From contig NZ_PQIG01000074.1 in assembly GCF_012349115.1 (NCBI RefSeq), forward strand, positions 1 to 64,000: a stretch of 64,000 nt of DNA, in the 5' to 3' direction. Shown here one piece after another: positions 1 to 64,000 of this stretch. This stretch comes from Rhizobium ruizarguesonis. Its GTDB lineage: Bacteria; Pseudomonadota; Alphaproteobacteria; Rhizobiales; Rhizobiaceae. The position numbers and the translations under genes were made by a program. How positions within the stretch are numbered: the first letter of the stretch is position 1; each line of letters opens with the position of its first letter. Under the pieces are notes generated by a model, which saw only the letters and a program-made list of their open reading frames with translations, searched no databases and was not told the DNA's origin.

Positions 1-88
1 TCGCAAGCGGCCCTGGCGACTGTTCGGGTTCAATGGAACGGCGGACGGAGACCCAGGCTCTCCCACGGGCTTGGTGTCCCAAAGGTGC
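1..88. repeat. 88-bp dispersed repeat, copy 1
   Basis: This stretch matches 35478-35565 in the same orientation at 87 of 88 positions (one G/C difference at position 56). It may continue left of the window. Homology stops abruptly after the shared AAAGGTGC. No convincing gene lies in it. It is probably a dispersed non-coding repeat or a remnant of one. Confidence 0.85.
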
Positions 89-633
89 ATCGGTCTTCCA
101 TCCGCCACCGCAACAGGCATTACAGCGCCAGGAGCGGATAAAGGGAAGTTACAAAGGTGCCGGCAGGCGGATGAGCGGGCCACACGGCACGCCCTCACGT
201 AAAACCTATTCCGCGACACCTGCCCAAGGGCCTTGACGATGGTCGAGACGACGCCTGCACGGTTCACGGATTATAGGAAAGACCGGCTTCGCCGGCCCCT
301 CATCCGCCCTCCGGGCACCTTCTCCCCGCTGGGGAGAAGAGGGAATCGAGAGGCCCCGGCATATACCTCCGCCCGCCCCGCGAGCGGGGGTCCGAAGTAC
401 GGGTCGAGACCCGCGGCTCGACCCCGGTCGGTGCCGGCAGGCGGATGAGGGGCAAATCACGCGAAGCGACCTTGATGAAAGGGCCCACGCAAAGAACCGC
501 CGCCTCACCTACCCGTCGCCGATATGCTGCCGGTTTTTACAACGCGAGGTGGATTGACCACCGAACTTTGCCGGTCGTCCGACATGATCGATCGGTCGAT
601 CTAAAATATAACCTTATAAATCAATAGCTTAAC
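89..633. other. Intergenic region upstream of pstS
   Basis: About 545 bp without a credible gene. It holds the RIME-like element at 295-453. From about 540 onward it turns AT-rich, as expected for the pstS promoter region. The short open frames here read through repeat sequence and look spurious. Confidence 0.6.
295..453. repeat. RIME-like intergenic mosaic element
   Basis: The element is bounded by a perfect 14-bp inverted repeat: GCCCCTCATCCGCC at 295-308 and its complement at 440-453. Its interior is rich in short GC hairpins (CCGCCCGCCCCGCGAGCGGG). Related elements with the same ends lie at 11658-11836 and 33011-33149. It resembles the Rhizobium-specific intergenic mosaic elements; membership was judged from the layout only. 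Confidence 0.6.
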
Positions 634-662
634 CTGTCACAAATGTTTCACGGCTTTGACAT
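634..662 (+). promoter_or_regulatory. Candidate Pho box upstream of pstS
   Basis: Three 7-mers in 11-bp register, CTGTCAC (634-640), GTTTCAC (645-651) and TTGACAT (656-662), are separated by 4-bp AT- or GC-containing spacers. This is the layout of tandem PhoB half-sites (consensus close to CTGTCAT every 11 bp). It lies 109 bp before the pstS start codon, and phoB is the last gene of the same cluster, which fits autoregulated phosphate-starvation control. Confidence 0.75.
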
Positions 663-770
663 AAAAGGACGGTGCTTAAAGCGCTAAGAGAGTCTCGCCG
701 ATGAAAAAAGGCAATGCGAGGGCCTCTCTAAGGCCGCACTCACACAAGCCCAAATGCCGGGAGATTCTAA

Positions 771-1805
771 ATGAACACCTTCAAGCTCACCGTTGCCGCG
801 CTCGCTGCAACCGCCGCTTTCGCTGGCGCTGCCGTCGCCCGCGACCAGATTCAGGTTGCTGGTTCGTCCACCGTCCTGCCGTACGCAAAGATCGTTGCCG
901 AGTCCTTCGGCGAAACCTTCACCAACTTCAAGACGCCGGTCGTTGAATCCGGCGGCACGGGCGCTGGTCTGAAGGAATTCTGCAAGGGCGTTGGCGAAGA
1001 CACCATCGACATTGCCAACGCCTCGCGTCCGATCAACAAGAACGAAGCCGAAGCCTGCAAGGCTGCCGGCGTAACCGACATCCAGGAAGTCAAGATCGGC
1101 TACGACGGCATCGTCTTCGCAACTGACGCTTCCAACCCTGACGTCGCCTACGTTCCTGCCGACATCTACAAGGCCCTCGCAGCCCAGGTCGTCGTCGACG
1201 GCAAGCTCGTCGCCAACCCTTACAAGAAGTGGTCGGAAGTCAACCCGAAGCTTCCGGCTGTTGATATCGCTGCCTACATCCCGGGCGAAAAGCACGGCAC
1301 CCGCGAAGTCTTCGAACAGAACGTTCTCGCCGCCGGCTGCAAGGCCTCTGGCGCAATCGACGTCATCGCCAAGGAAATCGCCGACAAGGCTGCCCAGGGC
1401 AAGGCCTGCGTCGCAGTTCGCAAGGATGGCGTTGCCGTTGACATCGATGGCGACTATCCGGAAACCCTCGCACGCATCGCCGCCAACAAGACCGGCGTCG
1501 GCGTATTCGGCCTTTCCTTCTACGAAAACAACGCCGACAAGCTCAAGGTTGCGAGCATGAGCGGTATCGTTCCGTCCACCGAAACGATCGCCAACGGCAC
1601 CTACCCGGTTTCCCGCCCGCTGTTCTTCTACGTCAAGAAGGCACATCTCGGCGCCGTTCCGGGCCTGAAGGAATACGTCAACTTCTTCGTATCCGACCAG
1701 ATGATCGGCCCCGACAGCCCGCTCGTCGAATACGGCCTCGTTGCCGCTCCGGATGCCGAACGTGACGCGATCCGCAAGGACGTCGAAGCCGGCAAGTCCA
1801 TGTAA
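771..1805 (+). CDS. pstS: Phosphate ABC transporter substrate-binding protein PstS
   Basis: 344 aa. PstS is the periplasmic phosphate receptor that hands phosphate to the PstCAB importer. The N-terminus is a clear signal peptide (hydrophobic alanine-rich core ending near AVAR, about residues 1-24). The mature protein opens with the phosphate-binding segment VAGSSTVLPYAK, then SGGTGAGLKEFC and the ANASRPI loop typical of the family. It is the first gene of a same-strand pst cluster and sits behind a Pho box. A strong GC stem-loop separates it from pstC, which often goes with higher expression of the binding protein than of the permease. The assignment is firm. Confidence 0.96.
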   Translation: MNTFKLTVAALAATAAFAGAAVARDQIQVAGSSTVLPYAKIVAESFGETFTNFKTPVVESGGTGAGLKEFCKGVGEDTIDIANASRPINKNEAEACKAAGVTDIQEVKIGYDGIVFATDASNPDVAYVPADIYKALAAQVVVDGKLVANPYKKWSEVNPKLPAVDIAAYIPGEKHGTREVFEQNVLAAGCKASGAIDVIAKEIADKAAQGKACVAVRKDGVAVDIDGDYPETLARIAANKTGVGVFGLSFYENNADKLKVASMSGIVPSTETIANGTYPVSRPLFFYVKKAHLGAVPGLKEYVNFFVSDQMIGPDSPLVEYGLVAAPDAERDAIRKDVEAGKSM

Positions 1806-1812
1806 TCACTTT

Positions 1813-1843
1813 GCCGGCGCGGTGCCTTTCAGCCCGCGCCGGC
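1813..1843 (+). promoter_or_regulatory. Intercistronic stem-loop between pstS and pstC
   Basis: A perfect 10-bp stem, GCCGGCGCGG (1813-1822) with its complement at 1834-1843, encloses an 11-nt loop and starts 8 bp after the pstS stop. No U-run follows, so it is more likely an mRNA stabiliser or processing site, or a partial attenuator, than a full terminator. Confidence 0.65.
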
Positions 1844-1975
1844 ATTGCCTTATGTCCCTGCGCGCCGGCGGTTCTGGAGCTGCAGGGTTGAATTCCTTCT
1901 CCATGATTGGAAGCTGAAGGCAGGCTGATGAAGCTGCCGGGCTTTTTGGGGGCCATGGGCCTGGGGACGTAACGA

Positions 1976-3457
1976 ATGAGCACATCCATCATACTTTTGT
2001 GCCTTGTGGTGATCGGTGCCGCCGCCTATCTGGTCGCGCGCAGCCGCGCCACGGCGCTTGCCGGAGGCCGATCCTCCGCATTGCATTCGCGGCCGGCCTA
2101 TTACGGCGCCTATGCCGCGATCTGGGCGGTTCTTCCTGCCCTCATCGTCCTCTGCCTCTGGCTCTCCATCAGCCCCGGCATCATCCAGTCGTCGGTTCGC
2201 GGCGCTGTCCCCGACGATGTGAAGGCGCAAGCCTCGGTCGAGCAGGATCTTGGTTATTCGATGGTGGCGATGGTCGCCCGCGGCATGACGATGCTGACCT
2301 CGGATGAAACCGCCGCGGTCGCCAACGATCCGGCTGCCCTGCAGGCCAAGCTCCTCGAAAAGGGCGTGCCGCTTGCCAGCCAGCCGCTGCCCTACATGCT
2401 CGACGCCGCCAAAAAGCTCAACGCGATGAGCATGACGAGCCGCATCGCCATGACGGCGATCGTCTTCGCTCTCGCCGTTGCCGGTGCCTTCTATGCGCTG
2501 CGTTCCATCGCTCCGCGCTTCCGCGCCCGCAACCGGGTCGAGCGCGTCATGCTCTGGGGCCTGCTGCTTGCCTCCTCGATCGCCATCCTGACGACGATCG
2601 GCATCGTCTTCTCCATGCTGTCGGAAGCCGCCCGCTTCTTTGCGGCCGTTCCCGCCATGGACTTCTTCTTCGGCACCGTCTGGGATCCGCGCTTTGCCGG
2701 CGCCGGCAGCTCGTCCTTCGGCCAGTTCGGCTTGATCCCGCTGCTGCTCGGCACGATCTATATCGGTCTGGTCGCCATGCTGGTCGCCGTGCCGGTCGGC
2801 CTCTTTGCCGCCATCTACATGGCCGAATACGCCTCGCCGAAGCTGCGCGGCGTCGCCAAACCGCTCCTCGAAGTGCTCGCCGGCATTCCGACGATCGTCT
2901 ACGGCTTCTTCGCGCTCGTCACCGTCGGCCCGTTCCTGCGCGATTTCTCAGCCCAGATCAGCGGCCTGCTCTCCGGCAACTACAGCAACTTCATCCAGGC
3001 GCAGAGCGTTCTGACGGCCGGCATCGTCATGGGCATCATGCTGATCCCTTACGTCTCCTCGCTGTCGGACGACATCATCACCGCCGTGCCGCGGACCTTG
3101 CGTGACGGTTCGCTCGGTCTTGGTGCCACACGTTCTGAAACCATCAAGAAAGTGGTCTTGCCGGCCGCTCTTCCCGGCATTGTCGGCGCCTTGCTGATGA
3201 CGGCCTCGCGCGCCATCGGCGAAACCATGATCGTCGTGCTGGCCGCCGGTGTCGCCGCCCGCATCCAGATCAACCCCTTCGAGCCGATGACGACGGTGAC
3301 CGTCAAGATCGTCAACCAGCTGACCGGCGACCTTGAGTTCACCTCGCCGCAGACGCTGGTTGCCTTCGCCCTTGGCATCACCCTGTTCTGCATCACGCTT
3401 TGCCTCAATATCTATGCGCTCTACATCGTGCGCAAATACCGGGAGCAGTACGAATGA
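1976..3457 (+). CDS. pstC: Phosphate ABC transporter permease PstC
   Basis: 493 aa, an inner-membrane subunit of the high-affinity phosphate importer. The first 230 residues form an N-terminal extension with membrane helices near residues 2-20, 42-65 and 155-180 and a soluble stretch between. The C-terminal half carries the permease core, with the EAA-type loop in LRDGSLGLGATRSETIKKV followed by LPAALPGIVGA. Such long PstC proteins are usual in rhizobia, compared with roughly 320 aa in enteric bacteria. The stop codon overlaps the pstA start as ATGA, which points to translational coupling. Confidence 0.95.
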   Translation: MSTSIILLCLVVIGAAAYLVARSRATALAGGRSSALHSRPAYYGAYAAIWAVLPALIVLCLWLSISPGIIQSSVRGAVPDDVKAQASVEQDLGYSMVAMVARGMTMLTSDETAAVANDPAALQAKLLEKGVPLASQPLPYMLDAAKKLNAMSMTSRIAMTAIVFALAVAGAFYALRSIAPRFRARNRVERVMLWGLLLASSIAILTTIGIVFSMLSEAARFFAAVPAMDFFFGTVWDPRFAGAGSSSFGQFGLIPLLLGTIYIGLVAMLVAVPVGLFAAIYMAEYASPKLRGVAKPLLEVLAGIPTIVYGFFALVTVGPFLRDFSAQISGLLSGNYSNFIQAQSVLTAGIVMGIMLIPYVSSLSDDIITAVPRTLRDGSLGLGATRSETIKKVVLPAALPGIVGALLMTASRAIGETMIVVLAAGVAARIQINPFEPMTTVTVKIVNQLTGDLEFTSPQTLVAFALGITLFCITLCLNIYALYIVRKYREQYE

Positions 3458-4776
3458 CGGATATTGTTTCTCCCACATCAGGCGTCACCGTTTCCAAGGC
3501 GCCAGTGCGCCGCGATATCGGCATCAAGCGCCGCTATGCCGCCGAGCGCCGGTTCCAGGCCTATGGCATCGCCGCCATCACCTTCGGTCTCGTCTTCCTG
3601 TTCATCCTGCTGTGGACGGTGATCGGCAAAGGTTATACCGCCTTCCAGCAGACGGCGATCACCCTGCCGATCGAATTCTCCGAGAAGACGATCGACCCGA
3701 ACAACAAGCGTGCGACCGACCCTTCGGTGCTGATCGCCGCCAACTACCCGGTTCTCCTGCGCGACGCGATCGTAAAGCAGCTGAACGTCAATGCCGCGAG
3801 CCGTCCCGATGTGCGCGATGCATCCGCCATGCTCTCCAAGGGTGCGCCGGTCCAGCTGCGCGACATGGTCGTCGCCGATCCGTCGATCATCGGCAAGACG
3901 GTCAATGTCACGGTGCTTGCCGACGCCAATGTCGACAGCGCCAACAAGGGCCAGATCGATCTGTCGGTCGATGAGAAGAACCGCAAGGTCAACGACAAGC
4001 AGGTCGGCTGGATGAACGAGTTGAAGGCGAGCGGCGCTCTCCACAAGCAGTTCAACACCGGCCTCTTCGTCAACGGCAATTCCAGCCGTCCGGAGGCCGC
4101 GGGCCTGGGCGTCGCCCTGATCGGCTCGCTCTACCTGATGCTGATCGTGCTCGTGCTTGCTCTGCCGATCGGCGTTGCCGCCTCGATCTATCTCGAGGAG
4201 TTTGCGCCGAAGAACAAGCTGACGGACCTGATCGAGGTCAACATCAACAACCTCGCCGCGGTCCCCTCGATCGTCTACGGTCTGCTCGGTCTTTCCGTCT
4301 TCATCAACTTCATCGGCCTGCCGCGCTCGGCCTCGCTGGTCGGCGGCCTGGTGCTGACGCTGATGACCCTGCCGACGATCATCATCGCGACGCGCGCCGC
4401 CCTTCGCGCCGTGCCGCCGTCGATCCGCGCCGCGGCCCTCGGCCTCGGCGCTTCGAAGATGCAGATGGTGTTCCACCATGTTCTGCCGCTCGCCATGCCC
4501 GGCATCCTCACCGGCACGATCATCGGCCTGGCGCATGCGCTCGGCGAAACCGCGCCGCTGCTCCTGATCGGCATGGTCGCCTTCGTCGCCAACGCGCCGA
4601 CGACACCGCTCGATCCCTCGACGGCTCTGCCCGTACAGGTCTATATGTGGGCCAACGAGGCCGAACGTGCCTTCGTTGAGCGTACTTCGGGTGCCATCAT
4701 CGTCCTGCTCCTGTTCCTGATCGTCATGAACATGGGCGCCATCCTCTTGCGTCGTCGCTTCGAGCGCCGCTGGTAA
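3454..4776 (+). CDS. pstA: Phosphate ABC transporter permease PstA
   Basis: 440 aa, the second membrane subunit of the Pst importer. I chose the ATG at 3454, which overlaps the pstC stop (ATGA), over the in-frame start at 3400 that would lie deep inside pstC. A first membrane helix lies near residues 40-65. A periplasmic insertion of about 150 residues follows, then the permease core with the loop [20 protein letters not shown]. The large insertion between helix 1 and the core matches long rhizobial PstA proteins. It is followed 16 bp later by pstB. Confidence 0.95.
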
Positions 4777-4792
4777 ACGGAGTTACAAGATC

Positions 4793-5608
4793 ATGAACAT
4801 GTTGACGGAAGCTGCAGTTGAAAAGGCGCTGGATCACAAGATGAGCAACGTCCCGTATAAGATGATCGGAAAGGATGTCTCGGTTTACTACGGCGAAAAG
4901 CGCGCGCTATTCGATGTGAACCTGAACATCCGCGAAAACACGGTAACCGCCCTGATCGGCCCGTCCGGCTGCGGCAAGTCGACCTTCCTGCGCAGCCTCA
5001 ACCGCATGAACGACACGATCGACGGCTGCCGCGTCACCGGCAAGATCACGCTCGACACCGACGATATCTATGATCCCGATATCGACGTCGTCGAACTTCG
5101 CGCCCGCGTCGGCATGGTCTTCCAGAAGCCGAACCCGTTCCCGAAGACGATCTACGAAAACGTCTCCTACGGCCCGCGCATCCATGGCCTTGCCAAGTCG
5201 AAGGCCGATCTCGACCAGATCGTCGAGACCAGCCTGCAGCGCGCCGGCCTCTGGAACGAGGTCAAGGACCGCGTGCACGAATCCGGCACCGGCCTGTCGG
5301 GCGGTCAGCAGCAGCGCCTCTGCATTGCCCGTGCCGTCGCCGTCAGCCCGGAAGTCATCCTGATGGACGAGCCCTGCTCGGCGCTCGACCCGATCGCCAC
5401 CGCCAAGGTCGAGGAGTTGATCCACGAGCTTCGCGAGAACTACACGATCGTCATCGTCACCCACTCCATGCAGCAGGCCGCGCGCGTCTCGCAGCGCACC
5501 GCCATGTTCCACCTCGGCAATCTCGTCGAGGAGAACGACACCGACAAGATGTTCACCAATCCCGACGATCCGCGCACCCAGGACTACATCATGGGTCGCT
5601 TCGGCTGA
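4793..5608 (+). CDS. pstB: Phosphate ABC transporter ATPase PstB
   Basis: 271 aa, the ATPase that drives phosphate import and works with PhoU in phosphate signalling. Walker A is GPSGCGKST (about residues 60-68), the signature is LSGGQQQR, and Walker B is [12 protein letters not shown] followed by the switch histidine in VTHSM. The length is usual for PstB. It sits 16 bp after pstA and is followed directly by phoU. Confidence 0.97.
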
Positions 5609-5652
5609 TTTTGGCGTCACCAAGCCTTTCCGTTATTCGAGGACAAAGCCCC

Positions 5653-6366
5653 ATGGCATCGACACATATTTATTCTGCCTATGATGATGATCTGAAGTTC
5701 CTGTCCAGGCGGATTTCCGAAATGGGCGGCCTGGCCGAGCAGATGGTCGCCGAAGCCGTGCGGGCGCTGGTCAACGGCGATACCGCGCTGGCGCAGAAGG
5801 TCATCTCCGACGATGTGATCCTCGATCACGCCGAACGCGAAATCGGCGACAAGGCGATCGTCACCATCGCCCGCCGTCAGCCGATGGCCGCGGACCTGCG
5901 CGAAATCATGGGTTCGATCCGCATCGCCGCCGATCTCGAACGCGTCGGCGACCTCGGCAAGAATACTGCCAAGCGCGTCATCGCCGTCCAAAGCACCGGC
6001 GTTCCCCGCAAGCTCGCCCGCGGCCTCGAGCACCTGTCCGAGCTGGCGCTCGTCCAGCTCAAGGAAGTGCTCGACGTCTACACCAATCGTTCCGCCGACA
6101 AGGCGAATGCGATCCGCGAACGCGACAACGAGATCGACGCGATGTACACCTCGCTGTTCCGCGAACTCCTGACCTACATGATGGAAGATCCGCGCAACAT
6201 CACCAGCTGCACGCATCTTCTCTTCTGCGCCAAGAACATCGAGCGCATTGGCGACCACGCCACCAACATCGCCGAGACGATCTTTTACATGACGACAGGC
6301 GCGCAGCCGGAAGGCGATCGTCCGAAGGATGACAGCGCCAACACCGTCGGCGCGGTCACCGAATAA
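5653..6366 (+). CDS. phoU: Phosphate signalling regulator PhoU
   Basis: 237 aa, a cytoplasmic all-helical protein that links PstSCAB activity to the PhoR/PhoB two-component system. The two repeated three-helix units are visible, with metal-site motifs of the family in EREIGDKA, DLERVGDLGKN and NIERIGDHATNIAE. I chose ATG 5653, preceded by GAGGACAAAG, rather than the upstream TTG at 5611, which nearly abuts the pstB stop. It is part of the pst operon. Confidence 0.95.
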   Translation: MASTHIYSAYDDDLKFLSRRISEMGGLAEQMVAEAVRALVNGDTALAQKVISDDVILDHAEREIGDKAIVTIARRQPMAADLREIMGSIRIAADLERVGDLGKNTAKRVIAVQSTGVPRKLARGLEHLSELALVQLKEVLDVYTNRSADKANAIRERDNEIDAMYTSLFRELLTYMMEDPRNITSCTHLLFCAKNIERIGDHATNIAETIFYMTTGAQPEGDRPKDDSANTVGAVTE

Positions 6367-6390
6367 CCGCCCACACCCCGCCGCTTGCGT

Positions 6391-6410
6391 GCGCGCCCGT
6401 CCGGGCGCGC
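6391..6410 (+). promoter_or_regulatory. GC hairpin between phoU and phoB
   Basis: GCGCGCCC (6391-6398) pairs perfectly with GGGCGCGC (6403-6410) around a 4-nt loop. There is no T-run, so it is not a standard intrinsic terminator. It may separate or tune phoB expression relative to pst-phoU. Confidence 0.45.
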
Positions 6411-6501
6411 AAAGAGGTCGCAGCCAAATTTTTGAATTTGCGCAGGATGCATTGCTTAAATCACCCTGGTTTAAGGATCATGCGCGAGGAGACCGACACG
6501 C

Positions 6502-7185
6502 ATGATCCCGAGAGTTGCAGTTGTTGAAGACGAGGAAGCCCTCAGCGTGCTTCTTCGCTACAATCTCGAAGCGGAAGGCTTCGAGGTCGATACCATCCTT
6601 CGTGGCGACGAAGCCGAAATGCGGCTTCAGGAGCGCACGCCCGATCTTCTCATCCTTGATTGGATGCTGCCCGGCGTCTCCGGCATCGAGCTCTGCCGGC
6701 GCCTGCGCATGCGGCCGGAGACCGAGCGCCTGCCGATCATTATGCTGACGGCGCGCGGCGAAGAGAGCGAGCGTGTCCGCGGATTGTCGACGGGCGCCGA
6801 CGACTATGTCGTCAAGCCCTTCTCGACCCCCGAGCTCGTTGCCCGCGTCAAGGCGATGCTGCGTCGCGCCCGTCCCGAGGTGCTGTCGACGGTGCTGAAA
6901 TGCGGTGACATCGAGCTCGACCGCGAAACCCATCGCGTCCATCGCAAGACCCGCGAAGTCCGCCTCGGCCCCACCGAATTCCGCCTGCTGGAATTCCTGA
7001 TGTCGTCGCCGGGCCGGGTCTTCTCCCGCTCGCAGCTTCTGGACGGCGTCTGGGGCCACGATATCTATGTCGACGAGCGCACCGTCGACGTCCATGTCGG
7101 CCGCCTGCGCAAGGCGCTGAATTTCTCCAACATGCAAGACGTCATCCGCACCGTCCGCGGCGCCGGTTATTCGATGGAAGCCTGA
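6502..7185 (+). CDS. phoB: Phosphate response regulator PhoB
   Basis: 227 aa, an OmpR/PhoB-family response regulator that binds Pho boxes. The receiver domain (about 1-120) has the acidic pocket VEDEE, the phospho-acceptor Asp53 in LILDWMLPG, and Lys in VVKPFS. The C-terminal winged helix (about 130-225) contains EFRLLEFLM and DERTVDVHVGRLRKAL. It lies 135 bp after phoU, so it could be in the same transcript or have its own promoter. The partner kinase PhoR is not in the window. Confidence 0.95.
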   Translation: MIPRVAVVEDEEALSVLLRYNLEAEGFEVDTILRGDEAEMRLQERTPDLLILDWMLPGVSGIELCRRLRMRPETERLPIIMLTARGEESERVRGLSTGADDYVVKPFSTPELVARVKAMLRRARPEVLSTVLKCGDIELDRETHRVHRKTREVRLGPTEFRLLEFLMSSPGRVFSRSQLLDGVWGHDIYVDERTVDVHVGRLRKALNFSNMQDVIRTVRGAGYSMEA

Positions 7186-7226
7186 GGGCTTTCATCTGAG
7201 CCTGCTGAGCCTGGCAAAACCCGCGA

Positions 7227-7344
7227 CGTCATCCTCGGCCTTGTGCCGAGGATCTGCGCACGCCAAATGAAGTATTTGAAAATAAAGTTTTTTCCCTCAA
7301 GTAGTTGAGGTGATCAGATGCTCGACACAAGGCCGAGCATGACG
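7227..7344. repeat. Paired inverted repeat (REP/BIME-like)
   Basis: The 29-bp segment at 7227-7255 (CGTCATCCTCGGCCTTGTGC...) recurs as its near-complement at 7316-7344. Each arm is itself palindromic. Between them a smaller hairpin, CTCAAGTAGTTGAG, sits near 7295-7309. It occupies the phoB-gcrA gap and looks like a mobile-repeat-type palindromic unit rather than a gene. Confidence 0.6.
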
Positions 7345-7373
7345 GAGGGAAACCTGAGCTTCCATCCGCGCAT

Positions 7374-7400
7374 AAAAAAACGGGCCACTCGGCCCGTTTT
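7374..7400. terminator. Bidirectional intrinsic terminator between phoB and gcrA
   Basis: ACGGGCC (7380-7386) pairs with GGCCCGT (7391-7397) around ACTC. A-tracts lie before it and TTTT after it, so both strands give a stem followed by U residues. It lies 27 bp beyond the gcrA stop and would end gcrA transcription from the right as well as phoB transcription from the left. Confidence 0.8.
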
Positions 7401-7426
7401 CTGCATTCTAACGATGGTCAGCCCGT

Positions 7427-7960
7427 TCAGCTGGCCCGCGCCGCTGCCCGGCGGCGTTCATTCACCGGCTGGTAGGCAAGCTTCTGGTGATAACCGCAAT
7501 AGGGCGAATTGTCGGGGGACTCGCAGCCGCAGAAATGGAAGTCATCCTTCAGCGGATCGCCGACCGGCCACTTGCAGGTGCGTTCGGTCAGTTCCGTCAG
7601 GCCGAGGCGGCGGGAAATCGGCACCACCACATTGCCTCTCGGCACGTATTCCATTTCCTCGATCGTTTCGATCTCGATCTCTTCCTTCAGCATCGTCGCG
7701 CCCTGCTGGCGGGTGACGGTGCGGGTGGTGATGCGAGAGGCGAAGTTCGGCGCGCGCGGCGCCGATGTATTGCGCTTCGGCGTTCGCGCCGCGGTGTTGG
7801 TGCCGCCGGCCTTGGCACGGCCGGGAAGGCACAGCCGGTGCACTTTACCGATGACCGCGTTTCGGCTGACACCGCCAAGCTGCGCAGCGATCTGGCTCGC
7901 GCTCAGTCCTTCGGCCCAAAGCTTCTTGAGTTTCTCGACCCGCTCGTCTGTCCAGTTCAT
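7427..7960 (-). CDS. gcrA: GcrA family cell-cycle regulator
   Basis: 177 aa. GcrA is a sigma70-associated transcription factor of alphaproteobacteria that acts at promoters carrying CcrM-methylated GANTC sites. The N-terminal helix-turn-helix opens with MNWTDERVEKLKKLWAEGLS and continues through SASQIAAQLGGVSRNAVIGKVHRL, the family hallmark. The middle is basic and low-complexity, and the C-terminus carries the Cys-rich FCGCESPDNSPYCGYH segment of the sigma-binding region. I chose ATG 7960 over the longer frame from 8044 because the HTH starts right there. It is monocistronic and ends at the terminator at 7374-7400. Confidence 0.93.
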   Translation of the reverse strand: MNWTDERVEKLKKLWAEGLSASQIAAQLGGVSRNAVIGKVHRLCLPGRAKAGGTNTAARTPKRNTSAPRAPNFASRITTRTVTRQQGATMLKEEIEIETIEEMEYVPRGNVVVPISRRLGLTELTERTCKWPVGDPLKDDFHFCGCESPDNSPYCGYHQKLAYQPVNERRRAAARAS

Positions 7961-8044
7961 GCCCTGTCTCCACCTTTTGCGTTGGTGATGGCAGAATCCC
8001 TCACCGTTGTCCCGGGAGCTCCGAAACAAGAAACGCTTGATCAA

Positions 8045-8380
8045 TTTTGGTGACTAGTTCCGCCGCATGCAGTCTAGTAATTGATCTTTAACCTAGTGTG
8101 AGCCTGACTCCGTGACAAGAGTCGCATGAATCCGGATGAATCGAATTCGTAGTTTTCCCCAACTTGCTGTCCCTGCGTGGCATTTCTGCAATAATGCCTG
8201 TTGAAGACTGAAAATGCCGCTGTACACCTGTGCTGCATACGCTAAGGGCGCCGTTTTGTTGACATTGCAGCGCGAAAAGGAAATAGTGCCACTCGCCGCC
8301 GCAAGGCGGCATTTTTGATTTTTCGGGCCTGGTTTCCTTAGCCGGAGTCATTGCCCGGCAACTTTGATGGAGATCGCGCC
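8045..8380. other. Intergenic gcrA-argD region with candidate argD promoter
   Basis: About 420 bp (7961-8380) separate the divergent gcrA and argD starts. A candidate sigma70 site reads TTGACA (8259-8264), a 17-bp spacer, and AATAGT (8282-8287). The stem-loop at 8295-8316 follows directly. I see no convincing gene in it; the minus-strand open frame at 8088-8351 has no recognisable domain. Confidence 0.5.
8295..8316 (+). promoter_or_regulatory. Terminator-like hairpin in the argD leader
   Basis: GCCGCC (8295-8300) and GGCGGC (8305-8310) enclose GCAA and are followed by ATTTTT. It looks like an intrinsic terminator on the plus strand, yet no plus-strand gene lies upstream. It could be an attenuator or stabilising 5' hairpin of argD mRNA, or the end of a small RNA. 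Confidence 0.5.
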
Positions 8381-9580
8381 ATGGCTGAAGCCGCGCCGCT
8401 TTATGACACCTATTCTCGTGCCCCGCTGCGGTTCGAGCGAGGCGAGGGCGTATGGCTGATCACCGAAACTGGCGAGCGATATCTCGATTTCGGCGCCGGC
8501 GTCGCCGTCACCTCCGTCGGTCACAGCAATCCGCATGTGGTCGGCGCGCTGAAGGAGCAGGCCGACAAGGTCTGGCACCTGTCGAACATCTATGAGATCC
8601 CCGGCCAGGAGCGTCTGGCAAAACGCCTGACGGACGCCACCTTCGCCGACAAGGTGTTCTTCACCAACTCGGGTGCCGAGGCGCTCGAATGCGCGATCAA
8701 GACGGCGCGCCGCTATCAGTTCTCCAAGGGCCATCCCGAGCGCTTCCATATCATCACCTTCGAAGGCGCCTTCCACGGACGGACGCTGGCGACGATCGCC
8801 GCCGGCGGCCAGGAAAAATATCTCGAAGGTTTCGGCCCCAAGGCGCCGGGTTTCGATCAGGTGGTTTTCGGCGACATCGAAGCGGTCCGCGCCGCGATCA
8901 CCGATGCCACGGCTGGAATTCTCATCGAGCCGGTGCAGGGCGAGGGCGGCGTCCGTCCTGCCACGCCTGAGTTCATGAAGGCGCTTCGCCAGCTCTGCGA
9001 CGACAACGATCTCCTGTTGATCCTCGACGAGGTCCAGACCGGCGTCGGCCGCACCGGCAAGCTCTTCGCCCATGAATGGTCGGGCATCACACCCGACATC
9101 ATGGCGGTCGCCAAGGGCATCGGCGGCGGTTTCCCGCTCGGCGCCTGCCTTGCCACATCAGAGGCCGCCTCCGGCATGAAGGCCGGCACCCATGGTTCGA
9201 CCTATGGCGGCAATCCGCTTGCCATGGCCGTCGGCAGCGCCGTGCTCGACATCATCCTGGCCGATGGCTTCCTCCAGCAGGTGCGCGACGTCGCACTTGT
9301 CTTCCGCCAAGGCCTCGCCTCGCTGAAGGATCGTTATCCCGATGTGATCGAGGATGTGCGCGGCGAGGGGCTGTTGCTCGGTATCAAGGCTGCCGTTCCC
9401 TCAGCCGAACTGCTGCAGGCGATCCGCGCCGCCCATCTTCTCGGCGTACCCGCCGGCGATAATGTCATCCGCCTTCTTCCGCCGCTCGTGGTCACCGCCG
9501 AGGAAGCCCGCGAGGGCCTTGCCCGCGTCGAACGCGCCGCCGAGAGCATTCGCGCCTCCAAGGTCAAGAAGACGGCTTGA
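8381..9580 (+). CDS. argD: Acetylornithine aminotransferase
   Basis: 399 aa, a PLP-dependent class III aminotransferase that converts N-acetylglutamate semialdehyde to N2-acetylornithine in arginine synthesis. Seen are the [16 protein letters not shown] cofactor segment, the [15 protein letters not shown] aspartate motif and the PLP lysine in [13 protein letters not shown]. The start at 8381 fits homolog length and leaves out a ten-residue upstream extension. argF follows 42 bp later, so the two form an arginine operon. The enzyme could also serve as succinyldiaminopimelate aminotransferase, as in other bacteria. Confidence 0.95.
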
Positions 9581-9622
9581 AGAGATTGCCGCCTTCGGGC
9601 GCAGCACAGGTAAGAAGACGAT

Positions 9623-10537
9623 ATGAGCCCTAAACATTTCCTCGATCTTTCGGCAGTCACATCAGCCGATCTCAGAACTATCATGAACGATGCGCTTTCC
9701 CGCAAGCAGGCCTTCAAGGCAGGCCAGGGCGACAAGCCGCTCGCCGGCAAGATGCTGGCGATGATCTTCGAAAAGCCCTCGACGCGCACCCGCGTCTCCT
9801 TCGACGTCGGCATGCGCCAGCTCGGCGGCGAAACGCTGTTCCTGTCCGGCACCGAGATGCAGCTCGGCCGCGCCGAGACGATCGGCGACACCGCCAAGGT
9901 GCTGTCGCGTTATGTCGATGCGATCATGATCCGCACCACCGAGCATTCGCGGCTGGTCGAGCTGGCCCAGCATGCGACCGTGCCTGTGATCAATGCGCTG
10001 ACGGATGACACCCATCCCTGCCAGATCATGGCCGATATCATGACCTTCGAAGAGCACCGCGGCCCGATCAAGGGCAAGACCATCGCCTGGACCGGCGACG
10101 GCAACAATGTGCTGCATTCGTTGGTCGAGGGTGCCGCGCGTTTCGGCTACCGCATGAACATGGCCGTCCCCCTTGGCTCGGAGCCCAAGGATCACTATCT
10201 GAACTGGGCCCGCAATGAGGGCGCCGAAATCATGCTTTGCCATGATGCCGACCGTGCGGTCGCCGGCGTCGATTGCGTGGTGACCGATACCTGGGTCTCC
10301 ATGAATCAGGAACATCGGGCCCGGGGTCACAATGTCTTCCAGCCTTATCAGGTCAACGCGGCCTTGATGGCGAAAGCCGGCAATGATGCATTGTTCATGC
10401 ATTGCCTGCCCGCCCATCGCGGTGAGGAAGTGACGGACGAAGTGATCGACGGTCCGCAATCCGTGGTCTTCGATGAAGCGGAAAACCGTCTTCATGCGCA
10501 GAAGTCGATTCTTGCTTGGTGCCTGGGCGCGATCTGA
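9623..10537 (+). CDS. argF: Ornithine carbamoyltransferase
   Basis: 304 aa. It transfers the carbamoyl group from carbamoyl phosphate to ornithine to give citrulline in arginine synthesis. The carbamoyl-phosphate motif is [15 protein letters not shown], followed by HPCQ and the ornithine-binding [15 protein letters not shown] near the C-terminus. The length is normal for the anabolic enzyme. Its neighbour argD is immediately upstream. A perfect hairpin in the short gap separates it from hslO. Confidence 0.96.
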
Positions 10538-10550
10538 ACCATAATCGGAC

Positions 10551-10573
10551 GTCGCGAGTCACAGACTCGCGAC
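10551..10573 (+). promoter_or_regulatory. Intercistronic hairpin between argF and hslO
   Basis: GTCGCGAGTC (10551-10560) pairs perfectly with GACTCGCGAC (10564-10573) across a 3-nt loop. It lacks a T-run. Its place between argF and hslO suggests mRNA processing or partial polarity rather than termination. Confidence 0.5.
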
Positions 10574-10629
10574 CGCGCGAGCGGCGGGCACGCTGGCCCA
10601 TCGCTCTGGAAAGTAGGAGTGAAAAAGCC

Positions 10630-11622
10630 ATGGCAGAAGCTGCAGCCGCCCTCGGCCAGTTTGATTTCGCCGGCGATGACCATGTCGTCCCCTTCCAGGT
10701 GGAAGGGCTGGATGTGCGCGGACGCGCCGTTCAGCTCGGCCCGATGCTCGACGCGATCCTCGAGCGTCATCATTATCCCGCACCCGTTGCCCGGCTGCTT
10801 GCCGAAGTCGTCGTGCTGACCGTGCTGCTCGGCACCTCGCTGAAGTTCGACGGCAAGTTCACGGTGCAGACCAAGGGCGACGGCCCGGTCGATCTTCTCG
10901 TCGCCGATTTCTCGACGCCGGAAAATGTCCGCGCCTACGCCCGTTTCGATCAGGCGCTGCTCAACAAGGCGATCGAGTCAGGCGAAACCGAGCCGGAGCA
11001 ATTGCTCGGCAAGGGCATTCTCGCCTTCACCATCGACCAGGGCAAGTTCAGCCAGCCCTACCAGGGCATCGTTGCGCTCGACGGCACCACGCTGGAAGAC
11101 ATCGCCGGCGTCTATTTCCGCCAGTCGGAGCAGATCCCGACGCGCGTGCGCCTTGCCGCGGCCGAGCTCTTCGATCGTGACGATGCGGGCAAGCCGCGCC
11201 ATCGCTGGCGGGCAGGCGGCCTCGTCGCCCAGTTCCTGCCGGAAGCGCCGGAGCGCATGCGCCAGCCGGATCTCCACGGCGGCGACGGCGACACTGGCAG
11301 CCGCCCGCATGGCGAGGACGACGCCTGGCTCGAAGCGCGTTCGCTGGTCGAGACCATCGACGCCGACGAGCTCACCGATCCGCTGGTCGGCACCGAGCGG
11401 CTGCTGTTCCGCCTGTTCCACGAGCGCGGCGTGCGCGTCTACGAACCGCGCGCCGTCTTCGACCGCTGCAGTTGCTCGCGCGACAAGATCAAGGGCGTGC
11501 TGAAGGGCTTTTCGGCCGAGGAGATCGAAGCCAGCCAGGAAAACGGCGAAATCGCCGTCACCTGCGAATTCTGCTCGACCACCTATCGCTTCGAGCCGGC
11601 CGAGCTTCAGCCGGCTGAATAG
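10630..11622 (+). CDS. hslO: Redox-regulated chaperone Hsp33
   Basis: 330 aa, a cytoplasmic holdase switched on by oxidation of a zinc centre. The C-terminal zinc module shows the CxC pair in FDRCSCSRDK and the CxxC pair in VTCEFCSTTY, all four ligand cysteines present. The N-terminal substrate-binding domain contains GDGPVDLLVADFSTPENVRAYARF. I chose ATG 10630, preceded by AGGAGTG, over the frame that starts inside argF. It lies downstream of argDF on the same strand, a common rhizobial order. Confidence 0.94.
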   Translation: MAEAAAALGQFDFAGDDHVVPFQVEGLDVRGRAVQLGPMLDAILERHHYPAPVARLLAEVVVLTVLLGTSLKFDGKFTVQTKGDGPVDLLVADFSTPENVRAYARFDQALLNKAIESGETEPEQLLGKGILAFTIDQGKFSQPYQGIVALDGTTLEDIAGVYFRQSEQIPTRVRLAAAELFDRDDAGKPRHRWRAGGLVAQFLPEAPERMRQPDLHGGDGDTGSRPHGEDDAWLEARSLVETIDADELTDPLVGTERLLFRLFHERGVRVYEPRAVFDRCSCSRDKIKGVLKGFSAEEIEASQENGEIAVTCEFCSTTYRFEPAELQPAE

Positions 11623-11657
11623 TTGACACCACTGCTGTCCGATTTGCGCGAATGGCT

Positions 11658-11836
11658 GCCCCTCACCCTAACCCTGCCGGGGTCGAGCCACTGGTCTCGG
11701 CCCGTCCTGCGGACCCCCGTAAAAACGGGGCGAGTGGACGTGTCCTACGAAAGATTGGTGGGGAACGGAGAGGTCGCGACACGTCCCCTTCGCCCCGCAA
11801 GAGCGGGGAGAAGGTGCCGGCAGGCGGATGAGGGGC
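11658..11836. repeat. RIME-like intergenic mosaic element
   Basis: It begins GCCCCTCACCCTAACCC and ends GGATGAGGGGC, the same end types as the elements at 295-453 and 33011-33149, but inverted relative to the latter. Internal segments such as CCCCGCAAGAGCGGGG form hairpins. It fills most of the 300-bp gap between the convergent hslO and apaG genes, so I see no other gene there. Confidence 0.6.
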
Positions 11837-11922
11837 AGGCCTCGGCAATCTCCCAGGAGCCGGCGTCGAAGACGTCTCAGGAACGTGGCGCTGACGGAAT
11901 ATGACGTGTCAATTGATGCGCC

Positions 11923-12315
11923 TCAATTGAGCACCCGCAACAGCCCTGGGGAATCCAGCGAGAAGGCGGGGATGTCGACATCGAACATCTCGCCTTCGTC
12001 CGTTTCCATCTGGTAATGGCCGAACATCAGCCCTGAGGGCGTGTCGAGCGGGCAGCCGGAGGAATATTCGTAGGTGTCGCCGGGGCTGAGCCGCGGCTGC
12101 TCGCCGACGACGCCGGGGCCGGTGACCTCGTCCACCTGTCCGTTCTGGTCGGTGATGTTCCAGTAACGGTTGACCAGGCGAACGGCTATGCCGGAATTGT
12201 TGCTGATGACAATCCGGTAACCCCAGACATAGCGATCGTCTTCCGGATCGGATTGCTCCTCCAGATAGAACGGTTCGACGACAACTTCGATGTCTCTTGT
12301 GAGGGCGCGATACAT
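11923..12315 (-). CDS. apaG: ApaG family protein
   Basis: 130 aa. ApaG is a small fibronectin-III-fold protein of uncertain biochemical role; ApaG domains can bind nucleotides and pyrophosphate. The family pattern is visible in the N-terminal [20 protein letters not shown], in [37 protein letters not shown] and in [10 protein letters not shown] near the end. The second in-frame ATG (12315) best matches family length. It lies downstream of metZ on the same strand but 230 bp away. Confidence 0.92.
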
Positions 12316-12547
12316 GCCTTGCACCTTAGTCAAGATATGTTACCCGTATCTTATAAGAGGCCCTGTCCGTCAAGAAACGGAACAATTATCATCGCTGAAA
12401 TGGCTGTGATCCGAAGGTTTTCGAACGTTAAGCCTAATTGTCAGTGTTAATTCCGTTTCGGAACGCCGCGGCGGGCAAACTTGTTCCGCGGCTGGTGCGG
12501 CTGAGGTCCGGCCGAACCCGGGCGGGCCCGGCCGTCATGACTGTCGA

Positions 12548-13732
12548 TCAGGCCGAGACCTTGGCAAGCGCCTTCGCGAAATCCTCGATCAGGTCGTCGG
12601 TATCCTCGATGCCGGCCGAAAGGCGGACCGTGCCCGGAGAAATGCCGAGTTCGGCGCGCGCCTCTTCCGTCAGGTTCTTGTGCGTCGTCGTCGCCGGATG
12701 GGTGATCAGGCTCTTGCTGTCGCCGAGATTATTGGAGATCTTGATGATCTCGAGCGCGTTCTGCAGCGCGAAGGCCGCATCCTTGCCGCCCTTCAGCTCG
12801 AAGGCGACCAGCGTCGAGCCGCCGGTCATCTGCTTGGCGATGATATCGGCCTGCGGATGGTCCTTGCGGCCGGGATAGATGACCTTGGCGACCTTGCCTT
12901 GCTCGGCCAGGAAATCGGCGATCTTTGCCGCATTCTCGGTCTGCTGGCGCACGCGCAGCGGCAGCGTCTCGATGCCCTTCAACAGCGTCCAGGCGTTGAA
13001 CGGCGACATGGCCGGGCCGGTATGGCGGAAATAGTCGTGCAGGTTTTCGTCGATCCATTCCTTGTCGGATAGTACCACGCCGCCGAGGCAGCGGCCCTGG
13101 CCGTCAATATGCTTGGTGGCGGAATAGACGACGATATGGGCGCCGAGCTCCAACGGCTTCTGGAAGAGCGGCGTGGCGAAGACATTGTCGACGACGACCT
13201 TGGCGCCGATCTGGTTGGCGAGCTTGGCGACGCCTGCAATATCGATCACTTCGAGCGTCGGGTTGGTCGGGCTTTCCAGGAAGAACACCTTGGTCTTCGG
13301 CGTGATCGCCTTTTCCCAGTTCGCCAGATCCCGGCCGTCGATCAGCGTGCAGTCGATGCCGTATTTCGGCGCCAGCGTCTCAACGACCCAGCGGCAGGAA
13401 CCGAAGAGGGCGCGGGCGGCGACGATATGATCGCCTGATTTCAGCTGGCAGAGGATCGCCGCGGTGACGGCGGCCATGCCGGAAGCGGTGGCGCGGGCGT
13501 CTTCGGCCCCTTCGAGCATGCACATGCGCTTTTCGAACATGTCGTTGGTCGGGCTGCCGTAGCGGGCGTAAATGAAGCCCTCGGTCTCGCCCTTGAAGCG
13601 CGCTTCGGCCGCCTCCGAAGTCTCATAGACGAACCCTTGCGTGAGATAGATTGCCTCGGACGTCTCGCCATATTGCGAACGTAGCGTGCCACCGTGGACG
13701 AGTTGGGTTGCCGGGCGCCAGGTCTTGCTCAT
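12548..13732 (-). CDS. metZ: O-succinylhomoserine sulfhydrylase
   Basis: 394 aa, a Cys/Met-metabolism PLP enzyme that makes homocysteine directly from O-succinylhomoserine and sulfide. The PLP lysine lies in VYSATKHIDGQGR. Substrate-site and cofactor segments include IYARYGSPTNDMFEKR and FLESPTNPTLEVIDI. I chose ATG 13732 (MSKTWRPATQ), with AAGGTG upstream on the transcript. The gene is preceded by a SAM-II riboswitch and intrinsic terminator, which fits end-product control by S-adenosylmethionine and supports a methionine-pathway role over cystathionine gamma-synthase alternatives. Confidence 0.93.
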   Translation of the reverse strand: MSKTWRPATQLVHGGTLRSQYGETSEAIYLTQGFVYETSEAAEARFKGETEGFIYARYGSPTNDMFEKRMCMLEGAEDARATASGMAAVTAAILCQLKSGDHIVAARALFGSCRWVVETLAPKYGIDCTLIDGRDLANWEKAITPKTKVFFLESPTNPTLEVIDIAGVAKLANQIGAKVVVDNVFATPLFQKPLELGAHIVVYSATKHIDGQGRCLGGVVLSDKEWIDENLHDYFRHTGPAMSPFNAWTLLKGIETLPLRVRQQTENAAKIADFLAEQGKVAKVIYPGRKDHPQADIIAKQMTGGSTLVAFELKGGKDAAFALQNALEIIKISNNLGDSKSLITHPATTTHKNLTEEARAELGISPGTVRLSAGIEDTDDLIEDFAKALAKVSA

Positions 13733-13751
13733 GCCATCACCTTCACATAAC

Positions 13752-13781
13752 AAAAAAACCGGTCGCAAAAGCAGACCGGTT
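13752..13781 (-). terminator. Riboswitch-controlled intrinsic terminator of metZ
   Basis: Read on the minus strand, AACCGGTC (from 13781) pairs with GACCGGTT around TGCTTTTGC and is followed by seven T residues (13758-13752). It lies between the SAM-II aptamer and metZ, 19 bp before the start codon. Its 5' arm can instead pair with GACCGG at 13787-13792, giving a competing antiterminator. Confidence 0.85.
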
Positions 13782-13786
13782 TCAAC

Positions 13787-13844
13787 CCGGTCTTTTTAGC
13801 CACTTGTTTAACGTGGCTGCAAGCCGACCGGCCAAATCACCACG
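13787..13844 (-). ncRNA. SAM-II riboswitch upstream of metZ
   Basis: Read on the minus strand from 13844, the element has the SAM-II signature: CGTGGTGATTTG, a loop with CGGCTTGCAG, CCACGTTAAA, and GTGGCTAAAAA. P1 is CGTGG with CCACG. The pseudoknot can form from CTTG (loop) with CAAG, and from CCGGTC (13826-13831) with GACCGG (13787-13792). SAM-II elements are known upstream of metA, metZ and metX in alphaproteobacteria and bind S-adenosylmethionine. Here the expression platform is a terminator rather than only ribosome-site masking. Confidence 0.92.
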
Positions 13845-13926
13845 GGATAATTCTGCAATACTGCTGTTAGCTGCTTGCGTCAATTCCCCGAGTTTGGTTT
13901 TGTCGGCGGCAAATGATGGATGAGGC

Positions 13927-15021
13927 ATGATGGCTCGCGAAACGGGAATTCTGGCGGATCGCGCGATCTCCGCGCTGTTCGAAACGGGGCGTCTGATCTC
14001 CGAACGGGAGCTGGACCGCGACCAGATCCAGCCGGCAAGCCTCGATCTGCGCTTGGGCGCCAAGGCGTTTCGCGTGCGCGCCAGCTTCATGCCCGGCCCC
14101 TCGCATCTGGTGTCCGACAAGCTCGACCGGCTGAGCCTGCATGTGATCGACCTCTCCGAGGGGGCGGTGCTCGAAACCGGCTGCGTCTATATCGTGCCGC
14201 TGATGGAGAGCTTAGCGCTGCCGGCCGACATGTCGGCCTCGGCCAATCCGAAGAGCTCGACCGGGCGCCTCGATATCTTCACCCGCGTCATCACCGATTA
14301 CGCCCAGGAATTCGACAAGATCCCGGCCGGCTATTCCGGACCGCTCTATCTCGAAATCAGCCCGCGCACCTTCCCGATCGTCGTGCGCCGCGGCTCGCGC
14401 CTGTCGCAGATCCGCTTCCGCGTCGGCCAGGCGCTGCTCGGCGAGCCGGAACTGTTGAAGCTGCACGAGAGCGAGACGCTGGTCGCCAGCAAGCTGCCGA
14501 ACGTATCAGGCGGCGGCATTGCCCTGTCGATCGACCTTGCCGGAGATAAGGACGGCCTGATCGGTTATCGTGGCAAACATCACACTGCCGTCGTCGACGT
14601 CGACAAGAAGGCCGAGCACGACCTCTTCGATTTCTGGGAACCGCTCCACAGCCGCGGCCGCAACGAGCTGATCCTCGATCCCGACGAGTTCTATATCCTC
14701 GTCTCGCGCGAGGCCGTGCATGTGCCGCCGGATTATGCCGCCGAGATGACCCCCTTCGATCCGCTGGTCGGCGAATTCCGCGTTCATTATGCCGGCTTCT
14801 TCGATCCTGGCTTCGGCCATGCGCCCGCCGGCGGGCGCGGCAGCCGTGCCGTGCTCGAAGTGCGCAGCCACGAGGTGCCGTTCATTCTCGAAGACGGCCA
14901 GATCGTCGGCCGCCTCGTCTACGAGCATATGCAGGAAAAACCCGCAAGCCTCTACGGCTCCGGCCTCGGCTCCAACTACCAGGCGCAGGGCCTGAAACTC
15001 TCGAAACACTTCCGCATCTGA
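13927..15021 (+). CDS. 2'-deoxycytidine 5'-triphosphate deaminase, double-domain form
   Basis: 364 aa, about twice the length of classical Dcd, as in the alphaproteobacterial fused form. It should deaminate dCTP to dUTP for thymidylate supply. Dcd motifs are seen in IQPASLDLRLG, in the ALPADMSASANPKSSTGRLDIF segment and again in the second half (EFYILVSREAVHVPP, GRGSRAVLEVRSHEVPF). Two adjacent ATG codons at 13927 and 13930 are both possible starts. It is divergent from metZ and is followed by the tRNA-Gly gene. Confidence 0.88.
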   Translation: MMARETGILADRAISALFETGRLISERELDRDQIQPASLDLRLGAKAFRVRASFMPGPSHLVSDKLDRLSLHVIDLSEGAVLETGCVYIVPLMESLALPADMSASANPKSSTGRLDIFTRVITDYAQEFDKIPAGYSGPLYLEISPRTFPIVVRRGSRLSQIRFRVGQALLGEPELLKLHESETLVASKLPNVSGGGIALSIDLAGDKDGLIGYRGKHHTAVVDVDKKAEHDLFDFWEPLHSRGRNELILDPDEFYILVSREAVHVPPDYAAEMTPFDPLVGEFRVHYAGFFDPGFGHAPAGGRGSRAVLEVRSHEVPFILEDGQIVGRLVYEHMQEKPASLYGSGLGSNYQAQGLKLSKHFRI

Positions 15022-15080
15022 GGCGTCGCATCCGGCGCGACTTGACAGCGCCCCCCATCTGTTGGAAATCTCGCTTCATC

Positions 15081-15154
15081 GCGGGTGTAGCTCAATGGTA
15101 GAGCAGCAGCTTCCCAAGCTGAATACGAGGGTTCGATTCCCTTCACCCGCTCCA
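15081..15154 (+). tRNA. tRNA-Gly(CCC)
   Basis: 74 nt with encoded CCA. Acceptor GCGGGTG pairs with CACCCGC, the D arm is GCTC-AATGGTA-GAGC, the anticodon loop TTCCCAA gives anticodon CCC, and the T arm is GAGGG-TTCGATT-CCCTT. The first anticodon-stem pair is a G-A mismatch. The gene sits at the left edge of an AT-richer accessory region. I found no second copy of its 3' end in the window, so use as an integration site is unproven. Confidence 0.93.
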
Positions 15155-15220
15155 ATCACCCCACCTATCTCTCAGGTCGGACATTTCGTTACAGGCGTTG
15201 CGATGCGACTGCTGAATACC

Positions 15221-16597
15221 CTATTTGACCAGCCCACGGTCCCTTGTCTTCGGTTCGCCTTCATTGACACCGAGTGCTTCTTTCACCGAATCCAACAGTC
15301 TGAACAGGATCTCTGTGCAGTATCCTACGACGAACGAAGCCGCGGCCGGTGAAATTTTGGCTATTACGCCCGAACTGTCTTGTCCGGTCAGCCAACCGAT
15401 CACGGTCCCGGCGATGACTGCCAAAATTATGCGTGGGGTGTAGGTTTCGGACCGCATTGGAGATAGGGAAACGCTGTCCATGCGTCGTTCCGCATCGCGC
15501 AAAATGAATACAACCGCCCCTAAGAGCGACGCGATAGCTGGGAGTATGAACGCGGAAATGGTTTTGTTTATGTAGCCTTGGACATGCAATGGCATCCGAG
15601 AAAAGAGACTGTACTCCTGTTCAGGAGTTTGCAAAAACGGCTCACCCAGAGGAGCACTGAATCCGAACGACGTAATATGAAGAATACGGAAGCTGCCGAT
15701 AATCTCGCCGTCTACCTCCTCAAGCGCTTGTGTACGGAGCGTTGCGAATTCCCCGCTTGTATCAGCCGGTGTAGCATTGGCCTTTGGATCGTCGCTGTTT
15801 GTCCCGTTTGCTGTCGAAGTGAGCGCGCTTCCTACCGGCGATGGTGCTGGCGCGGGCGGGGGAACCTCGCCCTTCGGAGTGGAGACGAGATTTTCAAGCC
15901 GAGTTCCAGAATAGATCCCGACACGGATCTTGTCGTATTCCTCTATTCTCTTACTCGTGTCGTTAACAACACTTTCAGTGAACGAAACATAAAGTCCGAG
16001 AAGCAGAGTAAGAATGAACCCCAGAACACCGATCATCCAGATGGGCCTTATGACATTGCCGTTCGCCTTTCGGCCTTTGCGATCGGGAGTGTCCATCAAT
16101 TCACTATAGTAACTGTTGCGGATAGAGTCCGCAGTTGCCGGGTATGCGAGGTTCGACAGCTCGGAGAGGATTTCCCACAGTTTGGAGCGTTGTTCATACG
16201 ATGCTGGAATGTTTTCGTCCAGAATCCGATCGGGCAACTCGGCATAAAGCGTTAGAGGTTCATGGAGTAGATCCTTGGGGTTCAGACGGCCCTCTCGAGA
16301 CACGTAAGAATAAAGTACCCTCACATCCTCCGCTGCACGGCGAAGCTCGGGACTTGCCGGCAAAAGGCGTGCCGCCGGAACTGGAGTCACGACTTCCTCT
16401 TCGGGGGCAGTGTCGACCTGTACGGCCGCAGGCTCTACTGGCGCGCCATTGCCATTCCCTGCGACTTGATTCGGTTGTTGAACCTGTTGCTGCCCTACCT
16501 CCGCCGCGCCATTTGCGGGAGCCGCTTGACCCGCGTTCTGCTCTGCACCTCCTTCATCGCCGGGGTCTTGCGCTGCCTGTCCGAAAGCGTTTGCCAT
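15221..16597 (-). CDS. Membrane protein with Pro/Gln/Ala-rich N-terminus, unknown function
   Basis: 458 aa, last gene of the minus-strand accessory operon. The first 80 residues are low-complexity (Ala, Gln, Pro, Gly, Glu). A soluble helical stretch covers about 80-180. Membrane helices lie near 186-205, 347-365, 389-404 and 414-433, with a Pro/Ser/Thr-rich linker of about 140 residues between the first two. ATG 16597 follows GGGGAGAATAGAA on the transcript and begins 3 bases after the preceding stop, so the two genes are translationally linked. I do not recognise the family. Codon use is less GC-biased than in the flanking core genes. Confidence 0.8.
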   Translation of the reverse strand: MANAFGQAAQDPGDEGGAEQNAGQAAPANGAAEVGQQQVQQPNQVAGNGNGAPVEPAAVQVDTAPEEEVVTPVPAARLLPASPELRRAAEDVRVLYSYVSREGRLNPKDLLHEPLTLYAELPDRILDENIPASYEQRSKLWEILSELSNLAYPATADSIRNSYYSELMDTPDRKGRKANGNVIRPIWMIGVLGFILTLLLGLYVSFTESVVNDTSKRIEEYDKIRVGIYSGTRLENLVSTPKGEVPPPAPAPSPVGSALTSTANGTNSDDPKANATPADTSGEFATLRTQALEEVDGEIIGSFRILHITSFGFSAPLGEPFLQTPEQEYSLFSRMPLHVQGYINKTISAFILPAIASLLGAVVFILRDAERRMDSVSLSPMRSETYTPRIILAVIAGTVIGWLTGQDSSGVIAKISPAAASFVVGYCTEILFRLLDSVKEALGVNEGEPKTRDRGLVK

Positions 16598-16599
16598 TT

Positions 16600-17157
16600 C
16601 TATTCTCCCCTCTTTACGGCAAAGACAATCTCGCACCGGCCCTTCGCCGGGCACACACGATTGCGGCCGTACGATACGAACATCTGATAGGTGCCCGGAA
16701 CCAGATACGCTTTGATATCAGCGTAGATCCGCCAATCGAAAAAGCCGCTGTTGCCTGGGAGTGCAGCTTCTTCCCTAACGGCTGGGATGGTGAGCTTGGT
16801 GTTGTTGAGTTCAAGATCTGTCCAATGCTCCCTTAGTGTTCCGACCCTGTGTAAACGGATGCTGAATTCATCCGAGGCACGCGCGGACTTGGCAAATCGT
16901 TCGTCGCCTTCAAGTCGCAGCCATACGAAAATCTGCTGCTGAGCTGCCACTTCAATCGTTTGTTGGGCCGCCGATGACGGGCATGCGTCGAATTGCTTTG
17001 TGAGGGCAATCTCACTGACGACTAGATTTCCGGTGCTGGCAACACCTTGCACGGAATTGGGTTGACATTTTGCGGAGAACGCCGGCGCGGAATTGGCCAA
17101 ACAGAGCACGATCGCAGCAGTTGCAGCCATTGACCATTGAAGGAATATTCGCTTCAT
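16600..17157 (-). CDS. Exported periplasmic protein, unknown function
   Basis: 185 aa. A clear signal peptide (hydrophobic core AATAAIVLCLANSA, cleavage near AFSA-K at about residue 29) leads to a predicted beta-rich mature domain with four cysteines (in AKCQPN, DACPSS, NRVCPAKGRCE). The latter half contains FDWRIYADIKAYLVPGTYQM, which looks like a beta-sandwich stretch. It sits between the lysozyme-like gene and the membrane-protein gene, 29 bp after the former. No family recognised. The paired cysteines fit an oxidising periplasm. Confidence 0.75.
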   Translation of the reverse strand: MKRIFLQWSMAATAAIVLCLANSAPAFSAKCQPNSVQGVASTGNLVVSEIALTKQFDACPSSAAQQTIEVAAQQQIFVWLRLEGDERFAKSARASDEFSIRLHRVGTLREHWTDLELNNTKLTIPAVREEAALPGNSGFFDWRIYADIKAYLVPGTYQMFVSYGRNRVCPAKGRCEIVFAVKRGE

Positions 17158-17186
17158 CGCGGCATCTCCGCTTGGCGCTCAGCCTC

Positions 17187-18446
17187 TCACACAACCAACT
17201 TTTGGGCGATTCCGACTCGCTTGGCGATTTCGCCAAGCTGGTCCTTTGGTCGCTCAAAGTTGCGGACGAATATTGTGACCGCCGCCAAGATGGCTGTCGT
17301 AGCGCGGAACGCCTTGTCCGCTGCCTTCTCCTGTTTCGCCATATGCTCGAGCATGATCACAATGTTCCTCTCCGGGTCTTCGAGCTCCTTCGTGCTGAAG
17401 TCCGCCCCAACACCGCCCTTTTGGTTCAGTTGAAACAAGCCGTGGCTGTGGTGATTGTCGCCATCCGCGGTTTCATCCAGGCCGGACTCGGCGATCGCGT
17501 TTGCGATTGCCGCGATCTGCTGGATCGAACCGTATCCCGCGTCTTTAAAGCGTGTAGCGATGAGTATTGCGTTTCCTTTCCTTTTCGAGGGAATGACGGC
17601 AGCGTTGAAATTGATGTCCAGACTCGGCAGACCATCAGCCTCAAGCCGGGTCTCATCCGAAGCGAGCAGCTGAGCACTCACTTGAGTCGCAAACTGCCGG
17701 GTGTCGTCCAGAGCCTTTTGCAAGTCCTTTTCAAGAAGCTTCACTAAGTCCGAACCCGAGCCTGCCGTGAGATACTTTCGGTCGCGCGCTCGGTCCCGCG
17801 TGATGCCATCAACGGCAAACTCCTCTTCGGGAATAGCAGCGAGAACTTCCGCAATCGCTTTTCCAGGGGACGTCTTTATAGCGTGAGCGGCCGACGCGCC
17901 GACCATCTGTGCGAGGTACAGCTCTGCGACAGTAGGTTCATCCGACAGCTTGATTGCAACCCGCTTCTGCATTGCATTCGACATTACGGCAAAAACCATA
18001 CATTGTGCGAGCCAGTCCTTGCGGTCGCTTTCCTGAAATGAGAGTTCAAGTTCCGGCTTTTGGGAGAATTTACTCCACTCTTTTTCATTCAGTGCAAATG
18101 GGCCCCAATCACCGTCCCCTTCTTGTGGGCCATCAATGATGTTTGATCTCAATTGAGCTACGGCTAACAGGTAGTGCGCGCTTGTTTCCACCAAGAGCGA
18201 ATCCCACGAGCATGTCGTCGCAAACACAAGTTTGTCTATCGCGCCAAGTGAGTCGCGTTCCCGATCGACGGCGAGAGCGCTCACCCAACCCTCGGGTGCG
18301 CCCGGCGCGCCCGGTATTCGTATCTTTATCCAACCATTGCCCGTATCTTCTAGTATTTCGACCCTGGCTCCGGCGGGCGCGTCGTTGCCACTACTCTCAC
18401 CTGCTGGATCGCGCCTGAGGGTTCGCGTGCTTGTCACGACTGCCAT
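17187..18446 (-). CDS. SH3-like protein with two lysozyme-like domains
   Basis: 419 aa. Residues 1-60 look like a bacterial SH3 domain (VEILEDTGNGWIKIRIPG, EGWVSALAV). Residues about 80-200 resemble a lytic transglycosylase fold (HYLLAVAQLRS, then GPFALNEKEW), but the position where the catalytic Glu is expected holds Arg100. Residues about 285-370 resemble phage tail lysozymes: AIANAIAESGL has Glu320 in the expected place, then SHGLFQLNQKGGVGADF. I see no signal peptide, so export may need another route or partner. It probably binds and cleaves peptidoglycan. It starts 11 bp after the lipoprotein gene and is cotranscribed with it. Confidence 0.75.
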   Translation of the reverse strand: MAVVTSTRTLRRDPAGESSGNDAPAGARVEILEDTGNGWIKIRIPGAPGAPEGWVSALAVDRERDSLGAIDKLVFATTCSWDSLLVETSAHYLLAVAQLRSNIIDGPQEGDGDWGPFALNEKEWSKFSQKPELELSFQESDRKDWLAQCMVFAVMSNAMQKRVAIKLSDEPTVAELYLAQMVGASAAHAIKTSPGKAIAEVLAAIPEEEFAVDGITRDRARDRKYLTAGSGSDLVKLLEKDLQKALDDTRQFATQVSAQLLASDETRLEADGLPSLDINFNAAVIPSKRKGNAILIATRFKDAGYGSIQQIAAIANAIAESGLDETADGDNHHSHGLFQLNQKGGVGADFSTKELEDPERNIVIMLEHMAKQEKAADKAFRATTAILAAVTIFVRNFERPKDQLGEIAKRVGIAQKLVV

Positions 18447-18457
18447 TGCAATATCTC

Positions 18458-19522
18458 CTAGCTTAGGTGGGCGGCTAAGTCTTCGACGTTCTCATACTCA
18501 ATATTGAAGCTGTTATTCTTGCCCTTGCCGCACTTCAGCGGCTTCGGAACCAATCCTCGTTGCAGTATCGTCACCTCGTTCGCGGTAACTCCACTCGACA
18601 CGACGGTCGGCCTGGGAAGCTTCATTGCATCAAGCAACTTCGATATCGCTTCCCTTGTGTGGGGGGTCCACCTTCCCGATGGCTCAACACAAACCATGGC
18701 CTGTATATTCTTCAGTAAAGACGGACTAACATTTGCTTCGTATCTGTTTATTGCGCCGGGCGTGTCTTGTGTTTGTCCCGTACGCTTCGGGAGCTTTGTC
18801 TGCGGACTAGCTATTGGTGCTACTGCGTCCTGTACTGCCTTCTGTTGGGCACTCGTGCGGCTTCCGAGCACTACGTCTGTACTTCCCGGGCCAAATATCC
18901 CCTCAGCTGTCACGTCGGCGACGTGCTCCGTCAGCATCGCCTCGATGGTGACTGGAGTGCAAAGTCTTAGATAGCCTTGGATTTCTCGGTAAACTGCGGG
19001 TCCGCTATCGACCCTGTCGCTGTGCTGCGCTACCGAATTCCGATAGGCACTCATTATTTTGGAGACGAATTGCCCGGTTTTGCTGGGCGGCAAAGAGAAC
19101 AAGAACGTGCCAGCGTAGGCATCGGTTACACTTTGGGCCAATCCGAACGCCTGCGCCGTAACCGCAATGGAGATCGCGCTTGCGCCAGTTATTGCTAGGA
19201 TCGCGTTGGTGGTCTGGCCGAATGCGCCGAAAGCCCGTTTCGTGGCTGAGCGTTTGTGTTCAAGTTCATGGAGATCTTGAAAATACCGATTGCATTGGTC
19301 GTCTACAAAATTGAAGCCGGATTCAGCAATATTGTAAAAACTCACCGAATCCTTTGCGTATCCGGCATCAGCTGACAATGCGTCTAATATTACTCTGTTG
19401 TTGGATGCGTATCCGGCGACGGTGGATGCGGTAAAATTGTGATTTATACTCGCAGGAACTGACGAGCACGAACAAATCAAAACGGAAAAAAGTGCACAAA
19501 TACCCGTGGCGAGAACTCGCAC
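18458..19522 (-). CDS. Predicted lipoprotein, unknown function
   Basis: 354 aa, first gene of the minus-strand accessory operon. The N-terminus is a lipoprotein signal (ATGICALFSVLICSC), with Cys19 the likely lipidated residue. A hydrophobic, alanine-rich stretch near residues 105-135 (ILAITGASAISIAVTAQAFG) could insert in or lie on a membrane. A segment near 275-305 (IQAMVCVEPSGRWTPHTREAISKLLDAM) faintly resembles peptidoglycan-binding repeats; that is inference. I do not recognise the family. It is divergent from the recombinase cassette and separated from it by about 270 bp of AT-rich DNA. Confidence 0.75.
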   Translation of the reverse strand: MRVLATGICALFSVLICSCSSVPASINHNFTASTVAGYASNNRVILDALSADAGYAKDSVSFYNIAESGFNFVDDQCNRYFQDLHELEHKRSATKRAFGAFGQTTNAILAITGASAISIAVTAQAFGLAQSVTDAYAGTFLFSLPPSKTGQFVSKIMSAYRNSVAQHSDRVDSGPAVYREIQGYLRLCTPVTIEAMLTEHVADVTAEGIFGPGSTDVVLGSRTSAQQKAVQDAVAPIASPQTKLPKRTGQTQDTPGAINRYEANVSPSLLKNIQAMVCVEPSGRWTPHTREAISKLLDAMKLPRPTVVSSGVTANEVTILQRGLVPKPLKCGKGKNNSFNIEYENVEDLAAHLS

Positions 19523-19791
19523 TGCTTCCTCCGGCCGGTTGTATTATTTCATATTTCCCTATCCGCAATAGAAACTCATAAACATCTATTATTCAAGCAC
19601 ATTTTTCACGTAATAACCTTTTAAGTTGTTATCAGCTTATCACATTGTTGAATTCGTTGTGGTATTTCTACATAAAAAGCCACATGTCCCCATTTCGCGC
19701 GGTCTCGCTCTGTTTTGCGCGGGCCTTTTGCTTCGTGTGCAATAGAGGCGGTCGTCGCAGCGGATCGCACAGGTGCATCGCGTCACATCGC
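19523..19791. other. AT-rich spacer between lipoprotein operon and recombinase cassette
   Basis: About 270 bp without a gene. It is notably AT-rich near 19560-19650 (TTATTCAAGCACATTTTTCACG, TTTTAAGTTGTTATCAGC), as expected for the promoter of the minus-strand lipoprotein operon. The short frames in it have no recognisable features. Confidence 0.5.
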
Positions 19792-19904
19792 GGTATACCC
19801 CCATGTAACCAGCGACTTGTTACTCGCTGTCCTGTAACTTCTGGGTTGACATCGCCTATTTGTGACACGGTAGCCTCGGGCCTAAACCTTAAGGTTACAA
19901 TATG
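19792..19904. repeat. Left 113-bp inverted repeat of recombinase cassette
   Basis: It matches the reverse complement of 24026-24138 at 112 of 113 positions. It contains several GTAAC/GTTAC/GTGAC half-sites, including the pair GTAAC-N9-GTTAC near 19804-19823, a layout like serine-recombinase binding sites. It ends exactly on the ATG of the recombinase, so the leader and ribosome site of that gene lie inside the repeat. Weaker similarity extends a few bases to the left. Confidence 0.92.
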
Positions 19905-20453
19905 GCCCGCATCGGTTACGCCCGAGTCAGCACGATTGATCAGGATCTACATGTTCAAGTCGAACGTCTTCGACAAGAATGCTGCGACATAGTCCGCTCG
20001 GAGAAGGTGTCCGGGGACAGCCGTGAAGGTCGCTCCGAACTTTCAACGGTTATTGAATTTCTCCGGGTGGGTGATGAACTGGTGGTGACCCGCCTTGATA
20101 GGCTCGGACGGGACACCCGGGATGTGCTCAACATCGTCCACGAATGCCAGCAACGTGGTGCGTTCGTGACGGTCCTCGACCCTCACGTTTCAACGCGAGG
20201 GGAAATGGGTTGCGTCATCCTCACGGTTCTCGGCATGGTCGCTCAGATGGAGCGCCGATTTTTGAAAGAACGGCAGCGTGAAGGTATTGCGCGAGCGAAA
20301 AATGAGGGCGTATACAAAGGCGGCAAGGCGCGCTTTGACGCCTCCCAAATTAGGCAACTACACCATGAGGGTGTGGGGCCTTCTGCCATAGCAGCCGCCG
20401 TGGGGTGTTCGCGAATGCAAGTGTATCGCATTTTGCGTGCACATCCTGAGTGA
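19902..20453 (+). CDS. Small serine recombinase (resolvase/invertase family)
   Basis: 183 aa, the length of Tn3-type resolvases and Din-type invertases. The catalytic domain has Ser10 in YARVST, with Arg8, Arg64 and Arg67 in the VVTRLDRLGRDTRD block. The hinge region reads MERRFLKERQREGIARAK, and a C-terminal helix-turn-helix (about 140-180: DASQIRQLHHEGVGPSAIAAAVGCSRMQVYRIL) follows. Its start codon is the final triplet of the left 113-bp inverted repeat. No DDE or tyrosine recombinase accompanies it. It most likely acts on the GTNAC-rich inverted repeats flanking the cassette; between inverted sites the expected product is inversion. Confidence 0.9.
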   Translation: MARIGYARVSTIDQDLHVQVERLRQECCDIVRSEKVSGDSREGRSELSTVIEFLRVGDELVVTRLDRLGRDTRDVLNIVHECQQRGAFVTVLDPHVSTRGEMGCVILTVLGMVAQMERRFLKERQREGIARAKNEGVYKGGKARFDASQIRQLHHEGVGPSAIAAAVGCSRMQVYRILRAHPE

Positions 20454-20902
20454 CGACATCTGACAGGGCACAGACCAAAGTGCGTAACGATGTCGCGCGC
20501 AACCGCCTAGGTAACCCGCGGACTGCCGAATCTCATGCACCCCACAAGCCGATCTGGGTAGTCGAAGCGATAGACAGGACTTTGCGGTTTGCCCGCATAA
20601 GCCCCGCTCAGTCGCCGTCTACGCCGCCCTCAAATTGGCAGGGGACCGACAACAGCGCTTTGCCGCCGCGGCCGGATTTTGGCCCATAGATCGCCCCTAG
20701 GTGTTGAGCGCGGTTTGCTTTTGGTTGCGCTATCACTCGCCCTTCTGAGGAGATCGGCTCGGCCATCCGAGATGCGGTTACCTTACTCACGGAGACGGTC
20801 GCAGGGCCTTACGGCTACGCTCAACCCAGGGCACCTTGCAAGAAACAGTTGCATTGGAATACGCTGGGAAGTATTCTTTCTTTAAACATAGGGGAGCGCG
20901 CA
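20454..20902. other. Gene-free spacer upstream of lysozyme-like operon
   Basis: About 450 bp with no recognisable gene between the recombinase and the GH24-like gene. Short open frames are present but lack domains or plausible ribosome sites. The promoter of the plus-strand lysozyme-protease-collagen operon is expected in the right part, where sequence near 20865-20890 becomes AT-rich. Confidence 0.5.
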
Positions 20903-21799
20903 ATGACTGTTGTCGAGCTTGCAGCATTGGTTCCTCTGCCGGGAGTTATTAGCCGTCGTTTGTTCGTCTCTCTACTGGCGGGTAGCACGGTTTCTCTGAT
21001 GCCGCTGGCAAGGTTCCGTGCGATCGCCGAAAGCCCAGCGGACGTTATTCAATCGGCTCTAAAAGATTTCAGCAATTCAGGCGAATTGTCTGCCGCCAAC
21101 TTCGGCTTTCGCGAGTTCGAGGAAAATTTCCCTCTGTTAAGCCTAGAACGCGCTCCAAGCCGTATTAAACCGTCTAAGCTAAAAATTTCAAAGACTGCCC
21201 GGGATCTAATCATAGCTTTCGAAGTGTCAAGCGAGGCAATCTACTCAGCCAATTATAGGAGACCAATATGGCCCGGAGGTCGCTCCGGTGCAACTATCGG
21301 CATTGGTTACGACCTCGGTTATGTGAGTACCGACGAACTGACGGAGAGTTGGGAGAGGATTTTAAACGGTCATGCAGAGTATCTGTCCATTTTAAAGATT
21401 GCCTGCGGCGTGACCGGGGATGCTGCCAAAGATCTTGTTCCAAAATTGTCTGATGTTGAAATAACGTGGGCTGTGGCAACCGAGCAATTCAATGTCGAAA
21501 TTCAACGCTATGTGACATTAACTCAGACAAGCTTACCCAACTTTTCAGCCCTATCGGAGGATTGCCGCGGTGCTTTAGTCTCTCTTGTTTACAATCGTGG
21601 ACCGTCGTTCGATGTGCCAAAGACGAGTGACCCCTCTGGGCGTTACCAAGAGATGCGAAATATCAGGCAGCTCATGGTGGAGAGAAAACTCGAAGATATC
21701 CCGAACGAGATCCGGAGCATGAGGCGGCTTTGGCCCGACGTTAGAGGATTGAAAAGAAGACGTGAGGCAGAGGCGGCATTATTCGAGCAGGGGCTTTAG
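20903..21799 (+). CDS. Tat-exported GH24-like lysozyme
   Basis: 298 aa from ATG 20903, preceded by GGGGAG at 20891-20896. The N-terminus has a twin-arginine motif in SRRLFVSLLAG (Arg18-Arg19), followed by a hydrophobic stretch, so Tat export is likely. The C-terminal part has the layout of T4-type lysozymes: Glu107 in LIIAFEVSSEAIYSANY, the glycine- and beta-rich SGATIGIGYDLGY, and the LVSLVYNRGPSF helix. It would cleave peptidoglycan glycan strands. It is the first gene of the operon inside the inverted-repeat cassette. A role as toxin or effector is possible but not shown. Confidence 0.75.
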   Translation: MTVVELAALVPLPGVISRRLFVSLLAGSTVSLMPLARFRAIAESPADVIQSALKDFSNSGELSAANFGFREFEENFPLLSLERAPSRIKPSKLKISKTARDLIIAFEVSSEAIYSANYRRPIWPGGRSGATIGIGYDLGYVSTDELTESWERILNGHAEYLSILKIACGVTGDAAKDLVPKLSDVEITWAVATEQFNVEIQRYVTLTQTSLPNFSALSEDCRGALVSLVYNRGPSFDVPKTSDPSGRYQEMRNIRQLMVERKLEDIPNEIRSMRRLWPDVRGLKRRREAEAALFEQGL

Positions 21800-21828
21800 A
21801 AAATGGGCGCCCACGTAACAAAGTTGGG

Positions 21829-22884
21829 GTGCTGACAATGCACTCACATCTTAGATGCGTTGCTCTCACGATGCTGTTGGCTGCTCAGGATCCAGGCGTG
21901 TCACGCGGAACGGAGGGTCCGCCTCCCCTGTCCCGGCGGGAAAGCGTTTCGCCGCAATCAGACTATTTTAAATTGGCCAAAATGGTAGGGCAAGTGATTC
22001 TGGAAGTCCCGGATCCTTCCGGCGGAACGACCACATCTAATGTTTGCTCGGCTCTGGCTATTTCTCAGCGATATATCCTCACAGCTCGTCACTGTTTTTT
22101 GAGCCCCTCAGGAGGGATGGTAGCTTATCTGAACTCCTATGTCTCTATGGGGCGCACGGAAAACAGCGTCAAGACCTACAAGTTGAAGCACGATTTTGCC
22201 GATCAAAGCGATATCGATGACTTCGTTGTGATAGCATCTGAGGAGCAAATCACGGAGTTCGCAGCACCCTTGCTGAAGTCATCGGAAAACCCGCTGAGCG
22301 ACGACAAAGATTTGTTCGTCCTCCATTACCCAGGTCCGGGTACTTTGGTCATAACGCGCATGGACTGCCATTCGTCTAATCCGGCAATCAACGGGAACTC
22401 ATTTTTCCATACCTGCGATACCGATCCCGGCAGTTCCGGTGCCCCTGTATTTGATGGAAGTTTCAACCTAATCGGGCTGCACTTAGAGGGTGGCCGTGCG
22501 GGCGATCCAAATTCTTCCAATCGTGGGGTCACAATCCAGGAGCTCTTGTCCAAGAGTGAAATCTTACGAGCAGCGTTCCAGGAGGCAAAAGTAGTGCAAG
22601 GCGCAGTCTCAACGGCTCCGGTTGTGGAATATGAATACCGTGTTTCGACTGGAGGTCGACTTATAAAACAAGGAAAAGGTTGGGTCTTCAAACGTGACGA
22701 TATGGCAAGCGCCTTGGTTGAACAGAAGAGTCCCGAAAGAATGTGGACGTTTTGGGATCCTAATCGTGATGTTGTATTGAGGTGGCCAATTCCTGGCGGT
22801 GATTTGCAGGTTAGATCAGCTGCCGGCGATCACGAATTCGAGATTATTGGAACAGTTTCTCAGACGAGTGGGCCGAAGAAATGA
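21829..22884 (+). CDS. Trypsin-like serine protease, secreted
   Basis: 351 aa from a GTG start at 21829; ATG 21838 is an alternative. The triad of chymotrypsin-fold proteases is visible: His88 in LTARHCF, Asp131 in DIDDFVVI, Ser203 in DPGSSGAPVF (a variant of GDSGGP). Cys73 and Cys89 could make the usual His-loop disulfide. The N-terminus (about 1-20) looks like a short signal peptide. A C-terminal tail of about 90 residues beyond the protease domain is not recognised. It sits 29 bp after the lysozyme-like gene and overlaps the next gene by 4 bp, so the three proteins are probably made together. Confidence 0.8.
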   Translation: MLTMHSHLRCVALTMLLAAQDPGVSRGTEGPPPLSRRESVSPQSDYFKLAKMVGQVILEVPDPSGGTTTSNVCSALAISQRYILTARHCFLSPSGGMVAYLNSYVSMGRTENSVKTYKLKHDFADQSDIDDFVVIASEEQITEFAAPLLKSSENPLSDDKDLFVLHYPGPGTLVITRMDCHSSNPAINGNSFFHTCDTDPGSSGAPVFDGSFNLIGLHLEGGRAGDPNSSNRGVTIQELLSKSEILRAAFQEAKVVQGAVSTAPVVEYEYRVSTGGRLIKQGKGWVFKRDDMASALVEQKSPERMWTFWDPNRDVVLRWPIPGGDLQVRSAAGDHEFEIIGTVSQTSGPKK

Positions 22885-23831
22885 GCTTTCGTGTGTTGAT
22901 AGCATCCCTTGTGATGGCGGCCGCGCATGTTCCCGCAGCGTCTCAGCAGCTACCGATCCGATACGGTCCTGGGAAAGTCATTACTTTAGACCAGTTGCCA
23001 ATGATGATGCGGCAGGGTGCGAGGAAGCTTCGGACCATTAGCCCCGAAAGGATTAACGAATACGTCAAGCATTTGCCGGAACTTATACTGGATGGTGCAA
23101 CACTTGAGATAATAGAGGGATTGGAAGATAGTTATGGTGAGAAGACAATTTCAGCGACGCGCATAAGGATGTTGAACGGCAGTAAGATCGTTACTAATGG
23201 CTACGATCTCGTTATTAACACTGCGGTCCTCGAATCTAGTGACGGGCAAATCGTTGCTTTCGAAGATCCAGTCGTTATACAGGCCGAAGTCGGCGCCAGC
23301 GGTCTTTCGGGGCGCCCCGGCGGGACACTTCTGCTCAATGTGGGGCGGGTCGAACTCGGTTCGTCACTTCATGTGAACGTGAATGGGGAGCCTGGGGAAC
23401 CTGGTGGTGATGGCGCTCCTGGTTCTCCAGGCACTGTCGGAGCGCGGGGGGAGGACGCAAGGTCCTTCGCAGAAGAGGCTTTTTTCAAATGCCGGCGTCC
23501 TGGGGGAGCAGGTGGGCCGGGAGGAAGAGGTGGACCAGGTCAACCGGGCGGAGCGGGTGGCGACGGCGGCGACGGCGGATATCTGGTATTGCGCGGCGAA
23601 ATTGCGAAGTCTCGACTGGCGATTCAGTTTACGGCGCTAGGTGGACAGAGCGGCAAGGGAGGCCAGGGCGGGCCTGGCGGACCCGGAGGAAAAGGGGGGG
23701 ACGGAGGACGTGGTTCTGCCGCATGTCCAGGCGGTCCGGCTGGCCCAGATGGCCCCCCTGGAGAAAAAGGCTTGCCGGGACCCAATGGGTCACCTGGCCG
23801 GGCGGGATCGATACGGCCTGAATTTGAATGA
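22881..23831 (+). CDS. Secreted collagen-like Gly-X-Y protein
   Basis: 316 aa, ATGA overlap with the protease gene. A signal peptide (about 1-21, ending ASQQ) is followed by a non-repetitive head of about 140 residues with beta-rich character (TLEIIEGLEDSYG, NGYDLVINTAVLES). The rest is mostly Gly-X-Y or Gly-Gly-X repeats (around 168-195, 208-232 and 252-312, for example PGEPGGDGAPGSPG). These are interrupted by a short Cys-containing segment and by a YLVLRGEIAKSRLAIQF beta stretch. It is probably an extracellular or periplasmic structural protein. Repeats like these slip easily, so length may vary between strains. Confidence 0.78.
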   Translation: MSFRVLIASLVMAAAHVPAASQQLPIRYGPGKVITLDQLPMMMRQGARKLRTISPERINEYVKHLPELILDGATLEIIEGLEDSYGEKTISATRIRMLNGSKIVTNGYDLVINTAVLESSDGQIVAFEDPVVIQAEVGASGLSGRPGGTLLLNVGRVELGSSLHVNVNGEPGEPGGDGAPGSPGTVGARGEDARSFAEEAFFKCRRPGGAGGPGGRGGPGQPGGAGGDGGDGGYLVLRGEIAKSRLAIQFTALGGQSGKGGQGGPGGPGGKGGDGGRGSAACPGGPAGPDGPPGEKGLPGPNGSPGRAGSIRPEFE

Positions 23832-24025
23832 GGGTGTGAAGGGACGACGGAGAAGCGTCGAATGCGATGGTACGATCCGCTAGGCCGTCGGTCTTCCGAA
23901 GCAAATATGCTCTGAAACTCGATGATAGCCATTCCGATGACTGTCGCTGACGATCAGGTCGTTGCGAATTCGCGTCTCAGTGACCATGGCCGCTCGACGA
24001 CCAGACGCACACATTCCGTATGTGG
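23832..24025. other. Spacer between collagen-like gene and right inverted repeat
   Basis: About 195 bp. On the minus strand the ATG carried by the right repeat opens a 24-codon frame (23954-24028) ending at TGA. It has no recognisable product and is probably a by-product of the duplicated recombinase leader. Confidence 0.45.
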
Positions 24026-24138
24026 CATATTGTAACCTTAAGCTTTAGGCCCGAGGCTACCGTGTCACAAATAGGCGATGTCAACCCAGAAGTTACAGGA
24101 CAGCGAGTAACAAGTCGCTGGTTACATGGGGGTATACC
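24026..24138. repeat. Right 113-bp inverted repeat of recombinase cassette
   Basis: Reverse complement of 19792-19904 with one mismatch. Its inner edge also ends on an ATG (minus strand, 24026-24028), duplicating the leader and start codon of the recombinase. A diverged, ungapped relative lies at 31742-31796. Confidence 0.92.
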
Positions 24139-24181
24139 CGATGTCACAAACGGCTTTTCTTCACACGCCCATCTCCAAAAT

Positions 24182-24388
24182 CTAATCCCCGAAGAACCGG
24201 ATCGGCTTATATTGCCGATGCGCGATGATCAGGCTCCTGTCGCGCTGCATGATGGAGGTTTCCTCGACCTGCTGGCCGTATTGGTCGATGAAATCATGCG
24301 GGAAGGCGGAGCCGGGGGGGATTTGGTTAGCTTGCTGCACGGCTGGCCACTATAGGTGATGCTGCCGGGGATGGGTTCGAGCCCCGGC
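24182..24388 (-). pseudogene. Truncated, frameshifted copy of the lipoprotein gene at 31889-32167
   Basis: Read on the minus strand it encodes the C-terminal two thirds of the small lipoprotein (GLEPIPGSITYSGQP..., then AFPHDFIDQYGQQVEE and KPIRFFGD before TAG). The 5' end with signal peptide and lipobox is absent. A run of seven G at 24314-24320 makes a one-base deletion relative to the intact copy, breaking the frame. Homology ends near 24388. It lies only 44 bp outside the right cassette repeat, so insertion or recombination at this point probably caused the truncation. Confidence 0.85.
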
Positions 24389-24435
24389 CGTCTGTTCGCC
24401 GCCTTTTGAAGGCGCTTCGTGATCTTTTATGAAAA

Positions 24436-24497
24436 GGGTTGCGCGCAGGCATCGGCTCCTACAAGGAGACAGATGGCGCCTCGGCCGCGCGCAACCC
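24436..24497 (-). terminator. Structured element downstream of the DUF995 gene
   Basis: An 11-bp perfect inverted repeat (GGGTTGCGCGC at 24436-24446, complement at 24487-24497) encloses about 40 nt holding a smaller CTCCT-ACA-AGGAG hairpin. On the minus strand it is followed by TTTTC. It lies just past the DUF995 stop, so termination is the simplest role, but its size would also suit a small RNA. Confidence 0.5.
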
Positions 24498-24509
24498 CTA
24501 GCTTCGCCT

Positions 24510-25019
24510 TTATCTGGTCTTACTGACGGTCGTCTCAATTCTCCCCAATTGAGACCTCACGTAGTCGCCGCGGCGAAGCTTTGCGAATTCGTCGGTGGCT
24601 TGTGCCGGTGCCCTCTTGAAAACGTACCATTGACCGTCCGGTTCGCGTTTCTGATAGATCAGGCCGCCCTTCTTGCGGTGGCTGAAGCAGGTGATTGCCG
24701 TCGCCGTTCCGGTCTTGGCGTGCCAGTCGGCGTTGAAGCAGAGTTTACCCGACTCCGTGATGAACCAGCGGCCCATGCCGAAGGACGGCGAGCCATTTTC
24801 CCGCGACCAGGCGGTAAAGCGACGCGCCTTTGTGGAGAAGTAGCCGGCGCCGGCTTTCCACATCCAGGAATTCTGGTTGTAGAGCCGATAGATTTCCGCG
24901 CTGCTCATCGGCTTTGCGGTCTCGATCCCCGCAGGCTCATTGGTTCCGGCAGCGGACGCGGCCGTGACGATACCGCTGGTCAGGGCCACGGCCAGGAGCA
25001 TTTTTTGAAGCATGGACAT
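24510..25019 (-). CDS. DUF995-family exported protein
   Basis: 169 aa. A signal peptide (MSMLQKMLLAVALTSG, cleavage near AASA-A at about 24) precedes a domain of the DUF995 type. It has the NSWMWKAGAGYFSTKARRF start, the GMGRWFITESGKLCFNADWH core with a cysteine, and CFSHRKKGGLIYQKREPDGQWY with a second cysteine. The two cysteines probably pair. DUF995 proteins are common in rhizobia and their function is unknown. It lies 18 bp after the GH26-like gene on the same strand, so it may be the last gene of the polysaccharide operon. Confidence 0.8.
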   Translation of the reverse strand: MSMLQKMLLAVALTSGIVTAASAAGTNEPAGIETAKPMSSAEIYRLYNQNSWMWKAGAGYFSTKARRFTAWSRENGSPSFGMGRWFITESGKLCFNADWHAKTGTATAITCFSHRKKGGLIYQKREPDGQWYVFKRAPAQATDEFAKLRRGDYVRSQLGRIETTVSKTR

Positions 25020-25037
25020 GTTCAGGTTCCTTCTTGT

Positions 25038-26003
25038 TCAATTGATGCTTTCGTGGACGAGCCGCCAGTCGGGGCGGCCATAGCCGTCCGGCCACGGATA
25101 GACTTCACGGTCGTTGAAGTAGATAACGGCGCTCAGGGCCGGGAACTGGGGATAGCGTTTCGTTACGCTCTCAGCCCAGTTTCGCACGAAGGAATCGTCG
25201 CCTTCGTAGCCGAGTTCGGCAACCATGATGGGCTTGCCGTAACCAGCGACACGGGCGTATCCGGGCGCAAGGTGCTCGGCAAACGTCTGGTCACGGCCAG
25301 TCTTGTCCCTGTCGTATTGTTCCAGGCCAAAGACCGAGAGCCCGATGAGATCGACGACATCGTTGCCGGGATAAAAGGCTTGAAGCCCCTCATTGCCCTT
25401 CGGTGACCACATGTATTTGGCCGTCCTCAGGTGGACCTTGCAGACCTCCACCATCCGGCGATAGGCCTTGGCATAATCGGCGCCCTGCCAATGCGACCAG
25501 GAGAACTGGCTGTCGGTTTCGTCCATTTCCTGTCCCCAGCGAATGATCACCGGACTTTTCAGCTTGGCAGCAGTCGAGCAGACGGCGGCCATGTTCGCAT
25601 CGCGCGAACCGTCCAGGATGCTGTGCAGCAGTTCCTGCGAGGTTTGGCGAAAATCGGATGACCAGGTCCAGGGCTCGACCGAGATCAGCAGGGTGCGGCC
25701 ACGCGCTTGCGCATAATTGTCGGCGAGGGCGAGCGTGCCCAGATCGACATCTTCCCAGGGCAGGAAGAGGTGTTCGATCTTCGAATTGGGCGAGGCGCCT
25801 AAATCTCCGTGCGGATCATAGGCGCCGAACGTGATCGACTCCTTCGTGACGACCGGCATTTTGGTCGGCGGCGCGATGGACGATGTCGTCATTGCAAGCG
25901 GCTGCCCTTCGGCAAAGCTGCCCAGAGCGGTCGGCAGGACCGCGACTCCCGACAGCAACAGGCCGGTTAACGACAACAGGGCTATTTTGGATGGGCTATG
26001 CAT
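25038..26003 (-). CDS. GH26-like glycoside hydrolase, exported
   Basis: 321 aa from ATG 26003, which overlaps the end of the upstream synthase gene by 8 bp. The N-terminus is a signal peptide or membrane anchor (KIALLSLTGLLLSGVAVLPTAL). The TIM-barrel domain shows the GH26 pair: the acid/base Glu in IIRWGQEMDE and the nucleophile Glu in IMVAELGYEGD. Substrate-binding aromatics lie in VEPWTWSSDF and FSWSHWQGADYAKAYRRM. GH26 enzymes cleave beta-mannans or mixed-linkage beta-glucans. Here it probably trims or releases the polymer made by the adjacent GT2 synthase. Confidence 0.82.
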   Translation of the reverse strand: MHSPSKIALLSLTGLLLSGVAVLPTALGSFAEGQPLAMTTSSIAPPTKMPVVTKESITFGAYDPHGDLGASPNSKIEHLFLPWEDVDLGTLALADNYAQARGRTLLISVEPWTWSSDFRQTSQELLHSILDGSRDANMAAVCSTAAKLKSPVIIRWGQEMDETDSQFSWSHWQGADYAKAYRRMVEVCKVHLRTAKYMWSPKGNEGLQAFYPGNDVVDLIGLSVFGLEQYDRDKTGRDQTFAEHLAPGYARVAGYGKPIMVAELGYEGDDSFVRNWAESVTKRYPQFPALSAVIYFNDREVYPWPDGYGRPDWRLVHESIN

Positions 26004-27906
26004 TGTGTAGTTCCTCCACGCTTGGCCGCAAATCCGGGTGAGCGGCATCCGTTCTCAGTTGGATCTCCTCCGGATCGGAAATCCATCGTGGTTTGAAGAA
26101 GATCGTGCGCAGGGCGGTCCCGCCCCGGCCTGCACCGGAGACGGCATAGCGCTCTTCGAACAGCTGAAGGCGGCCGCTGCCCCAGGCGAGTGCCTCGGTC
26201 GCATCCTTTCCGCGCATGATGGTTGCAGCCCCCGGCAGCGCGACGAGCGCAAGAAGCACGGCCGCCATCGCCGGACGGTAGAAACGCGGGGCCGCCGCAA
26301 CCGTATTTTCCTTCGAATGGCGCCCGACGATGACCAGCAGCAGCGCGCAGTAGATTGCCGCGTTCAGGACGGTAAAGAAGTACCCCCCTTTGGAGGCGCC
26401 GGCATCGCCGATTGCCAGGGCGGGCAATACCGCCATGAGCGCCAGCAAAGCGTAGGGCGCCAGGACACGCACCGGCAGCAGATCGACTTCGGACCGCCCT
26501 TTCGGCGTGACGCGGAAATCGACGAAGGAGCCTGTCACAAAATCGTGCACCGCAGCCAGCGTGCCGGCGAGCGCCCAGGGCCAGCGCGCGAAGAGAAAGA
26601 GCATGCATTCCCAGCTCAGGATCTTGGCGTCGTAGGGGCGGAACGAGCTGCTGGCGCGCCAGCGATAAGCCATCACCACGAGAGCGATGGAAAGCGGTGC
26701 GAAATGCGCCAGGAAATCGGGATAGGTCACCGTCACGAAGTTCTGGCCGCGCACGAGCGCGATGATCGGCATCGCAAACATGAGCAACATAAAGAACGCA
26801 AAAAGCGGATACCAGAGTTGCGAAAAGAGGAACTGGAACTTGAGCCGGGCCGGCAGCCGGCCGACGAGGCTCGGCGAGTACCGCAACAGGAGCATGACCA
26901 GGCTGCGCGACCACTGGAATTCCTGCGTCACGAGATCGCTGAAGGTTCTGGGGCCGTCACCATGGGCGATGGCATCCAGCGCATGCACACCCCGCCAGCC
27001 GCCGGCATTCATCATCAATGTCGTCGAATGGTCTTCAGCCAACTCCGGACCGAGGCCGCCGATCTGTTTGAGGGCGACGGTACGTACCGCGTAATGCGAC
27101 CCTATGCACAGCGGCGCCAGGCCGCCGCCATTGTAACCGGCTTGGAGCGAGCCATGCATGCTGGCCTCGGCATAGAGCCTTCCACGTGCAGACCAGCTTT
27201 CGGAAGCGTTCTTGTCGCAAATGCTGGGGGCCGAGACATAGCCGACCTTTGGATCGGCGAACGGACGCAGCATGTGGAAGAGATAGTCGGGCGCGGGAAC
27301 ATGATCCGCATCGAGTTGCGCCACGAAATCGTAGCTGTTGTAGCCGTAGTGATCGTAGAAGAAGGCGAGGTTGCCTTCCTTGCACCGCGTGCGTCGGGGC
27401 CACGACGTCCGATGATAATCGGATCGCCCCTTGCGGGTCGAGACGAAGACCCCGTGCCCGGAGCACCAGTCAAGAGTCTCGGGTGAAGGGTCTTCGTCGG
27501 CAAGCCAGGTGTCGTGTTCCACCTCCTGGGCAAGCATTGCCAGCAGGGTTTCAGTGACGACCGAGAAGGGTTCCGCCGGCGCCTTGGTCACGACCATGGC
27601 CACTCGACTGCCCGCCGGCAGGCGCAAGGGACCGTTCGGTCTTGCCGCCCGATAGAAGACGACGATGAAATAGGCCGGCAGAGCGGTAACCCAGGCGAGA
27701 ACGAGGCTCACCGTAATTGTGCCGAAAGCATCGACGTGATGGCGCGGCTCCAGCCACCAGATCCAGAAATAGGCGAAGGCGCAGGCCCATACGGCCGCCA
27801 GGAACAGATATTCGGCCCGCCGATGTCCTGTCAGAACCGGGACAAGAAGCGGCTCGTGGGAGGGTTCGGGAGCATGCGTCGCTTGGGTAATCGCAAGTTG
27901 GGTCAC
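25996..27906 (-). CDS. Processive GT2 polysaccharide synthase
   Basis: 636 aa, an inner-membrane family 2 glycosyltransferase of the cellulose/beta-glucan synthase type. Two N-terminal helices lie near residues 32-52 and 62-86. Catalytic motifs are DED (about 137-139), DADH (about 199-202), ED in LAEDHST (about 291-292) and QEFQWSRS (about 328-335). Five or more C-terminal helices follow from residue 355. I chose the GTG at 27906, which overlaps the galE stop as GTGA; the longer frame would run deep into galE. No PilZ domain is evident. Donor and product cannot be read from sequence, but the neighbours supply UDP-galactose and UDP-xylose. Confidence 0.85.
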   Translation of the reverse strand: MTQLAITQATHAPEPSHEPLLVPVLTGHRRAEYLFLAAVWACAFAYFWIWWLEPRHHVDAFGTITVSLVLAWVTALPAYFIVVFYRAARPNGPLRLPAGSRVAMVVTKAPAEPFSVVTETLLAMLAQEVEHDTWLADEDPSPETLDWCSGHGVFVSTRKGRSDYHRTSWPRRTRCKEGNLAFFYDHYGYNSYDFVAQLDADHVPAPDYLFHMLRPFADPKVGYVSAPSICDKNASESWSARGRLYAEASMHGSLQAGYNGGGLAPLCIGSHYAVRTVALKQIGGLGPELAEDHSTTLMMNAGGWRGVHALDAIAHGDGPRTFSDLVTQEFQWSRSLVMLLLRYSPSLVGRLPARLKFQFLFSQLWYPLFAFFMLLMFAMPIIALVRGQNFVTVTYPDFLAHFAPLSIALVVMAYRWRASSSFRPYDAKILSWECMLFLFARWPWALAGTLAAVHDFVTGSFVDFRVTPKGRSEVDLLPVRVLAPYALLALMAVLPALAIGDAGASKGGYFFTVLNAAIYCALLLVIVGRHSKENTVAAAPRFYRPAMAAVLLALVALPGAATIMRGKDATEALAWGSGRLQLFEERYAVSGAGRGGTALRTIFFKPRWISDPEEIQLRTDAAHPDLRPSVEELHNA

Positions 27907-28889
27907 GCGCGCGCCTCCAGTCCGAAGAACGGAGCCGCCGTCCGCACGATGGTTTCGAGGTCGGAATATCGAGGCTGGAAGCAGAGCGTCTCGCGGGCCA
28001 GGCTGGCGTCGGCGTAGAGGCTGGGCGGATCGCCCGGCCGGCGTGGATGGATGACGACCGGGACTTCGCACCCGGTCGTTTCCTGGATCACGCGCAGGAC
28101 TTCCCTGATGGAAAAACCCCGCCCGGTGCCGAGGTTGACAGCAAGGTTTGCTCCGCCTTTGGCGAGATGGGTGAAGGCCTGAACATGGGCGCGAGCGAGA
28201 TCTGCGACGTGAATATAGTCCCTTATGCAGGTCCCGTCGGGGGTGTCGTAATCATCGCCGAATATCTCCAGGTGCGGAATCCGGCCGGCCGCGGCCAGCA
28301 GCGCCCGCGGAATGAGATGGGTTTCCGGAACGTGCCATTCGCCAAGCTCGCCGTCCGGATCGGCTCCACAGGCATTGAAGTAACGCAGGGCAACATACCG
28401 CAGGCCGTAGGCCGCCGCATAATCGGCGAGCATATGCTCGAAGATCAGCTTGGTCTTGCCGTAGGGATTGATCGGAGCCTTCGGTAACGTCTCATCGATC
28501 GGCAGCACGGAGGGGACGCCGTAGACGGCACAACTCGATGAGAAGATGACGTTCTGAAGCCCCGTCTGCCGGCAGGCATCGATAAGCGACAACGCACCGC
28601 AGACATTGTTGTTGTAATATTTCGCTGGGTTTTGCACGGACTCGCCCACGTAGGCCGAGGCGGCAAAGTGGATGACGGCATCGGGAGCATATTTCTCGAT
28701 GGCCTCGATCAGGCATGGCGTGTCGAGGACGTCACCTTCGACGAAAGGGCCCCAGCGCACGGAAGAACGGTTTCCGGTCGTGAGATTGTCGTAGACGACA
28801 GGCTCAATCCCCTCCGAGCGGAGGAGCTTGGCGGTGTGGCTGCCGATATAGCCGGCGCCGCCCGTGACAAGGACCCGGGGCGCATCCAT
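27903..28889 (-). CDS. galE: UDP-glucose 4-epimerase
   Basis: 328 aa, an extended SDR that interconverts UDP-glucose and UDP-galactose. The NAD motif is VTGGAGYIGSHT. The catalytic Ser is in FSSSCAVYG and Tyr/Lys in NPYGKTK, followed by RYFNACGADPDGELGE, the typical GalE signature. Its stop overlaps the GT2 start (GTGA) and its ATG overlaps the stop of the upstream epimerase gene, so the three are tightly coupled. It may serve this polysaccharide specifically; a housekeeping exoB elsewhere would not be surprising. Confidence 0.92.
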   Translation of the reverse strand: MDAPRVLVTGGAGYIGSHTAKLLRSEGIEPVVYDNLTTGNRSSVRWGPFVEGDVLDTPCLIEAIEKYAPDAVIHFAASAYVGESVQNPAKYYNNNVCGALSLIDACRQTGLQNVIFSSSCAVYGVPSVLPIDETLPKAPINPYGKTKLIFEHMLADYAAAYGLRYVALRYFNACGADPDGELGEWHVPETHLIPRALLAAAGRIPHLEIFGDDYDTPDGTCIRDYIHVADLARAHVQAFTHLAKGGANLAVNLGTGRGFSIREVLRVIQETTGCEVPVVIHPRRPGDPPSLYADASLARETLCFQPRYSDLETIVRTAAPFFGLEARA

Positions 28890-29935
28890 CAGACCGCCTC
28901 CAGTTCGCGTGCCGGACGGGTAAGAAGGCCATCGAAATAGTCGATCGTCTGACGCAGGCCGCCCGACAAGTCGATCTTCGGCCGCCAGTCGAGTTCCTGC
29001 ATGGCAAGCGAAATATCGGGGCGACGCTGACGGGGATCGTCAACCGGCAGAGCGCGATGGATGATTTGCGACCGGGAGCCGGTCAATCCGATCACCTGCT
29101 CGGCCAGCTCCCGGATCGTGAATTCTCCCGGATTGCCGAGATTGACAGGCCCCGTCAGCGACGACGGTGAGGCCATCATGCGGACCATGCCGCCGATGAG
29201 ATCATCGACGAAACAGAACGAGCGGGTCTGGGAACCGTCGCCATATATCGTGATGTCTTGCCCCGTCAGGGCCTGAACGATGAAATTCGAGACGACGCGG
29301 CCGTCGTCCGGACGCATCCGCGGGCCGTAGGTGTTGAAGATGCGGATGATCTTGATCTCGACGCCGTGCGTGTTGTGGAAGTCGAAGAACAGCGTCTCGG
29401 CGCACCGCTTGCCCTCGTCATAGCAGGAGCGCGGCCCGAACGAATTGACGTTGCCCCAGTAGCTTTCGACTTGCGGGTGGACGTTCGGGTCGCCGTAGAC
29501 TTCGGAGGTGGATGCCTGAAGTATGCGTGCGCCGGTGCGCGCGGCCAGCTCCAGAAGGTTGAGGGAGCCCAGCACGCAGGTCTTTGTCGTATGGACCGGA
29601 TCGGCCTGATAATGCGGGGGCGATGCCGGACAGGCAAGGTTATAGATCTCGTCGACTTCCAGATCGATCGGGTGGACGATATCGTGGGCGACGACATTGA
29701 AGCGATCGACTCGCTCCAGATGGGCGATATTGCGCCGCATGCCGGTGGAAAAGTTGTCGAGGCAGATCACCTGGTGTCCGGCGGCCAAAAGCGTCTCGCA
29801 CAGATGTGATCCGAGGAAACCTGCACCGCCGGTGACAAGAACTCTCTTGGGAGCACGAGATATTCCGGATGGATAATTTGCATCACGAGCCGAAATTTGC
29901 TCAGAGCGCGCACGAATCTTACCAAGATAGTTCAC
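28889..29935 (-). CDS. UDP-glucuronate decarboxylase-like NAD epimerase
   Basis: 348 aa, an extended SDR resembling UDP-xylose synthase. The NAD motif is [14 protein letters not shown]. Family marks are [11 protein letters not shown], the [10 protein letters not shown] serine block, the YDEGKR catalytic Tyr/Lys and [21 protein letters not shown]. It would convert UDP-glucuronate to UDP-xylose. A 30-residue extension precedes the Rossmann fold. It is the first gene of the operon and overlaps galE by one base (TGATG). Other sugar-nucleotide dehydratases share parts of this pattern, so the exact reaction is likely but not certain. Confidence 0.85.
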
Positions 29936-30289
29936 GACTACCTCCCGTGTTTTCAGATTTTGCTATGGGATCTTCGATCTTTACTTCGTCATACCGCGAA
30001 CATAAGTCGTTCGATCATGCGAATATTTTATTCGTCCGGTTTTTCTTTTGGAAAGAACCGATGTTTATTTAGATACAGCTAAGGGAGGCAATTGTCGTTA
30101 TCCGCACGTCCTGGAAATTATCACTCCGTACATTTCGGAGCGAAAAGGAATATGATAAACAACTTATGAAGGTAACTCTTCGAGCACTTCCGCTTTTTCA
30201 GACGGAGTTCTGCGGAGATTTCAGCCGCAAAAACAATTGCTTTTCTCAATTTCCATGGCTCGGGTCGGGTTATGCGCTGGAGGAATTGG
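29936..30289. promoter_or_regulatory. AT-rich divergent promoter region, polysaccharide operon / AraC gene
   Basis: About 350 bp between the divergent epimerase and AraC-family genes, much richer in A and T than the flanks (for example CGAATATTTTATTCG near 30020). A small hairpin, CTCCG (30124-30128) with CGGAG (30136-30140), is present. The AraC-type regulator probably acts here, by analogy with other divergent pairs. Confidence 0.5.
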
Positions 30290-31438
30290 ATGGCTACAGG
30301 GTCTGAATCCGACGATGATCCTGCCGCGGAACAGGAACGGCCGGCGCATATGGAGCGGCGGCGCTGGCCGCGTGAACCGGCCATGCGCAAGGAACGCCCA
30401 CCCCATGCCTCCCCTGCACTCGTGCCGCTGCGATTCTCGACGCAGGACCTGCCACCGGCAGAACAATTCCAGGCCTGGCGGGCGCATATGGCGCCGCTCG
30501 TGGATGTTCATCTGCCGGAGGGAAAATCCCCGGAAGACGGGTTCCTCGCGGAGCAGATCGGCTGGCATCTCGGCGATATCCTGATCGTCCAGCAGCGCGC
30601 GCAGGCCCACAGATATGTCCGCGATCAGGCCATGCTTCGATCGAGCCCTATCGACCATTGGAACGTCGGCCTGCAGCGCAGCGGCCAAGCCTGGACCGAG
30701 GTCAACCGTCGTGTCACCGAGACCGGTGCCGGCGAGATACTTTTCATGTCTCTCGGCAGCCCCTATCGCGGTCGGATGACCGATACCGAAGCGTTGCTCG
30801 TGTTCCTGCCGTATGAGCTGCTGGCGCGCGATGCGAGCCTTCTCCAGAGCGCCGGCAACACGGTTCTTTCGGGCAGCCACGCCGAGTTGCTCACGGGCTA
30901 TCTCACGGGCCTCGAAACGAACCTCGGCAATCTGACGATAGAGGAAGTGCCCCGGATCATCCAAACCATCGGCGATATGGTCGTTGCGGGCGCCGCATCG
31001 TCCACAAGGACTGATACCGGTCAAAACCAGACCAACATGGGATTGATGGAGCGGGCGCACCGCTACATTCACGTCAATCTCCATTCGGAAAACTTGACAC
31101 CAGACATGATGTGCCGCGCGTTGGGGATTTCGCGTACGCGGCTTTACCAGCTGTTTGAGGCGAGCGGAGGCGTGCTCAATTATATTCGCAAGCGGCGATT
31201 GCTGCAGGCCTATGCGGATCTCAGCAATTCGGCCGACCACAGGCCGATTTCAGAAATCGCAGAAGCCGCCGGCTTCGAGGTCGCCGCCAATTTTACGCGC
31301 GCCTTCATCCACGAATTCAGGCTGAGCCCGCGTGAAATCCGAAGGACCGTGGCAACTCAACAGCGGCCGGCTCCGGCCATCCGCTCCACGCGGGGTTACG
31401 GAAAAACGATCGGTGATTGGCTGGCCCTGAAGGGTTGA
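30290..31438 (+). CDS. AraC-family transcriptional regulator
   Basis: 382 aa. I chose ATG 30290 because GGAGGAA (30279-30285) sits at proper distance; ATG 30272 is an alternative. After a charged, Pro/Arg-rich N-terminal tail of about 40 residues comes an AraC-binding-like sensor domain (about 45-220, with HRYVRDQAMLRSSPIDHWNVGL). The C-terminal double helix-turn-helix (about 260-355) contains MCRALGISRTRLYQLFEASGG and ISEIAEAAGFEVAANFTRAF. It is divergent from the UXS-galE-GT2-GH26 operon and is the obvious candidate regulator of it. Confidence 0.88.
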   Translation: MATGSESDDDPAAEQERPAHMERRRWPREPAMRKERPPHASPALVPLRFSTQDLPPAEQFQAWRAHMAPLVDVHLPEGKSPEDGFLAEQIGWHLGDILIVQQRAQAHRYVRDQAMLRSSPIDHWNVGLQRSGQAWTEVNRRVTETGAGEILFMSLGSPYRGRMTDTEALLVFLPYELLARDASLLQSAGNTVLSGSHAELLTGYLTGLETNLGNLTIEEVPRIIQTIGDMVVAGAASSTRTDTGQNQTNMGLMERAHRYIHVNLHSENLTPDMMCRALGISRTRLYQLFEASGGVLNYIRKRRLLQAYADLSNSADHRPISEIAEAAGFEVAANFTRAFIHEFRLSPREIRRTVATQQRPAPAIRSTRGYGKTIGDWLALKG

Positions 31439-31888
31439 TCTAACAAGTTTCAGGCGGATCGTCATCCAGGTGCTGTCGGGGTTGACTGCCTACGGTTAAC
31501 GCTGGCTCCCTGACTGGCGTCGTCGACGAGGACGCGCGCGCGGCGCTGAGCCAGATGCAAAAGGACAACAACCTCAAGATCACCGGCACGGTAATGGCAA
31601 GCTGTTCCACTTGGGGCACACCACCCGTGGTGCCCCCACGTCACCTGGCCGGCCGCGCCAATGACCGGGCGATATGCAGCATCGCAGAATAGACAGTTTT
31701 GCGATGCCAGCGCAGAATTGAGCTCTCGCTGAAGCGAACATGTCACGTCAAGCTTTAAGCTCACCGCGGCCGCGTCACAAATAACCGGTGTCACGGTTCG
31801 CGCCAGATGCGATCTCAGGGCCTCCGTTCGCAATTGAGGGTATATTTCCCGTCACCGCTCCATCTCCCGCAAACCACGCCGACCAAGC
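31439..31888. other. Spacer with remnant sequence between AraC gene and lipoprotein gene
   Basis: About 450 bp without a credible gene. It contains the diverged repeat at 31742-31796. Near 31680-31725 CGCAGAATAGACAG and TTTTGCGATGCCAGCGCAGAATTGAG repeat the word CGCAGAAT. A minus-strand open frame spans most of it but has no recognisable domain, so I treat it as debris of past rearrangement. Confidence 0.45.
31742..31796. repeat. Diverged copy of the cassette inverted-repeat end
   Basis: Ungapped alignment with 24032-24086 shares AAGCTTTA, CGTGTCACAAATA-like CGCGTCACAAATA and a following GTGTCA/ATGTCA, roughly two thirds identical by eye over 55 bp. Both copies lie shortly before the 3' end of the same small lipoprotein gene in the same orientation. 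Confidence 0.6.
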
Positions 31889-32167
31889 CTAATCCCCGAA
31901 AAAGCGGATCGGCTTGTATCGGCGATGTGCGATCATCAGGCTCCGGTCGGGTTGGATGATGTAGGTTTCTTCCACCTGCTGGCCGTACTGGTCGATGAAA
32001 TCATGCGGAAAGGCGGAACCAACAGGCGATTTGGTGAGCTTGGTGCGCGGTTGGCCGCTATAGGTGATGCTGCCGGGGATGGGTTCGAGGCCCGGTCCGC
32101 TGTAGCTGACGGTGTTGCATCCCGCGACAACGAGCGTGCCGACGAGGCCGATGATTGCAGCTTTCAT
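31889..32167 (-). CDS. Small lipoprotein, unknown function
   Basis: 92 aa from ATG 32167. GGGAGGG lies 6-7 bases upstream on the transcript; the ATG at 32173 is too close to it. The lipobox is LVVAGC, with Cys as the lipidated residue. The mature part (GLEPIPGSITYSGQPRTKL, then HDFIDQYGQQVEETYIIQPDRSL) looks like a small beta domain and ends KPIRFFGD. A truncated copy lies at 24182-24388. No function is known to me; homologous small lipoproteins occur in rhizobia. Confidence 0.78.
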   Translation of the reverse strand: MKAAIIGLVGTLVVAGCNTVSYSGPGLEPIPGSITYSGQPRTKLTKSPVGSAFPHDFIDQYGQQVEETYIIQPDRSLMIAHRRYKPIRFFGD

Positions 32168-32592
32168 GTCCATCCCTCCCATTGCGTTGAATAAAATCAC
32201 TCTACACCTCGTCGGATAGGGCTCACGACACGAATGCTCATGCCGCGCTTCAATCCTTCGGGAAGCGTCGCCGGGGACGTCGTGATCGAGCGGCCGGCGG
32301 GACGCCACATCCATCTGTTGATATTAGGGTGAGAATCCCGTTCCTCCAGACGCGCCGACGCATCCATTGCCGAAATCGATGCCGTCTGCTAGATCGGCAT
32401 CGTCGAAAAAGGCAGGATCGGTTGAGGTAAGCCCGGTCCCTTCCATTGGAGCGTCAAGAGCGCTCTCACGGAAGCTCTGCTCCGTGCCATGGCACGAGAA
32501 CCCGCGACGTGATCCGCATCAAGATGCGGGATCCCGGCGGCGTGCGGAGACGGCAAAAGGCAGTCCCGGGATTTTTTCGAACGGAGACTGTC
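32168..32592. other. Gene-poor stretch between lipoprotein and VOC genes
   Basis: About 425 bp between divergent genes. Open frames reach into it but have no recognisable content. The direction of flanking genes implies two promoters here; I could not single one out. Confidence 0.4.
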
Positions 32593-32973
32593 ATGCGCTT
32601 GAACCACCTCGACTTCCACGTACCCGATATCGCTGCCACCGCGGATTTTTTCATCCGCCATTTCGGCCTGAGACTTAAGGATATGCGCGGCCAGAACGGC
32701 CTGGCGATCCTCGAAGACGATGCCGGCCTCGAAATCGTCCTCAGCCACGCAATCGCAAAATTCGGCACCGCCGATCAGATGGAGATCGGACGCCAGACCT
32801 ATCACATCGGCTTCATTCTGCCCGAAAAGGCGGATGTCGATGCGGCCCATGCCGGGCTTGCTGCTGCCGGTGCTGAGCTGTCCGGTCCGCCGGCCGCCAT
32901 GCGCGGCGGCTGGCTGTTTTATTGCACGGCGCCCGGAAACATCCTCGTCGAGATCGGCTGGCGGCCGGGTTAG
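32593..32973 (+). CDS. VOC-family protein (glyoxalase/dioxygenase fold)
   Basis: 126 aa. Two beta-alpha-beta-beta-beta modules are seen: the first from MRLNHLDFHVPDIAATADFF through ILEDDAGLEIVLSH, the second from YHIGFILPEKADVDAAHAGL to the C-terminal PGNILVEIGWRPG. Metal-ligand-type His and Glu stand at the usual ends (NHLDFHV, YHIGF, EIGW). Substrate is unknown. I chose ATG 32593 because the fold starts there; the upstream frame is GC-rich filler. Confidence 0.82.
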   Translation: MRLNHLDFHVPDIAATADFFIRHFGLRLKDMRGQNGLAILEDDAGLEIVLSHAIAKFGTADQMEIGRQTYHIGFILPEKADVDAAHAGLAAAGAELSGPPAAMRGGWLFYCTAPGNILVEIGWRPG

Positions 32974-33010
32974 ACGAGACCCCAAAAGGAAAGGACGGCC
33001 GCCGCCGTCC

Positions 33011-33149
33011 GCCCCTCATCCGGCTGCCGCCACCTTCTCCCCGCAAGCGGGGCGAAGGGGATATGCCGCGACCTCTCCGTCCCCCGCCCACCTCTTGCAG
33101 GGCACGTCCCCTCGCCCCGTTTTACGGGGAGAGGGTTAGGGTGAGGGGC
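33011..33149. repeat. RIME-like intergenic mosaic element
   Basis: It begins GCCCCTCATCCGGC and ends GGTTAGGGTGAGGGGC, with internal CTCCCCGCAAGCGGGG and CCCCGTTTTACGGGG hairpins. It is the same family as 11658-11836 but in the opposite orientation. It sits in the gap between the VOC gene and the convergent chemoreceptor gene. Confidence 0.65.
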
Positions 33150-33195
33150 AGCCATCGGCGCGAACCGGACAGCCGTGCCTCGTGCCGAGGTCGCC

Positions 33196-35190
33196 TCAGA
33201 ATTCCGTCCAGTCGGGATCCTGGCTCGGCGACGTGCTGGCGCCTGCGCCGAAGGCGTTGGCGATTTTCTGGCCGAGCGCACGGGCCGGCGAGGCGGCCGG
33301 GCGGGCAGCACCTTCGCGGGCGACGCGAATCGGGGCTGCCCTGGCTGCCGGGCGGGCGGCAGCGCGTGGTACTGCTGTGGCGATTGGCGCACTCGTGGTG
33401 AAGCCGCCGGTGCCGGTTAGCCTGAATTGGCCGAGCAGGTTGTTGAGCGCTGCCGCTTCCGTTGCCAGGTTGTGGCTGGCGGCGGTGGATTCCTCGACCA
33501 TCGCTGCATTCTGCTGCGTGCCCTGGTCCATGGAATTGACGGCGGTGTTGATCTCCTGCAGTCCGATCGACTGTTCGCGGGAGGCTTCGGCGATTGCGTG
33601 GACGTGCTGGTTGATCTCCTGCACCTCTTGGACGATCGCGTCGAGTGCCTTGCCGGTTTCGCCGACCAGCGAGACGCCGGTCTGCACATGCGTGCCGGAG
33701 GTGCTGATCAGCGCCTTGATCTCCTTGGCGGCCTTGGCCGAGCGCTGGGCGAGCTCGCGCACTTCCTGGGCGACGACCGCAAAGCCCTTGCCGGCTTCGC
33801 CGGCGCGGGCCGCTTCAACGCCTGCGTTCAAGGCCAAAAGATTTGTCTGGAAGGCGATGTCGTCGATGACGCCGATGATGTTGGAGATTTCGCCTGAGGA
33901 CTTCTCGATCTGCTGCATGGCGGAGACGGCCTTGCGGACGATCTCGCCCGATTTTTCAGCGCCGAGGCGTGTGCGGGCGACGAGCTGGCTCGCCTCCTCG
34001 GTACGCTTGGCGGCGTCGCGCACCGTCGTTGTGATCTCCTCCAGCGCCGCTGCCGTCTCTTCGACGGAGGCCGATTGCTGTTCCGTCCGCTGGGAAAGCT
34101 GGTCTGCGGAAGAGCGGATTTCATTGGCGCCGGCGCCGATCGCCCGGGCATTGGCGCCGACCGTATGCAGGGTTTCGTTGAGCTTCTCGACCGAGTTGTT
34201 GAAATCCTCACGCAGCGCATCGAGATGCGCGACGAAGGGCTCGTCGATATGCGAGGCGAGATCGCCGGCGGCAAGGCGGCGCAGGCCGTCGCCGAGTGCG
34301 GTGACGGCGCGTTCCAGTTCGGATGCTTCGCGGACCTTCTGCGCCTCGCGTTCGCGGCGCTCGCTGTCGCTGACATTGCGGTCGGCTTCGGCGCGCGCCT
34401 CAATCCGGCCACGCTCGATCGCGTTGTCGCGGAAGACCGAAACGGCCTTTGCCATCTGGCCGACTTCGTCGCCGCGGTCGAGGCCGCTGACATCGCTTGT
34501 GGTATCGCCCTCGGCAAGCCGGGTCATGCGCTGGCGCAGCTGCGTCATCGGGCCGGCGATGCCCTTCTGGGCGACGACCACGCTGAAACCGACGGCGGCG
34601 AGAACGGCGATGCCGATCAGCACGAAACAGAAGACGATCCGTTCGTTGACGGAAGCCGAGAGCGCGTCGCCGCCGTCGTTGAGCATCGCCATCATCGCAT
34701 CATTGTTGGCGATCATCTTCGGCGTCAGCGCATTGAGCTTGGCATTGATCAGAGCAACATTCGAAAGCGCGCCGGCGCTGTCCTTGGCTTTGCTCTGTTC
34801 GACGATCTTGTTTGCCAGGGTTTCGATCTCATCGATGCCGGCCTGGATTTCATCGATCGCCGGCTTGCGGCTGGGCACCAGCGCCAGCGCCTGCTTCATG
34901 CGGTCACGCGCCTGCGGCAGCTTGCTCGGTGTGGCGAGCGCCGTCTGGAATGCCGGCGTATCGGGCTTCATGTCGGCAAGCAGGGTTACCTGCAGCACCG
35001 AGGCCACCGCCGATGCGCTGGCGCGCGCGCTCAGCATCGAGGCCTGCGCCTCATGATCGATGAAGGCGCTGTAGGCCGCGTCCGCACGGCGGAACTCGGA
35101 AATGACATAGACCAGCCCGGCCATCGTGATCAGCCCCATGAGCGCCACGACCGAGATGATTTTTGTGCGGATTTTCAGATGTTTCAGCAT
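33196..35190 (-). CDS. Methyl-accepting chemotaxis protein
   Basis: 664 aa transmembrane chemoreceptor. Helix 1 lies near residues 12-30, a four-helix-type periplasmic sensor of about 155 residues follows, and helix 2 lies near 188-210. A HAMP domain (about 211-265) and a second HAMP-like segment (about 305-355, [19 protein letters not shown]) come next, then the signalling hairpin with its tip in [36 protein letters not shown]. An Ala/Arg/Pro-rich linker ends in DWTEF, reminiscent of the NWETF-type tether that recruits CheR/CheB. No chemotaxis gene cluster is next to it. The ligand is unknown. Confidence 0.93.
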
Positions 35191-35858
35191 GGAAATGTCA
35201 CCCGATTGACGGGGCTGCTCGCGCGCCCGGTGCTTTTGAAATCAATTGTTGCAGAAAACGCTGCTTCAATATCGCGGTTGAGGGATTACGTTTGGGCTGA
35301 CGCTTGCATCATGCGATCGGCTGGCGGGGTCCGATGTCGTCGCAACAAATAAAAGGCGATATTCTTTAATTCCGCGCTAACAGAGGGCGGCGGATGACTG
35401 TGATTTTTAGGGGCTGAATTGTCATGGGAATCGAGACGACGCCTCAAATCTCATCCTTGTCCAATCGGGCTTTGCTTTCGCAAGCGGCCCTGGCGACTGT
35501 TCGGGTTCAATGGAACGGCGGACGGAGACCCACGCTCTCCCACGGGCTTGGTGTCCCAAAGGTGCCGGCAAGGCGGATGCAAGGAGCGCGCACGGTACGC
35601 CGTTCATTGCCTTTCGCTTGCGCTCAGCGCATTCGCGGCTTTGCCGCTCACCCCCTCATCGCCTCGCTATCGCTCCGGAACTTCTCCCCGTTTACGCCGC
35701 TGGGCAGAAGAGGTATGTGGCAGCCGCCGTCGTCCCCTGCTCCGCGACCACTGGAATGAACAGAAGAAGTGGGCACCTGACAGTTGGCCTCCAACCCGGG
35801 GCGGATGGGTGCGATCCGCCCCCTACCACCCAATCCAACTGGTACAAAATTTCCGAAT
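35191..35858. other. Intergenic repeat-bearing region
   Basis: About 670 bp without a credible gene between the divergent chemoreceptor and ankyrin genes. It holds the second 88-bp repeat copy (35478-35565). To the right are decayed intergenic-element fragments (CCCCTCATCGCC, CTTCTCCCCG near 35660-35690) like parts of the RIME-like elements. Confidence 0.55.
35478..35565. repeat. 88-bp dispersed repeat, copy 2
   Basis: Same orientation as 1-88 with one difference. After it the sequence continues CGGCAAGGCGGATG, similar to the ends of the RIME-like elements, whereas copy 1 continues differently. It probably belongs to a larger intergenic mosaic. Confidence 0.85.
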
Positions 35859-36467
35859 ATGCTAATATTAGAAATGCGATGGCTTCTGGCGTTACCGATG
35901 GCTGGACTTGCTATGGCGAGCCCGGCTGCGTCAGCGCAGACGTTGTTCGATGCGGTGGCTTCTGGCGACAGGCATGCTTTGGAGCAGGCGCTGGCCGGCG
36001 GCGCCAAGGTTGATGACCGGGCCGCTGATCAGGCAACGCCGCTGATTGCCGCTGCATTGGGCAAGCAAGCCGATATTGTTGAATTGCTGCTGAACAAGGG
36101 GGCTGACGTCACTGCGCGCAATTCCGGCGGCTTCACGCCGTTGCATGCGGCGGCCTATGCCGGAAGTGCTGCGATCGCACGGCAACTTCTCGCCAAAGGC
36201 GCGTCCCTCGACGATGCAGCCAACAAGGCGGGCGTCACGCCGCTGATGGTGGCGGGCGAGCAAAACCATCTCGATGTCGCCGAGTTGCTGATCGCTGAGG
36301 GAGCGGACCCCAGCCACCCCGAAATTCACGGTTACCTGCCGATCACGCGCGCGCTCTGGAAGGGGAACAAGGATATCGTTCACCTCTACAAGCAGCACGG
36401 GGTCACCTGCCCGCCGGCAAAAATTCTCGGCAGTGAAGAATGGTATCAAAAGTGTCTGAGCTATTGA
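35859..36467 (+). CDS. Exported ankyrin-repeat protein
   Basis: 202 aa from ATG 35859; ATG 35874 is an alternative and neither has a strong ribosome site. The signal peptide core is WLLALPMAGLAMAS with cleavage near ASA-Q. Four ankyrin repeats follow: TLFDAVASGDRHALEQALAGG, TPLIAAALGKQADIVELLLNKG, TPLHAAAYAGSAAIARQLLAKG and TPLMVAGEQNHLDVAELLIAEG. A short C-terminal tail contains a Cys pair (VTCPPAKIL, YQKCLSY). It is a periplasmic protein-protein interaction module. The YHS-domain gene follows 14 bp later and is likely cotranscribed. Confidence 0.85.
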   Translation: MLILEMRWLLALPMAGLAMASPAASAQTLFDAVASGDRHALEQALAGGAKVDDRAADQATPLIAAALGKQADIVELLLNKGADVTARNSGGFTPLHAAAYAGSAAIARQLLAKGASLDDAANKAGVTPLMVAGEQNHLDVAELLIAEGADPSHPEIHGYLPITRALWKGNKDIVHLYKQHGVTCPPAKILGSEEWYQKCLSY

Positions 36468-36481
36468 TGGGAGGACGGATC

Positions 36482-36988
36482 ATGGTCTCACACCGTAAAT
36501 ACGCAAAGCCTGTGCATGTCATCAAGGGAGCAGCCTGTCTCGCTCTCTTGCTCGGTTTTTCCGCGCCCGCGTTTGCCGATGGCCGCGTGAATACCGGCTA
36601 CTTCGGCGGCGTCGCGATTGGTGGCTACGACACGGTCGCCTATTTCCTGGATAACAAGGCCGTCAAAGGCTCGGAGCAATATTCCTATGAGTGGCTGGGC
36701 ACGCCCTGGTATTTCGCCAGTGAAGCGCACCGCGAACTCTTCAAGGAAAATCCGGCGAAATATGCCCCGCAATATGGCGGTTATTGCGCAGGAGAGGTCG
36801 CCGTTTCCGGATCGGTCACCGTCAACATCGATCCGGAGGCTTTCGCCATCGTCGACGGCAAACTCTATATTACCTATGACAAGGTGCACACACAGGATTT
36901 TGCCGCGCATGTTGACGCCGCAGGGCCGAAGGCCGACGCGAACTGGCCTAAAAAGCAGGCTGAGCTGGCACAGAATAACTATCGCTGA
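36482..36988 (+). CDS. Exported YHS-domain protein
   Basis: 168 aa from ATG 36482 with GGGAGGACGG upstream. A signal peptide (LALLLGFSAPAFA) precedes a YHS-type domain: GGVAIGGYDTVAYF, YSYEWLGTPWYFASEAHRELF, NPAKYAPQYGGYCAGEVA. The motif is associated with metal binding, and one Cys (GGYCAG) is conserved in such proteins. It likely works in the periplasm with the ankyrin-repeat protein encoded just upstream. Its stop is 12 bp from that of the convergent cyclase gene. Confidence 0.85.
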   Translation: MVSHRKYAKPVHVIKGAACLALLLGFSAPAFADGRVNTGYFGGVAIGGYDTVAYFLDNKAVKGSEQYSYEWLGTPWYFASEAHRELFKENPAKYAPQYGGYCAGEVAVSGSVTVNIDPEAFAIVDGKLYITYDKVHTQDFAAHVDAAGPKADANWPKKQAELAQNNYR

Positions 36989-37000
36989 GGCATAGTCGCG

Positions 37001-39199
37001 TCATTCGTCCGCAGTGAAATGAAACACCTTGCCCGAGTTTATATAGGTGTAGGATTTGCCGGTCCCGTCGCCCCTGATGTAAACCGGACCACAATCGGGC
37101 CGCCCGAACATGTTCTCGCTCTGCTCGCACAAGACGTCGTGATCGACATGGAGCTTGGCTGTGTACATGCGTGTCATCGAGCGAAATCCCGCGCTGCCAT
37201 CCTTTGCGATCTGCAGGATAGCAGGTTGACCGCCAGGTTCGAGCTGGCCTTGCCAGGTGTGGCCGAAAACGAGGGAAGCGAGTGCCGCACCCTTCACCCG
37301 GTCCTTTTCATCAGCGGTGAACCCGAACGGCCACTCGGGCAAGCCGGCCTGGCTGAGCGCGTCTATGATGAGCGTCAGATCTTCGGGGTTCCGAAAGTGG
37401 GCATAGCCGATCCGCCAGGCAGCCAGGGACCGTTCGTTGAAGGTTTCAGATCCTGATAACAGCTGTAAGCCCTCGGCAGCCGCTGCCCGCGCCTCGGCCA
37501 AGCGGTTGGCGCGGGCATACGCCGCAGCCAGCACGATCCTGAATTCGCTGACTTCGGGTGCGACGTCGCAAACGCGTTCGAGAGTTTCGACGGCTCTCGC
37601 GGTGTCACCCTTCACCAGAAAGACGAGGCCGGCGATTTCCCGGTCGATGGCCGACAGATCGGGGTCGAGCCTCAGCGCCGTTTCCACCGCAGCACTTGCC
37701 TCCGCATGGTTGCTGGCAAACAGCTGAACGTAGCCGAGCGCGATCTGTGCTGCCGCATCGCCCGGGCCGAGTGCCGTGGCGCGCTCAGCAGACGCAATCG
37801 CTTCCTCGTACCGTCGGTCGACGACCTGCATGATGCCGAGAATGGCGTAGGGCGACGAGAGATCAGGATCGAGTTTCAAGGCGATGCTTGCCTTCTCGTA
37901 AGCCCTCTTCCTCGCAAGCGCGCTCTGCATGATGTCGTTGAAACTGGCGCGCCAGATATTCACGGTGGTGCGTGCGTCGAATGCGAAGGCCTCGGCGAAA
38001 GCGGGGTCCAGCGCCTCCGCCTTGTCGTAGAATGCCAGCGCCTGCTGCAGCCCGTCGCGCTTGCCGCTGCGCGCTGCCTGCTCGCCGCGCAGAAAGTTGT
38101 CATAGGCCTCGAGATTTTCCGTCGGCACCCGCGACAGCCGCTTGGCTTCGGTGGCTGATGGCTCGATGCCGAGCGCGCTGACCAGCTCCCGCCTGAGGTC
38201 GTCCTGAATGGCGAAGAGATCGACCGCACTTCGGTCGAAGCGGTCAGCCCAGATGTTCTTGCCGCTGGTCATATCGACGAGCTGCACATTGATGCGCAGT
38301 TGCTCGCCGACGCGGCGAACGCTGCCTTCGACCAGGTAGCGCACGTTAAGCGCGCGCGCCGCATCCGCAAGCACAATGGGCTTGCCCTTGTAAGCGAAGA
38401 CAGAATCGCGGGCGATAACATCGACGCCGGAAAGCTTGGCGAGATCAGTGATCAGGTCTTCGGTGATGCCATCGGAGACATAGTCCTCCTTCGGATCGCC
38501 GCTGAGATTGGCAAATGGCAGGATCGCCACCGACGTCCGTTGCAGCGCGGCAAGGTTTCGCCATTCGAATTGCCACGCAAGGGCAGCGAGAACGATCAGC
38601 AGCGCCGCAATCCCGATCCCCGACAGGACCATGGTGCGCGCACGCGGCCGACGGAACCTTGCGGCCACCTCCCCCGCCTTGCCGGCATCGAGATGAACGC
38701 GGTAGACCCGAACCGGGTCCGGAATATTCTTCAGCCGCTGCTCGCCAAGGTTCGTGAAGCCGACGTCGGCCTTGTGAAAGACGTGATCGAAGGCGGTGCC
38801 CGAGATGCAGATGCCGCCGGGCTCGGCCATAGCCTCCAGCCGCGCGGCGACATTGACGCCGTCGCCATAGAGATCGTCGTCCTCGACGATGACGTCGCCG
38901 AGGTTCACACCGATGCGGAAACGGATCTTCTGCGCTTCTGGGACATCCGGATCGTGCCCGGCCATCCGTCGCTGGATCGCCGCGGCGCACTGGACGGCAT
39001 CGACCACGCTGGCAAACTCCACCAGCGCCCCGTCTCCCATGAGCTTGATGATACGGCCGTGAAACTCGGCAACAGCAGGGTCGAACAGCTCGCTGCGGCA
39101 GATCTTCAGCCTTTCCAGCGTGCCGACCTCCTCATTCCCCATGAGGCTGCTGTAACCAACTACATCAGCGGCCAAGATCGCGGTAAGCCGTCGCTCCAT
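37001..39199 (-). CDS. Class III adenylate/guanylate cyclase with TPR-like repeats
   Basis: 732 aa from ATG 39199 (MERRLTAILAADVVGYS); ATG 39235 would add 12 residues. The cyclase domain (about 1-170) has metal Asp in AADVVGYSSLMG and LMGDGALVEF, and IRFRIGVNLGDVIVE. A single membrane helix (about 193-212, GIGIAALLIVLAALAW) follows. Next are a TolB/FlgO-like segment (VAILPFANLSGDPKEDYVSDGITEDLI) and TPR-like repeats (about 390-600). The last about 110 residues form an extra domain with two cysteines (VLCEQSENMFGRPDCGPVYI). It would make cAMP or cGMP in response to an unknown signal. The repeat-bearing part probably faces the periplasm. Confidence 0.88.
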   Translation of the reverse strand: MERRLTAILAADVVGYSSLMGNEEVGTLERLKICRSELFDPAVAEFHGRIIKLMGDGALVEFASVVDAVQCAAAIQRRMAGHDPDVPEAQKIRFRIGVNLGDVIVEDDDLYGDGVNVAARLEAMAEPGGICISGTAFDHVFHKADVGFTNLGEQRLKNIPDPVRVYRVHLDAGKAGEVAARFRRPRARTMVLSGIGIAALLIVLAALAWQFEWRNLAALQRTSVAILPFANLSGDPKEDYVSDGITEDLITDLAKLSGVDVIARDSVFAYKGKPIVLADAARALNVRYLVEGSVRRVGEQLRINVQLVDMTSGKNIWADRFDRSAVDLFAIQDDLRRELVSALGIEPSATEAKRLSRVPTENLEAYDNFLRGEQAARSGKRDGLQQALAFYDKAEALDPAFAEAFAFDARTTVNIWRASFNDIMQSALARKRAYEKASIALKLDPDLSSPYAILGIMQVVDRRYEEAIASAERATALGPGDAAAQIALGYVQLFASNHAEASAAVETALRLDPDLSAIDREIAGLVFLVKGDTARAVETLERVCDVAPEVSEFRIVLAAAYARANRLAEARAAAAEGLQLLSGSETFNERSLAAWRIGYAHFRNPEDLTLIIDALSQAGLPEWPFGFTADEKDRVKGAALASLVFGHTWQGQLEPGGQPAILQIAKDGSAGFRSMTRMYTAKLHVDHDVLCEQSENMFGRPDCGPVYIRGDGTGKSYTYINSGKVFHFTADE

Positions 39200-39500
39200 A
39201 TCTGCGCCTTGCGCGATCCACGCTGGCTCAGGCATTTTTTCGGCCAGGTGGCGCCTTGGAACGCTATTCCCGAAAGCTGAGTGTGTCCAGCCGCGGCTTG
39301 GCTCCCTCTTCTCCCCAGCGGAGCTATTAGATTCACGCCTGGCGTCGGCGGATCTCGGCCGGAGATGTCGCATGAAGGCCGTCCCTCTGCACGGCGGCGG
39401 GATCCGTCTCACTCCCACACATATTCCCCACCGAGCATGACTCTGATACATCTCGCCGACGTCGCAATGCTTCGCGCTTAACCCAGAGACCAAGATCAAG

Positions 39501-40376
39501 ATGATGCAATCCAAGCTGGCATCCCTGACTCTGAAGGGTTTTTTCGCGTTCGGGCTGTTTCTGGGCGTGCTTTTCTCAAGTTTTGCCGCATCCGCCCAGC
39601 AGGCGTCCCCCTCGCTGCCGCTGCTCTTCGATGCGCGCGAACGTCTTGCGAGGCCCGATCTCTCATCGCTGGTGCGCCTGCGCTTCCTGACGTCGGTCGA
39701 TTTCCCGCCCTTCAATTTCACCGATCAGAACGGCAAGCTCTCCGGTTTCAATATCGACCTCGCCCGCGAGATCTGCAGCGAGCTGGAGATTTCAGACAAG
39801 TGCCAGATCCAGGCGATCCCCTTCGCCGACCTCAGGGATGCGCTCGCCGCCTCGCAGGGCGATGCCGTCATCGCCGGTTTTGCCGTGACCCCGGAACTGC
39901 GCCGGCAATTCGTCTTCTCCAGACCCTACCTGATGCTGCCGGCGCGCTTCGTGCGCAATCTCGCCGTCCCGCTCGACGGAAAGACCGCTGCCGCCCTGTC
40001 GAAGCATCCGGTCGGTGTCGTCAGGGGGACGGTGCACGAGGCGATGCTGGCCGCCTTCTTCCCGGCGATCAAGGCCGAGCCGTTCGACACAAAGGACGCC
40101 CTGCTTGCGGCGCTCGGGGACCGCAAGGTCGATGCCGCCTTTGCCGATGCGCTGCAGCTTTCCTTCTGGGTCTCTTCGCCGGCCTCGGCAAAATGCTGCG
40201 CGCTGTTCGACGGTCCCTATCTCTCCGAGCATTTTCTCGGCGAGGGCATGACGATCATGCTGCGGCAGAAGGACAGCGTGCTGACATCCGCCATCGACCA
40301 CGCGCTCGCCACGCTGTCGCGCAACGGCCGCCTCCAGGAAATCTATCTGCGCTACTTTCCCTACGGGCTCTATTGA
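39501..40376 (+). CDS. Family 3 solute-binding protein, orphan
   Basis: 291 aa. The signal peptide is hydrophobic (GFFAFGLFLGVLFSSFAASAQ). The mature part shows the amino-acid-binding-protein layout: LRFLTSVDFPPFNFTDQNGKLSGFNIDLAREI, then IPFADLRDALAASQGDAVIAGFAVTPELRRQFVFSRPY and a closing FLGEGMTIMLRQKD. No permease or ATPase gene is adjacent, so it either pairs with components elsewhere or serves as a sensor. It is divergent from the cyclase gene across about 300 bp without other features. Confidence 0.88.
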   Translation: MMQSKLASLTLKGFFAFGLFLGVLFSSFAASAQQASPSLPLLFDARERLARPDLSSLVRLRFLTSVDFPPFNFTDQNGKLSGFNIDLAREICSELEISDKCQIQAIPFADLRDALAASQGDAVIAGFAVTPELRRQFVFSRPYLMLPARFVRNLAVPLDGKTAAALSKHPVGVVRGTVHEAMLAAFFPAIKAEPFDTKDALLAALGDRKVDAAFADALQLSFWVSSPASAKCCALFDGPYLSEHFLGEGMTIMLRQKDSVLTSAIDHALATLSRNGRLQEIYLRYFPYGLY

Positions 40377-40380
40377 AGCC

Positions 40381-40407
40381 GCCAAAAGACGCGGGACGCG
40401 TTTTGGC
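40381..40407. terminator. Bidirectional terminator between binding-protein and TerB genes
   Basis: GCCAAAA (40381-40387) pairs with TTTTGGC (40401-40407), with an inner CGCG/CGCG helix. It gives stem plus U-rich arms on both strands and sits exactly between two convergent stops. Confidence 0.65.
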
Positions 40408-40409
40408 CT

Positions 40410-40823
40410 TTAGCCTTTGCGGAACCGGGCAATCGCACTGCGCTCGATCGCCGCGCAGGTGAGCTTGTCGAGACCCAGTCGGTCGCGCAGCAGGCTAAGC
40501 AGCCGCAACTCCTCCGCCTTGACCGAGAGATCGGCGGATGCCACCTCGACGGCCAGCGCATAGGCCGTGTCGTAGAGTTTCGCGGGCAGGGTGTCGCGCA
40601 CGGTTTCGAGCACGACGTCGAGACCTTCCGGTCCGGCGAGCAGCGAGGCGCAGTCGCGCGCCACCGCAATCAGCTTGTCGTCATCGAAATCCCGGAAAAC
40701 AGGCAGGAATCCGATCAGTTGGCCGATCCTCTCCAGCTCCCTGTCGTTCATCGTGCTGTCGACGGCGGATGCCATCACCATCACGTAGATCAGCGCGTCA
40801 TGGGCAGAAAGCGGCTTGTTCAT
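40410..40823 (-). CDS. TerB-like protein
   Basis: 137 aa, all-helical. The TerB-type pattern is VMVMASAVDSTMNDRELERIGQLI near the N-terminus and a second similar unit around VEVASADLSVKAEELRLLSLL, each with the acidic metal-binding loop. TerB family proteins are linked to tellurite resistance and envelope stress, but isolated copies have no assigned role. I chose ATG 40823 (MNKPLSAHDAL). It is a single gene convergent with the solute-binding protein gene. Confidence 0.82.
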   Translation of the reverse strand: MNKPLSAHDALIYVMVMASAVDSTMNDRELERIGQLIGFLPVFRDFDDDKLIAVARDCASLLAGPEGLDVVLETVRDTLPAKLYDTAYALAVEVASADLSVKAEELRLLSLLRDRLGLDKLTCAAIERSAIARFRKG

Positions 40824-40925
40824 CTCTGATTCCTTTTTCAATCAGCCCAGATTAGGAATTGGTAACAGTCATTACAAGGGATCGGCCCGATCCGGGCTGT
40901 CCGATCGCTTGTCATGGCTGCCGGT

Positions 40926-41636
40926 TCAATTGCGGCGCGGATCGTCGCCGTAGAGGCCTTTTCCCGCCTGCCTGGCCTTCTCGGCGACGGATGTAAGCGG
41001 CGAACCCGCCGCCGGTTCCGCCCAGCCGTTTTCGGCAAGCCATGCGCTGAGATCCTCTGTGCCGAGCCGGCAGGCAGTCGTTACGCTTTCCTTCCACTCC
41101 ACGGTCTCGAGATCGCAGGTGACGGCGCGGTTGCGCAACAGCAGGCGCAGCGCCGTCTTCGCCATCATGCCGCAGGGCCATTGCCGTCCCGCCGGCCCGC
41201 ATATCCTGTCGACCGGCGTCGGCACGATGCCGGCAAGCTGAAGCCGGCGCTCGCCGAAGGACAGAATGCCGGCATTTTCGACTGCCGGCCGCGCCAGCTC
41301 CATCGGCTTTTTCGTAGCCGGACTTGCCGCTTGCCCGCCAGCCGTCTCCGCTTGTTGCGGGACATCGGCCGGTTGGGGTGCCACGCCGTCGCCTGGACCC
41401 GATGCAGACGGAGCCGCCGGTGCGGTCGAGCGGGCGATCATTTCGGCACGGTCGTCCGACATCGTCGCGGGTTCTCCGGCCTCGGGGGCAGCACCCGCCG
41501 GTGCGGTCGCCGTCTCCTCGGCGGACGCCGTCTCTTCGCCGGCCGTGCCGCCGCCAAGCCTTGCTTCGCCCGCCATCAGCAGGCCGGCCACCACCGCCAT
41601 CCCCGTGATACCTGTGATGAAGGCGGCAGGGCGCAT
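40926..41636 (-). CDS. Thermonuclease-like (SNase-fold) exported protein
   Basis: 236 aa from ATG 41636. A signal peptide or anchor (AAFITGITGMAVVAGLLMAG) is followed by about 85 residues of Ala/Glu/Thr/Pro-rich low complexity. The C-terminal SNase-like domain (about 125-230) has LQLAGIVPTPVDRIC, an RQWPCGMMAKTALRLLL segment and CRLGTEDLSAWLAENGWAEP. The two CxxxC-like cysteine positions suggest a disulfide. Whether the nuclease residues are complete I could not settle, so activity is uncertain. It follows the S24 regulator gene by 11 bp on the same strand. Confidence 0.78.
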   Translation of the reverse strand: MRPAAFITGITGMAVVAGLLMAGEARLGGGTAGEETASAEETATAPAGAAPEAGEPATMSDDRAEMIARSTAPAAPSASGPGDGVAPQPADVPQQAETAGGQAASPATKKPMELARPAVENAGILSFGERRLQLAGIVPTPVDRICGPAGRQWPCGMMAKTALRLLLRNRAVTCDLETVEWKESVTTACRLGTEDLSAWLAENGWAEPAAGSPLTSVAEKARQAGKGLYGDDPRRN

Positions 41637-41647
41637 GGAATATCTTC

Positions 41648-42310
41648 CTATTGGCTGGCCCAGATGATGCGGGCGATCCAGTCGACGTCGGAAAGCTCGA
41701 AGGTGCGGTTGGGATGTTCGGGATTGAGCGACATCAGCTCGATCGACCGCGGGCTCTGGCGCAGCAGCACCTTGGCCATCACCTCGCCCTCGTTTGTGCG
41801 CACGACGACGCGGTCGTTGCGGCGCACCTGTGCCCCCGGCTCGACGATCAGCACGTCGCCGTCGCGGTAGAGCGGCATCATGCTTTCGCCCTGCACCTCC
41901 AGCGCATAGACGCCTGATTTCTGTGCCGGGGCTGCCGGAAATTCCACCACGTCCCAGCCCTGGCCGGCCGGAAAGCCGCCATCGTCGAAGAAGCCGCCGG
42001 CGCCGGCTTGAGCGAAGCCGAGCAGCGGAATGGAGTTGCCTCGCTGGGGAAATGCGCCTTCCTGCCGTCCGAAAGCACCGCCCGGCCGCATGAAGGCCAG
42101 AAACTGCTCCATGCTCGCCCCCGTCGCGTCGAGCACCTTGGCGATCGATTCCGTCGAGGGCCAGCGCAGCCGCCCGTCGGCGGAAAGCCGTTTCGATTTG
42201 TTGAAGGAGGTCGGGTCGAGGCCGGCGCGGCGCGCAAGTCCGGATGGCGTCAGCTCGTGCCGTTCGGCAAGCCTGTCGAGCGCTTCCCAGATCTGGTTGT
42301 GTGACAGCAT
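41648..42310 (-). CDS. HTH/peptidase S24 repressor (LexA/CI-like)
   Basis: 220 aa. The N-terminal HTH (about 1-70) contains ELTPSGLARRAGLDPTSFNKSKR. The C-terminal S24 peptidase domain (about 95-215) has the cleavage-site-like GFAQAGAGG, the catalytic Ser in GESMMPLYRDGD and the Lys in GEVMAKVLLR. Such proteins cleave themselves on RecA activation or act as stable regulators. It resembles chromosomal CI-like regulators of rhizobia; no prophage genes are near. It is upstream of the thermonuclease-like gene, with which it may form an operon. Confidence 0.88.
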   Translation of the reverse strand: MLSHNQIWEALDRLAERHELTPSGLARRAGLDPTSFNKSKRLSADGRLRWPSTESIAKVLDATGASMEQFLAFMRPGGAFGRQEGAFPQRGNSIPLLGFAQAGAGGFFDDGGFPAGQGWDVVEFPAAPAQKSGVYALEVQGESMMPLYRDGDVLIVEPGAQVRRNDRVVVRTNEGEVMAKVLLRQSPRSIELMSLNPEHPNRTFELSDVDWIARIIWASQ

Positions 42311-42431
42311 GCGCGATTCCGTCGCGGCTCATTCAACGCCGCGCTCCAACCCGGCGGAATATTAACCGACCGCGCCGCCTGAGTAAAGATAGAAGAGGAA
42401 TAAAATCCTGTTGCCAAAGGGAATGCGTCGC

Positions 42432-43079
42432 TCAGGCGACCATCGCCATGTTGATCTTGCCGAGCTGGATCACCGCCTGCGTCCGGCTGTCGACATCGAG
42501 TTTCAACAGGATCGCTGAGACATGCGCCTTGATCGTCGCCTCGGAGACGCCGAGTTCGTAGGCAATCTGCTTGTTCAGCAGCCCTTCGCCGAGCATGGTC
42601 AGCACCCGGCTCTGCTGCGGTGTCAGCGTATGCAGGCGGTGGATCAGGTCGGCGACATCGGGATCCTGCTCCTGGCCGTCGCGATAGCTCTCCGGCGTGG
42701 CGATATCACCGGCAAGCACCGTCTGGATGCTGCGGCGAATGTCGTCGATGCCGGAGGATTTCGAAATGAAGCCGGAAGCACCGAGTTCCAGCGCCCGCCG
42801 GATCGTCGTCGCATCGTCGGTTGCCGAGACGATGACGATTGGCAGGCTGGCGAATTCGGAGCGCAGCGCCATCAGGCCGGAAAAACCACTGACCCCGGGC
42901 ATGGCGAGATCGAGCAGCATCAGATCGGCATCCGCATGGGCGCCGGCCGCCCGGCGCGCGGCGGCAAAATCGCCGGCCTCGACGATCGACTGCCGGCCTT
43001 CCATGCCGATCACCGCCTGGCGCAGCGCATCGCGGAAAAGCGGATGATCGTCCGCAATGATGATGGTGTGTTCCTGCAT
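42432..43079 (-). CDS. NarL/FixJ-family response regulator
   Basis: 215 aa. The receiver domain (about 1-125) has ADDHPLF, phospho-acceptor Asp57 in LMLLDLAMPG and the Lys in GFISKSSG. The LuxR-type HTH (about 145-205) is LTPQQSRVLTMLGEGLLNKQIAYELGVSEATIKAHVSAIL. No histidine kinase is adjacent, so the partner is unknown. A 120-bp gap follows the divergent-facing S24 gene region; both genes lie on the same strand but are probably separate units. Confidence 0.9.
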   Translation of the reverse strand: MQEHTIIIADDHPLFRDALRQAVIGMEGRQSIVEAGDFAAARRAAGAHADADLMLLDLAMPGVSGFSGLMALRSEFASLPIVIVSATDDATTIRRALELGASGFISKSSGIDDIRRSIQTVLAGDIATPESYRDGQEQDPDVADLIHRLHTLTPQQSRVLTMLGEGLLNKQIAYELGVSEATIKAHVSAILLKLDVDSRTQAVIQLGKINMAMVA

Positions 43080-43171
43080 CGAAAACTCCCTCCCAAGAGC
43101 CCGATCATGCCGGCATATGCCTCCGCCCCTCCGCGTTGCACGCCAGCTTGCTCATGCCCGACTATATCAGA

Positions 43172-43570
43172 TCAGGTCTTCTGCGGAAGGGGATTGGTGT
43201 TTTCCTCGGCCTGGAACTCCTTCACCATCCCCATGAAACTCTTCATCATCCGCTCCATGATGCTGATCGAACGGTCGACCTCGGCATCGCTCGGCAGCGC
43301 GCGCTGGATGACACCGCCCTGTTCGAGCGCCGTCACCCGCTTTGCCAGCCGGTCGAGTTCGTCCTCGTAGGCCGCCCGCTCGTCGGCTGCCATCCGGCAG
43401 ACGAGGGCGCCGTCCTTGTCCTGGCAGATCGACATGGCCCCTGTCTGGCGGTCGAGCCGGACGAAATGGTCGCCGCTCTTCTCCAGCTGGAATCGGCCCG
43501 CATCGGGTTCGACGGCGGCGGCCGCCAACGGCATCAGAAAAACGCCAAGTGTGATAACGAATGCCTTCAT
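43172..43570 (-). CDS. Small exported coiled-coil protein, unknown
   Basis: 132 aa. The signal peptide is MKAFVITLGVFLMPLAAAA. The mature part starts with a beta-type segment with two cysteines (MSICQDKDGALVCRM). It continues with a heptad-like helical stretch (ADERAAYEDELDRLAKRVTALEQ) and a Met-rich helix (ISIMERMMKSFMGMVKEF). It is a conserved-looking hypothetical; I know no function for it. It stands alone upstream of the response regulator gene on the same strand. Confidence 0.75.
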   Translation of the reverse strand: MKAFVITLGVFLMPLAAAAVEPDAGRFQLEKSGDHFVRLDRQTGAMSICQDKDGALVCRMAADERAAYEDELDRLAKRVTALEQGGVIQRALPSDAEVDRSISIMERMMKSFMGMVKEFQAEENTNPLPQKT

Positions 43571-43593
43571 TGTCTCATCCTCCGGATTTTCTG

Positions 43594-43641
43594 GAGCATG
43601 ATGCCGAAAAGTGTGCGCGGTTTTCGGACGACATCATGCTC
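43594..43641. repeat. Palindromic repeat, variant member
   Basis: GAGCATGATGCCGAAAAG... pairs with ...CGACATCATGCTC. It shares architecture and the GTGTGCGCGGTTTT centre with the elements at 47485, 49342 and 51540 but is more diverged. Confidence 0.65.
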
Positions 43642-43742
43642 TAATTCTGTTCCAGCTGCCCCGTTTTTCGCGCCGGGGCGTGGACATCGCCGCCTCTTTC
43701 CGGCAAAGCCCTCGTGACCAAGGAACAGCCTATCGTGAGGCC

Positions 43743-44099
43743 ATGATGACCCTGACACCGACCCTTTACAAGATCGTGACGGAAACGCTCTGGCAGCAAG
43801 CCAGACAAACCGGCACTTTTCATGGCGCCGGCATCGATCTCAAGGATGGCTTCATCCATTTCTCGACGGCGGACCAGGTGAAGCAGACCGCCGCCCTGCA
43901 TTTTGCCGGCCAGTCCGGCCTGTTGCTGATTGCCGTCGATGGCCGCGGCTTTGGCGACAAGCTGGTCTTCGAGCCCTCGCGCGGCGGCGATCTCTTCCCG
44001 CATCTCTACGCTGATCTGCCGCTTGTCGCCGTACTCTGGGAGGCGCCGCTGCCGCTCGACGAAGCCGGCACCCATGTCTTTCCGGAGCTGCAGCCATGA
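43743..44099 (+). CDS. DUF952-family protein
   Basis: 118 aa. The DUF952 layout is visible: YKIVTETLWQQARQTGTFHGAGIDLKDGFIHFSTADQV, then LIAVDGRGFGDKLVFEPSRGGDLFPHLYADLPL. The fold is related to ADP-ribosyl-transferase-like small domains; function is unknown. ATG 43743 follows GTGAGG; ATG 43746 is equally possible. Its stop overlaps the pyrD start as ATGA, so it is coupled to pyrD, a frequent order in rhizobia. Confidence 0.87.
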   Translation: MMTLTPTLYKIVTETLWQQARQTGTFHGAGIDLKDGFIHFSTADQVKQTAALHFAGQSGLLLIAVDGRGFGDKLVFEPSRGGDLFPHLYADLPLVAVLWEAPLPLDEAGTHVFPELQP

Positions 44100-45184
44100 T
44101 CGATCCCTTCAAGCGTCTCGCCCGCAAGGGTCTCTTCCTGTTCGATCCGGAAACGGCGCACGGCATGTCGATCGCCGCCTTGAAATCCGGCCTCGTGCCC
44201 GCCTGCCAGCTGACGCCCGATCCGCGCCTGCGCCAGACCGTTGCCGGCCTTGCCTTCGAAAATCCGCTCGGCATGGCCGCCGGCTACGACAAGAATGCCG
44301 AAGTGCCGGAGGCGCTGTTGAAGCTCGGCTTCGGCTTTACCGAGATCGGCACGGTGACGCCGAAGCCGCAATCCGGAAATCCGCGGCCGCGCATCTTCCG
44401 CCTGGTGGAGGATGAAGGCGTCATCAACCGTCTCGGCTTCAACAATGAAGGCCATGATGCCGCCTTCGGGCGCCTCGCCGCGCTAGGGGGCGGTGGCATG
44501 ATCGGCGTCAATATCGGCGCCAACAAGGATAGCGAGGACCGCATCGCCGACTATGTCGCCGGCATCCGCCGCTTTTATTCCGTCGCGCGCTATTTCACTG
44601 CCAACATCTCCTCGCCGAACACCCCCGGCCTGCGCGACCTGCAGGGGCGCGAAAGCCTTGCGGTGCTGTTATCAGCCGTGCTTGCGGCGCGCGACGAGAT
44701 GGCAGCGGCATCCGGCCGGACGATCCCGGTCTTTCTGAAGATCGCGCCTGATCTGACCGAGGAAGGCATGGACGATATCGCCGCGGAAGTGCTCTCGCAT
44801 GCGCTGGATGGCCTGATCGTCTCCAACACCACGCTGTCGCGCGATGGCCTAAAGGATCAGCGCCAGGCGAAGGAGGCGGGCGGTCTCTCCGGCGTGCCGC
44901 TGTTCGAAAAGTCGACGGCGGTGCTCGCCAGGATGCGCAAGCGCGTCGGCCCGGCCCTGCCGATCATCGGCGTCGGCGGCGTGTCCTCGGCCGAAACCAC
45001 GCTGGAGAAGATCAGGGCGGGTGCCGATCTCGTCCAGCTCTATTCCTGCATGGTCTATGAAGGCCCTGGCCTGGCCGGCGATATCCTCCGCGGCCTCTCG
45101 AAACTCCTGGACCGCGAAAAGGCCGCCTCGATCCGCGACCTGCGTGATGTCAGGCTGGATTATTGGGCGGCGCGAAAGGTCTGA
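44096..45184 (+). CDS. pyrD: Dihydroorotate dehydrogenase (quinone), class 2
   Basis: 362 aa, a membrane-associated FMN enzyme that oxidises dihydroorotate to orotate with quinone in pyrimidine synthesis. The N-terminal extension with the amphipathic quinone helices is present. FMN and substrate motifs include GMAAGYDKNAEVPEAL, NRLGFNNEGHDA and ISSPNTPGLRDLQ with the class 2 catalytic Ser, then IGVGGVSSAE. Its 3' end overlaps the convergent MATE gene by 25 bp. Confidence 0.95.
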   Translation: MIDPFKRLARKGLFLFDPETAHGMSIAALKSGLVPACQLTPDPRLRQTVAGLAFENPLGMAAGYDKNAEVPEALLKLGFGFTEIGTVTPKPQSGNPRPRIFRLVEDEGVINRLGFNNEGHDAAFGRLAALGGGGMIGVNIGANKDSEDRIADYVAGIRRFYSVARYFTANISSPNTPGLRDLQGRESLAVLLSAVLAARDEMAAASGRTIPVFLKIAPDLTEEGMDDIAAEVLSHALDGLIVSNTTLSRDGLKDQRQAKEAGGLSGVPLFEKSTAVLARMRKRVGPALPIIGVGGVSSAETTLEKIRAGADLVQLYSCMVYEGPGLAGDILRGLSKLLDREKAASIRDLRDVRLDYWAARKV

Positions 45185-46506
45185 TCGGCCCGCGACCGCA
45201 CCAGCATCGCCAGGAAGAAACCGCGGAAGAGCAGGAAGGCGTTCATCGCCAGCCACAAGCCGTGATTGCCGAAGAGCGGCACGAAGACCGCGAGCATCAA
45301 GAGATAGCCGGCAAAAGATATCAGCATCCGGTTGCGCATGTCGGCCGACCATGTGGCGCCGATGAACACCCCGTCCATCAGGAAGGCGAGTGCACCGGTC
45401 AGTCCCGTCACCGCCGCCCAGGGCAGATAGGTTTCGGCCGCCTGCCGCACCTCGGGTGATGTCGTCAGCACCGAAATTAGCCAGGGGCCGGCGAGGAAGA
45501 AGAAGGCGGAACTAACAGCCGCCAGTCCGAAGGACCACAAGGTCGTCAGCTTCAGCCCGCGGTCGAAGGCTGGCCGGTAATGCGCGCCAATCGCCCGGCC
45601 GATGATCTGTTCGGCGGCATTGGCAAGCCCGTCGAGATAATAGCCGGACAGCAGGAAGAAATTCATCACTACGGCATTGGCGGCAAGCGTCACCGCGCCA
45701 AAGCTGGTGCCGATCCGCATCATGATGGTGAAGGCGCCGATCAGCACGAAGGTGCGGATCAGGATGTCGCGGTTGAGCGCGAAAAGCTCGGCCAGCCGGT
45801 GCCGGGAAAAGACCTCGGACCATGCCGGTCGCGCTGCCTTGCCGAAGCCGCTGAGCACGATGGCAAGCCCGGCGAGCGCGCCGACGCTTTCGCCGGCCAT
45901 CGTTCCCCAGGCGACCCCCGCCACGCCCCAATCGAGCGTCAGGCCGAGATAGATGGAAGGCAGGATGTTGATGCCGTTGATAACAGCCTGCAGCAGCAGT
46001 CCGATATTGCCCTGTCCGCGCCCAAGCACGAAGCCGAGGATGGCATAATTCGCCAGTGCCGCGGGTGCTGCCAGCATGCGGATCGAAAAATAGGTGCCGG
46101 TTGCCTGCGCGATCGCGCCTTCCGCCCCCATCAGGCTCAACCCCGCCGCCATCAGCAGCGGCGAAAGACAGAGCAGCGCCAGTCCGCAGCCGAGCGCCGA
46201 AATCATTGCCCGGGAAAAGACCGCCTGCTGCTCGTGCTGGTCGCGCCGGCCATAGGCCTGCGCCGTCAGCCCGGTCGTCGAGGCGCGCAGGAAGTTGAAG
46301 CTGCCGAGGATCAGATCGAAGAGCATCGCGCCGATCGCCAGCCCGGCCAGCGCCTCCGCATTGCCCATACGGCCGACGACGGCGGTGTTCGTCAGCCCGA
46401 GCAGCGGCGTCGTCATGAAGCCGAGCGTCATCGGAAGGGCGATCGACAGCACCATCAGGTGCGTCACGTCGAATGCAAGCGCGTTGTGATTGCTGCGTGT
46501 ATCCAT
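45160..46506 (-). CDS. MATE-family efflux transporter (DinF-like)
   Basis: 448 aa with about 12 membrane helices in two bundles. The family marks are TNTAVVGRMGNAEALAGLAIGAMLFDLILGSFNFLRASTTGLTAQAYGRRD in the first half and the matching AAEQIIGRAIGA region in the second. These transporters export cationic compounds using Na+ or H+. The substrate is unknown. The coding 3' end overlaps pyrD on the other strand, so simultaneous full transcription of both could interfere. Confidence 0.92.
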   Translation of the reverse strand: MDTRSNHNALAFDVTHLMVLSIALPMTLGFMTTPLLGLTNTAVVGRMGNAEALAGLAIGAMLFDLILGSFNFLRASTTGLTAQAYGRRDQHEQQAVFSRAMISALGCGLALLCLSPLLMAAGLSLMGAEGAIAQATGTYFSIRMLAAPAALANYAILGFVLGRGQGNIGLLLQAVINGINILPSIYLGLTLDWGVAGVAWGTMAGESVGALAGLAIVLSGFGKAARPAWSEVFSRHRLAELFALNRDILIRTFVLIGAFTIMMRIGTSFGAVTLAANAVVMNFFLLSGYYLDGLANAAEQIIGRAIGAHYRPAFDRGLKLTTLWSFGLAAVSSAFFFLAGPWLISVLTTSPEVRQAAETYLPWAAVTGLTGALAFLMDGVFIGATWSADMRNRMLISFAGYLLMLAVFVPLFGNHGLWLAMNAFLLFRGFFLAMLVRSRADQTFRAAQ

Positions 46507-46591
46507 GCCGGCCTCGTCGCGGCAGCGCCACGCGTCGTTTCAGACGCGCAACAGACGCTGCATCACTTGAACTGCTGCAGGCGGAATCACC

Positions 46592-47089
46592 TCAGCTGGA
46601 AAGCACCATGGCCCAATAGGGCAGGTTCCTGGAAGATGTATTATGGGCGACGGCGACGCCAAGGCCATCATAACGTCCGAGCATGTTTTCCAGATGATGC
46701 GGCGAGTTGATCCAGGCCGTCACCACGGCATCGACGCTCTGCTGGCCGGCGGCGATGTTCTCAGCCGCTGGCAGCCGCACGCCGCTCGCCTTGACACGCG
46801 CACCGAAGCTGTCGGTCATGCCCATCAGATGCGCCATCTTGCCGGCGCTCGCCATGCGTTTTGCCTGGAACAGGGCGGCGGTGGTCGCCGCCGGATCGAC
46901 GGCAAGCGCCGGCAGGCCGTGTTTGGCCCGCAGCTGGTTGACGAGCGGCAGCACGCTCGCCGTCTCGTCTTCGCCGTCCGACGGCGTGCCGGCCATCCGC
47001 GGGGTCGTGGTGCAGCCGGCGATGCCGGCGGCGAGCGCAAGTCCGGAAAGGCGTAGCAGGCCGCGTCTGGAAAGATCGATGGATGTCAT
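46592..47089 (-). CDS. CAP-domain lipoprotein
   Basis: 165 aa. The N-terminus combines a twin-arginine motif (LSRRGLLRLSGLALAAG) with a lipobox (GIAGC), so Tat export and lipidation are likely. The CAP/SCP domain is seen in LVNQLRAKHGLPALAVDPAATTAALFQAKRMA, AAENIAAGQQSVDAVVTAWINSPHHLENML and the C-terminal YDGLGVAVAHN. The His/Glu pair of the CAP cavity is present. The role of bacterial CAP lipoproteins is not well defined. Its start lies one base after the stop of the upstream small membrane-protein gene. Confidence 0.88.
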   Translation of the reverse strand: MTSIDLSRRGLLRLSGLALAAGIAGCTTTPRMAGTPSDGEDETASVLPLVNQLRAKHGLPALAVDPAATTAALFQAKRMASAGKMAHLMGMTDSFGARVKASGVRLPAAENIAAGQQSVDAVVTAWINSPHHLENMLGRYDGLGVAVAHNTSSRNLPYWAMVLSS

Positions 47090-47090
47090 G

Positions 47091-47357
47091 TTACCGGCGG
47101 TAGCTGAAAAGACGAAGGATGACGAAGAGCGGAATGACGATCGTCGCGCCGAGGATGAGATAGTCGCCGACGCGCCCGAGAGCCGAGAAGCCCCGGTGCC
47201 AGATTTCCAGGATGAAGTCGCGGACGCCGTCGATGATGCTCCACGGCGTCAGGCCGAAAACGGTCATGACGAAACCGACGATCAGCGACACCACGATAAG
47301 TTTTATCAATGTGCGGCCGATTGAATCGCCGAGGAACCTGTTCGCCTGATCGGACAT
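47091..47357 (-). CDS. Small membrane protein, DUF6460-like
   Basis: 88 aa from ATG 47357. Two membrane helices are clear: LIKLIVVSLIVGFVMTVFGL (about 18-37) and LILGATIVIPLFVIL (about 69-83). Between them is WSIIDGVRDFILEIWHRGFSALG. The pattern matches a small family widespread in Rhizobiales that I recall as DUF6460; the family name should be checked. It is upstream of and coupled to the CAP lipoprotein gene. Confidence 0.78.
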   Translation of the reverse strand: MSDQANRFLGDSIGRTLIKLIVVSLIVGFVMTVFGLTPWSIIDGVRDFILEIWHRGFSALGRVGDYLILGATIVIPLFVILRLFSYRR

Positions 47358-47484
47358 AAGCCATCTCCTGTTTGCCCTTGGAATAAGGTCGCGGCGCGGC
47401 GCCCGCAAGCCCTTTCCGGAATTGGCCGCTTCGCCTCTGAAATAGGACTTGAGTTTTTTTGTGGCCGCCGCCAGATGCGGGCCG

Positions 47485-47533
47485 ACGCATGTCGCGCAAA
47501 AGTGTGCAGCGGTTTTGCGGCAACGACATGCGT
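47485..47533. repeat. 49-bp palindromic repeat
   Basis: Reads ACGCATGTCGCGCAAAAGTG... and ends ...CGACATGCGT. Its reverse complement matches 51540-51586 almost base for base. It lies between divergent genes, inside an open frame that runs upstream of the methyltransferase but is not part of it. Confidence 0.8.
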
Positions 47534-47558
47534 AAAAGAAACAGCGACAGGTCCATTG

Positions 47559-48491
47559 ATGCAGCCCCACCAGCTTTCCTCCGGCGATGTCATTGCCGAC
47601 CGCCGCGCCGACTATGCCAGGATGCTCGAGGAAGGCGGCGAGCCGGAAGCGGCTGCCGAGCTGATGGAGCAGGCCCTCGAACTCGTGCCCGCCTGGGCAG
47701 CCGGCTGGTATCGCCTCGCCACCTATCTGGAAGAGGCGGGCAGGGGTGAAGCCGCGATCGAGGCCTATCGCAAGACGCTTGCCCTCGATCCCGAAGACAT
47801 TTTCGGCGCTGCCCTCAAACTCACCCTTCTCGGCGACGCGGCCACGCCTGACCTGCCGCCGAGCCGCTATGTCGAGCGCCTCTTCGACGACTATGCCGAT
47901 CGGTTCGAATCAGCACTTGTCGATAAGCTCGACTACAATGTCCCGCAGAAGCTCGCAGCGCTCGTCGCCTCCACCGGCAGGCGTTACGAACTGGCCGTCG
48001 ATCTCGGCTGCGGCACCGGCCTGCTCGGCCCGGAAATCCGTAGCTTTGCCGGCCGCCTCGAAGGCTTCGACCTCTCGCAGAACATGCTGGCGAAGGCTGC
48101 CGAGAAACGGGTCTATGACAGTCTCGCCCAGGCCGATCTCTCGCTCGCGCCCGAGCTCTCCGGCCTCTTTGCAGATGCGGCGCGCCGTCGCGCCGACCTG
48201 GTGACGGCAGCCGATGTGCTGATGTATCTCGGCAATCTCGAAAGCGTCTTTGCCATCGTTGGAGCGCTCGCTGCACCAGGCGCCGATATCGCCTTTTCCG
48301 TCGAGGATGCAGGTGAGGGCGACGGCTTTCACCTCGCTCCGTCGCTGCGCTACGCCCATTCGGAAAGCTATGTCAGGATGCTTCTTGCCCGTCACGGCTT
48401 CCAAATCCTCAAGATCGTCAAATCGGTCATTCGCAAAGATGGCGGAAAACCGGTTTCCGGCATTCTGTTCCTTACGCATAAGCCCGTGTGA
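47559..48491 (+). CDS. TPR-containing SAM-dependent methyltransferase
   Basis: 310 aa from ATG 47559; the frame upstream crosses a palindromic repeat and is excluded. Residues about 15-85 form TPR-like helices (RADYARMLEEGGEPEAAAELMEQAL, WYRLATYLEEAGRGEAAIEAYRKTLALDPED). A class I methyltransferase domain (about 135-305) follows with the SAM motif AVDLGCGTGLLGPEI and the acidic GFDLSQNML. It resembles the family around NodS/UbiE-like methylases of unknown substrate. It stands alone between the divergent DUF6460 gene and the first YitT gene. Confidence 0.85.
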   Translation: MQPHQLSSGDVIADRRADYARMLEEGGEPEAAAELMEQALELVPAWAAGWYRLATYLEEAGRGEAAIEAYRKTLALDPEDIFGAALKLTLLGDAATPDLPPSRYVERLFDDYADRFESALVDKLDYNVPQKLAALVASTGRRYELAVDLGCGTGLLGPEIRSFAGRLEGFDLSQNMLAKAAEKRVYDSLAQADLSLAPELSGLFADAARRRADLVTAADVLMYLGNLESVFAIVGALAAPGADIAFSVEDAGEGDGFHLAPSLRYAHSESYVRMLLARHGFQILKIVKSVIRKDGGKPVSGILFLTHKPV

Positions 48492-48514
48492 GCGAACATT
48501 TCTTGCGATTTTTT

Positions 48515-48539
48515 AATAGGTCAGCATTGCTTACCTATT
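48515..48539. promoter_or_regulatory. AT-rich 25-bp palindrome upstream of first yitT-like gene
   Basis: AATAGGT (48515-48521) pairs with ACCTATT (48533-48539), with an inner AGC/GCT around ATT and one mismatch. It lies 23 bp after the methyltransferase stop and 163 bp before the YitT start, so it may be an operator or a weak terminator. Confidence 0.4.
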
Positions 48540-48701
48540 TCGCTTGATCGAAAGGCCGAAAAACCCGATACTGCACCGCATCGGCAGAGAGCTTGGCAAT
48601 TAACGCCGAGGCGCTCGGGCTCCTTTCATGATCCAAAATTCCGTCGCGCGCAGATCTTCCCAAGCGCGTTCTTGAACTCGTCTGCCGTGGAGACTGGCGA
48701 C

Positions 48702-49337
48702 ATGACACAGCTCATCAATGCCCTTGGCTTCTGGAATACGACTGCGACGCGCCACACCCCGATCGAAGATGTACAGGGCATATTCTCCGGCAGCTTCGTT
48801 GCGGCGCTCGGCCTTTATGTGCTCGCCAGCGCCGGCCTTCTCACCGGCAGCACGGCCGGCGTGGCCTTCCTCCTGCATTATGCCTTCGGCGTCAATTTCG
48901 GCCTCGCCTTCTTCCTGCTCAACCTGCCGTTCTTCTATCTCTCGTGGAAGCGCCTCGGCATGGCCTTCACCATCAAGACCTTCATCGCCATCGGCCTGAC
49001 CTCGGTGCTTGCCGATGTGCAGTCGCGCTTCCTGTCCATTTCGAGCATTCATCCGGCCTGGGCGGCCCTTCTCGGCGGCCTGCTGCTCGGCTTCGGCCTG
49101 CTGGCGCTTTATCGCCACCGCGCCAGCCTTGGCGGCGTCGGCATTCTCGGCATCTACCTGCAGGAGCGTTTCGGCATCCGTGCCGGCCTCGTCCAGCTCG
49201 CGATCGACATGTGCGTGCTCGCCGCCGCCTTCTTCGTCACCACGCCGCCTGTCGTCTTTTATTCGGTGCTCGGCGCCGTCGTCCTCAACCTCTTCGTCGC
49301 CATCAACCACCGCGCCGACCGTTACATCGCGCTTTAG
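48702..49337 (+). CDS. YitT-family membrane protein, paralog 1
   Basis: 211 aa from ATG 48702 (MTQLINALGFW). About five membrane helices are visible: GSFVAALGLYVLASAGLL, GVAFLLHYAFGVNFGLAFFLLNLPFFYL, FTIKTFIAIGLTSVLADV, AALLGGLLLGFGLLALY and FYSVLGAVVLNLFVAI. The YitT core YRHRASLGGVGILGIYLQERFGIRAG is nearly shared with the gene at 50847-51479, so the two are recent paralogs. YitT proteins have no firm transport substrate. It is followed directly by a palindromic repeat. Confidence 0.87.
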   Translation: MTQLINALGFWNTTATRHTPIEDVQGIFSGSFVAALGLYVLASAGLLTGSTAGVAFLLHYAFGVNFGLAFFLLNLPFFYLSWKRLGMAFTIKTFIAIGLTSVLADVQSRFLSISSIHPAWAALLGGLLLGFGLLALYRHRASLGGVGILGIYLQERFGIRAGLVQLAIDMCVLAAAFFVTTPPVVFYSVLGAVVLNLFVAINHRADRYIAL

Positions 49338-49341
49338 TTTT

Positions 49342-49390
49342 ACGCATGCCCTTATCGCAAAATCGCCGCACAGTTTTGCGCGACATGCTC
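49342..49390. repeat. 49-bp palindromic repeat
   Basis: Reads ACGCATGCCCTTATCGCAAA... and ends ...CGCGACATGCTC, 4 bp after the first YitT gene. It has the same orientation as the copy at 51540-51586, which also follows a YitT gene, so repeat and gene may have been duplicated together. Confidence 0.8.
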
Positions 49391-49490
49391 TAACGTTACA
49401 AATCGGTAAGCCATTCTAAACAAAACGTAACTTGCCTGTGATCGGTCTCGGCGCCAAACTCTGCTCGCGCCGGATTTGATGAGGTGAACT

Positions 49491-49658
49491 ATGTCAGATT
49501 TGGAAAAGCTTGTGAGACGCCGTATGCAGGAAGAACGCGCCAAGGGCGCTTCCGCAGAAGAAATTGCGAAAGTCGTCCGAGACATATTCAACAGCATGGA
49601 CCTCTCGGGCAATCGGTTTGACGCCGTTGCCGTACGAGCCACCAGGGATCACGAGTGA
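49491..49658 (+). CDS. Small charged protein, 55 aa
   Basis: ATG 49491 follows GAGGTGAAC at good distance and the frame ends at TGA 49656-49658. The product begins MSDLEKLVRRRMQEERAKGA, continues with an amphipathic helix (AEEIAKVVRDIFNSMDL) and ends RATRDHE. It is too short to place in a family, but the ribosome site, helix periodicity and codon use support a real gene. The next sequence, CCGACCCGAGATTTTCGGGTCGG, makes a hairpin (49669-49691) like a terminator on its 3' side. Confidence 0.6.
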   Translation: MSDLEKLVRRRMQEERAKGASAEEIAKVVRDIFNSMDLSGNRFDAVAVRATRDHE

Positions 49659-49668
49659 TCCGATATTC

Positions 49669-49691
49669 GACCGACCCGAGATTTTCGGGTC
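49669..49691 (+). terminator. Hairpin after the 55-aa gene
   Basis: CCGACCCGA pairs with TCGGGTCGG around GATTT, 10 bp past the small-gene stop. It carries TTT only inside the loop, with no long T-run after it. It would end plus-strand transcription weakly, and lies 36 bp beyond the convergent AhpD gene. Confidence 0.5.
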
Positions 49692-49727
49692 GGTTGCCAG
49701 GATGAATTCTCGGTACGCAGATATCGA

Positions 49728-50189
49728 TCAGGCGGCCTTCGTTGCCGCATCGAGCGGATGCTGTGAGCGGAAGCCGACGGCAAGCCGGTTCCAGATGTTG
49801 ATGGCGCCGATCGCCACCGTAATCTTCGTCATTTCTTCTTCGGAGAAATGTGCCTTCAGCGTCTCGTAGTCGGCATCCGGCGCGCCTGTTTTGGCGATAT
49901 TGGTCACTGAATCCACCCAGCCGAGCAGCGCCCGTTCGCGGGCGTCATAGACCGGCGATTCCCGCCAGACGCACATCAGGTTGATCCATTGTTCGGAGAG
50001 CCCATCATGGCGGGCTTCCTTCACATGCATGTCGACGCAATAGGCGCAGCCATTGATCTGCGAGGCGCGCAGCTTGATCAGGTGGATGAAGCGGCGCTCC
50101 AGTCCGGAGGACTGGACATATTGCTCGAGCGCGGCGACCGCCTTGTAGGCATCGGGAGCGGCTTTGGCGAAGTTGAAACGTGGTTGCAT
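49728..50189 (-). CDS. AhpD-like carboxymuconolactone decarboxylase-family protein
   Basis: 153 aa from ATG 50189 (MQPRFNFAKAAP). The AhpD-type redox motif is NGCAYCVDMHVKEARHDG, with the CxxC and following His of peroxidase-like members. WRESPVYDARERALLGWVDSVT and EEEMTKITVAIGAINIWNRLA complete the core. It likely reduces alkyl hydroperoxides or acts in a related thiol reaction. It lies 23 bp after the Rrf2 gene on the same strand, so the regulator and enzyme form an operon, as in other Rrf2-AhpD pairs. Confidence 0.88.
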   Translation of the reverse strand: MQPRFNFAKAAPDAYKAVAALEQYVQSSGLERRFIHLIKLRASQINGCAYCVDMHVKEARHDGLSEQWINLMCVWRESPVYDARERALLGWVDSVTNIAKTGAPDADYETLKAHFSEEEMTKITVAIGAINIWNRLAVGFRSQHPLDAATKAA

Positions 50190-50212
50190 GGTCTTTCTCC
50201 TTTGTTGGTGGC

Positions 50213-50713
50213 TCAACGAGCCGTCTTGCGTTCATGGATTTCAAGGAAAGCGCAGCCTCTAGCTGCGATCGATCCGTCGTCGAGAGCGTTCAGCTCGATG
50301 CCGAGATCGGCAATGCTCGTCTTGGCAAGTTCGGCCCGATAGACCCGTTCGGCTCTGAGCATCGCCGCGCTGATGTTGCAGGGCGAGGCAAAGAAGCGAT
50401 CGGAGACCGGGTTCGGTCCGCGCTGGCGGATTTCGGCGCAGCGGAAGGCGGGCGCCGGTCCTTCGACCGCGATCACGATGTCGAGCAGCGAAATGTCCTT
50501 CGCCGCCTTTGCCAGCCGATATCCGCCCTTCGGCCCCGGTACGGTATCGAGGATGCCGGCGCCCGACAGTGCCTGCAGATGCTTCAGCAGATAACTCGTC
50601 GAGACGCCGTGGAATTCCGCCAGCGCGGCCGCCGATAGCACGCCGCCCTCGGAGAGGCCGGAAAGCATCGCAACGCTGTGAATGGCCTGCTCGACCCCAT
50701 CGCCCATCTTCAT
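50213..50713 (-). CDS. Rrf2-family transcriptional regulator
   Basis: 166 aa from ATG 50713, with GGAGG eight bases upstream on the transcript. The winged helix (about 5-75) includes ALAEFHGVSTSYLLKHLQALSGAGILDTVPGPKGGYRLA, the Rrf2 hallmark. Cysteines at FRCAEI, SPCNIS and RGCAF could sense redox or bind an Fe-S cluster or metal, as in relatives. The gene precedes AhpD in an operon. The palindrome at 50735-50751 just before its start is a probable autoregulatory operator. Confidence 0.88.
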   Translation of the reverse strand: MKMGDGVEQAIHSVAMLSGLSEGGVLSAAALAEFHGVSTSYLLKHLQALSGAGILDTVPGPKGGYRLAKAAKDISLLDIVIAVEGPAPAFRCAEIRQRGPNPVSDRFFASPCNISAAMLRAERVYRAELAKTSIADLGIELNALDDGSIAARGCAFLEIHERKTAR

Positions 50714-50734
50714 CCACGTGGCCTCCTCAATTCG

Positions 50735-50751
50735 TGGATAAAAAATATCCA
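50735..50751. promoter_or_regulatory. Candidate Rrf2 operator
   Basis: TGGATA (50735-50740), five A, and TATCCA (50746-50751) form a perfect 17-bp palindrome with a 5-bp centre. It lies 22 bp upstream of the Rrf2 start codon, where it would overlap the promoter or leader. Autoregulation by Rrf2 proteins through such sites is common. Confidence 0.6.
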
Positions 50752-50846
50752 TGATTATGCCGCCTGTCAAGAGACGTCCGCGTTGCTTGCCACTTGCCTT
50801 TATCCTGACCCCGGATAGAAGACGGAAAAGCCGACAGGGGAACATC

Positions 50847-51479
50847 ATGGCATCCAACGCTTTCGCAGGCCTTCTGAATTCCAGCGCCGATCGCCACTCG
50901 CTGCTGGACGACGCCCAGGGCATCGTCGCCGGCAGCATGCTCGCCGTTCTCGGCGTAACGCTTCCCTCCGGCGCCGGACTGCTTGCCGGCGGCACGGCGG
51001 GCCTTGCCTTCCTCGCACATTATGCGACGGGCTTCAGCTTCGGCCTCTGCTTCTTTGTCGTGAACCTGCCCTTCTATTATCTCGCCTTCCGCCGCTTGGG
51101 CCTCGCCTTCACCATCAAGACCTTCGCCGCCATCGCGCTGACCTCGGTCCTGTCCGAATTCGTCTCGGGCTTCATCAGCATGGCGCATGTCGATCCTTTC
51201 GCCGGTGCGCTCTTCGGCGGTCTCGTCATCGGCGCCGGCATGCTGGCGCTCTTCCGCCACCGCGCCAGCCTCGGCGGCATCGGCATTCTCGCCCTCTATA
51301 TCCAGGATCGCTTCGGCTGGCGGGCCGGCTTCGTCCAGCTCGGCTTCGACGGCATCATCCTGGCGCTGTCCTTCTTCGTCGCAAGCCCCTTCATCATCGC
51401 CTGCTCCGTGCTTGGTGCGATCGTTCTCAACCTGACGATTGCCATCAACCACCGCAAGGACCGCTATATCGCCATGTGA
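50847..51479 (+). CDS. YitT-family membrane protein, paralog 2
   Basis: 210 aa from ATG 50847, preceded by CAGGGGAA. Membrane helices match paralog 1 in order, and FRHRASLGGIGILALYIQDRFGWRAGFVQLGFDG is nearly the same segment. The C-terminus AINHRKDRYIAM corresponds to AINHRADRYIAL there. It is divergent from the Rrf2-AhpD operon, whose operator lies in the shared region, so it might be co-regulated. Transport or other function is unknown. A palindromic repeat follows its stop by 60 bp. Confidence 0.87.
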   Translation: MASNAFAGLLNSSADRHSLLDDAQGIVAGSMLAVLGVTLPSGAGLLAGGTAGLAFLAHYATGFSFGLCFFVVNLPFYYLAFRRLGLAFTIKTFAAIALTSVLSEFVSGFISMAHVDPFAGALFGGLVIGAGMLALFRHRASLGGIGILALYIQDRFGWRAGFVQLGFDGIILALSFFVASPFIIACSVLGAIVLNLTIAINHRKDRYIAM

Positions 51480-51539
51480 ATTGCTAATGCGCGTCGCGAT
51501 CTTTCAGATTCGCTCCTCGCGCTTTAGCTCTTTGTTTTT

Positions 51540-51586
51540 ACGCATGTCGTTATCGCAAAACCGCTGCACACTTTTGCGCGACATGC
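51540..51586. repeat. 47-bp palindromic repeat
   Basis: Reads ACGCATGTCGTTATCGCAAA... and ends ...TTTTGCGCGACATGC. Reverse complement of the element at 47485-47533 and same orientation as 49342-49390. Confidence 0.8.
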
Positions 51587-51631
51587 TTTGGCCGCTCTTC
51601 TCTTTCCCCGGCGTTTCACTAGTTTCAGGGC

Positions 51632-54142
51632 GTGGACCAGATCGATTCCGAAGCCCGCACACTGCTTCCTGCCGCCTTTACCCGCTGGTTTGCGGAAAAG
51701 GGCTGGCGGCCGCGCGCCCATCAGCTGGAACTGCTCGCCCGCGCCGAGGCCGGCGAAAGCACGCTGCTGATTGCGCCGACCGGCGCCGGCAAGACGCTCG
51801 CCGGGTTTCTGCCGTCGCTCACCGATCTCACCCGCCGCGGCCGGATACCGCCCGGCTCCGCCTTCACCGGCATCCACACCCTCTATGTCTCGCCGCTGAA
51901 GGCGCTTGCCATCGATATCGAGCGCAATCTGATGAAACCGGTTGCGGAGATGGGCCTGCCGGTCACCGTCGAAAACCGCACCGGCGACACGCCGAACGCC
52001 AAGCGCCAGCGCCAGAAGCTCAGCCCGCCGGATATTCTGCTGACGACGCCGGAACAGGTCGCCCTGCTGCTGGCGAACCGCGAGGCCGAGCGCTTCTTCA
52101 AGGACCTGAAATATATCGTCCTCGACGAGCTGCATTCACTGGTCACCTCCAAGCGCGGCCACATGCTTTCGCTCGGCCTTGCCCGCCTGCGCCGCCTTGC
52201 CCCCGGCCTCCAGACCATCGGCCTGTCGGCCACCGTCGCCGAACCCATGGATCTGCAGAAATGGCTGGTCGGCCAGGAAGAGGGTAGCGAACATTATGCC
52301 GGCCTCGTTGTCGTCGAAGGCGGCGCCAAGCCCGATATCTCGATTCTGTCGACCGAAGAGCACATTCCCTGGTCCGGCCATTCCGCCCGATATGCCATTC
52401 CCGATGTCTACCGGCATCTTGTCGAACATCGCACGACGCTGCTCTTCGTCAACACCCGCAGCCAGGCCGAAATGCTTTTCCAGGCACTCTGGACGATCAA
52501 TGACGGCAACCTGCCGATCGCGCTCCACCACGGCTCCCTCGATGTCGCCCAGCGCCGCAAGGTCGAGGCGGCGATGGCCGAAAACCGGCTGCGCGCCGTC
52601 GTTGCCACCTCCACTCTCGATCTCGGCATCGACTGGGGCGATGTCGATCTCGTCATCCATGTCGGCGCGCCGAAGGGCGCCTCGCGTCTTGCCCAGCGCA
52701 TCGGCCGCGCCAATCACCGCATGGACGAGCCCTCGAAGGCGATCCTGGTTCCCGCCAACCGTTTCGAGGTCATGGAGTGTCAGGCCGCCCTCGATGCCAA
52801 TTATATCGGCGCGCAGGATACCCCGCCCGTCGGCCGCGGTGCGCTCGACGTGCTCGCCCAGCATGTGCTCGGCATGGCCTGCGCCGAGCCTTTCGACATG
52901 CTGGAACTCTACGATGAGGTCACCAGCGCCTCGCCCTATGCCGATCTCAGCTGGGAGACCTTCGAGCGCATCGTCGATTTCGTCGCGACCGGCGGTTATG
53001 CGCTCCGCACCTACGAGCGTTACGCCCGCATCCGCAAGACCGGGGAGGGCCGCTGGCGCGTCTCCAATCCTGCGGTCGCCCAGCAATACCGCCTCAACCT
53101 CGGCACCATCGTCGAAAGCCCGATGCTGAATATCCGCATGGTCAAGCGCGGCGAGGGCGGCAGGATCGGCCGTGGCGGCGCCACGCTGGGGAAGGTCGAG
53201 GAATATTTCCTCGAGCAAATGTCGCCGGGCGACACCTTCGTCTTCTCCGGCAAGGTGCTGCGCTTCGAGGGCATTCGCGAAAATGAGTGCATGGCGTCGC
53301 AGGCCTTTTCGCTCGATCCGAAAATCCCGTCCTATAATGGCGGCAAGTTTCCGCTGTCGACCTATCTGGCCGAGCAGGTGCGGGCGATGATCGCCGATCC
53401 CGATCGCTGGCGCCGCCTGCCGGATCAGGTGCGCGACTGGCTGTCGCTGCAGAACGACAAGTCGATGCTGCCGAAGCGCGACGAGTTCCTGATCGAAACC
53501 TTTCCGCGCGGCAGCCGCGGCTACATGGTCGCCTATCCCTTCGAAGGCCGTCTCGCCCACCAGACGCTCGGCATGCTGCTGACCCGCCGGCTGGAGCGGA
53601 TAGGCGCCAAACCGCTCGGTTTCGTCGCCACCGATTATTCGCTTGCCATCTGGGGCCTCGAGGATATGGGGCTGATGATCCGCAACGGCCGGCTCAGCCT
53701 CTCCGACCTCTTCGACGAAGACATGCTCGGCGACGATCTCGAAGCCTGGCTGGACGAATCCTTCCTGTTGAAGCGCACTTTCCGCAATTGCGCGGTGATT
53801 GCAGGCTTGATCGAGCGCCGCCATCCGGGCAAGGAAAAGAGCGGCCGGCAGATCACCGTCTCCGCCGACCTGATCTACGACGTGCTGCGCAGCCACGAAC
53901 CGGATCACATCCTCCTGCAGGCGACGCGGCAGGATGCGGCGACGGGACTTTTGGATATTGGCCGTCTTGGCGATATGCTGAGACGAATCAGGGGCCACAT
54001 CACCCACCGCGCCCTCGACCATATTTCCCCGCTGGCCGTGCCGGTGATGCTGGAAATCGGACGCGAGGCGGTGCCGGGCGAGGCCCATGACGCACTCCTG
54101 GCCGAAGCGGCGGATGATCTGATCGCCGAAGCACTCGCCTGA
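51632..54142 (+). CDS. Ligase-associated DNA-damage-response DEXH helicase (Lhr-like)
   Basis: 836 aa from a GTG start at 51632. Helicase motifs: Walker A APTGAGKTLAGFLPSL, Ib/II region with VLDELHSL, motif III GLSATV, and the second RecA domain with LFVNTRSQAEMLFQALW, ATSTLDLGIDWGDVD and QRIGRANHRMDE. The C-terminal half is the Lhr-type extension. In many bacteria this gene is paired with a LigD- or ligase-associated metallophosphoesterase, as here. It likely unwinds DNA in a repair pathway. The PdeM gene follows 43 bp later. Confidence 0.9.
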   Translation: MDQIDSEARTLLPAAFTRWFAEKGWRPRAHQLELLARAEAGESTLLIAPTGAGKTLAGFLPSLTDLTRRGRIPPGSAFTGIHTLYVSPLKALAIDIERNLMKPVAEMGLPVTVENRTGDTPNAKRQRQKLSPPDILLTTPEQVALLLANREAERFFKDLKYIVLDELHSLVTSKRGHMLSLGLARLRRLAPGLQTIGLSATVAEPMDLQKWLVGQEEGSEHYAGLVVVEGGAKPDISILSTEEHIPWSGHSARYAIPDVYRHLVEHRTTLLFVNTRSQAEMLFQALWTINDGNLPIALHHGSLDVAQRRKVEAAMAENRLRAVVATSTLDLGIDWGDVDLVIHVGAPKGASRLAQRIGRANHRMDEPSKAILVPANRFEVMECQAALDANYIGAQDTPPVGRGALDVLAQHVLGMACAEPFDMLELYDEVTSASPYADLSWETFERIVDFVATGGYALRTYERYARIRKTGEGRWRVSNPAVAQQYRLNLGTIVESPMLNIRMVKRGEGGRIGRGGATLGKVEEYFLEQMSPGDTFVFSGKVLRFEGIRENECMASQAFSLDPKIPSYNGGKFPLSTYLAEQVRAMIADPDRWRRLPDQVRDWLSLQNDKSMLPKRDEFLIETFPRGSRGYMVAYPFEGRLAHQTLGMLLTRRLERIGAKPLGFVATDYSLAIWGLEDMGLMIRNGRLSLSDLFDEDMLGDDLEAWLDESFLLKRTFRNCAVIAGLIERRHPGKEKSGRQITVSADLIYDVLRSHEPDHILLQATRQDAATGLLDIGRLGDMLRRIRGHITHRALDHISPLAVPVMLEIGREAVPGEAHDALLAEAADDLIAEALA

Positions 54143-54185
54143 TAAAAAATTGGGCCTGACTGACGTATTTGGGAATAAGAGAGTG

Positions 54186-54911
54186 ATGAACCGCCTGGCG
54201 CTGGCGCGCGACATTTCAGGACTGGCCGCGATACCAGGCATCGAGACATCGGTCCATGGCATTGCCGCCGTCTGCGATCCGCTTGGCGCCCTCTATCTGC
54301 CGGATACCGGCCTGCTCGTCGTCTCCGACCTGCATCTGGAAAAGGGTGCGGCCTTCGCGCGCCGCGGCATGATGCTGCCGCCTTACGATACGCTGGCGAC
54401 GCTGACCGTCCTTGCCGCCGTCATCTCGCGTTATGATCCGAAGCTCGTCGTCTCGCTCGGCGACAATTTCCACGACCGCATCGGTTCGAAGCATCTGCCG
54501 GAGAATTTCCGCACGCTGATCGTCAATATGGCCCGCGGCCGCGAATGGATCTGGATCAATGGCAACCATGATCCGGATGGCATCGTCGATCTGCCGGGCG
54601 CTTCCGCCGACGAGATGCATTATGCCGGCCTGACCTTCCGGCACGAGCCGAAGAACGGCTTGCAGAGCGGCGAAATCGCCGGCCACCTGCATCCGTCCGC
54701 GACCGTCCGCCGGCGTGAAAAATCCGTCCGCCGCCCGTGCTTTGCCACCGATGGCGCCCGCCTGCTGATGCCGGCTTTCGGCGTCATGAGCGGCGGTCTC
54801 GACCTTCGCCACAAGGCGATGCACGGTCTTTTCGACAAGGCGTCGCTGGTCGCGCATCTGTTGGGGCGGGATCGGATCTACTCGGTGCGGTATGGGAATT
54901 TGCAGGGATAG
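54186..54911 (+). CDS. pdeM: Ligase-associated metallophosphoesterase PdeM
   Basis: 241 aa. The calcineurin-like motifs are complete: VVSDLHLEKG, SLGDNFHDR, WINGNHDPDG and GEIAGHLHPSA. ATG 54186 is the best start, with AATAAGAGAG upstream; GTG 54183 is next to it. PdeM-type phosphoesterases accompany the DEXH helicase in a DNA-damage-response gene set. It would cleave phosphodiester ends. It is followed by a 60-bp gap and the convergent lysozyme-like lipoprotein gene. Confidence 0.9.
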   Translation: MNRLALARDISGLAAIPGIETSVHGIAAVCDPLGALYLPDTGLLVVSDLHLEKGAAFARRGMMLPPYDTLATLTVLAAVISRYDPKLVVSLGDNFHDRIGSKHLPENFRTLIVNMARGREWIWINGNHDPDGIVDLPGASADEMHYAGLTFRHEPKNGLQSGEIAGHLHPSATVRRREKSVRRPCFATDGARLLMPAFGVMSGGLDLRHKAMHGLFDKASLVAHLLGRDRIYSVRYGNLQG

Positions 54912-54972
54912 CGCCTGTTATTCCAGGTCGGCGGGCTTTGCGGCTCTACCCAAAATCCACCTGACACCAAGC

Positions 54973-55554
54973 TCAATCACACTCCTGCAACTGCCGCTGA
55001 TACGTCCCGGCCATCCGCGCAAACTTCTGCGCCGTCTGCTGCAACTGCCCGTTCGAGCGCCAGTCGCCGCGTTTGTATCCCGTCGGCCCGGAATAATAGG
55101 CGAGATAGAGATTATAGGCATCGTTCAGCGGAATGCCGGTCTCCACGCTGTTCTGGTAGTGATACCAGCCGATGAAATCGATCGCGTCGGCGAAGTTCGC
55201 CCGCCGCGCGGTCCAGTTGCCGGTCTGCGACTGATAGTGATCCCAGGTCCCGTCGAGCGCCTGCGAATAGCCGTAGGCCGTCGAAGGCCGGGTCCAGGGA
55301 ATGAAGCCGAACAGCTTGGTGCGCGGCGGCCGCGCATAGGGCTGGAAGCCGGATTCGGTATACATCGTCGCCATCAGGATCGGCACGGGCACGCCGTATT
55401 TCTTCTCCGTCCGCTCGGCGGCACTCTGCCAGCTGGAGAAGAGCCCGTCGCGCTCGTCGAAGACGGCACAGATGTTCCTCGTCTGCTTCGGCGCCGTCGC
55501 GCAGCCGGCAAGCAGCGCGAGACCCACGGCCGTCAGAACGATACGAGTACGCAT
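54973..55554 (-). CDS. Lytic-transglycosylase-like lipoprotein
   Basis: 193 aa. The signal is MRTRIVLTAVGLALLAGC with a lipobox cysteine at 18. The domain has the SLT layout: YGVPVPILMATMYTESGFQP with the catalytic Glu (about 67), then a GYSQALDGTWDHYQSQTG segment and YNLYLAYYSGPTGYKRGDW. It should cleave peptidoglycan glycan strands at the outer membrane. It is single, with a small CTCTCG/CGAGAG hairpin (55563-55578) just upstream of its start. Confidence 0.88.
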   Translation of the reverse strand: MRTRIVLTAVGLALLAGCATAPKQTRNICAVFDERDGLFSSWQSAAERTEKKYGVPVPILMATMYTESGFQPYARPPRTKLFGFIPWTRPSTAYGYSQALDGTWDHYQSQTGNWTARRANFADAIDFIGWYHYQNSVETGIPLNDAYNLYLAYYSGPTGYKRGDWRSNGQLQQTAQKFARMAGTYQRQLQECD

Positions 55555-55702
55555 AACAAAACCTCTCGTTTCCGAGAGATTACTAACTCGTAAATGTTAA
55601 AAACCGGTTTTTAGTCGAATGCGAACTTCCCAGGCTGCTCTCCTGTGCGGCCAGGGATGGATACCCTGGCCTGACCACCGGGACGGCATCGCATCAAAAT
55701 CC

Positions 55703-56260
55703 TTAAGCCTTGACGGGCTCGTAGCGCAGGATCACCGCGCCGCCTTCCGTCGTCGAGGATTCGATGAGCTTCAGCGGCACCTGGCCCTCTGCCTGTTTGA
55801 AAAGTGGATTGCCGCCGCCGAGGATCACCGGCACCAGGCAAACCCTGACTTCATCGATAAGCCCCGCTTTCAGCAGGCTGTCGGCAAGCTCGGCGCTGCC
55901 GAAGATGAAGATCGTCTTGCCGTCCTCCTGCTTCAGCCGCGTCAATTCGGGGATCGGATCGCTGACGACGCGGGCATTGTTCCAGCCGGGCTCGGTCATC
56001 GTCCGCGACACGGCGATCTTGGCGATGCCGTTCATATAGGCTTTGATCTCACCTTCGCCCTCGGCGGTCGGCCAGTAGGAGGCCATGCCCTCATAGGTCT
56101 TGCGGCCGAAGACCAGCAGATCGCTTTCCCTGCCGAACTGTTCGGCATAGCGCTGCAATTCAGGCCCCCAGGCGAGATTGTGGAAGTCGATATCCCACGG
56201 CTTCGTGCCTTCGAAATAACCATCGAGCGTCATCAGGTTCCAGACAACAAGCTTCCTCAT
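55703..56260 (-). CDS. RibD C-terminal-like (dihydrofolate-reductase-fold) protein
   Basis: 185 aa from ATG 56260, with GGAGG six bases upstream on the transcript. Motifs are RKLVVWNLMTLDGYFEGTKPWD, DLLVFGRKTYEGMASYW, KIAVSRTMTEPGWNNARVV, IFIFGSAELADSLLKAGLIDEVRV and VILGGGNPLF, typical of stand-alone dihydrofolate-reductase-family proteins. It is probably an NADPH-dependent reductase whose substrate is unknown. The approximately 225-bp stretch upstream has no other gene. Confidence 0.88.
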   Translation of the reverse strand: MRKLVVWNLMTLDGYFEGTKPWDIDFHNLAWGPELQRYAEQFGRESDLLVFGRKTYEGMASYWPTAEGEGEIKAYMNGIAKIAVSRTMTEPGWNNARVVSDPIPELTRLKQEDGKTIFIFGSAELADSLLKAGLIDEVRVCLVPVILGGGNPLFKQAEGQVPLKLIESSTTEGGAVILRYEPVKA

Positions 56261-56484
56261 TTCCATCCTCCTTCTGAATTGCCAATCAAGATAAAACCGA
56301 TTGCGTTTAGCAACTGGTTGAAAACTAGATCGACTGATAGCAAAATGCAAGCGGTTTTTGGGGGCATGGATGAGCTGCCGCCAAAACATCCGCGTAGCAG
56401 CTCCCGCACAGCGGGCTCGACGCCCGACCCAATTCGATCGCAGAAATCAATAGAGGAAATGGAGCCTCGCGCCTTGGCGGCGGA

Positions 56485-57285
56485 TCAGTCCTTGCGGAAG
56501 ATCAGGCTGGCACCCCAGCCGGTGATCACGGCGAGCAGCACGGCCGCACAGCCGTAGAGGATCGGCTGATCATGCGCCGCATCGGTGATCGTCTGCTCGA
56601 TGCCGGTCTTGATGACCCGCAGCGGCAGCGATTTCTCGGTCACGAAAAGACCGCTCTTGAAGAGATAGGCGCGCACGCTATGCACGCCGTTCGGAATGTT
56701 CGCCGGCAAGCGCAGGCTCGCCTTGAAGAGGTTGGAGGAAACGAACCGCACGCCGCTGGGGTTGCGGTCGTAGAGCCCGCCGCCCTGCTGCAGCCGCCGG
56801 AACGCCTCGCGGAACTCGCCGAGATTGCTGCCGTCGCCGACGAAGCCGACCGGCGTCAGCGGAATGTGGTCGATTCCGATCCCCTGATCGGTCAGGTCAA
56901 GCGGCGTCACGATGTCGTCGATCATGCGTGAACTCGACATCGAATAGGAATGCGGCACCGCTTCGAAGGTCATCGAGCGGGTGTTCACCCAGATGCCGAA
57001 GACGCGTTCCTTTTTGCGCACCGTCGCATCCTCGCGCGGGCCCTCCAACACCACGACCACGTCATATTGGCCGACGGCGAGCAGCAGCTGGTCGGTGTTC
57101 GAGAGCGCCCCGAAGATGGTCAGATCCGCACCGTGGAAATCCGAGGTGATGGCGATTTCACTGGTCGACGTGCCGATTTCCAACCCTTCACGCACCGCCT
57201 CGGTTGCCTGCCCTGGCAGCCACTGGGCTCCGGCAGAAGCCGGCAGCAGGCAAAACAACGCGATGACGAAAACAGCCAAGCGCAT
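56485..57285 (-). CDS. TIGR02186-family transmembrane protein
   Basis: 266 aa. The signal peptide is FVIALFCLLPASAGA, followed by a beta-rich periplasmic domain (ITSDFHGADLTIFGAL, YDVVVVLEGPREDATVRKKERVFGIWVNT). A single C-terminal helix (YGCAAVLLAVITGWGASLIF) ends in RKD. This matches an alphaproteobacterial family with signal peptide and one C-terminal helix that is repeatedly next to TauE/SafE exporters. It overlaps the exporter stop by one base, so the pair is coupled. A role as an accessory to anion export is inference. Confidence 0.85.
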   Translation of the reverse strand: MRLAVFVIALFCLLPASAGAQWLPGQATEAVREGLEIGTSTSEIAITSDFHGADLTIFGALSNTDQLLLAVGQYDVVVVLEGPREDATVRKKERVFGIWVNTRSMTFEAVPHSYSMSSSRMIDDIVTPLDLTDQGIGIDHIPLTPVGFVGDGSNLGEFREAFRRLQQGGGLYDRNPSGVRFVSSNLFKASLRLPANIPNGVHSVRAYLFKSGLFVTEKSLPLRVIKTGIEQTITDAAHDQPILYGCAAVLLAVITGWGASLIFRKD

Positions 57286-58208
57286 CAGTTGCCCGCTCCC
57301 ATCACCACCGAATAGACGTCGGCCGGCGCCACCACCAGCGCGATCGCAAGACGCAGGCCGACGGCGAGCACCAGCAGGCCGAGCAGGGCGCGCAGCTGCT
57401 CGCCGCGCAGCTTCTGGCCGACGCGGACGCCATATTGCGCGCCGATGACACCCGCCACCATCAGGATGAAGGCAAGCACGATGTCGACGGAGAAGTTCGT
57501 CGCCGCCTGCACGATCGTCGTATAGGCGGTCACGAAGATGATCTGGAACAGCGAGGTGCCGACGACGACATTGGTCGGGATGCGCAGCAGGTAGATCATC
57601 GCCGGCACCATGATGAAGCCGCCGCCGACACCCATGATCGAGGTGAGGATGCCGATCGCAAAGCCGAGTGCGACGACTGGAATGACGCTGAGATAGATTT
57701 TCGATTTCTTGAAACGCACCTTGAGCGGCAGCTTGTGCACCCAGTGCTGATGGCCGGGCTTGCGCGGTGCGGGCGGCTCGTTGCGCGCTGCTCGCCGCAT
57801 GGCATTGATGCTTTCGAGCAGCATCAGTCCGCCGACGGTGCCGAGGAAGACGACATACATCAGCGAGATGATGAGATCGAGCTGGCCGATGGCGCGCAGC
57901 AGCGAGAAGATCCAGATGCCGACCGTCGCACCCGTAAGACCGCCGACCAGCAGCACCGTGCCGAGCTTGACGTCGAGCGAGCCGCGCCGGAAATGCGTAA
58001 TCGCGCCCGATATCGATGACGCCACAACCTGGTTGGCGCCGGTCGCGACTGCGACGACAGGCGGGATGTTATAGAAGATCAACAGCGGGGTGATGAGAAA
58101 GCCGCCGCCGACGCCGAACATTCCAGACAGGAATCCGACGGCCGCCCCCATGCCGAGAATGATGAAAATGTTCACCGACAATTCTGCGATGGGCAGATAG
58201 ATTGTCAC
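57285..58208 (-). CDS. TauE/SafE-family anion exporter
   Basis: 307 aa with about eight helices in two related halves. Each half begins with the family motif: GAAVGFLSGMFGVGGGFLITPLLIF and GILTSIMGVGGGFIMVPAMIYL. The sequence between them (RKPGHQHWVHKLPLKVRFKK) is basic and cytosolic. Family members export sulfite, sulfoacetate or related anions. Coupling to a TIGR02186 protein supports a conserved function, but the substrate is unknown. Confidence 0.9.
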   Translation of the reverse strand: MTIYLPIAELSVNIFIILGMGAAVGFLSGMFGVGGGFLITPLLIFYNIPPVVAVATGANQVVASSISGAITHFRRGSLDVKLGTVLLVGGLTGATVGIWIFSLLRAIGQLDLIISLMYVVFLGTVGGLMLLESINAMRRAARNEPPAPRKPGHQHWVHKLPLKVRFKKSKIYLSVIPVVALGFAIGILTSIMGVGGGFIMVPAMIYLLRIPTNVVVGTSLFQIIFVTAYTTIVQAATNFSVDIVLAFILMVAGVIGAQYGVRVGQKLRGEQLRALLGLLVLAVGLRLAIALVVAPADVYSVVMGAGN

Positions 58209-58523
58209 AGCCGACCCCGAATGATGACCGCTCCTGCCGGGCGGTTTCTTGTCACGTCCCCGTTCGAATGCGCACCATACTGTGAAATCGTTGCCAGAGG
58301 CTTTCGATCGGCCCCGTGATTAGCCATAGAGATTGGCGGAGAGATCGGTGGCAGAGGATTCGCCGGATGCGCGGATCGATATGTCCGGGCATAATCCGGC
58401 TTTTTTCAGGTTTTGTGACAGACTGCGGTAAAATTGGAAAAAGCCTTGCGGCATAGTGCCGCCAGGCGTTTTTCATTGCCCGGAACAAAGAGTCGAGACG
58501 ATCCCGCGTCGATGCGACGCGCC
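58209..58523. other. Intergenic region between exporter and PodJ-like genes
   Basis: About 315 bp with no gene. It should hold the exporter promoter near its left end and the terminator of the PodJ-like gene at 58438-58473. Confidence 0.5.
58438..58473. terminator. Bidirectional intrinsic terminator downstream of the PodJ-like gene
   Basis: A 25-nt hairpin at 58443-58467 (GCCTTGCGGCA, short loop, TGCCGCCAGGC, one mismatch) is flanked by five A on the left and GTTTTT on the right. On the minus strand it gives stem plus five T just after the PodJ-like stop. Confidence 0.8.
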
Positions 58524-61500
58524 TCAGATCGCCTTGCTGCCCTGCTTGTTGCGTTCTAGCAGCGCCTTCACGGTCGCGTCGGTCACCTTGCCGTCCGGCT
58601 CCTGGCCGACGGACTTCTGGAAGTTTTTGATCGCGGTCACGGTCTTCGCACCCATTTCGCCGTCCGGAACTCCGGCGTCGAAGCCGTTATTGTTGAGGAT
58701 CGCCTGGATGTTGCGGACTGCCTTCTTCATGTCGACGGTCGCCGTCTTCGCGCCGGTGCCGGCCCATTCGTCGGGAATGTCGATGGTGTTCGTGCGGTGG
58801 TCGACCGGCTCCGGCTTCCAGAGATCGGCCTTGGCGCGCGCCCGTTCGAGCTGGTCGGGCTTCATGGCTTTGGCCACTTCGTCGCGCTTCTGCGCCGCAT
58901 CCTTGTCGCCGGCCTTGGCGGCAATCGCAAACCATTTGTAGGACTCTTCGAGATCCTCCGGAACCCCGTTGCCGCGTGCGCAGAGGATCGCCAGGTTGAA
59001 CTGGCTGTCGGTGATGCCGAGGTTCGCTGCCTTGGTGAACCACGAGGCGGCCGTTGCATAATCCTGCTGGCCAAGCGCGCCGGAGGCGTAGAGGACGGCG
59101 AGATTGTGCATGGCGCTGGCATTGCCCTGGTTTGCCGCCTGCTCGTAAAAACTCTTCGCTTTGGCGATGTCGCGTTCGACGCCGTTGCCCTTCTCGTACA
59201 TGCTGCCGAGCCGGTATTCTGCCGGCGCAAAGCCTTTGTCGGCCGAAAGCTGGTACCAGCTCGCCGCCTGCTTCTGATCGACCGTCATGCCGTTGCGGCC
59301 GTCGGAATAACGCGCGCCGATTTCGAACAGCGCCAGCGCATCGCCGCCGCTCGCCGCATCGGCAAGCGATTTCGGCTGGACGGTGTCTGGAATGGTGATG
59401 GCGGCCTGCGGTGCGGGTGCGGGAACGAAGCCCGATGTCTCCTGCGCTGCGCCGGACGGAGCGGGAGGGGCAAAAGTCGCTGCCCCTTCGCCGTCGAGCG
59501 GCACCATATCGGTCAGATGGTCGCCGGCGACCGGCGGGGTTGCTTCCGGCTGCGCCTGTTCGGCGGCGGGCGGTACAGCTTCCGCTGCCGGAGCGGTCGC
59601 TCCGAGAGCGGCGGCATCCGGCTGGGCAGGTGTCGCTTCGGGCAAGGCCGGCGCCGAGTTTTCCGCAGCACCCGTCAGCGCCGAGACTTCCGCTGGCGGC
59701 TGCGGCGCGCGCTCGCCGCTCGTCAGCGTTCGGGCGAGCGGAAAGGCCATGATGGCGAGCAGCACGGCGCCGACCGCCAGCAGGATCGGCCGCCGGTAGC
59801 GCGAAAAGGCGCTGGTCTTGCCGGTCTTGTCAGAAGCCTTGCCGGCCTTGCCGGCATTCGCGCCCTTCTTCTCGGCCTTGCCGGCTGCCTGCTTCGGATT
59901 GGCATCCACCTCCATCGCGGCCGCCTGCGCCGCACGGCGCGCAGCAGCGATATAATCGGCGCGATCGGTTTCACCGGCAGGTTTGCCGCGCGCCGCACTC
60001 TGGCTGGCGCGAACCCGTTCAAGGATCTTCTTTACGTCAGGTGCGCCTGAGCCCGGCTCGAGCAGTTCGTTTGCCGCATCCGTTGGCACCACGTCGGTGG
60101 GATCGATCGACGGCGCGGGATCGATCATCGGACGTTCGGTCGCCCGGCTCTCGGCTTTCTTGCCGGGCAGCAGCCGCTTGCCGAGGCTGGCGAGCAGGCT
60201 GGCCTTCGCCGGGACCTGTGTCCGTGCCGCTGTCGCAGCCTCTGTCGTCCTGGTCGCGGCTTCGATGGCGATCGCGCTCGTTCCGCTCATGGCGGTGGCT
60301 TGTGCCGGGGCGGCAGGCTCTGTTGCGACCTCGGCCGTGCGGATAACAGGAGAAGCCTTCGCTGTCGGGGCAGCGGCCGGCGTCCGGGCCATCTCGGCTT
60401 CGGCCACCATCAGCGCATAGGGATCGACATCGAAATCGACGTCGGCGACCGGCATCTGGGCGAGCGGCCGGCCGCGATCTTCCATGCCGTCGAGGCGGTC
60501 GGCGATATGCACCAGCGTCTCGTGCAGCGCCTGGAAAGTCTTGTGCGTGCGTTCCTCGCTGTCGCGGCTGAGATCCTCGAGGTGGCGCAGATCCTCGGCC
60601 AGCGCCGTCAGCGCCGACATGTCGGCGGCGGGCATGACACCCTGCGGGCCGCCATGACGCGAATAGGCTTCGACGACAGCCTCTGCCGCCTGGCGTGCGG
60701 CCTCGATGATATATTCGTCGCTCGTCGCCATATAGTCTTCGATCGCGCCCATGCGCTGGTCGAATTCGGGGGGTATCGCAGCGCTCTCGCGCGGCGCGCT
60801 CATCAGCGCCGACAGATTGGCGATCTGGTCTTCGAGGTTCTTCATCGCGCGCGGATCGGTCGGCGCTGCCGATGTGCTTTCCTCCAGGCGGGCGGCAATG
60901 TCGCTCAGCCGTCCTTCGAGACGCAGGAAGGCGCTGTCGTCGGCTACAGCGGCGGGCGCCGGCGCCTGCTGCTGATAGGCCATCTCGTCGATGCGCCGGG
61001 CGAGATGGTCGAGCCGCTGCGCCAGCACGTCGTTGACGGCGCCATTCTCAAGCGCGTCGATCTTGCGGGAAATGTCGGAAAGCGTGCCGGTGAGGTCGGG
61101 CTGCGGTGCCGTCTCCTGCGTGCGCTCCAGCAGATAGGAAAGATGTTCCAGCCGTTCGTCGAGCCGCGACGTCGCTTCCGCCTTCGTCATCTCCTCGACG
61201 CGTCCCGTCAGCGCCTCCAGCCGCATCGCCAGCTCGTCGGCCGGGTTCACGCGGCTGGCCGCATCATGGCTCATCAGGTCGATCTGATCGGCCAGCGCCT
61301 CCAGCCGGTTTTCCAGCCGCTGCATCAGGCCCGGATCATTCGCAGTGGCCGTGCGCCCGCTTGCCGCGATCGCCCGGCTGATCTCGTCGAGCCGCATGTC
61401 CATGGCGGCGAACTGTTCGGACATCACCCGGTCGTGCGGCTGGATCATGTTGCCGAAGTGCTCCATCGCCGTGGCGATCGAGATGAGCTTGTCTTCCAGC

Positions 61501-62303
61501 GCCCGAACCGCCGGGCTTTCGCCCATGCCGCCGATATGGCGTTTGATGTCGTCGAGCCGATAGGCAAGCGAAACGAGCTCTTCCTGCAGCCCTTCGGTAT
61601 CGAGCGCCGCAAGCCGGTTCTCGAAACCGTCCCAGCGGTTTTCCATATGGCGCAGCGAATCCTCGCGCGCCAGCCCGTCCATCAGCGAGCGCAGCTCTTC
61701 GAAATCCTCGCGAAGGCCCGTGGCCTCCGGCGCGGCGGACCGGCCGGTCAGCTGCGTGATGCTCTGGGCAAGGCGGCCCATGTCGGCGCGCATGTCGTCG
61801 GCGAAACGGCCGTCGCCAGCATTTGTCTTGATCTCGCGCAGCTCGGCGCGCAGCGCGTTCATCTCACGGGTGACGCCCTCGGAAATGTCGCGCTTCAGGT
61901 CCTGCCGCAGGTTGACGAGGGCCTGGGCAATCTCCGTCATCGTATCGTCGCCGGCGCGCAAGGCCGGCGCCGGCACTGGAGCGGCGGCGCGCGGCAGAGG
62001 TTCGCGAAGCTGCGGGGCCTGTTCGCGTGCGTAGGGCCGTTCGCGGCTGGCTTCGAGCGCGCGCTGGCGTTGACGGATTTCGGCGAGCGGATCGGGCCGC
62101 GGCTCAGGCGGGGCCTTTGCGGGCCGGGGAGCATGGGAGCCGGCATAAGGATCGCGCTCGGCCGTTGCCGTGCGCGGCCGCTGTTCGCGCCCGCTGCCCA
62201 TCAGCCCTTCGATGCGCGCCTCCAGCCCTTCGATCGTGCGATTCAGCGCATCGAGCGAGGTCCTGTCGGACTGTCGGGAAGGATTTGATCGCGATCCGTT
62301 CAT
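58524..62303 (-). CDS. PodJ-like polarity protein with Sel1 repeats and peptidoglycan-binding domain
   Basis: 1259 aa. Residues 1-700 form a long cytoplasmic, mostly helical or coiled-coil region with many heptad-like segments (LNRTIEGLEARIEGLMG, LDEISRAIAASG, LEALADQIDLM). A low-complexity Ala/Pro/Glu part follows, and then one membrane helix near 825-845 (ILLAVGAVLLAIMAFPLA). The periplasmic part has Sel1-type repeats (about 995-1135, for example ALFEIGARYSDGRNGM) and a C-terminal peptidoglycan-binding domain (IQAILNNNGFDAGVPDGEMGAKTVTAIKNFQKSVG). This is the PodJ architecture of alphaproteobacteria. A rhizobial PodJ would mark the new pole; the call rests on layout. Confidence 0.78.
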   Translation of the reverse strand: MNGSRSNPSRQSDRTSLDALNRTIEGLEARIEGLMGSGREQRPRTATAERDPYAGSHAPRPAKAPPEPRPDPLAEIRQRQRALEASRERPYAREQAPQLREPLPRAAAPVPAPALRAGDDTMTEIAQALVNLRQDLKRDISEGVTREMNALRAELREIKTNAGDGRFADDMRADMGRLAQSITQLTGRSAAPEATGLREDFEELRSLMDGLAREDSLRHMENRWDGFENRLAALDTEGLQEELVSLAYRLDDIKRHIGGMGESPAVRALEDKLISIATAMEHFGNMIQPHDRVMSEQFAAMDMRLDEISRAIAASGRTATANDPGLMQRLENRLEALADQIDLMSHDAASRVNPADELAMRLEALTGRVEEMTKAEATSRLDERLEHLSYLLERTQETAPQPDLTGTLSDISRKIDALENGAVNDVLAQRLDHLARRIDEMAYQQQAPAPAAVADDSAFLRLEGRLSDIAARLEESTSAAPTDPRAMKNLEDQIANLSALMSAPRESAAIPPEFDQRMGAIEDYMATSDEYIIEAARQAAEAVVEAYSRHGGPQGVMPAADMSALTALAEDLRHLEDLSRDSEERTHKTFQALHETLVHIADRLDGMEDRGRPLAQMPVADVDFDVDPYALMVAEAEMARTPAAAPTAKASPVIRTAEVATEPAAPAQATAMSGTSAIAIEAATRTTEAATAARTQVPAKASLLASLGKRLLPGKKAESRATERPMIDPAPSIDPTDVVPTDAANELLEPGSGAPDVKKILERVRASQSAARGKPAGETDRADYIAAARRAAQAAAMEVDANPKQAAGKAEKKGANAGKAGKASDKTGKTSAFSRYRRPILLAVGAVLLAIMAFPLARTLTSGERAPQPPAEVSALTGAAENSAPALPEATPAQPDAAALGATAPAAEAVPPAAEQAQPEATPPVAGDHLTDMVPLDGEGAATFAPPAPSGAAQETSGFVPAPAPQAAITIPDTVQPKSLADAASGGDALALFEIGARYSDGRNGMTVDQKQAASWYQLSADKGFAPAEYRLGSMYEKGNGVERDIAKAKSFYEQAANQGNASAMHNLAVLYASGALGQQDYATAASWFTKAANLGITDSQFNLAILCARGNGVPEDLEESYKWFAIAAKAGDKDAAQKRDEVAKAMKPDQLERARAKADLWKPEPVDHRTNTIDIPDEWAGTGAKTATVDMKKAVRNIQAILNNNGFDAGVPDGEMGAKTVTAIKNFQKSVGQEPDGKVTDATVKALLERNKQGSKAI

Positions 62304-62631
62304 GTTCTTGCTCGCTTCGACTGTTCGACCTCTCGTCAGAGCTCGATCTTTGGCTTTTCCGTCTGCTGCCCGCTTTACGCGGACCTGAGCGCACCATTCA
62401 TAAGACGATAGTCAATTAGACTTTCCTCAAGCTGAACGATGTAGCGGCATCCTTAAGGAACGCGAGACTGGGAAAAGGAATGCGGATCGCTACTGCTCAA
62501 TCCGCACCTTTCACGAAACGTGGTAAACAAGCCGTTAATGCCGATGGGAATTTTTTAACGTTTGTGTTCAAAACGCCGTTTTTGGCGGCAATTGCCCCCG
62601 AACGCATCACATCGAATGGCCACTCGCGCGC
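62304..62631. other. Intergenic region between PodJ-like and VOC genes
   Basis: About 330 bp. It is AT-rich near 62400-62560 and should hold the promoter of the PodJ-like gene. A weak hairpin, CGCC (62574-62577) and GGCG (62584-62587), with TTTT beyond on the minus strand, may terminate the VOC gene. Confidence 0.5.
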
Positions 62632-62997
62632 TCAGGCGGGCCTGGGATATTGCAGTTCGATTTTCACGCCTTCGGGTCCGTAGACGAAGACCTGACCGAG
62701 ATCGGTGTCGGGGATATCGTAATATTCGTAGCGATAACCGCCCGCCTTGATGCGCTCCAGCGCCGGCCCGAATTCGTAGAGGCTGAAGGCGACATGATTG
62801 AAGACGCCGGGTGGAAAATCGGTGCTGCGCGATGTCAGGCTGAGATGGATGACCGGGCGTTCGTCCAGATAGAGCCAGTGGCCGGGCGAGGCGAAGGGCG
62901 GCCGATAGCCCTCGCTAACGCCGAGCACGGTCTCCAGGAAGCCGATCATCCCGGGCGCATCGCGGGTCTCGATGGTGACATGGTCCAGACGCTGCAT
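62632..62997 (-). CDS. VOC-family protein (glyoxalase fold)
   Basis: 121 aa from ATG 62997, with GGGAGG upstream on the transcript. Two VOC modules are visible: MQRLDHVTIETRDAPGMIGFLETVLG, then WLYLDERPVIHLSLT, VFNHVAFSLYEFGPALERIKAGGYRYEYYDIPDTDLGQVFVYGPEGVKIEL. Metal-type His and Glu stand at RLDHV, VIHLS, FNHVAF and KIELQ. Substrate unknown. It is upstream of the PodJ-like gene on the same strand and downstream of the SDR gene across about 100 bp. Confidence 0.86.
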   Translation of the reverse strand: MQRLDHVTIETRDAPGMIGFLETVLGVSEGYRPPFASPGHWLYLDERPVIHLSLTSRSTDFPPGVFNHVAFSLYEFGPALERIKAGGYRYEYYDIPDTDLGQVFVYGPEGVKIELQYPRPA

Positions 62998-63098
62998 CAG
63001 TGTCCTCCCAGCTAGCGTTGACGGCAAAGCCTAACCCGTCTGAGGGCGTCGTGAAAGTTGCTCCCCTGCGGCGGCAGCCCGCGGCCAGGGAGGGAGAT

Positions 63099-63800
63099 TT
63101 AGAAGCTCTCCGTCCAGGGCCGGACTTCCACCTCCAGCGACCATGCGCTGCGGTGCTGGCGAAGCACGTCGATATAAGTCTGGGCGATCGAATCCGGCAG
63201 CAGCGTGCCATCCGGCTTCTCCACCCGGTCCGGCCGGGTCTGCGACCGCACCGCGCCGTCGATGACGAAATGGGCGACATGGATGCCCATCGGCCCGAGT
63301 TCGCGGGCAGCACTCTGGGCAAGGCCACGCAGCGCGAACTTGCCCATCGCGAAGGGTGCCGATTGCGCAAAGCCCTTCACGCTTGCCGACGCGCCGGTGA
63401 TGAGGATGGCGCCGCGGCCGCGCGGGATCATCCGCCGCGCCGCCTGCTGCACCACCAGGAAACCGCCGAAAGCGGTGGTCGCAATCGCCTTCTCGACATC
63501 GGCGGGATCGAGTTCGGCGAGCGGGCCGCGCTGACGGGCGCTGGCATTGAAGATCACCACGTCAGGCCCGTCGATCGCAGCGGCAGCCGCCTCGAAGAGT
63601 GCTGCGACGCTCGCAGGTTGCGAGACATCCGTTGTAAAGGCGCTGGCGCCGGTCTCCTCGATGAGCCCTTGCAGTTTCTCGATATTGCGGGCGGCGAGCC
63701 CGACCTTGACACCCTGCGCCGACAATTGCCGGGCAAGCGAAGCGCTGATGCCGGAGCCCGCGCCGACAATCAGCGCGCTCTCATAGGGAAAATCGATCAT
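63099..63800 (-). CDS. Short-chain dehydrogenase/reductase
   Basis: 233 aa from ATG 63800, with GAGGAAGAG upstream. It has a Rossmann start (SALIVGAGSGISASLARQL) and the NA motif region VVIFNASARQRGP. The catalytic Ser lies in ITGASASVKGF. The usual YxxxK is replaced by FAMGKFALRG, so Phe stands where the catalytic Tyr is expected. This form occurs in some SDRs and may mean an altered or lost catalytic mechanism. Substrate unknown. Confidence 0.85.
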   Translation of the reverse strand: MIDFPYESALIVGAGSGISASLARQLSAQGVKVGLAARNIEKLQGLIEETGASAFTTDVSQPASVAALFEAAAAAIDGPDVVIFNASARQRGPLAELDPADVEKAIATTAFGGFLVVQQAARRMIPRGRGAILITGASASVKGFAQSAPFAMGKFALRGLAQSAARELGPMGIHVAHFVIDGAVRSQTRPDRVEKPDGTLLPDSIAQTYIDVLRQHRSAWSLEVEVRPWTESF

Positions 63801-63873
63801 GATCTCTTCCTCGATGGATCGTCGCAAAGACGTAGGAAGTCCGAACGGCCGGCGCCACCACTCGACTGGAATT

Positions 63874-64000
63874 TCAGTGTGCTGAATCGATCGAATAGGC
63901 GCTGATGCGCGAGAGATGGATGAAGGAAAGACCCGTTTCCTCCGCCCAGTCATTGAAGGCCTGCTGGATCAGTTGCTGGTCCTTCTTTGTCGTGCCGGAG
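63874..64000 (-). CDS. 3' end of a gene running off the right edge
   Basis: A minus-strand frame ends at TGA (63874-63876) and reads back to the window edge without interruption. The last 41 residues include KKDQQLIQQAFNDWAEETGL and end SIDSAH. It overlaps nothing and has normal codon use. The family cannot be named from this fragment. Confidence 0.5.
   Translation of the reverse strand, partial: SGTTKKDQQLIQQAFNDWAEETGLSFIHLSRISAYSIDSAH

Follow-up and report, generated by a model that had tools for sequence, protein, structure and literature searches.

Cis-mobilizable elements (CIMEs), with tandem accretion at the 3′ end of tRNA genes, are described in PMC5704250. The locus for an arabinose-containing polysaccharide (APS) in Sinorhizobium meliloti is given in PMC7902896 as uxs1-uxe-apsS-apsH1-apsE-apsH2 with CuxR, and in the Vibrio T6SS immunity arrays of PMC5361080 the sequential insertion of modules is proposed to leave orphan gene remnants.

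The window, the 64,000-nt stretch of Rhizobium ruizarguesonis DNA analysed here, carries a 7.05-kb block of polysaccharide genes that can be compared with each of these systems. We consider it likely that this APS-type cassette has spread recently among Rhizobium chromosomes, mostly into the 3′ end of tRNA-Gly(CCC) and probably by means of the integrase linked to that site. What appears to travel from one Rhizobium species to another is a small cassette with a cell-surface polysaccharide locus; Sinorhizobium loci of this polysaccharide type are under known second-messenger control. No published description of the cassette or of its tRNA-Gly site was found among papers judged mostly by title and the opening of the abstract.

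The polysaccharide cassette and its distribution

The genes of the cassette were assigned by Pfam and by comparison with S. meliloti.

24396-31440, no strand assigned: APS-type polysaccharide cassette, nearly end to end in at least 15 genomes, counting that of the window, among 120 of Rhizobium
24510-25019, minus strand: apsE-like gene, DUF995
25038-26009, minus strand: apsH1-like gene, GH26
25996-27906, minus strand: gene for an apsS-like GT2 synthase (start codon chosen by eye)
27903-28889, minus strand: gene for a uxe-like UDP-sugar 4-epimerase
28889-29935, minus strand: gene for a uxs-like UDP-xylose synthase (NCBIfam matches only below cut-offs)
30272-31438, plus strand: cuxR orthologue, AraC-type regulator (assigned also by phmmer)

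The gene calls made for this interval in the earlier note were borne out by Pfam, which gave DUF995, GH26, GT2, two NAD epimerase/dehydratases and AraC, the match to GH26 being weak (23.3 bits, cut-off 20.2). None of the six genes is of integrase or transfer type according to Pfam, and reading the six-frame translation of the adjoining 31441-31740 by eye gave no identity.

The cuxR orthologue diverges from uxs-uxe-apsS-apsH1-apsE, and the locus of S. meliloti 4H41 has the same gene order and a divergent cuxR, with 64–83% identity to the block. The cuxR product is 66% identical to the 4H41 protein and matches PDB 5NLA with an E-value of 4.1e-167 over residues 10-385 (phmmer). The title of that record is putative transcriptional regulator, and we take the protein to be CuxR; RRWPR, presumably the c-di-GMP-binding RxxxR pair, is conserved between the two. 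Order and divergent cuxR are common to five of the seven other-species loci examined (of 80 fetched), and in L112 and L132 apsE or cuxR is placed differently from the other loci. By gene set, gene order and adjacent cuxR the block is an APS-type locus, the function of its product being predicted from sequence. Unlike the described S. meliloti locus, it does not contain apsH2, for which the 114 nt that follow apsE up to the block edge leave no room, and it takes the form of a small cassette carried at tRNA-Gly or by plasmids.

In the search of the 120 Rhizobium genomes, in which the two best places per genome were scored, the block was found nearly whole and at 95–98% identity in at least 14 genomes beside the window's own. 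Twelve of the 15 listed carriers have it at tRNA-Gly(CCC). The other three, as well as 18 plasmid records, carry it away from this tRNA with nearly the same ends, and integration at the tRNA is therefore not the sole route; the fixed ends may simply be those of the transcription unit.

Third-position divergence, for which the window served throughout as the single reference, amounts to 1.2–7.9% in block genes and 5.9–23.7% in the flanking genes measured. The block might alternatively be ancestral in these species and lost elsewhere, its high identity reflecting constraint. All 15 listed carriers do belong to one genus, by design of the search, and among the matches listed no carrier outside Rhizobium reached 93% identity save one contig named only Rhizobiales. 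However, in 13 of 13 genomes with both kinds of gene the third positions of all six block genes lie below those of every measured flanking gene, and the cassette occupies different places on chromosomes and plasmids, which makes ancestry with loss very improbable.

Occupancy of the tRNA-Gly(CCC) site

Three features of the window bear on the insertion site.

15081-15154, plus strand: tRNA-Gly(CCC), from tRNA search and genome comparison; its 3′ end is the insertion site and the left border of a 16.7-kb insert
24159-24176, plus strand: possibly what is left of an old att site, a degenerate tRNA-Gly 3′ end; its longest exact match, 6 nt, is not significant on its own
31845-31862, plus strand: degenerate attR (tRNA-Gly 3′ end), 8 nt exact, with an intact 18-nt form at the homologous place elsewhere

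The tRNA gene was missing from the earlier note. In relatives the gene order is dcd, tRNA-Gly(CCC), lipoprotein gene, MCP; in the window the 16.7-kb insert lies between the tRNA and the lipoprotein gene. Among the 120 genomes, 48 had both on one contig and could be scored, the distances being compiled by hand (for G007 the tRNA end came from a separate search). The two genes are 12–30 nt apart in 20 of the 48; the remaining sites hold short inserts (2), other DNA (14) or block-bearing inserts (12). G005 and G016 were left out of the distance table with the two genes on different contigs, and in the genomes otherwise unscored a lipoprotein match at E up to 1e-30 was either absent or confined to one place away from tRNA-Gly. 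Relatives whose lipoprotein gene is intact and which lack the block, an arrangement that the earlier note had pointed to, thus do exist. The block begins 16–18 nt past tRNA-Gly in strains 3841, Vaf-46, R. laguerreae FB206, G108, R. sophorae and WYCCWR10014, and the right-hand repeat of FB206 is intact.

At the right edge of the block four of 12 loci (G076, G106, G123 and G139) have 18 nt, TTCCCTTCACCCGCTCCA, that repeat the tRNA 3′ end exactly; 500 random 500-nt stretches of the window shared at most 11 nt (mean 7.4) with the tRNA end. The repeat is decayed or missing in the other eight, and the 8 nt left in the window are near the chance mean. G076, G106 and G123 have the tRNA or a copy of its end on the left of the block as well, whereas in the window a lipoprotein fragment stands in place of the left repeat.

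Nine genomes have, 175–188 nt past tRNA-Gly(CCC), an integrase with 78% or more identity to the G005 enzyme, G005 itself being one of the nine. This close-knit family, whose NCBIfam match (PRK09692.1) is below the cut-off, we take to be P4-type; it resembles in its placement the islands of P4-type tRNA integrases. Unlike such islands, neither the cassette nor the window contains the integrase (a tblastn search of the window at E up to 1e-3 was negative). The window's genome has six integrase-family matches, four of the six among the matches listed. Of the 12 genomes in which the block sits at the tRNA, only G025 and G123 have the site-linked integrase, shortened in G025. In both, integrase and block lie within one insert, an arrangement only suggestive of movement in cis. 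Since the cassette lacks an integrase, it was probably moved by the tRNA-Gly-linked enzyme of other islands at the site.

The cassette thereby fits a candidate cis-mobilizable, CIME-like unit. As in CIMEs, a tRNA 3′ end is the target, tRNA-end repeats stand at both edges in some copies, integrase and transfer genes are lacking, and the block is found in tandem with other DNA at the site (G123, G106 and the window). In contrast to CIMEs, the repeat has decayed or gone in most copies at the site, and the same cassette also resides on plasmids away from the tRNA.

The resolvase gene and related motifs

A 'repeat-end motif' ahead of each lipoprotein copy, reported in the earlier note, is indeed present on both sides (24031-24083 against 31741-31793, 74% identity). 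A pattern built from it matched the window three times and 100 shuffles not once, the best other copy being a 113-nt inverted repeat, S1, near a resolvase gene.

19792-19904, plus strand: S1, res-like upstream site of the serine resolvase gene, identified from the inverted repeat with S2 and from conservation upstream of resolvase genes
19902-20453, plus strand: serine resolvase/invertase gene (PF00239, Pfam), belonging to a different element that shares the site
24026-24138, minus strand: S2, inverted 99% copy of S1 (repeat search), containing the left motif
31741-31793, minus strand: S3, the right motif, a degenerate version of the resolvase site

In G018 and G005 the DNA preceding homologous resolvase genes matches S1 at 81–83% over 54 nt, and S2 and S3 are akin to this conserved region. 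By its sequence, then, the motif is a putative resolvase upstream site. The motif is rich in TGTnAC; we dropped its reading as a transposon end, given that the region recurs in conserved form ahead of homologous resolvase genes.

On the two sides of the block S2 and S3 point the same way, and a resolvase acting on S1, S2 and S3 could mobilise or excise it; the gene is also near, ending 3.6 kb to the left of S2. However, identity between S3 and S2 is only 74%, and in the 16 other block copies examined the S3 query had no match for its first 53 nt at E up to 1e-3. Next to the lipoprotein gene of R. sophorae there is just a short stretch similar to the outer end of S2. Mobilisation by the resolvase is accordingly extremely unlikely. 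Because these 53 nt are unmatched in the 16 other copies, the motif does not belong to the block, and a composite element framed by resolvase motifs was rejected.

The lipoprotein gene end and the history of the window

Two copies of a lipoprotein gene end flank the cassette.

24182-24395, minus strand: lipoprotein 3′ fragment, truncated and frameshifted, from alignment to the intact gene
31889-32167, minus strand: intact resident lipoprotein gene, 92 aa, from alignment and genome comparison

The direct repeat described in the earlier note is real: 24182-24395 and 31889-32103, both on the minus strand and 7707–7708 nt apart, align locally at about 86% identity over 214/215 nt (85.6% in a second comparison, 87% in each of two ungapped pieces), with a score of 273 against 30 for the best of 200 simple shuffles. 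The left copy, rightly called truncated and frameshifted, comprises the last 215 of the gene's 279 nt and has a 1-nt gap near 24313; being truncated at the 5′ end, it lacks the start codon and signal peptide.

The earlier note proposed that a duplication event or homologous recombination between the framing copies could have brought the block in or could remove it. Besides the repeat itself, the order fragment-block-gene in four genomes (the window, G025, G139 and G091) with three different left neighbours would agree with this. In a 215-nt tree with little signal and no support values the left fragments do not form one clade, so they may stem from more than one event, which would fit later exchange through lipoprotein sequence; a single origin is unsupported by this tree, which has little power. 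However, no left copy was detected in 11 of the 15 listed carriers, and three of these have no lipoprotein match within about 10 kb of the block, the very finding that the earlier note had named as counting against its reading. Furthermore, G076, G106 and G123, with tRNA-end repeats at the block edges, all lack the fragment. Entry or exit through the lipoprotein copies is therefore unlikely. What stands of the proposal is that the block is a discrete, recently moved unit, and not lipoprotein recombination as the main cause of insertion; recombination between the copies could still delete the block, the longest exact stretch common to both being 32 nt.

Some phages replace the 3′ end of the gene that they use as attB. 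Such a role for the lipoprotein gene was rejected, since eight of the 12 tRNA-sited block genomes have a single lipoprotein match, the resident right-hand gene (E up to 1e-30; shorter fragments could escape). The resident gene stands beside the block as the usual neighbour of tRNA-Gly(CCC). The repeated gene end looks like a scar of insertions and not their cause, and the left fragment is best read as an accretion scar.

Returning to integration at the tRNA, the resolvase-bearing element was probably the first at the site in the window. The cassette would next have come in together with its own attR and lipoprotein copy, joining the resident gene on the left at a short GC-rich microhomology and anchored on the right by lipoprotein homology, and the old lipoprotein 3′ end would have stayed behind as the fragment. 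A homology anchor on one side, an illegitimate join on the other and remnants of older genes are likewise proposed for the Vibrio arrays. In contrast to those, the remnant in the window is a resident gene end beside a tRNA and not cargo; the mechanism is a reconstruction in both.

It is conceivable, if doubtful, that the cassette represents a mobile unit of operon size, non-autonomous and nearly constant in its ends, for which tRNA-Gly(CCC) and several plasmid sites are alternative places reached by movement in trans. On this view rhizobia would gain a surface polysaccharide switched by c-di-GMP, and the nested lipoprotein ends would record successive arrivals. The case also cautions that neighbouring gene-end repeats can be insertion scars and not recombination sites that moved the cargo. 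With an integrase identifiable at its tRNA site, the cassette lends itself to direct tests of transfer and of any effect on attachment or symbiosis in laboratory strains; one of these, R. johnstonii 3841, carries the cassette alone at tRNA-Gly.

The lipoprotein repeat and the tRNA-Gly insertion site

An earlier note held that the polysaccharide block is framed by repeats of a lipoprotein gene end, and that duplication or homologous recombination between the copies could have inserted it or could remove it. The positions concerned are:

15081-15154, forward strand: tRNA-Gly(CCC)
19792-19904: S1, a third copy of the resolvase upstream motif
24026-24138: S2, including the motif at 24031-24083
24182-24395: left lipoprotein copy
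24396-31440: polysaccharide cassette (block)
31741-31793: S3, the motif ahead of the right lipoprotein copy
31889-32103: right lipoprotein copy

The repeat is real: its copies align over 214/215 nt with ~86% identity (score 273; no score above 30 among 200 simple shuffles). As had been claimed, the left copy is truncated (first 64 of 279 nt absent) and frameshifted by a 1-nt gap, and a motif precedes each copy (24031-24083 and 31741-31793, 74% alike). The framing, however, proved not to be general: among the 12 genomes carrying the block at tRNA-Gly, the left fragment is present in only four (the window, G025, G139 and G091; G numbers denote single Rhizobium genomes), the other eight having one lipoprotein match apiece (E up to 1e-30).

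Searches of related genomes returned the gene order dcd, tRNA-Gly(CCC), lipoprotein, MCP, which is taken as ancestral. The tRNA and lipoprotein genes were located in 120 genomes of the genus, and the 48 with both on one contig at this place were scored. The two genes are 12-30 nt apart in 20 (18 without the block, two with it elsewhere) and 429 and 720 nt apart in two; other DNA of 2.4-34 kb separates them in 14, and an insert of 7.1-44 kb containing the block in 12 (gap in the window, 16.7 kb). Therefore, the lipoprotein gene is a resident neighbour of an insertion hotspot. At the same site G009 (locus L040:3380-10160) has a different 6.8 kb insert, its translations judged by eye to include a TetR-like regulator, an RND efflux pair and a short-chain dehydrogenase; inserts in G098, G100 and G094 are close to it in size.

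A pattern built from the motif has three matches in the window, and 100 shuffles yielded none. The motif is the conserved region immediately upstream of a serine resolvase gene, lies ahead of homologous resolvase genes in the tRNA-Gly islands of G018 and G005, and resembles a res site. No match to its first 53 nt was obtained in the 16 other block copies, which rules it out as part of the cassette. S1 and S2 are 113-nt inverted repeats (99%); the segment they frame (19792-24138) contains the resolvase along with a trypsin-like gene and two genes without Pfam match, one of the latter glycine-rich and collagen-like by eye. Because the left repeat itself constitutes the upstream region of the resolvase, the presence of a second, inverted copy is unusual.

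Gene content and distribution of the cassette

The AraC protein matches PDB 5NLA, listed as a putative transcriptional regulator and which we take to be CuxR (E 4e-167), and shares with it RRWPR, an RxxxR-type motif. The block genes are arranged as cuxR / uxs-uxe-apsS-apsH1-apsE, matching the APS locus of S. meliloti (operon as given in PMC7902896). The block leaves no space for apsH2. Identities to S. meliloti 4H41 are 66, 83, 80, 78, 64 and 64% for cuxR, uxs, uxe, apsS, apsH1 and apsE, respectively. Five of seven other-species loci examined keep the complete order and the divergent cuxR; L112 and L132 differ in the placement of apsE or cuxR. This orthology suggests APS synthesis under c-di-GMP control.

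When 24396-31480 was used as a DNA query against the 120 genomes, with the two best places scored per genome, the block was found nearly whole in 15 among the matches listed, the window's own included. Identity in the other 14 is 95-98%; the next matches listed reach at most 79% and cover parts only. Block ends are sharp (left at query 1-26, right at 7043-7085; cuxR ends at 7043). The block lies at tRNA-Gly in 12 of the 15, the exceptions being G005, G111 and G130; in G111 and G130 the tRNA-Gly site is empty. A scan of genome contigs with the GH26 protein yielded ten loci of at least 93%, eight of them from R. leguminosarum Norway and Vaf-46, R. johnstonii 3841, R. laguerreae FB206, R. anhuiense, R. 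redzepovicii, USDA 2370 and an isolate named Rhizobiales. The block is also carried, again at tRNA-Gly, by R. sophorae and WYCCWR10014. Eighteen plasmid records contain at least 80% of its length; in two of three inspected it has a LacI-type sugar transporter locus on one side and, on the other, a recombinase gene near repABC, the third having different neighbours.

Divergence at third codon positions, always with the window as reference, was determined for six genes of the block and as many as four of its flanks. In 13/13 genomes with both, all block genes (1.2-7.9%) are less diverged than all measured flanking genes (5.9-23.7%), most clearly in G063 (flanks 16.8-23.7%, block 2.8-4.6%) and least in G025 (5.9-9.5% and 3.1-4.3%). 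The three non-tRNA copies are somewhat more diverged (4.1-10.7%). Such low divergence points to recent spread of the cassette.

Cassette edges and the integrase of the site

The block begins 16-18 nt after the tRNA in 3841, Vaf-46, FB206, G108, R. sophorae and WYCCWR10014; in G063 this distance is 90 nt. In G106 and G123 the block is preceded by a copy of the tRNA end, 22 or 20 nt long. At the right edge, ahead of the lipoprotein gene, the final 18 nt of the tRNA, TTCCCTTCACCCGCTCCA, are retained in G076, G106, G123 and G139. The longest match in the remaining eight of 12 loci tested is 8-11 nt, and the longest in 500 random 500-nt window stretches was 11 nt. Among these eight, the repeat is decayed in 3841, Vaf-46, G108, G091 and the window (8 nt, identifiable solely from alignment position) and was not seen in G025, G063 and G122. 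Of the ~300 nt to the right of cuxR (31441-31740), only the first 27 and 42 nt were matched, in G025 and G091.

Gene family assignment revealed no integrase among the block genes, and a search of the window with the tRNA-Gly-site integrase found none. In nine of the 120 genomes, counting G005 itself, a protein with 78% or more identity to the G005 integrase is encoded (E up to 1e-100), always 175-188 nt past tRNA-Gly(CCC); three remoter relatives (49-55%) are located elsewhere. This P4-type integrase belongs to the site, and we infer that it moved the cassette. Integrase and block share an insert in G025 and G123, where the integrase is shortened (369 aa) and ends three codons early, respectively. 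This resembles cis-mobilizable elements (CIMEs), described in PMC5704250 as found in tandem with integrase-bearing elements. It is likely that the cassette spread recently, mostly via the 3' end of tRNA-Gly(CCC), and that the lipoprotein repeat is a scar; we hold this less firmly because only two of the 12 tRNA-located carriers have the integrase and three copies lack any repeat. The interpretation given in the earlier note is therefore right in part. The element is of a known kind, and its cargo is specific and testable.

Origin of the lipoprotein repeat

In the window, S2 and a possible tRNA-end remnant precede the left fragment, and a very similar stretch lies ahead of the one lipoprotein gene of R. 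sophorae; another element thus seems to have occupied the site first. In the simplest sequence of events, block, attR (the right-edge tRNA-end repeat) and lipoprotein gene would then have arrived together from another strain, the lipoprotein gene anchoring the incoming DNA at its right side and microhomology joining it at its left. At the fragment-block junction lies a short GC-rich stretch common to lipoprotein and block edge. The same event type is proposed for Vibrio orphan immunity arrays, and called rare, in PMC5361080.

G025 and G139 have one additional lipoprotein fragment (129 nt). In G025 (L031:17289-19222) a 491-aa gene lies between successive fragments, left of the cassette, and G139 (L158:15882-17809) agrees with it in spacing and in the end of that gene, which is what repeated events would leave. 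In a 215-nt tree with little signal the left fragments are not grouped in a single clade, so either several such events took place or the composite was later exchanged through lipoprotein sequence, as the earlier note had imagined. In R. anhuiense (G122, L073:11595-11642) a 48-nt MCP gene-end piece (93.8%, E 3e-15) abuts the left block edge; MCP is a resident gene further downstream, so this piece may parallel the lipoprotein fragment.

Two other repeats were observed in the window: an 88-nt direct repeat (1-88 and 35478-35565, 99%, 35 kb apart), and a diverged direct duplication within 47480-51593 (48750-49208 and 50892-51350, 71-78%), around which a sequence of 51-58 nt occurs three times.
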